Shown here in pieces: positions 1 through 23,351 of a stretch of 23,351 nt of DNA (position 1 is its first letter; every line of letters begins with the position of its first letter). The notes below the pieces were generated by a model. It made no database searches and was not told where the DNA came from. It saw only the letters and a program-made list of their open reading frames with translations. This stretch comes from a virus. Both the position numbers and the translations under genes were made by a program. The stretch covers positions 1-23,351 of IMG/VR virus record IMGVR_UViG_3300010885_062341. The stretch is one strand, 5' to 3'.

Positions 1-449
1 ACCGTGTTGCTAACTTGATCGCTCAGCGTACACGTCGTGGCGCTGGTAACTGGGCTGTTGTTTCTTCAGCAGCATTGACTGTTCTGCAGTCAGCTACAAC
101 TTCAGCTTTTGCACGTACCACTGAAGGTACATTTGAAGCACCTACCAACACTAAGTTTGTTGGTACACTGAACGGCGCAATGCGTGTGTTTGTTGACAGC
201 TATGCTGCTGACACTACACCTGTGCTGGTTGGTTACAAAGGTTCTTCAGAAGCAGATGCAGCAGCATTCTACTGCCCATACATTCCTTTAATGTCAAGCG
301 GTGTTGTTCTGGATCCAACAACATTCGAACCAGTCGTGTCATTTATGACTCGATATGGCTACATCGAACTTACTAACACAGCAAGCAGCTTCGGTAACGC
401 AGCTGACTATCTGGGTGAGATCGCTGTTTCGAACCTGTCGTTCTCCTAA
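1..449 (+). CDS. 23: Major capsid protein, gp23 family (3' part only)
   Basis: This is the C-terminal part of a T4 gp23-type major capsid protein, the hexamer-forming shell subunit of the head. The reading frame is open from base 3, so the window starts inside the gene. The TTG at 15 is an internal Leu codon, not a start. Recognisable gp23 features are the ATRRG-like segment (here RTRRGAGN), a hydrophobic stretch ending in LQSA, GTLNGAMRVFVDSYAA, VGYKG followed by AAAFYCPYIPL, and the terminal block with FMTRYG. The stop is TAA at 447-449, followed directly by a hairpin terminator, so this is the end of a transcription unit. The N-terminal region, including the prohead protease cleavage site expected in this family, lies outside the window. 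Confidence 0.93.
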   Translation, partial: RVANLIAQRTRRGAGNWAVVSSAALTVLQSATTSAFARTTEGTFEAPTNTKFVGTLNGAMRVFVDSYAADTTPVLVGYKGSSEADAAAFYCPYIPLMSSGVVLDPTTFEPVVSFMTRYGYIELTNTASSFGNAADYLGEIAVSNLSFS

Positions 450-470
450 TCAGAGAGCAATCCAAATCAA

Positions 471-493
471 AAAACCCACTTCGGTGGGTTTTT
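471..493. terminator. Intrinsic terminator, probably bidirectional
   Basis: A six-base-pair stem (ACCCAC at 474-479 with GTGGGT at 484-489) closes a TTCG tetraloop. It is flanked by an A-run on the left and a T-run on the right, so it has U-tracts when read on either strand. It lies 21 bases after the capsid gene stop and 6 bases from the stop of the convergent minus-strand gene, which is where a shared terminator would be expected. Confidence 0.9.
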
Positions 494-498
494 GTTGA

Positions 499-1371
499 CT
501 ACGTTATAGAAATACGTTTGACTGTCTGGTGTTGATCAATCATTTGCATGATGACATCACGTGGTTGACTTTGACGCAGTTTAGCCACAGTGATTGCGCC
601 CAATGCAAGTTTTGGGTCATGTTTTTTATATCCTAAATTTGCAAACATGTCTGAGTTATCGTCAAAGTAATTCCAAATGTGATCTTCGACTTGGCCGAAA
701 TAATTGGGATCATGTGATGTAAATCTCACAGTAAAATCAAACGCAAACCAATGCTGCGGTTTAAACGCTGCTGCAGAGATATACCGATCGTTGTCATGCC
801 ATAAATCATACAAAGGTTTACCGATTTCACAATAGTTTAATCTAAGATCTCCCCACTCTTCGGCAAGAGTAAAATACTGAAAATCTGTGTCATGTATAGG
901 TTGTCGCCCTGGCTTATCTCTCCAGGTCATTACAAATCGCGGTATATCACCTAGGCTCTCGTAACGATGTATCCAAATATTTAAATCTCCCAATGCTTGC
1001 TGAACTTCTGCAGGAGCAGTAGAATAGAACTTGTTTGATGATTGCTGATCGTAGAGCCCATGGTACCGTTCAAAGATGTTGTGCAAATAATTAAGTTCGT
1101 CTTGTGTAATACCAGACGAGTTAGGAATAACAACTAACCCAGGGCTGTGGGCATTGATAGTCCTGCATAATTGTTGTATTTTTTTAGCAGTAGATTCTTG
1201 AGTCCACACGGTGTTTGGAAAATTATAAAATCGAGTGGAATCGTCCCAGGGCTGATTGTTCTGTATAAACAGGTTGACTTCTTGAAGCCAACGATGTGCA
1301 ATTGAGATGTCTACTACATCAAAATACAAATCATAATCACTTGTGTGATTTGTCAAAGTAATGGTAATCAT
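499..1371 (-). CDS. Hypothetical protein on the opposite strand, unknown function
   Basis: This 290-residue protein is not assigned to a family. It starts at ATG (complement of 1369-1371) and stops with TAG. It is rich in aromatic residues, Asp, Asn and His (for example IHRYESLGD, EEWGDLRLNYCEIGKPLYDLWHDNDRY in pieces, and FKPQHWFAFDFTVRF), with no signal peptide, membrane segment or low-complexity repeat, so it looks like a soluble globular protein. The segment around residues 175-200, with a GDLRLNYCEIGKPL core, recalls conserved hypothetical proteins of T4-like marine phages, but this is from memory. It is the only complete minus-strand gene in the window, sits between the capsid gene and the late promoter at 1409, and ends at the shared terminator. 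It is therefore probably expressed at another time than the virion genes. No convincing promoter was found upstream. Confidence 0.8.
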   Translation of the reverse strand: MITITLTNHTSDYDLYFDVVDISIAHRWLQEVNLFIQNNQPWDDSTRFYNFPNTVWTQESTAKKIQQLCRTINAHSPGLVVIPNSSGITQDELNYLHNIFERYHGLYDQQSSNKFYSTAPAEVQQALGDLNIWIHRYESLGDIPRFVMTWRDKPGRQPIHDTDFQYFTLAEEWGDLRLNYCEIGKPLYDLWHDNDRYISAAAFKPQHWFAFDFTVRFTSHDPNYFGQVEDHIWNYFDDNSDMFANLGYKKHDPKLALGAITVAKLRQSQPRDVIMQMIDQHQTVKRISIT

Positions 1372-1408
1372 AGATATAGTTATTGTACTATAAAAATATC
1401 AAAATGTC

Positions 1409-1416
1409 TATAAATA
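1409..1416 (+). promoter_or_regulatory. T4-type late promoter (TATAAATA)
   Basis: The octamer TATAAATA exactly matches the T4 late promoter box recognised by the phage sigma factor gp55 with the gp33/gp45 co-activators. It lies 87 bases upstream of the structural gene at 1504 and would start transcription near 1422, giving a leader of about 80 nucleotides. The position in the divergent gap between the minus-strand gene and the plus-strand virion genes fits. Confidence 0.85.
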
Positions 1417-1420
1417 CACT

Positions 1421-1484
1421 GTCCGCAATAATGCGGCTTATGCGGTATTAACCCACCGCGTAGTGGTTAGAACCCACATCGGAC
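1421..1484 (+). promoter_or_regulatory. Structured 5' leader with tRNA-like segment
   Basis: The leader between the late promoter and the gene at 1504 is full of complementary blocks. GTCCG (1421-1425) can close on CGGAC (1480-1484), enclosing GCGGT/ACCGC (1442-1446 with 1455-1459) and GTGG/CCAC (1463-1466 with 1474-1477). An alternative hairpin CCGCA/TGCGG (1423-1427 with 1432-1436) would compete with the closing stem. Part of it (TAGTGGTTAGAAC, then CATCGGACTTCT at 1477-1488) resembles the D-arm and anticodon arm of tRNA-Arg(UCU). The acceptor and T arms are missing, so this is not an intact tRNA. The Shine-Dalgarno AAGGAG at 1491-1496 follows immediately. Its function is unknown. Confidence 0.4.
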
Positions 1485-1503
1485 TTCTTTAAGGAGAAAA
1501 CAA

Positions 1504-2250
1504 ATGGGACGTCCTCTCAAAATTCAAAAATATTCAACTAATTCAGGTCAAGGTTCGCCAGGCGCAGCAGTTGGCATTGACATTGGCTTTCCTAACTTTG
1601 GATCGTTGACTGATCCAGTATACAACGCTAGTCCAGACACTCTAAGTGCAGCAGACTATCTTGGGGTAGTTGGTGGTTTGCGTACCACTGCAACGTCAGC
1701 AACCAATCCTATTGTCAAGTGTATTGTTAACATCACTAACAGTTACACAGGAGTAGATGATGGTGTTATTTTGCGCCAAAAAGGCGCACACAAGTTTTTA
1801 GTGGCCACCAATACCGCTATTGATCCTGCCAATGCTGTGGTAGGAGTAAGTGTTCGTATTGCATCATTGGGCACCACTAACTGGTTGTCCATGGGTGCGC
1901 CAGTTGGTGCTGCGGTTGGAACAATTTTCCAAGTCACAGCAGCGTCGGCAGCAGCAACCTCGGGTACTTGTCAAGAAGTTGGTGTCTGTGTGTTAGACAA
2001 TGATTCAACCCCAGCCGCCGGTCTCATGGCCATTGGATTCTCAGTGGGCGATTCAACTATCACTTACATCAGCAAATTAACCAATAAGTGGTTGCTTGAT
2101 TGGACTGGTGGCAACGGATACACACAATCTGAAATTATCAGTGATGTTCGTTATGCATCAAACTTCTTCACTGATGAGGGAACTGTTATCAAGTCTGGCA
2201 CTGCTGATACTACAGTTATTCCGGGTCAACTTGAAAAATGGACTAGCTGA
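1504..2250 (+). CDS. Putative virion structural protein (MGRPL N-terminus)
   Basis: This 248-residue protein is led by a strong Shine-Dalgarno (AAGGAG, 1491-1496) seven bases before the ATG. It is the first gene behind the late promoter at 1409. The N-terminus MGRPLKIQKY resembles that of a set of small structural proteins I recall from T4-like cyanophages and other marine phages (MGRPLN/K followed by a basic-aromatic stretch). The rest is Ala/Gly/Thr/Val-rich, beta-type sequence, with segments such as GVILRQKGAHKFLVAT near residue 85 and a C-terminal part with ITYISKLTNKWLLDW. No enzyme motif, signal peptide or membrane helix is visible. Its location, directly after the capsid gene block and under a late promoter, supports a virion role, but its exact position in the particle is unknown. 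Confidence 0.8.
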   Translation: MGRPLKIQKYSTNSGQGSPGAAVGIDIGFPNFGSLTDPVYNASPDTLSAADYLGVVGGLRTTATSATNPIVKCIVNITNSYTGVDDGVILRQKGAHKFLVATNTAIDPANAVVGVSVRIASLGTTNWLSMGAPVGAAVGTIFQVTAASAAATSGTCQEVGVCVLDNDSTPAAGLMAIGFSVGDSTITYISKLTNKWLLDWTGGNGYTQSEIISDVRYASNFFTDEGTVIKSGTADTTVIPGQLEKWTS

Positions 2251-2260
2251 TTTTAGCTTG

Positions 2261-2301
2261 CTCCCCTGTCCTCTCTGGAATACATACAGGGAGGATTTTT
2301 T
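2261..2301 (+). terminator. Terminator hairpin overlapping the next gene's ribosome binding site
   Basis: The segment at 2269-2277 (TCCTCTCTG) pairs with 2287-2295 (CAGGGAGGA) with one G-U wobble across a nine-base loop, and a run of six T follows at 2296-2301: a classic intrinsic terminator. The 3' arm contains GGGAGG, which is also the Shine-Dalgarno of the gene whose ATG is at 2302, seven bases after GGAGG. A second upstream block at 2261-2269 (CTCCCCTGT) can also pair with 2286-2294, excluding the first hairpin. Termination, antitermination and initiation therefore share the same bases. Confidence 0.7.
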
Positions 2302-2886
2302 ATGACTACTGCATTTTGTTTGGGAAATGGCGTTAGCCGACAGGTACTTGATCTACCACGATTGAGAGAGCATGGGCCAATCTACGGATGCAATGCCTTG
2401 TACAAAGAATATGAGCCAGATGTGCTGATAGCAACTGATCAGCCCATAAGCACACGTATTCAAGAATCAGGATACAGTGCTAGAAAAAGATTTTATACCC
2501 GCCGCTGCATTCCAGGGCGTGGGGCACATCAGATTTCTAAGAAATATTATGGAAACAGCTCAGGTCCTGTGTGTGCCAGTATTGCCGCTGAAGATGGGCA
2601 TGATACCATATACCTCATAGGTTACGACATGGGTCCAAACTCAGATGGTAAGTTTAACAATATCTACGCAGGCACAGAATTCTACAAGCGCATTGGCGAT
2701 CTCCCCACATTTACCGGAAATTGGATCAAACAAATACGCACAGTGGCCACAGATTTCCCCATGATTTCCTGGGTCAGGGTATGCGGTCCAACTACGCAAA
2801 AACACCCAGAGTTAGATAATATAAAAAATCTCAAACATCAGGATATTGCAGTGTTCTTAGATAACATAAATAATCAAAAGGATTAG
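2302..2886 (+). CDS. Rossmann-like protein resembling DUF115/GT42 sialyltransferase fold
   Basis: This 194-residue protein has the layout of the DUF115 (MptE-like) and GT42 (CST-I/II sialyltransferase) group. A GNGVSR nucleotide-binding-type loop lies at residues 8-13, with YGCNALY at 28-34, an EPDVLIATD strand near 38-46, then SSGPVCASIAAEDGH from residue 86 followed by IYLIGYDMG at 103-111. The GNG.S, CN, SG...A and IYL.G.D order matches that group as I know it; the rest diverges. It may be a sugar- or nucleotide-transferring enzyme, but substrate and activity are unknown and the histidine used by GT42 enzymes cannot be assigned by eye. It is the first gene after the terminator-overlapping ribosome binding site and lies three bases before a fibre gene, so glycosylation of fibres or of host receptors is a possible role. 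No signal peptide or membrane segment is seen. Confidence 0.7.
   Translation: MTTAFCLGNGVSRQVLDLPRLREHGPIYGCNALYKEYEPDVLIATDQPISTRIQESGYSARKRFYTRRCIPGRGAHQISKKYYGNSSGPVCASIAAEDGHDTIYLIGYDMGPNSDGKFNNIYAGTEFYKRIGDLPTFTGNWIKQIRTVATDFPMISWVRVCGPTTQKHPELDNIKNLKHQDIAVFLDNINNQKD
2865..2872 (+). promoter_or_regulatory. Possible late promoter (CATAAATA)
   Basis: CATAAATA fits the relaxed NATAAATA late box reported for T4-like cyanophages. It sits inside the end of the preceding gene, with 17 bases between it and the ATG at 2890. The same spacing is seen for AATAAATA before the gene at 22311. The very short resulting leader makes it uncertain. Confidence 0.35.
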
Positions 2887-2889
2887 TAG

Positions 2890-4260
2890 ATGACTACTGT
2901 AAAGCGTGTTTCTGGCAATTATGAAATTACCACCCTAGGAAATACCAATGTCAACATTACCACGGGCACGGTCAATGTTTCGGGTAATGTTATATCAGCA
3001 AATCTGGCTGTTTCTGGTATTGTTTCATTTCCCACAGCCAATATCACAGCAAACAATATCACAAGTAACAGCATTACCTCGGTGGGCAATTTTATTACCA
3101 CTGGTACATTTATTGGTGATGGATCGGGATTAACCAATATTCCGGCTGGCAATGCATCAGCTAATCGTATTCAAAGCGGTACTTCCAAAGTTGACTTACC
3201 TAATCTATCTGGTAATATCCAAATGGATGTTGCTGGTGTAGCCAACGTAATGTTGCTCACCAGTAGTGGTGCGATTCTTCCTGGTAACATTACCACAGGA
3301 AACATTTTAACCAACAACTATTATTTTGCCAACGGAGTTCCATTTGCCAGTGGTGGAACGGTAACATTTGATGCACAAAACACAACTCCAGTTGGATCAA
3401 CTGCTGGAGATTTTTGGTTTAATACCAACAACGGTATTGTATATCAATATGTTGATGACGGTGATAGCGATCAATGGGTTGATATCACAGGTATTGCCAC
3501 CCCGCCTTCTACAACTTCCACTGTGGCAAACACAGTAGTTCAACGTGACACCAACGGATCAATTACTGCAAACGTAGTTTCTTGTACTGACACAGCAGCA
3601 ACTGGCAATATCAGCGGAACATACGTTTTAGGTAATGGTGCATTGTTGACTGGTATTCAAACTTCTGTGCCAACAGAAATTATTTCAGGTACTAGTTTAG
3701 TCAAAATAGTAACTGCCAGTGGAACTATTCAAGCCAACGTAGCAGGAACTACAATGGCATCCTTTACCACCAATGGATTTCAAGTTGGAAATATTGTAAA
3801 TCAAAATGCCACTGGTGTTGGCAATATTGGTAATGCATCAAATTATTTTAACAGGGTTTTTGCCACATCAACCTCGGCGTTGTATGCTGACTTGGCTGAA
3901 ATTTACGAAGCAGATGATGATTATGAACCAGGCACTGTGCTGATATTCTTTGGCTCCAAAGATGTCACAACAACTAGACGTGATCATGATCCTAGAGTGG
4001 CAGGAGTAGTTTCTACTAACCCAGCTTATCTAATGAATACTAAAACTTCTGGAGTACCATTGGCGTTGACTGGTCGAGTACCATGTAAGGTGCAAGGTCC
4101 CATTGCCAAGGGAGATTTAATTACTACCAGCAACACTCCGGGCGTGGGGCAAATTGTTGACTCTAATTTTTGGGTTCCTGGTTGTGTAATTGGTAAAAGT
4201 CTTGGAGTTATTGAAGATGACAGCATTCAAGAAATTGACATTGCTGTTGGGAGGTATTAA
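2890..4260 (+). CDS. Tail fibre protein with C-terminal ADLAE/VGRY domain
   Basis: This 456-residue fibre-type protein has a Shine-Dalgarno AAAGGA (2877-2882). Its N-terminal half is made of Asn/Thr/Gly/Val-rich beta repeats (TGN, GNI, NVSGN), then a GDGSGLTNIP module near residues 77-86 and a related GNGALLTGI module near 250, both common spacers in phage fibres. A short VGSTAGDFWFNTNNG segment lies in between. Residues about 311-456 form a C-terminal domain with GNIGNASNYF, STSALYADLAEIYE, YEPGTV, VAGVVSTNPAYLMN, PLALTGRVPCKV, KGDL and a final VGRY. This domain recurs in the proteins ending at 22279 and 23123. It resembles the trimerising, self-processing chaperone ends of phage appendages (Peptidase_G2 or S74 type), which is an inference. 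Its stop codon overlaps the next start (TAATG). Confidence 0.85.
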   Translation: MTTVKRVSGNYEITTLGNTNVNITTGTVNVSGNVISANLAVSGIVSFPTANITANNITSNSITSVGNFITTGTFIGDGSGLTNIPAGNASANRIQSGTSKVDLPNLSGNIQMDVAGVANVMLLTSSGAILPGNITTGNILTNNYYFANGVPFASGGTVTFDAQNTTPVGSTAGDFWFNTNNGIVYQYVDDGDSDQWVDITGIATPPSTTSTVANTVVQRDTNGSITANVVSCTDTAATGNISGTYVLGNGALLTGIQTSVPTEIISGTSLVKIVTASGTIQANVAGTTMASFTTNGFQVGNIVNQNATGVGNIGNASNYFNRVFATSTSALYADLAEIYEADDDYEPGTVLIFFGSKDVTTTRRDHDPRVAGVVSTNPAYLMNTKTSGVPLALTGRVPCKVQGPIAKGDLITTSNTPGVGQIVDSNFWVPGCVIGKSLGVIEDDSIQEIDIAVGRY

Positions 4261-5288
4261 TGGCGTTTTTCCCTACAAGTCCAACCAACGGTCAACAAGC
4301 CAATGTTGGAAATATTACGTATCAATTCAACAGTACTGCCAATGCCTGGAATCGCGTTGGCACTACGGTCACGCAATTAATTGATGGAATCACAGTTAAT
4401 ATAACCGGTAATATCAATGCGACCGGAACTGGACAACAGACATTTGCAGGACGAATCAGCACCGGCGGCAATGTAGCAGCCACCGGTAATATACTTGGTG
4501 CTAGTATGATTGCCAGTGGTGCTGTTATAGCCACAGGAACCATTACAGGCGGAAATTTAACTACTGTAGGTACGGTTACCTCGGCATTGTTAAATGTGTC
4601 TACTCAAATTGCTGTTGGTGCGTCTACTTTTGCGCCCACACAGTTGTCAACGTTTAACGTTGTGGCCAGTAATGCTGTGACTGCCCCATACGGAGCATTG
4701 ACAACGGTAATCGCTTCCAGCATAGTCACTACAAATATCAACAGCACCACTGCTGCATTTTCAGGGCTGGTAACAGCCTCAGCAAACGCCAACGTCACAG
4801 GTAATGTCAATACCGGAAATGTCAACGCCACCGGCAATGTTGCAGGAACATACGTGTTAGGTAATGGTGCATTTTTAACTGGTGTAGTCACAGGTGGTGG
4901 TGGGGGTACTGGCAATCGCGCCAATGTCGCTATCACTACTTCAAGTATCGCTAATGCTGCTTATTATACTGGATCAGTGACATTGGCCAAAGGCTACACT
5001 ATCTACAAAATTACTACCACAGCAGCAAGTTGGATTAGAGTGTATACCAATGCCGCAGCAAGAGTAGCCGACGCTACACGAAGCCAAACAACAGATCCTC
5101 AACCAGGCGCAGGCGTCATCGCCGAAGTAATTACTACTGGTGCAAATATTGTGTTGATGAGTCCAGCAACTATTGGTTTTAATGATGAGAATCCGGTCAG
5201 CAATACTATTCCCATTGCAGTGACAAATCTCAGTGGTACCACTCGTACGATTACAGCAACATTCACTTATCTTGGATTAGAAACTTAA
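4260..5288 (+). CDS. Tail fibre/virion protein with repeat stalk and beta-rich head
   Basis: This 342-residue protein starts at the ATG overlapping the previous stop (TAATG), with a strong GGGAGG Shine-Dalgarno at 4249-4254, so translation is probably coupled. The N-terminus (PTSPTNGQQANVGNITYQF, then a W) is a short cap seen on many phage fibre proteins. Residues about 40-205 are Asn/Thr/Gly repeats ending in the VLGNGAFLTGVV module, followed by a glycine-rich hinge. The last 120 residues or so form a separate beta-rich domain with YTIYKI, SWIRVYTNAAARVADATR, DPQPGAGVIAEVITTG and a TFTYLGLET end. I recall this domain at the C-terminus of many T4-like cyanophage structural proteins. It is probably a distal fibre tip, but the target is unknown. 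One base separates it from the first protease gene. Confidence 0.82.
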   Translation: MAFFPTSPTNGQQANVGNITYQFNSTANAWNRVGTTVTQLIDGITVNITGNINATGTGQQTFAGRISTGGNVAATGNILGASMIASGAVIATGTITGGNLTTVGTVTSALLNVSTQIAVGASTFAPTQLSTFNVVASNAVTAPYGALTTVIASSIVTTNINSTTAAFSGLVTASANANVTGNVNTGNVNATGNVAGTYVLGNGAFLTGVVTGGGGGTGNRANVAITTSSIANAAYYTGSVTLAKGYTIYKITTTAASWIRVYTNAAARVADATRSQTTDPQPGAGVIAEVITTGANIVLMSPATIGFNDENPVSNTIPIAVTNLSGTTRTITATFTYLGLET

Positions 5289-5289
5289 C

Positions 5290-7350
5290 ATGGCCATCAA
5301 CATCAACAGTGATGCATCGGCAAGGGTGTTACAAGAGCTGGGAGAAAATCCAGATCCAGTTGCACTGTTGTCACATGCTCGACAGTATCTTGGGTATCAA
5401 GAACCGCTAATGTTAGACATCGAAGACCGTGTTAGATATGTTGTGACTCTTCAAAATTTAAATGAGCAAGACAATTTTTATAATGAAATGGAAAGCACAG
5501 GGACTCGTGGATATGCTCCTGATCGAGTAGTTGAATGTGCCGAACGCATGCCAACCCTTCGTAGTACTACCTATCTGTTGTCAACAATAGAAGCAGCACG
5601 GCTAGAATTAGATCCTAGGGTGATGGCGGTTGAAGCACACCCTGAAGTATCGGGCATCAAACCTAGACCGTTTGGGTATGAGTATTCTGACGCATGGGAT
5701 AAAAGTGGTGTTGTAACTTCACCGATGAAGAACTGGGGTCTGTTACGGTCAGCCAATCGAGCACAGATTTCCGGATGGGGCAGCAATGGTACTGCCAATC
5801 AAGCTGCTCAAATTGTCACTACCAGCAGTGGTAAAAATGTTGATGTTGTGATATTTGATGGAAATATCACGGTACCCGGGCATCCAGAATTTTCAGTCAA
5901 CGTTGATGGAACTGGCGGAAGTCGGGTAAATCAAATCAACTGGTGGGCCTATAATCCTCAGGTCACTGGGGAAGCTGCTGGTGTTTACAATTATTCTGCC
6001 GGCAGCGAAGGCAACAACGGGCATGGCATACATGTAGCAGGAATCATGGCCGGAAACACACAGGGATGGGCTAGAGACTCCACCATTTATAACATCAGTC
6101 CCTATGGTGAACAGACCAACGGGGTAACCACCCCAACAGCAGCACAACTGGTGGCCTACATCAGATACTGGCACAACAACATCAAAGGAATCAATCCTGC
6201 CACTGGTAGAAAAAATCCCACTGTGGTAAACATGAGTTTTGGACAGTTTTCAAATTACTTGGTTGGGCCAACCCAAGACACTAGATTTCCCAATGTCACC
6301 GAAATAAATTATCGAGGGATCACTACCAGTTATCCTGCATCTGCCCCTGCTGGACAAACTGCTCTACAGGCAATATATAACGGTAATTGGTCGGCGCAGA
6401 CATTTTTAAACAATGGTTTTAACTTATACCCTGAATATTACAATCTATATGGGATAGCTTTGATTTTTTCCACTGGGCAAGATACCGCAATGTCCGAGGC
6501 AATTGTTGACAGTATGAACGCCAATGAAGGTATCATTTGGTGTGCGGCTGCTGGAAATAACTGGGACACAGCAGGCATGAACAGTGACAGTCCGGACTAC
6601 AACAATACAAATAATAATTTATATGCTATATTTCTTAATATCATACCCTTGTACCAAACCAGATATCCATACAGATTGCCAACACCGGCATTTGCAGCCA
6701 CTGGCACTCCAAATACCAATAACTGGAAAAAAGTTATGGTCACCGTAAACATTGGCACAGAGACTGGTGAGGGAGTAGATGGCACGTCTAGCGTAGGCAG
6801 CGCCTGTGATATCTGCAGTCCGGGCACTCAGATTATGAGTGCATACAACACCGGAGTTTCAGATCCTAGAAATGCCAACTATTATCTAAACAAATTAACT
6901 GGGACCAGCATGGCTAGTCCCCAAACCGCTGGGTTGATAGCCTGTATGATGGAACAATACCCAAATGCCACACAAATGCAAGCACGAACTTACATCAAAA
7001 ACTTTGCCAACAACGGGGTAATGTTTGACGCCAACATTCAATGTCCGCCAAATAATCCTGTTTCTAGTCTGCGCGGTGCTCCCAATCAAGTGGCAACCTA
7101 CTACCCTGATCGACCGCCCACCGGAAATCCCTGGCCACAGGCAAGATCTTGGTTAAGACCTGCCAGCGGTGCTATGTATCCAAGACCTACAATCCAACGT
7201 CGTAATGTTGATCTTTCAGCGGTGTCAGCATCGGCCTTAGACAAGGCATTTAGAGTCAATGTTAGATATGGTGGTACATCCGGGGTAGTGGTATCCACCA
7301 CCGACACTATAAATATTCAAAATATTCAAAATAATCCACCAAACCCTTGA
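5290..7350 (+). CDS. Subtilisin-like serine protease (S8), virion-associated, copy A
   Basis: This 686-residue protein carries a complete S8 catalytic set: Asp190 in VDVVIFDGN followed by HPEF, His245 in GHGIHVAG, oxyanion Asn423 in AAAGN, and Ser540 in GTSMASP. Residues about 48-118 end in DPRVMAVEAHPE, like the end of an inhibitor I9 propeptide, so the enzyme may fold with its own prodomain. There is no signal peptide, so export by the host Sec system is unlikely. The region between His and Ser is longer than in secreted subtilisins, with large Asn/Tyr/Pro-rich insertions. A tail of about 120 residues follows the catalytic Ser domain, with no Calx-beta repeats, unlike the next two proteases. 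It starts one base after a fibre gene and has only a weak ribosome binding site. It may digest host surface protein or process virion proteins; both roles are inferred. It is not the T4 prohead protease (gp21), which belongs to another family. Confidence 0.92.
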   Translation: MAININSDASARVLQELGENPDPVALLSHARQYLGYQEPLMLDIEDRVRYVVTLQNLNEQDNFYNEMESTGTRGYAPDRVVECAERMPTLRSTTYLLSTIEAARLELDPRVMAVEAHPEVSGIKPRPFGYEYSDAWDKSGVVTSPMKNWGLLRSANRAQISGWGSNGTANQAAQIVTTSSGKNVDVVIFDGNITVPGHPEFSVNVDGTGGSRVNQINWWAYNPQVTGEAAGVYNYSAGSEGNNGHGIHVAGIMAGNTQGWARDSTIYNISPYGEQTNGVTTPTAAQLVAYIRYWHNNIKGINPATGRKNPTVVNMSFGQFSNYLVGPTQDTRFPNVTEINYRGITTSYPASAPAGQTALQAIYNGNWSAQTFLNNGFNLYPEYYNLYGIALIFSTGQDTAMSEAIVDSMNANEGIIWCAAAGNNWDTAGMNSDSPDYNNTNNNLYAIFLNIIPLYQTRYPYRLPTPAFAATGTPNTNNWKKVMVTVNIGTETGEGVDGTSSVGSACDICSPGTQIMSAYNTGVSDPRNANYYLNKLTGTSMASPQTAGLIACMMEQYPNATQMQARTYIKNFANNGVMFDANIQCPPNNPVSSLRGAPNQVATYYPDRPPTGNPWPQARSWLRPASGAMYPRPTIQRRNVDLSAVSASALDKAFRVNVRYGGTSGVVVSTTDTINIQNIQNNPPNP
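7308..7315 (+). promoter_or_regulatory. T4-type late promoter inside the end of the first protease gene
   Basis: TATAAATA exactly matches the T4 late box. It overlaps codons for Thr-Ile-Asn-Ile near the C-terminus of the first protease and lies 51 bases before the ATG at 7367, with GGAG at 7357-7360 as Shine-Dalgarno. It would let the duplicated proteases be expressed separately from the upstream genes. Confidence 0.7.
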
Positions 7351-9899
7351 CATAACGGAGTAGATCATGGAAGAAAAATTTTTTCAGTTGGGCACATACT
7401 CCGAATCTCAATGGGATACATTAAATCTTGAGTTAGTTTCTACTGCTACGATATCAAACTTTGTGCCTCAACGTGCGGTGATCTGTGTGGATGAACTGAT
7501 GCACAGTGCCACTCGGGGTACCTATCTCTTGACTCAAGACGAAGCAGATGTACTCAAAAATGATCCTCGAGTAAAGTGGATCAACATTGACTACAAAAGT
7601 TATCCAGAAACATACCAACCGCCTCCAGACGAACTTCATTGCGTTCCTGTGGCCGTAGTTAATAGATGGGCATCAGCCAAAAAAGGCATTAGACAAATTA
7701 GTGGATTGCCCGATCCAGCCACAAATGCCGACGCCAATAGAATGGGATATGGAGTTATACGACATCGACAACTTGCAGAGACCTGGAAGCAAAGTGCTGT
7801 TTCTCCCAATACCACTATATCTACAAATGTAAGTGTGTATGGCACGGGCAAACATGTAGATGTGATTGTAGCTGATGATGGCGGCGGGTGGCATGGACAC
7901 CCAGAATTTTACAACAATCCTATATCCACAGTTGATCAATCAGAAATTGAAAAACCAAATGGATATGCTGGTGGCAATAGATTGCCCGGGAACGGCAAGT
8001 GTGATGTACTTGATTTGGTGTTGGATGCACCTTATTATCTAGATCCAGATTGGTTTGATCTCAGCCCAGAAACACGATTAATCACACGGTGGGACGGCAC
8101 CAAAGTGCCTGTGGAATCCTTTGCTCGGGCCTGGTGGGACGATACAAGTCAACGGTCGCCTGCGTTTGCTGCATTTGGCAATGTGAGCATTGGATCTTCC
8201 TACACTAGGCAGATCTGCAACGGCACGAACATTGCCAAGCCGCCAGATGCAATCGGGCAACATGCTACTCCGTGCTTGGCATTGACATTTGGTCGTACAC
8301 AAGGATGGGCTTATAATTCTAACAAATGGAGTTTTAATTTTTATGGCCAAAACGGCACTGGCTTTGAACAAGGGTGGGATATGGTTAAAATTTTCCATCA
8401 AGCCAAGCCTATCAATCCGCTGTACGGTAATAAAAATCCAACTATCATGTCCAACAGTTGGGGGTTTCGCGCCAACAAAGATCCTGAAGGTCAACCTTGG
8501 TATTTTACTCATAGATCAACAACTAGCAATCCCTATAACTCAGAGAGTGGTATTTTCTGGCTAAGCAATATGGGTCAGACGGGAGATGCCGGACGATGGA
8601 AATCAGAGATGAAACCTAATTCTATAACCACAGCCCTGGATGAACTTATAGCAGCCGGTGTAATTGTTGTAGCCGCGGCCGGAAACAGCAATCAAAAACT
8701 AGTAACATCATCACACCCTGATTATAACAACTATATTACTACGGTGCAATATGGCAGTCTAATAAATTCTAATTTCACTGAATTTGGTTACAATGTTTAT
8801 GGGACCACAAATCGCAGAGGATACCCACAACAAGGCGGTGCCTATGTTGATGGTTTTGGCAATAGAGTGTATCCAGTTATACAAATTGGAGCTCTTGACG
8901 ATGGTTTTCGTGACAACAAAGAAAACAAAGTCACATACAGCGATCGAGGCAACGATATTGACGCATATTTTGCAGGTGATGGAACACTGGCAGCAAATCA
9001 TTCTTATGCTAGTGCTGGTCCAAGAGCAGACACTTACACTGGACTTACTCAACCAGCCACAGATGTAGGTTTTGGTGGCACCAGTGCTGCCTGTCCTGGT
9101 GCCACAGGGTTTATTGCCTGTGTGTTGGAGTATAATCGTACCTGGGGTTGGCAAGATGTAAAAACTTGGTTAGCAACTTTAACAGTTCCTGGCACCGGTG
9201 ATTTTTATTATGGTGTAGAATCAACAACCTGGTTTGATGGCAATTGGAATGATTATGAGAGCCTTGAGGGTGGTTTACCCAGAGTATTGTATCAAACAGC
9301 CGACTATTACAATGACAATCTTGCCGGTCCAGTTGCAGGATTCTCTCGTAAACCCGCTATTATCAACGAAGGTGGCGGGGCTGCTGGATTTTTTAATGTA
9401 ATGACTGCCAAAGTTCCCACCAATACCCTGATATATTGGACTATGTTACATGGTACAACCACTGGCCTTGATTTTACGAGTCCATCAGGAACAATTTTAA
9501 TTGAAAATGATCGTGGTATTTTTGCTATTGATCCCGTGGCCGATTTACTCACCGAAGGCGTGGAGACTTTTCAAATTCAGCTGCGATTAAACAGCAGCAG
9601 TGGTACAGTGATTGGTACCAGTGGCACAGTGTCAATTGGAGATACTTCACTTGGCGAAGGTGGAGCAAGTTATGCTTTGAGCGGGTATGCCGGAACAATC
9701 ATCGAGGGCGGCAATACCACGATCATTGTTACCACCACCGCAGTCTCCAATGGTACCACATTGTATTGGACTATCAATCATTCATCTACCACTGCTGCTG
9801 ATTTTGTAGCACAAGAGGGAGCTTTTACCATAAATTCCAACACTGGATCGTTTGTCATCACCACAAGAGTGACCTAGAAATATCAAATTTTAGTTCTTG
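7341..9899 (+). repeat. Tandem gene duplication, left copy
   Basis: This is the left copy of a roughly 2.6 kb direct duplication whose right copy is 9918-12536. Similarity starts at AAACCCTTGAC, runs through GGAG-TAGATC and the ATG, covers the whole protease gene and ends with 29 identical bases across and after the stop (9871-9899). The two coding copies have diverged by many substitutions and small indels, so the event is not recent. The outer ends remain nearly identical. Confidence 0.88.
7367..9877 (+). CDS. Subtilisin-like serine protease (S8) with Calx-beta-like tail, copy B
   Basis: In this 836-residue protein the catalytic residues are Asp170 (VIVADDGGG then HGHPEF), His299 (GQHATP), oxyanion Asn440 (AAAGNSN) and Ser573 (GGTSAACP). 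The gap of about 129 residues between Asp and His is much larger than in subtilisin and contains a conserved insertion with PNGYAGGNRLPG and DPDWFD. Residues about 33-80, ending in DPRVKWINIDY, resemble an I9 propeptide. After the protease, residues about 658-761 form a Calx-beta-like domain (INEG, TLIYWT-type strand, LTEGVETFQIQLR, GTVSIGDTS), and a second one (768-836) stops abruptly after FVITTRVT, half way through the repeat. There is no signal peptide. It is a close paralogue of the next gene, and a late promoter lies at 7308. It is probably a virion-borne protease acting on host surface or matrix protein (inference). Confidence 0.92.
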   Translation: MEEKFFQLGTYSESQWDTLNLELVSTATISNFVPQRAVICVDELMHSATRGTYLLTQDEADVLKNDPRVKWINIDYKSYPETYQPPPDELHCVPVAVVNRWASAKKGIRQISGLPDPATNADANRMGYGVIRHRQLAETWKQSAVSPNTTISTNVSVYGTGKHVDVIVADDGGGWHGHPEFYNNPISTVDQSEIEKPNGYAGGNRLPGNGKCDVLDLVLDAPYYLDPDWFDLSPETRLITRWDGTKVPVESFARAWWDDTSQRSPAFAAFGNVSIGSSYTRQICNGTNIAKPPDAIGQHATPCLALTFGRTQGWAYNSNKWSFNFYGQNGTGFEQGWDMVKIFHQAKPINPLYGNKNPTIMSNSWGFRANKDPEGQPWYFTHRSTTSNPYNSESGIFWLSNMGQTGDAGRWKSEMKPNSITTALDELIAAGVIVVAAAGNSNQKLVTSSHPDYNNYITTVQYGSLINSNFTEFGYNVYGTTNRRGYPQQGGAYVDGFGNRVYPVIQIGALDDGFRDNKENKVTYSDRGNDIDAYFAGDGTLAANHSYASAGPRADTYTGLTQPATDVGFGGTSAACPGATGFIACVLEYNRTWGWQDVKTWLATLTVPGTGDFYYGVESTTWFDGNWNDYESLEGGLPRVLYQTADYYNDNLAGPVAGFSRKPAIINEGGGAAGFFNVMTAKVPTNTLIYWTMLHGTTTGLDFTSPSGTILIENDRGIFAIDPVADLLTEGVETFQIQLRLNSSSGTVIGTSGTVSIGDTSLGEGGASYALSGYAGTIIEGGNTTIIVTTTAVSNGTTLYWTINHSSTTAADFVAQEGAFTINSNTGSFVITTRVT

Positions 9900-9905
9900 T
9901 AAATA
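9898..9905 (+). promoter_or_regulatory. Late promoter-like box (TGTAAATA), degenerate
   Basis: One mismatch from TATAAATA, 38 bases before the ATG of the third protease, just outside the right edge of the left duplicate. It could be a weakened late promoter or chance; the surrounding gap is AT-rich. Confidence 0.3.
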
Positions 9906-9917
9906 TAAGTAATTCAT

Positions 9918-12536
9918 AAACCCTTGACTTAGTGGAGTAGATCATGGAAGAAAAATTTTTTCAGTTAAGCACTTATTCTGAACCCCAATGGGATGCACTA
10001 AATCTTGAGCTAGGGTCTGTTGGCTCTTTATCAAGTACTGTGCCTCAACGTGTGGTGGCCTGTGTGGATGAACTGATGCACAGTGCCACTCGAGGCACCT
10101 ATCTCTTGACTCAAGACGAAGCAGATGCACTCAAAAATGATCCTCGAGTAGAGTGGATCAACATTGACTACAAAAGTTATCCAGAATATCGTATACCAGC
10201 AGAAGAACTTTATTGCACTGTGCCTACAATTAACAGGTGGACATCAAGTCCAAAGGCCACTCGAAAAATCACGGAGTATGGAACACTTGCGGCCACAGGG
10301 GAAGTCAATAGAATGGGGTATGGAGTCTTACGACATCGACAATTTGCAGAGTACTGGAAGCAAAATAATACTGCTCCCACCACCAAGGTGCCCACAAATG
10401 TAAGTGGTGTGTATGGTACTGGCAAACATGTAGATGTGATTGTAGCTGATGATGGTGGCGGGTGGCATGGACATCCAGAGTTTTACAACGATCCCATACG
10501 AACTAACAACATCAAAGAGCTAGTTGAAAAACCAAATGGATATGCTGGTGGCAATAGATTGCCCGGTAGCGGCAAATGTGATCTACTTGATTTGGTGTTG
10601 GATGGGCCCTACTATATAGATCCTGATTGGTTTGATGCCAGCCCAGAAACACGATTAATCACACGTTGGGATGGCACCAGGGTACCAGCAGAAGGCGTCG
10701 CCCGGGCCTGGTGGAAAGATGCAAGTCGGCGTTCGCCTGCGTTTGCCTCAATAGGTACAGTGGCAATACCTGACGACTACTCTAGAGCTCAAAACAACGG
10801 CAATAACATAGCACGAGCGCAGTATGGAGATCATGCCACCCCGTGTTGTGCGTTGGCATTTGGCCGTACACAAGGATGGGCGTACAATTCCAACAAATGG
10901 GCTTTTAATCTGTTAAGCCATTCCCAGAACTTCTTTGAACAAGGGTTTGATCTAGTAAAAATCTTCCATAAGAACAAGCCCATCAATCCGCTTTACGGTA
11001 CTAGAGATCCAACCGTCATGTCCAACAGTTGGGGTTTTCGAGACCGCGCCAGTAAGATGCCTCGATCAGACAGCCCCAATTATTATACTCATAGATCAAC
11101 AGCTGCCGTGCAATATAAAAAATTTGATGACAATCTGTGGCTGAGTCATATGGGTGAGACGGGCGACGGTGGTCGATGGAAGTCAGAAATGAAACCTAAT
11201 TCTCTGACCGCGGCTCTGTCTGAACTTATACAGGCCGGTGTGATTTTTGTGGTTGCAGCCGGAAACAGCAATCAAAAACAAGTGCTGCCCGGCCACCCCG
11301 ACTACAACAACTATATTGCCAAATCTCCCACTCATAGTCTATTAGAGTCAAGCTTCACCGAATTTGACATTCCGGTATATGGGACCACAAATCGCAGAGG
11401 ATTCCCACAGCAGGGCGGTGCCTACATTAAGAACGGAGAAAGAGTATACCCAGCTATAAACATTGGATGTCTTAACGATACTTTCCTTGAAGGCAAAGAA
11501 AACAAAGTTAATTACAGCGACCGAGGCAATGGCGTTGATGCATATTTTTCGGGTCACTTGGTGCTGGCAGCAAATAACAGCAGGGAACAGGGCAAATCGA
11601 AGGGTATTTTTGGTGAGCCTGAGAGATTGGTAGTCGGTAACAGAGCAGACACTTACGCTGACTACGGCGGTGGCGACAGTTACACGCTGCCCGCCACAGA
11701 TGTGGCGTTTAATGGCACCAGCGCCGCCTGTCCCGGAGCCGCAGGGTTTATTGCCTGTGTGTTGGAGTATAATCGTGCCTGGGGTTGGCAAGATGTAAAA
11801 AATTGGATCGCAGCGTTGACTCCCCAAGACCCAGGTGATTTTTATTACGGGGTAGAATCAACAACTCCAGATGACAAAAATTGGGAGAATTATGAGAGTC
11901 TTGAAGGCGGTACACCCAGAGTACTGTATCAACTAGCAGAATATTACAATGACAATCTTGCTGGACCAATTGCCGGATTCTCTCGTAAACCGTTCACCCT
12001 TGAGGAAGGTGCCAGTGGAAGATTTAATGTGATGTCTGGTGAGATCAACAACGGCACCACGTTGTATTGGACTATTTTACATGATACAACTACCGATGCT
12101 GATTTTGTGAGTACATCAGGATCGTTCACAATAACTAATGATCGGGGGTTGTTTGACGTCAATACCACTGCCGATAAAGCCACCGAAGGCACACAGAATT
12201 TTCGAATCCAGCTGCGATTAGACAGCACCAGTGGCACTGTAATTGGTACCAGTGATTTGGTACCAATCACTGATACTTCAATTGGCGTAGGCGGCGATGT
12301 GCAGTCTTATGCTGTGAGCGGGTACTCTGAGATAATAAATGAAGGTGGCAAAACCACGGTCGTTGTTACCACCACTAATGTTCCCAACGGTACCACGTTG
12401 AATTGGGCTATCAATCATGTATCTACTACTGCTGCTGATTTTACGGCACAGAGTGGGTCTTTTACTGTGAATTCCAACACTGGATCGTTTGTCATTACCA
12501 CAAAAGTGACCTAGAAATATCAAATTTTAGTTCTTG
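9918..12536 (+). repeat. Tandem gene duplication, right copy
   Basis: This is the right copy of the duplication described at 7341-9899. It begins with the same AAACCCTTGAC that in the left copy encodes the last codons and TGA stop of the upstream protease gene. Here that fragment is non-coding, so it looks like a fossil of the neighbour carried along during duplication. It ends with the same 29 bases (12508-12536) that follow the left gene. Confidence 0.88.
9944..12514 (+). CDS. Subtilisin-like serine protease (S8) with Calx-beta-like tail, copy C
   Basis: This 856-residue paralogue of the preceding gene starts with the same MEEKFFQL and the same GGAG-TAGATC-ATG initiation region. Catalytic residues are Asp169, His297 (GDHATPCCAL), Asn441 (VAAGNSN) and Ser593 (NGTSAACP); none is lost. 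The I9-like propeptide end is DPRVEWINIDYKS around residue 66. It differs from copy B by small insertions, notably about residues 543-580 (after NNSREQGKSKG) just before the Ser motif, and by substitutions in the Asp-His insertion, which suggests divergence in substrate pocket loops. A Calx-beta-like domain lies at about 678-780 (TEGTQNFRIQLR, LVPITDTS), followed by a second, incomplete one (788-856) that ends at FVITTKVT exactly as in copy B. Both copies being intact argues for selection on the enzyme activity. Confidence 0.92.
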   Translation: MEEKFFQLSTYSEPQWDALNLELGSVGSLSSTVPQRVVACVDELMHSATRGTYLLTQDEADALKNDPRVEWINIDYKSYPEYRIPAEELYCTVPTINRWTSSPKATRKITEYGTLAATGEVNRMGYGVLRHRQFAEYWKQNNTAPTTKVPTNVSGVYGTGKHVDVIVADDGGGWHGHPEFYNDPIRTNNIKELVEKPNGYAGGNRLPGSGKCDLLDLVLDGPYYIDPDWFDASPETRLITRWDGTRVPAEGVARAWWKDASRRSPAFASIGTVAIPDDYSRAQNNGNNIARAQYGDHATPCCALAFGRTQGWAYNSNKWAFNLLSHSQNFFEQGFDLVKIFHKNKPINPLYGTRDPTVMSNSWGFRDRASKMPRSDSPNYYTHRSTAAVQYKKFDDNLWLSHMGETGDGGRWKSEMKPNSLTAALSELIQAGVIFVVAAGNSNQKQVLPGHPDYNNYIAKSPTHSLLESSFTEFDIPVYGTTNRRGFPQQGGAYIKNGERVYPAINIGCLNDTFLEGKENKVNYSDRGNGVDAYFSGHLVLAANNSREQGKSKGIFGEPERLVVGNRADTYADYGGGDSYTLPATDVAFNGTSAACPGAAGFIACVLEYNRAWGWQDVKNWIAALTPQDPGDFYYGVESTTPDDKNWENYESLEGGTPRVLYQLAEYYNDNLAGPIAGFSRKPFTLEEGASGRFNVMSGEINNGTTLYWTILHDTTTDADFVSTSGSFTITNDRGLFDVNTTADKATEGTQNFRIQLRLDSTSGTVIGTSDLVPITDTSIGVGGDVQSYAVSGYSEIINEGGKTTVVVTTTNVPNGTTLNWAINHVSTTAADFTAQSGSFTVNSNTGSFVITTKVT

Positions 12537-12548
12537 CTAAATATAGCA
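12535..12548 (+). other. Small hairpin/late-box-like element before the tail spike gene
   Basis: TGCTA (12535-12539) pairs with TAGCA (12544-12548) around AATA. The same bases contain CTAAATA, similar to the end of the late box, and lie 18 bases before the ATG at 12562. It could be a degenerate late promoter or a minor hairpin. The gene has no strong Shine-Dalgarno beyond a GAGAG-type run. Confidence 0.25.
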
Positions 12549-12561
12549 GAGAGCTAAAAAT

Positions 12562-14298
12562 ATGTCACAACAAATTATTAACATTGGAAATCAACCTGAT
12601 AACGGCAATGGTGACCCATTACGTACGGCGTTTATCAAAACCAATGACAATTTCACAGAAATATACGCCGCTGGGCTAGTAGGCAGCAACGTCACCATTG
12701 CAAACAACACGATATCTATATCGGCACTCAATGGTAATATTGTATTAAAACCAAACGGAATTGGCGTTGTACAGACTAATTCTCATATTGTACCAAGAGT
12801 CAACAATGTCTACGACATTGGCACGCCAACACAGAGATTCAATACCCTTTATTTGGGATCTGGCGGATTTGATTCTTTGGGTAATATTGGTGCCAGCTAC
12901 TTTATTGGCAACGGAAGTCAACTCACAGGAGTTTTATCAACTGCGGGTCCATTTATTGCCTATGGAAACAGCCGAGTTGAAGTTCAATCACCCAACGGCA
13001 ATGTTATCATTGACATTGGCAATACTGCCAATGTTGTCACAGTATCACAATCTTCGGTAAACATTCAGCCTACACTAAACACTGCGGCTGTCAGTGCCAC
13101 AGGCAACATCACTACTACTGGAAATTTCATTGGAAAAATTCCAGCCAGCGCCAATCAACTTTACGTGGCCAAGAATGGCAGTGATACCAACAATGGTGGA
13201 CTTAATACTCCATTCCTGACTATCAAAGCAGCCTTGGCTGCGGCCACGGCAAATACTGCAGTTCATGTGGCGCCAGGAACCTATACCGAAGCTAATCCTA
13301 TAACTATCCCGGCAAACGTTAGTTTAATTGGCACTGACCTAAGAACAGTCTCGGTGATACCACAGACTCCGGCCAGTGATTTATTTTATATGCGCAATGC
13401 CACTTATGTCTGGGGCATCACTATTAGAAATTATTTGGCCAACGGATTTAGCTACGATCCTGCAACACCCACGCAGAATGTATTTGTCAGTCCGTATATA
13501 CAGAATTTAACCAGCAGCACTACCACAGGTACCGCAGTCAAAATTGATGGTAGTTTGGTCAGTTCAATTAGCACCAAAGCAATGATTGTGGGATTTTTCA
13601 CAATCATCAATCGTAACGGAAGAGGGATCTATATACTCAACAGTGGGTATAGCCAGTTGGTCAACATTTATACCATTGCCTGTGACATTGGTATCAAAGT
13701 TGAATCGGGTGGGTTCTGTACTCTCAACGGCAGTGACTGTAGCATTGGAAATTATGGACTGGTGGCCGACGGCGTGGGGGCTCTACAGACTTCGGGTAAT
13801 ACCGTGGGATACAGTGTCAACGGGGTATTTGTTATCAATGGACTAGCCAACGGTAGACCAAATGTCAATACTGTGATGAAAATTGCTGGTGATCCAGAAT
13901 ACTATACTATTGACACAATTATACCCATAGATGCTACCACATCCACAGTGCTGATTCAAGAAGTATATGTGGCCAATCTTGCACCAAGTACCAATGTTGA
14001 ATTTTTTGTGCGCAGTTCAATTATAGCCAGTGCTCATACATTTGAATATGTTGGTGCTGGTACCAATCCAGCGACTGCATTGCCTCAGTATGGCGGCATA
14101 CCAATTACGGCAAATGAAGTAATTGCAAGCAACGGTGCAGTGATAACATTTACAAGTACTGATCACAAAGGTAATTTTAAGGTTGGATCTGGTTTTACTA
14201 TTAACCAGGCTCAAGGAACCATCGAAGGTGTGTATTTTTACAAGGCATTGTTTGCTCAAATGACACCCTACATTCTGGCCCTATCAGAAGGGACATAA
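12562..14298 (+). CDS. Tail spike/fibre protein with parallel beta-helix domain
   Basis: This 578-residue protein begins with the classic phage fibre cap (INIGNQPDNGNGDPLRTAF, then NDNFTEIY) that attaches many fibres to the baseplate or to a proximal fibre. Residues about 60-200 hold spacer modules including YDIGTPTQRFNTLYLG and SYFIGNGSQLTGV. From residue about 203, LYVAKNGSDTNNGG, TPFLTIKAALAAA, VHVAPGTYTE and IPANVSLIG form the start of a right-handed parallel beta-helix of the pectate-lyase/DUF1565 type, continuing to about 420 with short G/N-rich turns. This fold often binds or degrades polysaccharide, but no catalytic residues can be assigned. The C-terminus (HTFEYVGAGTN, GGIPITANEV, HKGNFKVGSGF) is a conserved end I recall from T4-like cyanophage fibres. 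It follows the proteases and precedes the small virion gene by 21 bases. Confidence 0.87.
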   Translation: MSQQIINIGNQPDNGNGDPLRTAFIKTNDNFTEIYAAGLVGSNVTIANNTISISALNGNIVLKPNGIGVVQTNSHIVPRVNNVYDIGTPTQRFNTLYLGSGGFDSLGNIGASYFIGNGSQLTGVLSTAGPFIAYGNSRVEVQSPNGNVIIDIGNTANVVTVSQSSVNIQPTLNTAAVSATGNITTTGNFIGKIPASANQLYVAKNGSDTNNGGLNTPFLTIKAALAAATANTAVHVAPGTYTEANPITIPANVSLIGTDLRTVSVIPQTPASDLFYMRNATYVWGITIRNYLANGFSYDPATPTQNVFVSPYIQNLTSSTTTGTAVKIDGSLVSSISTKAMIVGFFTIINRNGRGIYILNSGYSQLVNIYTIACDIGIKVESGGFCTLNGSDCSIGNYGLVADGVGALQTSGNTVGYSVNGVFVINGLANGRPNVNTVMKIAGDPEYYTIDTIIPIDATTSTVLIQEVYVANLAPSTNVEFFVRSSIIASAHTFEYVGAGTNPATALPQYGGIPITANEVIASNGAVITFTSTDHKGNFKVGSGFTINQAQGTIEGVYFYKALFAQMTPYILALSEGT

Positions 14299-14319
14299 GT
14301 ACTTGGATAAGGAAAAATT

Positions 14320-14652
14320 ATGGCAGGCGCACTAAACGTATTTAAAACAATAAGAGCAAATTTAACAGCCTCAATGACGGCGGTATATTCGCCTCCTTTA
14401 GGGTATGCTACAGTAATATTAATGGCCCAGGTCAGCAATATCACTGCTAATACCATTACTATCTCCGCCAATGTATCAAATGCCACAACTTCAACAGCTC
14501 TAATTAAAAATGCCACTTGCCCAACCGGCGATGCAATCACTGTGTTAACAGGACGACTGGTATTGACATTTGGTGAAAGTTTTGCAATTCAGGCTACTGC
14601 TGCTGATTCCGGGCAACTGACTTTGAGCTTATTAGAATCTTTGGCAGGATAA
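14320..14652 (+). CDS. Small putative virion protein (110 aa)
   Basis: This 110-residue protein has an AAGGA Shine-Dalgarno (14309-14313) six bases before the ATG. The sequence is a compact beta-type domain (MAGALNVFKT start, VILMAQVSNITANT in the middle, VLTGRLVLTFGESFAIQA near the end, LSLLESLAG terminus) with no repeats, signal peptide or catalytic motif. Similar small proteins starting MAGALNV/I and containing an LLTGKLVL-type segment occur, as I recall, among fibre genes of T4-like marine phages, where they are annotated as structural or hypothetical. One base separates its stop from the giant fibre gene, so translation is probably coupled. It could be a cap, connector or tip for the giant fibre; this is inferred only from position. 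Confidence 0.82.
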   Translation: MAGALNVFKTIRANLTASMTAVYSPPLGYATVILMAQVSNITANTITISANVSNATTSTALIKNATCPTGDAITVLTGRLVLTFGESFAIQATAADSGQLTLSLLESLAG

Positions 14653-14653
14653 T

Positions 14654-17600
14654 ATGGCAAACGGACCAAACCTGCTGAGTGGCCGAGTTCCAGTAGTTCC
14701 GCTTGATCAACTCACTGCAGATCGATATCAATTTTTAGCTTTGGGGCAAGCCGAGCCTAATTTAGGCAACGGTGTTGCCAACAGCATCCTCACAATACAA
14801 AGCAACGGTAACAGAGTTTGGGCTAATTCTGTGGCGCTTACCACTGGCGCATTTTCTGGCAACGTCACTGCTGCAAACTTCGTTGGTAATATCTCAGGTA
14901 ATCTTGTTGCACCAGGCTCAAACACACAGATTTTGTTCAACGACAGCGGGCTAATTTCCGGCAACGCTGCGTTGACATTTAACAAAGCCACTGCCCTTCT
15001 AACAGTTACTGGTGATTCAATTATCACTGGTAATTTAACAGTTCAGGGCAATGTCAGTTACATCAATGTAACCAACCTTAACATACAAGATCCCATTGTG
15101 GGCATTGGCCGCGGAGCAAACAACTCATCGCTGACCACCAACGATGGCAAGGATCGCGGCGAACAACTTTGGTACTATACAGCAAGCGAAAAATCAGCAT
15201 TTATAGGATACGACAATTCTGCTGCCAACATAATTTTAGCCACAGATGTTTCAATTGCCAGCGAAATTGTTACAGTCAACAATTATGGTAACATCACTGT
15301 TGGTAATATAAGTGGACAATTTATCGTTGCATCTGCAAATATCAACGCCAACAATTTAATTGTATCAAGCAACATTTCAGCCACAGGCAATGTATCAGGA
15401 AGTTATTTCTTGGGCAATGGGCGACTTTTGACGGGCATTGACGCAACACTAATCTCAAGTGGCACATCTAACGTAAGAGTTACCACTGCCAATGGTAATA
15501 TAGCCGCCAACGTAGGCGGTACTGCAAATGTTTGGGAGTTGGCTACAACCGGCCAATATGTTTCAGGTGTAATTTCTGCCACAGGTAACATCACAGGTGG
15601 TAACTTAACCACCACAGGTACGGCCAATATTGGCACGTTGGCCGTAACCGGCACTGCTGCTATAACAGGCAATACCACTGTCACTGCCAACATTGCAGGT
15701 GGCAACTTAACCACCACAGGTACGGCCAATATTGGCACGTTGGCCGTAACCGGCACTGCTGCTATAACAGGCAATACCACTGTCACTGCCAACATTGCAG
15801 GTGGCAATATCACCACTGCGGGATTGATCACAGCCACCGGTAACATCACAGGTGGCAACTTAACCACAACTGGTACGGCCAATATTGGCACGTTGGCCGT
15901 AACCGGCAATGCCAGTGTTGTTGCTAATATCGCAGGTGGTAACATCACAACTGCAGGATTGATCACAGCCACCGGTAACATCACTGGTGGCAACGTAGCA
16001 ACCTTAGGTACGGCCAACATTGCCACTCTTGAAGTCACAGTTCTTGCTAATATCAAGTCTACAACCGCAGCAACATCAACCACAAGTGGCGCATTAAGAA
16101 CTGCAGGCGGGGCGGGTATAGTAGGCAATGCCTATATTGGTGGGTTAGTAACAGCCACAGGTAATGTCACAGGTGGTAACTTAACCACCACAGGTACGGC
16201 CAATATTGGCACACTGTCTGTGACCGGCACTGCTGCAATCACTGGCAACACCACTGTCACTGCCAATATCACAGGTGGCAACTTAACCACAACTGGTATA
16301 GCCAACATTGGTACACTGGCTGTGACTGGCACTGCTGCCATAACCGGCACTGCTGCAATCACGGGCAACACCACAGTCACTGCAAATATTAGCGGTGGCA
16401 ATATCACCACTGCGGGATTGGTCTCTGCAACTGGCAATGTCACAGGTGGCAACTTAACCACCACAGGTACGGCCAATATTGCCACTCTTGAAGTCACAAC
16501 ACTAGCTAATATCAAAGCCACAACTGTATCCACATCAACCACAAGTGGTGCATTAAGAACTGCTGGAGGTCTTGGTGTAGTGGGCAATGCTTACATTGGT
16601 GGATTGATTACTGCAACCGGCAATGTAACAGGTGGTAACTTAATCACAACTGGTACGGCCAACATTGGTACACTGGCTGTAACCGGCACTGCTGCCATAA
16701 CTGGCAATGCCACTGTCACTGCCAATATCACCGGTGGTAACTTAATAACCACAGGTACGGCCAACATTGGTACATTGGCCGTAACCGGCAATGCCACTGT
16801 TGTTGCTAACATCGCAGGTGGTAACATTACCACTGCAGGATTAATTAGTGCAACTGGAAATATTACAGGTGGCAATCTTGTCACAGCTGGTAGAGCCGCT
16901 GTCACAGGAAATGTCAATGGCAATAATTTAATTGCTGCTGCTAACGTTGAAATTCTAGGCAACAAAATTACAACAGGTACCACAACTGGGTTGTTGTTTG
17001 CGCCTGGTAATGTGAGTTTGACATCAGGTAACCTTATTGTCAACGGTGGGTACATCTACAGTCAAAACGGCGACACTGCTATTGTTCTAGTCAACAATGG
17101 TGAAATTGGTAGTATTGGAATTCAAAACAATCTGCAAGTTGGTAAAGATGGAGCAGGTAACCTTGACGTAGCTGGATATGCTAATTTAACCAGTGATGTA
17201 TCAGTGGGTGGTCAGATCACTGTGACTGGAAACGTTTCTGGGGCAAATATCAATACTGCTGGGTTGATTAGTGCAACTGGTAACATCACCGGTGGTAATT
17301 TAATAACCAGCGGTCGCGTTGTTGCCACCGGTAATATCAATACCACAGCCAATATCGTAGCTGCCAATGTAGTCACTGCCAACATTAATAGCAGTGGTGG
17401 TATTTTGATTACCACAAGCGGTAACAATAACATTGAGTTGAATCCTGGTGGCACTGGTAACATCGTTGTTGACAACACTTATATCAATGGGCTTGTTGAT
17501 CCTGTGCAGGATCAAGACGCTGCTACAAAATACTATGTTGATACTTTAGTAACCACAGGTATCAGCTATCATGACCCAGTCGTTGCTGCCACAATATCTA

Positions 17601-20600
17601 ATCTAGCTGTGGCCACCAGCGGTACCATTACCTATGCACAACCCAATGGTGTTGCCAATGGTGTTGGTGCAACAATTACCACCACTGGATCATTTAACTT
17701 AATTGATACTGCCAACATTCAAACTGTAGGTTCACGGTTGTTGGTCAAAAACGAAGGCAATGCCGTTCTCAATGGTGTGTATACCTGGGCCAACTCTTTG
17801 ACAATTGTACGTTCAGTTGATGCGGATCAATACGGATCAAACAGTTCTGAACAAGTTGGTATCAACGATTATTTTTATGTACAAAGCGGCAATGTCAATG
17901 CTGGCTCGTCCTGGGTGGTTAACTCTCCCACAGGAATCATTACATTTGGCACCAGCAACATAACTTTTGCTGAATTCAGTCAAGCTCAGCTTTATGGCGG
18001 AGGCAACGGTGTTGATATCAATGGTAGTGTCATATCAGCCAAAGTTGACAACAACACCACTGCATTTGATGGCACTGGCAATATCATTGTCAAAGCCGGT
18101 GCGAATCTAACAACACCCAACATTGGTGCAGCCACTGGTGTGAGTTTGACCACCACTGGTAATATCACAGCCAATAATATCTCTGCCAACAATTTTCTTG
18201 CTGCCACAACAATTGCCGCAACAGGAAATATCACAGGTGGGAACATCAACAGCAATGGATTGGCCAACATTGCGGGCACTGTGGCAACTGGAAATCTCAC
18301 TGTCACTGGGTTTGCCAACGTCTCAGGTAATCTAAGTGCAATTGGTAACATGCGTGTTGGTCAAGATTTAAGTTTTACTGCTGCCTATGCCAATCTTCAA
18401 TACGCAGGAACTGCTAACAGTTACGTTCAATTGGTTGCTCAAAACAAAGACAACGGTTCAGCAGCAAGCACAGACTTTGTGGCCACAGCCGACAATGGAA
18501 CAGACGCAGATACCTATATTGATCTAGGTATCAACAGTTCAGGATACAATCAAGCTGGTTTTGGATTACAAAAAGCCAACGACGGTTATTTGTACGTAGC
18601 AGGAAATACCGCAACTGGTGGCGGCAATCTAGTACTCAGCACATTAGAAAACAATGATATTATTTTCTCAACTGGTGGTGTAGACACCGGGGATGAACAA
18701 GGTCGATTCCAATACGGCAATGGATTCAAAGTCACTGGCAACATTTATTCCACCGGCAATGTACGTGCTCTAAACTTTATTGGTAACCTAATAGGTAATG
18801 TCACTGGTAATCTCAATGTAACTGGTCCAAATACCGGCGTTGTGTTCAATGACGGCGGGGCTGGTAACTCTACCGCAGGGTTTACGTTTGATAAAACTTC
18901 AAACTTAGTCACATCCGCAGGTAACATCACTGCTGTTGGCAATGTCAGTGGAAACTTTATACTTGGCAATGGATATTATCTAACTGGTATTATTACATCA
19001 GTTGCCAACATCAACAATGGCAATTCAAATGTCAGCATACCAGTGGCCAATGGCAATGTCACCATTGGGGTTAGCGGCGTTGCGAATGTAGTTGTTATTT
19101 CTAGCAATACACTGACAGTTACCGGAAATATTCAATCTAATTCTGGGTACTTTATTGGTAATGGTGTTTTTCTAACTGGAGTAGTTGCTACTAGTTCAAA
19201 CAGTACAGGCGTTACAAATATCAACTATGGTGCATCCAATGTGCGCATTGATACACCAGGTGGTAATGTTTCAGCCAACGTTGGTGGCACTGCCAACGTA
19301 TTTGTTATTGCTTCGACAGGAGCAAACGTCACTGGCAATCTTGGTGTCAGCAGCAATGTCAGTGCAAATTACTTTCTTGGCAATGGTGCTTGCCTAACCG
19401 GTGTTATTACATCAGTTGCCAACATTAACAACGGCTCTTCAAATGTCAGCATTCCAGTAACCAATGGCAATATCAATGCCAGTGTTGGTGGCGTTGCCAA
19501 CGTGTTTGTTATTACTTCTGCAGGAGCAAATGTCGCTGGTAATCTTGATGTCAGCAGCAATGTCAGCGCGGCCTGGTTCTTGGGCAATGCCAATGCAACA
19601 AGTCTGACATCAGGCACAGTACCCAGTGGTAGACTTACCGGAACGTATTCAATTAGTATCAGTGGATTGGCTGCTACTGCCAACACAGTCACCGATGCTG
19701 CACAACCTAATATTACTTCAGTTGGCACATTGAGCTCATTGACTGCCACAGGCAATGTCACAGGTGGCAATCTAACAACTGCAGGATTAATAAGCGCAAC
19801 TGGCAATATTTCTGGTGGCAACTTAACCACAGCTGGCAATGTCACAGGTGGCAACTTAACCACAACTGGTATTGCCAATATTGGCACACTGTCTGTAACG
19901 GGCAGTGGCAATGTCACTGGCAATCTTGGGGTTGCTGGCAATGTTGGCGCAAGTTATTTCCTTGGCAATGGATCACAGTTAACTGGTATAGTCGCTGCTG
20001 TTGGTAATAGCATTGCCAACGGAACATCAAGTGTCAACATTCCGGCGGCCAATGGTAATGTCAACACCAGTGTTGGTGGCACCGCCAATGTTCTAGTAGT
20101 GACAGGTACTGGTGCAAACATTGCTGGCACACTTAATGCTACTGGTAATATCACCGGCGGCAACATCACAACTGCTGGATTAATCTCAGCCACAGGCAAT
20201 ATCACTGCTACTGCCAATGTCACAGGTGGTAATTTAACCACTGCAGGATTAGTCTCTGCATCTGGCAATGTCACAGGTGGCAACTTAACCACAGCTGGCA
20301 ATGTCACAGGTGGTAATGTTCTAGCAACTGCTGGCATGGTTAGTGCTCTAAACTTTGTTGGTGCTGTTCAAGCCCAAGTGGGCTCTAGTTTTGCCTACAG
20401 TCTAAATGCTTTTGGTGCTGGGTCTGACACTGGCGCTGTGTACTTACCAGCAGATGCCAATTCAAATGCTATAGTAGCCGGCTATACCATAGTCAGCAAT
20501 ACTGCGGTAACCCTGACAGTTACATCGGCGACTGTTGTTGTTGGTAGTCCTAACTTTGTCCAGGTTGCCACGACCCCAACCGCATCGTCATTTACGTATC

Positions 20601-22279
20601 CTGTTACAGTATACACAGCTAATTACAGTCCGGCTCTACCATTATCAACTTTATCAGTAGGCAACGCCACTGTCGCAGCAAACATTGCAGGTGGAAACAT
20701 TACCACTGGTGGATTAATTTCTGCAACTGGTAATATAACAGGTGGTAACTTAACCACCGCTGGTATTGCCAATATTGGCACTTTGACTGTAACCGGTGAT
20801 GGATTGATATCCGGTAACCTAACAGTCAACGGTAATACAAATTATGTCAATGTCACCAATTTAAACATACAAGATCCTATAATAGGCATTGGGCGAGGTG
20901 CTAACAATGCTCCGTTGACCACCAATGACAACAAAGATCGCGGCGAACAGCTTTGGTATTATTCAGGCAGTGAAAAGTCTTCATTTATTGGATATGACAA
21001 CTCAGCTGGCAACTTAATTGCTGCTATAGATGTCAGTATCTCTAGTGAAGTAGTCACAGTCAACAGCTATGGTAACTTTGTTGTGGGCACATTGGCAGCA
21101 ACTACGGTCAATGCCACAGGTAATATCACTGCCACTGGCAATGTCACAGGTGGTAATATAATCACTGCAGGATTAATAAGTGCAACCGGCAATGTTTCAG
21201 GTGGCAATATTCTTGGAAATGGATATTATCTATCTGGTATTGCAACATTGTCCTCAGTTTACTATCAACTACAGGTACAAGGAAATGTAACTGGCAATTC
21301 AGCTGGCAATGCAACACTGACGGCATCAAACAGTTCTGGTATCTTGTATCCACGGGCCGGCAATGGTATTACAATGTCAGGCAATGCCACAACAAATGTA
21401 CTGACAATTACAGTTGCAGGAAGTACCAATGATGGAACTCTGTGGGGCAACGGCGGCGATTGTGGCCTTATCACAGACGCTACTACGCCGCCAAATTATG
21501 ACAATGGATTAGTAAATGAAGCAGTCGTTGGTGCATATGACCTAGGAGTAATTCTTCAAACCAGTCCTGGTGGGGGAAATGGTGCCATTCAATTCAATGT
21601 TAATAATCAAAATTTTGGTGGGGCTGAAAACTTTACTTGGTCTTCTGATACCGCAAATCTATATGTTGGTGGTAACGCCACATTTACTGGCAGCCAGACT
21701 GTTGGTGGTGACGCCACAGTCACTGGCACACAGACTGTCACCGGCAACATCACAGGTGGTAATCTTACCACAGCAGGCGTGCTCACAGTTAATTCAAGCA
21801 ATGCTGCTACTGCTATTATAAATGGCGGATCTAACGCAGCGGGCAACATTGGTAGTTCGTCAAAGTATTTCAACACAGTATTTGCCAAATCAACTTCGGC
21901 ATTGTATGCTGACTTGGCCGAGATATACGATACCGACATTGAGTATCAGCCAGGCACTGTGATGATAATTGGCGGCATCAAACAGTTGACCCAAAGCACA
22001 ATGTCACATGATGCTAAAGTAGTGGGCGTGATCAGTGATAAGCCAGCCTATCTGATGAACACCGGAGTTGATGGGCAACCGTTGGCGCTGACTGGAAAAG
22101 TTAGATGTCTGGTAAAAGATCCAGTAAAACGCGGTGACCTATTGGTAAGTAGCGATGTGCCCGGATATGCACAAGTGTTAGATCCGGCACTGTATCAAGT
22201 TGGATGCGTATTTGGTAAGTCACTTGAAGATTTTGATGGTGACACTGGGGAAATTTGGATATTAGTTGGTAGATACTAA
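14654..22279 (+). CDS. Giant repetitive tail fibre protein (2541 aa)
   Basis: This single uninterrupted frame encodes a fibre of 2541 residues, very poor in Cys and rich in Gly, Asn, Thr, Ala, Val and Ile. The N-terminus (GRVPVVPLDQLTADRYQFL, QAEPNLG) is a fibre cap known from T4-like cyanophages. A GSNTQILFNDSG module and a 100-residue module (118-217; NIQDPIVGIGRGANN, DRGEQLWYY) follow, then a long TGN.TGGNLTT stalk (about 300-800). A central domain (about 943-1130) has DPVQDQDAATKYYVD, GSRLLVKNEG and LYGGGNGVDINGS. An ATADNGTDADTYIDLGINSSGY domain lies at about 1232-1369, followed by several GNG..LTG/NG.SNVSIP modules, a unique segment (about 1901-2000), a second copy of the 100-residue module (2046-2145) and the C-terminal ADLAE/VGRY domain (2397-2541). 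Such a protein is expected to form a long homotrimeric fibre; this is inferred. Confidence 0.9.
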   Translation: MANGPNLLSGRVPVVPLDQLTADRYQFLALGQAEPNLGNGVANSILTIQSNGNRVWANSVALTTGAFSGNVTAANFVGNISGNLVAPGSNTQILFNDSGLISGNAALTFNKATALLTVTGDSIITGNLTVQGNVSYINVTNLNIQDPIVGIGRGANNSSLTTNDGKDRGEQLWYYTASEKSAFIGYDNSAANIILATDVSIASEIVTVNNYGNITVGNISGQFIVASANINANNLIVSSNISATGNVSGSYFLGNGRLLTGIDATLISSGTSNVRVTTANGNIAANVGGTANVWELATTGQYVSGVISATGNITGGNLTTTGTANIGTLAVTGTAAITGNTTVTANIAGGNLTTTGTANIGTLAVTGTAAITGNTTVTANIAGGNITTAGLITATGNITGGNLTTTGTANIGTLAVTGNASVVANIAGGNITTAGLITATGNITGGNVATLGTANIATLEVTVLANIKSTTAATSTTSGALRTAGGAGIVGNAYIGGLVTATGNVTGGNLTTTGTANIGTLSVTGTAAITGNTTVTANITGGNLTTTGIANIGTLAVTGTAAITGTAAITGNTTVTANISGGNITTAGLVSATGNVTGGNLTTTGTANIATLEVTTLANIKATTVSTSTTSGALRTAGGLGVVGNAYIGGLITATGNVTGGNLITTGTANIGTLAVTGTAAITGNATVTANITGGNLITTGTANIGTLAVTGNATVVANIAGGNITTAGLISATGNITGGNLVTAGRAAVTGNVNGNNLIAAANVEILGNKITTGTTTGLLFAPGNVSLTSGNLIVNGGYIYSQNGDTAIVLVNNGEIGSIGIQNNLQVGKDGAGNLDVAGYANLTSDVSVGGQITVTGNVSGANINTAGLISATGNITGGNLITSGRVVATGNINTTANIVAANVVTANINSSGGILITTSGNNNIELNPGGTGNIVVDNTYINGLVDPVQDQDAATKYYVDTLVTTGISYHDPVVAATISNLAVATSGTITYAQPNGVANGVGATITTTGSFNLIDTANIQTVGSRLLVKNEGNAVLNGVYTWANSLTIVRSVDADQYGSNSSEQVGINDYFYVQSGNVNAGSSWVVNSPTGIITFGTSNITFAEFSQAQLYGGGNGVDINGSVISAKVDNNTTAFDGTGNIIVKAGANLTTPNIGAATGVSLTTTGNITANNISANNFLAATTIAATGNITGGNINSNGLANIAGTVATGNLTVTGFANVSGNLSAIGNMRVGQDLSFTAAYANLQYAGTANSYVQLVAQNKDNGSAASTDFVATADNGTDADTYIDLGINSSGYNQAGFGLQKANDGYLYVAGNTATGGGNLVLSTLENNDIIFSTGGVDTGDEQGRFQYGNGFKVTGNIYSTGNVRALNFIGNLIGNVTGNLNVTGPNTGVVFNDGGAGNSTAGFTFDKTSNLVTSAGNITAVGNVSGNFILGNGYYLTGIITSVANINNGNSNVSIPVANGNVTIGVSGVANVVVISSNTLTVTGNIQSNSGYFIGNGVFLTGVVATSSNSTGVTNINYGASNVRIDTPGGNVSANVGGTANVFVIASTGANVTGNLGVSSNVSANYFLGNGACLTGVITSVANINNGSSNVSIPVTNGNINASVGGVANVFVITSAGANVAGNLDVSSNVSAAWFLGNANATSLTSGTVPSGRLTGTYSISISGLAATANTVTDAAQPNITSVGTLSSLTATGNVTGGNLTTAGLISATGNISGGNLTTAGNVTGGNLTTTGIANIGTLSVTGSGNVTGNLGVAGNVGASYFLGNGSQLTGIVAAVGNSIANGTSSVNIPAANGNVNTSVGGTANVLVVTGTGANIAGTLNATGNITGGNITTAGLISATGNITATANVTGGNLTTAGLVSASGNVTGGNLTTAGNVTGGNVLATAGMVSALNFVGAVQAQVGSSFAYSLNAFGAGSDTGAVYLPADANSNAIVAGYTIVSNTAVTLTVTSATVVVGSPNFVQVATTPTASSFTYPVTVYTANYSPALPLSTLSVGNATVAANIAGGNITTGGLISATGNITGGNLTTAGIANIGTLTVTGDGLISGNLTVNGNTNYVNVTNLNIQDPIIGIGRGANNAPLTTNDNKDRGEQLWYYSGSEKSSFIGYDNSAGNLIAAIDVSISSEVVTVNSYGNFVVGTLAATTVNATGNITATGNVTGGNIITAGLISATGNVSGGNILGNGYYLSGIATLSSVYYQLQVQGNVTGNSAGNATLTASNSSGILYPRAGNGITMSGNATTNVLTITVAGSTNDGTLWGNGGDCGLITDATTPPNYDNGLVNEAVVGAYDLGVILQTSPGGGNGAIQFNVNNQNFGGAENFTWSSDTANLYVGGNATFTGSQTVGGDATVTGTQTVTGNITGGNLTTAGVLTVNSSNAATAIINGGSNAAGNIGSSSKYFNTVFAKSTSALYADLAEIYDTDIEYQPGTVMIIGGIKQLTQSTMSHDAKVVGVISDKPAYLMNTGVDGQPLALTGKVRCLVKDPVKRGDLLVSSDVPGYAQVLDPALYQVGCVFGKSLEDFDGDTGEIWILVGRY
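15005..15304 (+). repeat. 100-residue fibre module, copy 1
   Basis: This encodes residues 118-217 of the giant fibre and has a partner of exactly the same length at 20789-21088. The core is NVTNLNIQDPIVGIGRG, LTTNDGKDRGEQLWYY, SEKSAFIGYDNSA and VSIASEIVTVN. Protein identity is high while synonymous positions differ, so the copy is old or the module was imported twice. Confidence 0.85.
15602..15805 (+). repeat. Perfect tandem repeat, 2 x 102 bases
   Basis: Units 15602-15703 and 15704-15805 are identical base for base by my reading, in frame (34 codons each). Each encodes NLTTTGTANIGTLAVTG, then TAAITGNTTVTANIAGG. Identity at synonymous sites means a very recent duplication or ongoing homogenisation inside the fibre stalk. 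Confidence 0.93.
16022..16905 (+). repeat. Higher-order repeat of about 153 codons, two imperfect copies
   Basis: Copy 1 (16022-16480) and copy 2 (16481 to about 16905) both begin with ATLEVT, LANIK, TSTTSGALRTAGG and GNAYIGGL, then run into TGNVTGGNL repeats and AGGNITT/SGGNITT units. The offset is 459 bases. The copies differ by substitutions and by one or more lost short TGTAAI-type units in copy 2, which is how length variants of the stalk could arise. Confidence 0.75.
20789..21088 (+). repeat. 100-residue fibre module, copy 2
   Basis: This encodes residues 2046-2145 of the giant fibre. It aligns without gaps to residues 118-217 (15005-15304): NVTNLNIQDPIIGIGRG, LTTNDNKDRGEQLWYY, SEKSSFIGYDNSA. 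The two copies bracket most of the fibre. Confidence 0.85.
21788..21901 (+). repeat. Shared 114-base segment, copy in giant fibre
   Basis: This aligns without gaps to 22632-22745 in the next gene, with only about six base differences by my count. It encodes VNSSNAATAIINGGSN, GNIGSSSKYFNTVFAKSTSA, the lead-in to the ADLAE domain. Sequence diverges sharply downstream. Confidence 0.85.
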
Positions 22280-22285
22280 TCCAGT

Positions 22286-22293
22286 AAATAAAT
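22286..22293 (+). promoter_or_regulatory. Possible late promoter (AATAAATA)
   Basis: This fits the NATAAATA late box, with 17 bases between it and the ATG at 22311, the same spacing as the box at 2865. It lies in the 31-base gap after the giant fibre gene, so it is not constrained by coding. Confidence 0.45.
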
Positions 22294-22310
22294 AAAGATA
22301 GGTAAAAAAC

Positions 22311-23123
22311 ATGGCAACTCAAGTACAATTTAGACGAGGATCAACAGCTCAAAACGACGCCTTTACCGGCGCCATTGGTGAGCTCTCAGTTGACACTACC
22401 CTCAACATTATGCGTGTTCACGATGGGGCAACCGCAGGCGGGTTTTCAATGGTTGGTGTGACCAATACCCAAACTTTGCTCAATAAAACTCTAAGTAATT
22501 GCTCAATAACCGGCAATGGTGTGATCAATATCACTGCTAATATCAGCGGAGCAAACATTGCTGCTACCGGTACAGCAACTATCACTGGTAATGTCACAGG
22601 TGCTAATTTAATTACTGCTGGTAGTTTAACTGTTAATTCAGGCAATGCTGCTACTGCTATTATAAATGGCGGATCTAATGCTGTGGGCAATATTGGTAGT
22701 TCGTCAAAGTATTTCAACACAGTATTTGCTAAATCAACTTCGGCACAGTACGCCGACTTGGCAGAAATGTATGTGTCTGATGCCATTTATCAGCCAGGTA
22801 CAGTGGTCAGCTTTGGTGGTACATACGATGTCACTCGCACTGAAACATCTGGTGATGTTAGAGTAGCCGGAGTGGTCAGTACTGCTCCCAGCTATTTGAT
22901 GAATACTGAGCAACAAGGTGAATTTGTGTTGCCAATCGCATTGACTGGAAAAGTACCAACCCAAGTCACAGGTACCATTCACAAAGGTGACATGATGATT
23001 TCTGCTGGCAATGGAATCGCTATGGCCTGCGCTACTCCAGCAGTGGGAATGGTAATTGGTAAATCGCTTGAAGAGTTTAGTGGCGAGTCTGGGGTGATTA
23101 ATATCGTTGTTGGACGACTATAA
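22311..23123 (+). CDS. Fibre/receptor-binding protein with Mtd-like N-terminus and ADLAE/VGRY end
   Basis: This 270-residue protein has residues about 3-45 (VQFRRGSTAQNDAFTG, IGELSVDTT, MRVHDGATAGG) that match the short beta-prism N-terminal domain of major tropism determinant-type phage proteins (Mtd_N), a virion attachment cap. A TQTLLNKTLSN segment and a short TGN repeat region (to about residue 100) lead into the shared lead-in segment and the C-terminal domain (126-270) with AQYADLAEMYVSD, YQPGTVVSFGG, VRVAGVVSTAPSYLMN, ALTGKVPTQVTG, KGDMMI, GMVIGKSLEEF and final VVGRL. The same C-terminal domain ends the fibres at 2890-4260 and 14654-22279, so it is likely a trimerisation or self-processing element. 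The ribosome binding site is weak (TAGG at 22298-22301). Its stop overlaps the end of the convergent Nudix-type gene by six bases. Confidence 0.87.
   Translation: MATQVQFRRGSTAQNDAFTGAIGELSVDTTLNIMRVHDGATAGGFSMVGVTNTQTLLNKTLSNCSITGNGVINITANISGANIAATGTATITGNVTGANLITAGSLTVNSGNAATAIINGGSNAVGNIGSSSKYFNTVFAKSTSAQYADLAEMYVSDAIYQPGTVVSFGGTYDVTRTETSGDVRVAGVVSTAPSYLMNTEQQGEFVLPIALTGKVPTQVTGTIHKGDMMISAGNGIAMACATPAVGMVIGKSLEEFSGESGVINIVVGRL
22632..22745 (+). repeat. Shared 114-base segment, copy in Mtd-like fibre
   Basis: Partner of 21788-21901. Near-identity at synonymous positions indicates recent copying or gene conversion between the two adjacent fibre genes. Confidence 0.85.
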
Positions 23124-23351
23124 TCCTTGTTCAATCAATTGAATTTTTTGTTGTACTGTATCTAAATTGACAGTATTCCAAAGGCCTGGGTGCATGGGCC
23201 TTGGCCATACACCAGAGTCAATCCAGGCATAGCCTTGATGTTCGTCATTTAATGTAGGGAGAAATTCTTGATCCACAGCACAGAAGAATGTATTATATAC
23301 AAATGTTCCTTCGGCGCTGGTGAATTTTTCTATGGGTAAAAATTTACTAGA
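23118..23351 (-). CDS. Nudix hydrolase-like protein, C-terminal part only
   Basis: An open frame on the minus strand enters from the right edge and ends with TAG (complement of 23118-23120) after 77 residues. The visible part reads FLPIEKFTSAEGTF, VYNTFFCAVDQEFLPTLNDE, HQGYAWIDSGVWPRPMHPG and QKIQLIEQGL at the end. The pattern aromatic-x-V-x-x-EF-x-P-x-LN-x-EH-x-x-YAW, then WP-x-P-x-H-x-G matches the C-terminal half of Nudix hydrolases of T4-like phages as I remember them. The diagnostic Nudix box (GX5EX7REUXEEXGU) would lie upstream, outside the window, so the enzyme class is not proven. It converges on the Mtd-like fibre gene with a six-base overlap of the two 3' ends and no visible terminator. 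Confidence 0.65.
   Translation of the reverse strand, partial: SSKFLPIEKFTSAEGTFVYNTFFCAVDQEFLPTLNDEHQGYAWIDSGVWPRPMHPGLWNTVNLDTVQQKIQLIEQGL

Follow-up and report, generated by a model that had tools for sequence, protein, structure and literature searches.

Three consecutive subtilisin-like protease genes in the adsorption gene block of a putative jumbo T4-like phage

What could a T4-like phage do with three subtilisin-like proteases encoded one after the other among its fibre genes? Most of the enzymes known from phage tails act on sugars or peptidoglycan. We examined this question in a window of 23,351 bases, i.e. the whole stretch of DNA that was analysed, from the IMG/VR virus record IMGVR_UViG_3300010885_062341, using the list of its open reading frames (ORFs). 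The initial annotation had placed three consecutive same-strand S8 genes at positions 5290–12514, inside a phage adsorption block, and both statements were correct: the ORF list and the Pfam Peptidase_S8 domain recovered the three genes (hereafter ORF1, ORF2 and ORF3), a fibre-like gene precedes them, and a connector gene and then further fibre genes follow (Table 1). We also detected a minus-strand ORF of 290 aa (499–1371), opposite to all structural genes and without any Pfam or PHROG match, and a small protein (2302–2886) that matched phrog_30607 and showed weak likeness to a sialyltransferase PHROG and to MptE-like proteins, being possibly glycan-related. Finally, three fibre-type proteins (2890–4260, 14654–22279 and 22311–23123) had a common C-terminal region with weak, below cut-off likeness to the autoproteolytic Peptidase_G2 domain; these shared C-termini are possibly self-cleaving ends.

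Table 1. Features of the window, with coordinates, strand and the evidence for each assignment.
Feature	Coordinates	Strand	Evidence
gp23 major capsid protein gene, 3' end fragment at window edge	3..449	+	Pfam Gp23, E 6e-44
TATAAATA, T4-late-promoter-like, 5' of structural gene at 1504	1409..1416	+	exact match
Fibre-like protein, C-terminus weakly Peptidase_G2-like	2890..4260	+	PHROG fibre families; Peptidase_G2 under cut-off
Partner fibre, 342 aa; C-terminal tip domain at about residues 196–342	4260..5288	+	phrog_15343/9627
ORF1, S8 subtilase, 686 aa; I9-like prodomain and catalytic domain	5290..7350	+	Pfam 71.7 bits; phrog_9158
TATAAATA, T4-late-promoter-like, within ORF1 3' end, 51 bp ahead of ORF2	7308..7315	+	exact match
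ORF2, S8 subtilase, 836 aa; C-terminal module from about residue 655	7367..9877	+	Pfam 55.6 bits; phrog_9158
ORF2 C-terminal Calx-beta-like module	9332..9877	+	by eye; without Pfam match
ORF3, S8 subtilase, 856 aa; apparent tandem paralogue of ORF2	9944..12514	+	Pfam 46.6 bits; 65.6% to ORF2
gp9/gp10-like baseplate-fibre connector N-terminus and DUF1565 beta-helix	12562..14298	+	phrog_677/958/17885; Pfam DUF1565
Giant fibre-like repeat protein, 2541 aa	14654..22279	+	repeat sequence; PHROG tail-fibre match at C-terminus
Mtd_N-domain fibre protein	22311..23123	+	Pfam Mtd_N, 33.3 bits, over cut-off

The gp23 fragment was nearest to Sinorhizobium phage Phosso (79%), Vibrio phage 2.275 (76%) and the Pseudomonas PA5oct group (75%), which points to a jumbo T4-like phage. 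We also considered a cyanophage (Kyanoviridae), but gp23 gave no support for it, its nearest matches being jumbo phages that infect other hosts; psbA was absent from 18 related contigs, many of them fragments. The window connector protein was nearest to cyanophages, and with jumbo-like gp23 beside cyanophage-like connector and fibre proteins the adsorption block has a mosaic appearance.

All three proteins scored well above the curated Pfam Peptidase_S8 cut-off of 21.8 bits, and they matched the phrog_9158 profile over most of its length (E 1.1e-66, 4.9e-83 and 3e-75 for ORF1, ORF2 and ORF3, respectively). Alignment placed the catalytic Asp, His, oxyanion Asn and Ser at D190/H245/N423/S540 in ORF1, D170/H299/N440/S573 in ORF2 and D169/H297/N441/S593 in ORF3, as the initial annotation had claimed for the four motifs. 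The motifs of ORF1 were canonical (HGIHVAG, AAAGN, GTSMASP), while those of ORF2 and ORF3 were variant (ADDGGG, HATPC, AAGNSN, GTSAACP), with every catalytic residue still in place. Among 154 distinct homologues, collected with search patterns that did not include the catalytic residues, we found the aspartate in 152, the histidine in 153, the asparagine in 152 and the serine in 147 sequences; the remaining sequences were truncated there, and no substitution was observed. The dN/dS values ranged from 0.12 to 0.38 in the same-type S8 pairs with computable values. The invariance of the catalytic residues wherever they were present argues for selection for catalysis, and at the level of sequence it is well supported that the three genes encode active proteases. 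One homologue (locus L029, 9995–12643) carried an in-frame insert of about 200 aa just before the Ser motif, which was kept downstream; we considered an intein at this place, but the insert sequence gave no support for it.

The absence of a signal peptide from the three proteins, also noted in the initial annotation, was borne out by a hydrophobicity scan: neither ORF1–3 nor 187 homologous N-termini contained a hydrophobic signal-like segment, and the highest 13-residue mean hydrophobicity in these N-termini was 1.38, against 2.76 for the signal of subtilisin BPN'. The claimed I9-like propeptide end stood less firmly. It can be recognised by eye, and the N-terminal model of ORF1 had a beta-alpha-beta-beta-alpha-beta fold, the one moderately confident part of that model, for which several of the best-ranked structures were subtilisin propeptides (probability 0.99–1.00, with weak E values of 0.05–0.08); the Pfam I9 domain, on the other hand, had no match in the N-terminal regions even at E 10. 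The AlphaFold models, each built from an alignment of 13 sequences, were of low quality (pLDDT 46.5 for ORF2 and 33.7 for ORF1); usable matches came only from the catalytic core of ORF2 and the N-terminus of ORF1. In the low-confidence ORF2 model (pLDDT 46), the 27 best PDB matches were all subtilisin-type proteases, with an E value of 3e-6 for the catalytic part. The ORF2-type profile matched subtilisin BPN' and furin about equally, and intracellular subtilisins were among the solved-structure matches of the ORF1 profile. The C-terminal module of ORF2 and ORF3 was not named by Pfam, and for this reason the ORF2 module was called Calx-beta-like by eye; its likenesses (35–50%) were found in long proteins of other contigs that matched in the module only.

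ORF2 and ORF3 were 66% identical over their length, and both shared about 27% identity with ORF1, in patches. The sequence just 5' of ORF2 was repeated 5' of ORF3 and the sequence just 3' of ORF2 was repeated 3' of ORF3, so that the two genes look like tandem duplicates, and ORF1 looks like a distant relative. The dN/dS of the ORF2/ORF3 pair was 0.38. In a related locus with the same gene order (L008), ORF1 (93.6%) and ORF2 (90%) were followed directly by the connector gene and ORF3 was absent; dN/dS between ORF3 and the L008 copy was 0.41. Three S8 genes in a row were not found in any of 188 other loci, with flanks of 6–10 kb or to the contig ends: 180 of those had one copy and 8 had two, the latter corresponding to five contigs once overlaps were merged. 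The four isolate genomes that were checked whole had one S8 copy each.

Members of the phrog_9158 family were present in cyanophages of the T4-like kind and, within IMG/VR, in no fewer than several hundred contigs. Two related-locus scans of IMG/VR recovered 401 and at least 589 confirmed candidate stretches, respectively, two sets that may overlap. Relatives of the trio are widespread in aquatic phages. The S8 peptidase of P-HM1/P-HM2 was mentioned by Sullivan et al. 2010 (PMC3037559), and the P-SSM2 and S-SSM7 records note PF00082 for the cyanophage cluster T4-GC 292. We found no functional study of these S8 proteins in the literature searched. Neither the ORF2/ORF3 tandem duplication nor the earlier records of such genes in cyanophages were noted in the initial annotation; what is new is the trio itself, the family-wide invariant active site, the pairing of each S8 type with its own kind of fibre and the connection to a homologue that bears a virion label.

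A survey of S8 genes beside fibre genes, which the initial annotation had proposed, revealed that this pairing depends on the type of protease. Where the gene upstream of S8 lay on the same strand (145 loci), the gap between the two was -5 to +15 bp in 134 cases. Most ORF1-type genes (76/81) were located directly 3' of a tip domain like that at the C-terminus of the partner fibre of our window, with a median gap of 1 bp, and 49 out of 71 ORF2-type genes came after a fibre whose tip is of another kind (NGDMIYNTT...), with a median gap of 8 bp. In the reverse direction, tip-domain ORFs were followed by an S8 gene in 89 of 92 cases within the loci, a figure biased upwards by the use of S8 to collect the loci. 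The downstream protein matched a gp9-type baseplate-fibre connector in 14 of 36 cases. Among the isolates, the S8 gene was immediately 5' of gp9 in S-SSM7, among fibre genes in P-SSM2, and directly 3' of the tip-domain gene in S-WAM2 and S-H38; PSS2, S-CBS2, S-CRES1-3, S-BM3, Sf-CH1b and Nodularia phages had the tip domain, but no S8 gene was detectable in them. In our window, ORF2 and ORF3 sit behind ORF1 and not behind their usual fibre type, which counts against a fibre-coupled virion protease. Four other loci (L134, L136, L123 and L126) had ORF2-type S8 proteins of 1200–1885 aa, with the place of the upstream fibre taken by a gene of about 255 aa on the opposite strand.

The proteases had also been described as lying behind late promoters. 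This held for the site at 7308, directly ahead of ORF2, but the site at 1409 is not directly before any protease gene; 0.65 exact TATAAATA sites would be expected by chance on the plus strand of the window, where we found these two. In the related loci, with a background rate of 0.004 per 120 nt, the exact motif occurred before the fibre gene in 9/130 cases, before downstream genes in 15/137 and before the S8 gene in 1/151. We did not retain the late promoters as an argument for the proteases: it is weak in the window, and in the related loci the motif is enriched before fibre and downstream genes, not before S8.

The evidence for a place in the particle came from a homologue and from domain fusions. 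SSCSM1_228 of Synechococcus phage S-SCSM1, a member of another phage family, is 29% identical to ORF1 and is labelled "(virion protein)" in its record, where we counted 48 such labels. The S-SCSM1 paper gives 45 proteins detected by mass spectrometry, among which it names NMNAT and two lytic enzymes (PMC9602691). In the record these three are labelled as virion proteins and several structural proteins are not, so that, going by the record labels, the label very likely means detection in particles; a protein detected in this way could be a contaminant. The S-CREM1 peptidase is not mentioned in the text on the 14-protein virion proteome of that phage. S8 relatives were fused to LamG (in SSCSM1_228), Ig, He_PIG or RCC1 domains or, in S-TIM54, to an esterase, and these fusions would fit a surface-acting virion protein. 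The S-TIM54 protein (L006, 9998–16417) has 2140 aa, is virion-annotated and combines the esterase, the S8 protease and Ig domains, and in another locus (L036, 9905–13405) the S8 homologue is joined to an RCC1-repeat propeller.

We consider that these genes are best read as encoding virion-borne, fibre-coupled subtilisin-type proteases that cut host surface or matrix protein at adsorption, with a probability of roughly 0.5. The relatives are common, their active site is kept and at least one of them was very likely detected in purified particles, and for these reasons such phages probably have fibres that cut protein and so help them past the protein of the host surface. The interpretation offered in the initial annotation stands in part: that the proteases are probably active, virion-borne and fibre-linked is well supported by the invariant residues, the fibre pairing, the adhesive fusions and the S-SCSM1 label, while the cutting of host S-layer, outer-membrane or matrix protein is plausible. 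The proteases would be made late, in the host cytoplasm and without a signal peptide, and the N-terminal I9-like prodomain would likely hold them folded and quiet until autoprocessing. They would be assembled with the cognate fibre and sit on the tail fibres or the baseplate or close to them, and at adsorption they may cleave S-layer-like or outer-membrane protein, or the extracellular matrix; naming S-layer or outer-membrane protein as the target is speculation. The three copies, ORF1 and the ORF2/ORF3 duplicates, would broaden the substrate range. We also propose, tentatively, an exchangeable fibre-plus-protease module in aquatic T4-like phages, in which a subtilisin on a matching fibre tip cuts host surface protein during adsorption and the copy number sets the range of surfaces that can be breached.

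The same pairing may also be read as fibre maturation, in which each S8 protein would act while the particle is assembled, on the fibre that it is paired with or on an adjacent tail protein, and then stay in the virion or not. The type-specific, near-zero-distance pairing suggests co-expression and joint assembly, as does the enrichment of the late-promoter-like motif ahead of the fibre and not of S8; but the same tip domain occurs in the phages listed above that have no detectable S8, and a maturation enzyme would not need lectin, Ig, RCC1 or esterase fusions. Since the S8-free phages share the tip domain and the S8 proteins bear binding domains of their own, we regard maturation as less likely, though a possible minority explanation. 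The S-SCSM1_228 virion label would also suit virion-borne proteases that act after adsorption or at release, either clearing periplasmic protein at tail penetration or freeing the progeny from debris or matrix, and the lytic enzymes reported in the S-SCSM1 virion point the same way; this use is improbable, as the genes are linked to fibres and the fibre connector and not to the baseplate hub or spike.

Proteases working inside the infected cell and outside the particle, like intracellular subtilisins, would fit the absence of a signal peptide and the intracellular subtilisins matched by the ORF1 profile. The late structural context, the adhesive fusions and the virion-labelled homologue argue against such a role, and we hold it to be slightly more doubtful still. 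A non-catalytic subtilisin fold, serving as an adhesin or structural knob, has only the structural context in its favour and is very hard to reconcile with four catalytic residues that are invariant over 154 sequences. If the adsorption protease is real, a widespread, always-active subtilisin tied gene-for-gene to fibre tips would mean that proteolysis, too, is a means by which phages gain access to the host surface or breach it, which is relevant for the host range of abundant aquatic phages, and the pairing rule would offer a way to predict which fibre a given protease belongs to.

Among known systems, the closest are the phrog_9158 / T4-GC 292 proteins of cyanophages (such as P-SSM2 PSSM2_297 and S-SSM7 SSSM7_232), which profile matches (E 1e-66 to 5e-83) place in one family with the window proteins and which are alike in position among fibre and gp9 genes; the isolates checked had one copy per genome, whereas the window has three, together with a gp23 closest to non-cyanophage jumbo phages. 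S-SCSM1_228 (QFG06492.1) resembles ORF1 in having a putative I9-like N-terminus and an S8 domain and in lying within a fibre block, but it is longer (1411 aa), has two C-terminal LamG lectin domains and is annotated as a baseplate wedge subunit. The D-H-N-S order and the motifs are shared with subtilisins and proprotein convertases (MEROPS S8), which the low-confidence ORF2 model may also resemble in fold; the window proteins differ from them in the missing signal peptide, the large insertions in the catalytic domain and the phage structural context. T4 gp21, the prohead protease, is a phage-encoded serine protease of the late region, but its family is unrelated to that of the window S8 proteins and it acts inside the prohead. 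Finally, polysaccharide depolymerase tailspikes offer an analogy without any claim of homology: the proposed logic would be common to both, with a barrier on the cell surface cleared by an enzyme of the adsorption apparatus, but here the proposed substrate would be protein and not sugar, and the enzyme is a separate polypeptide beside the fibre.
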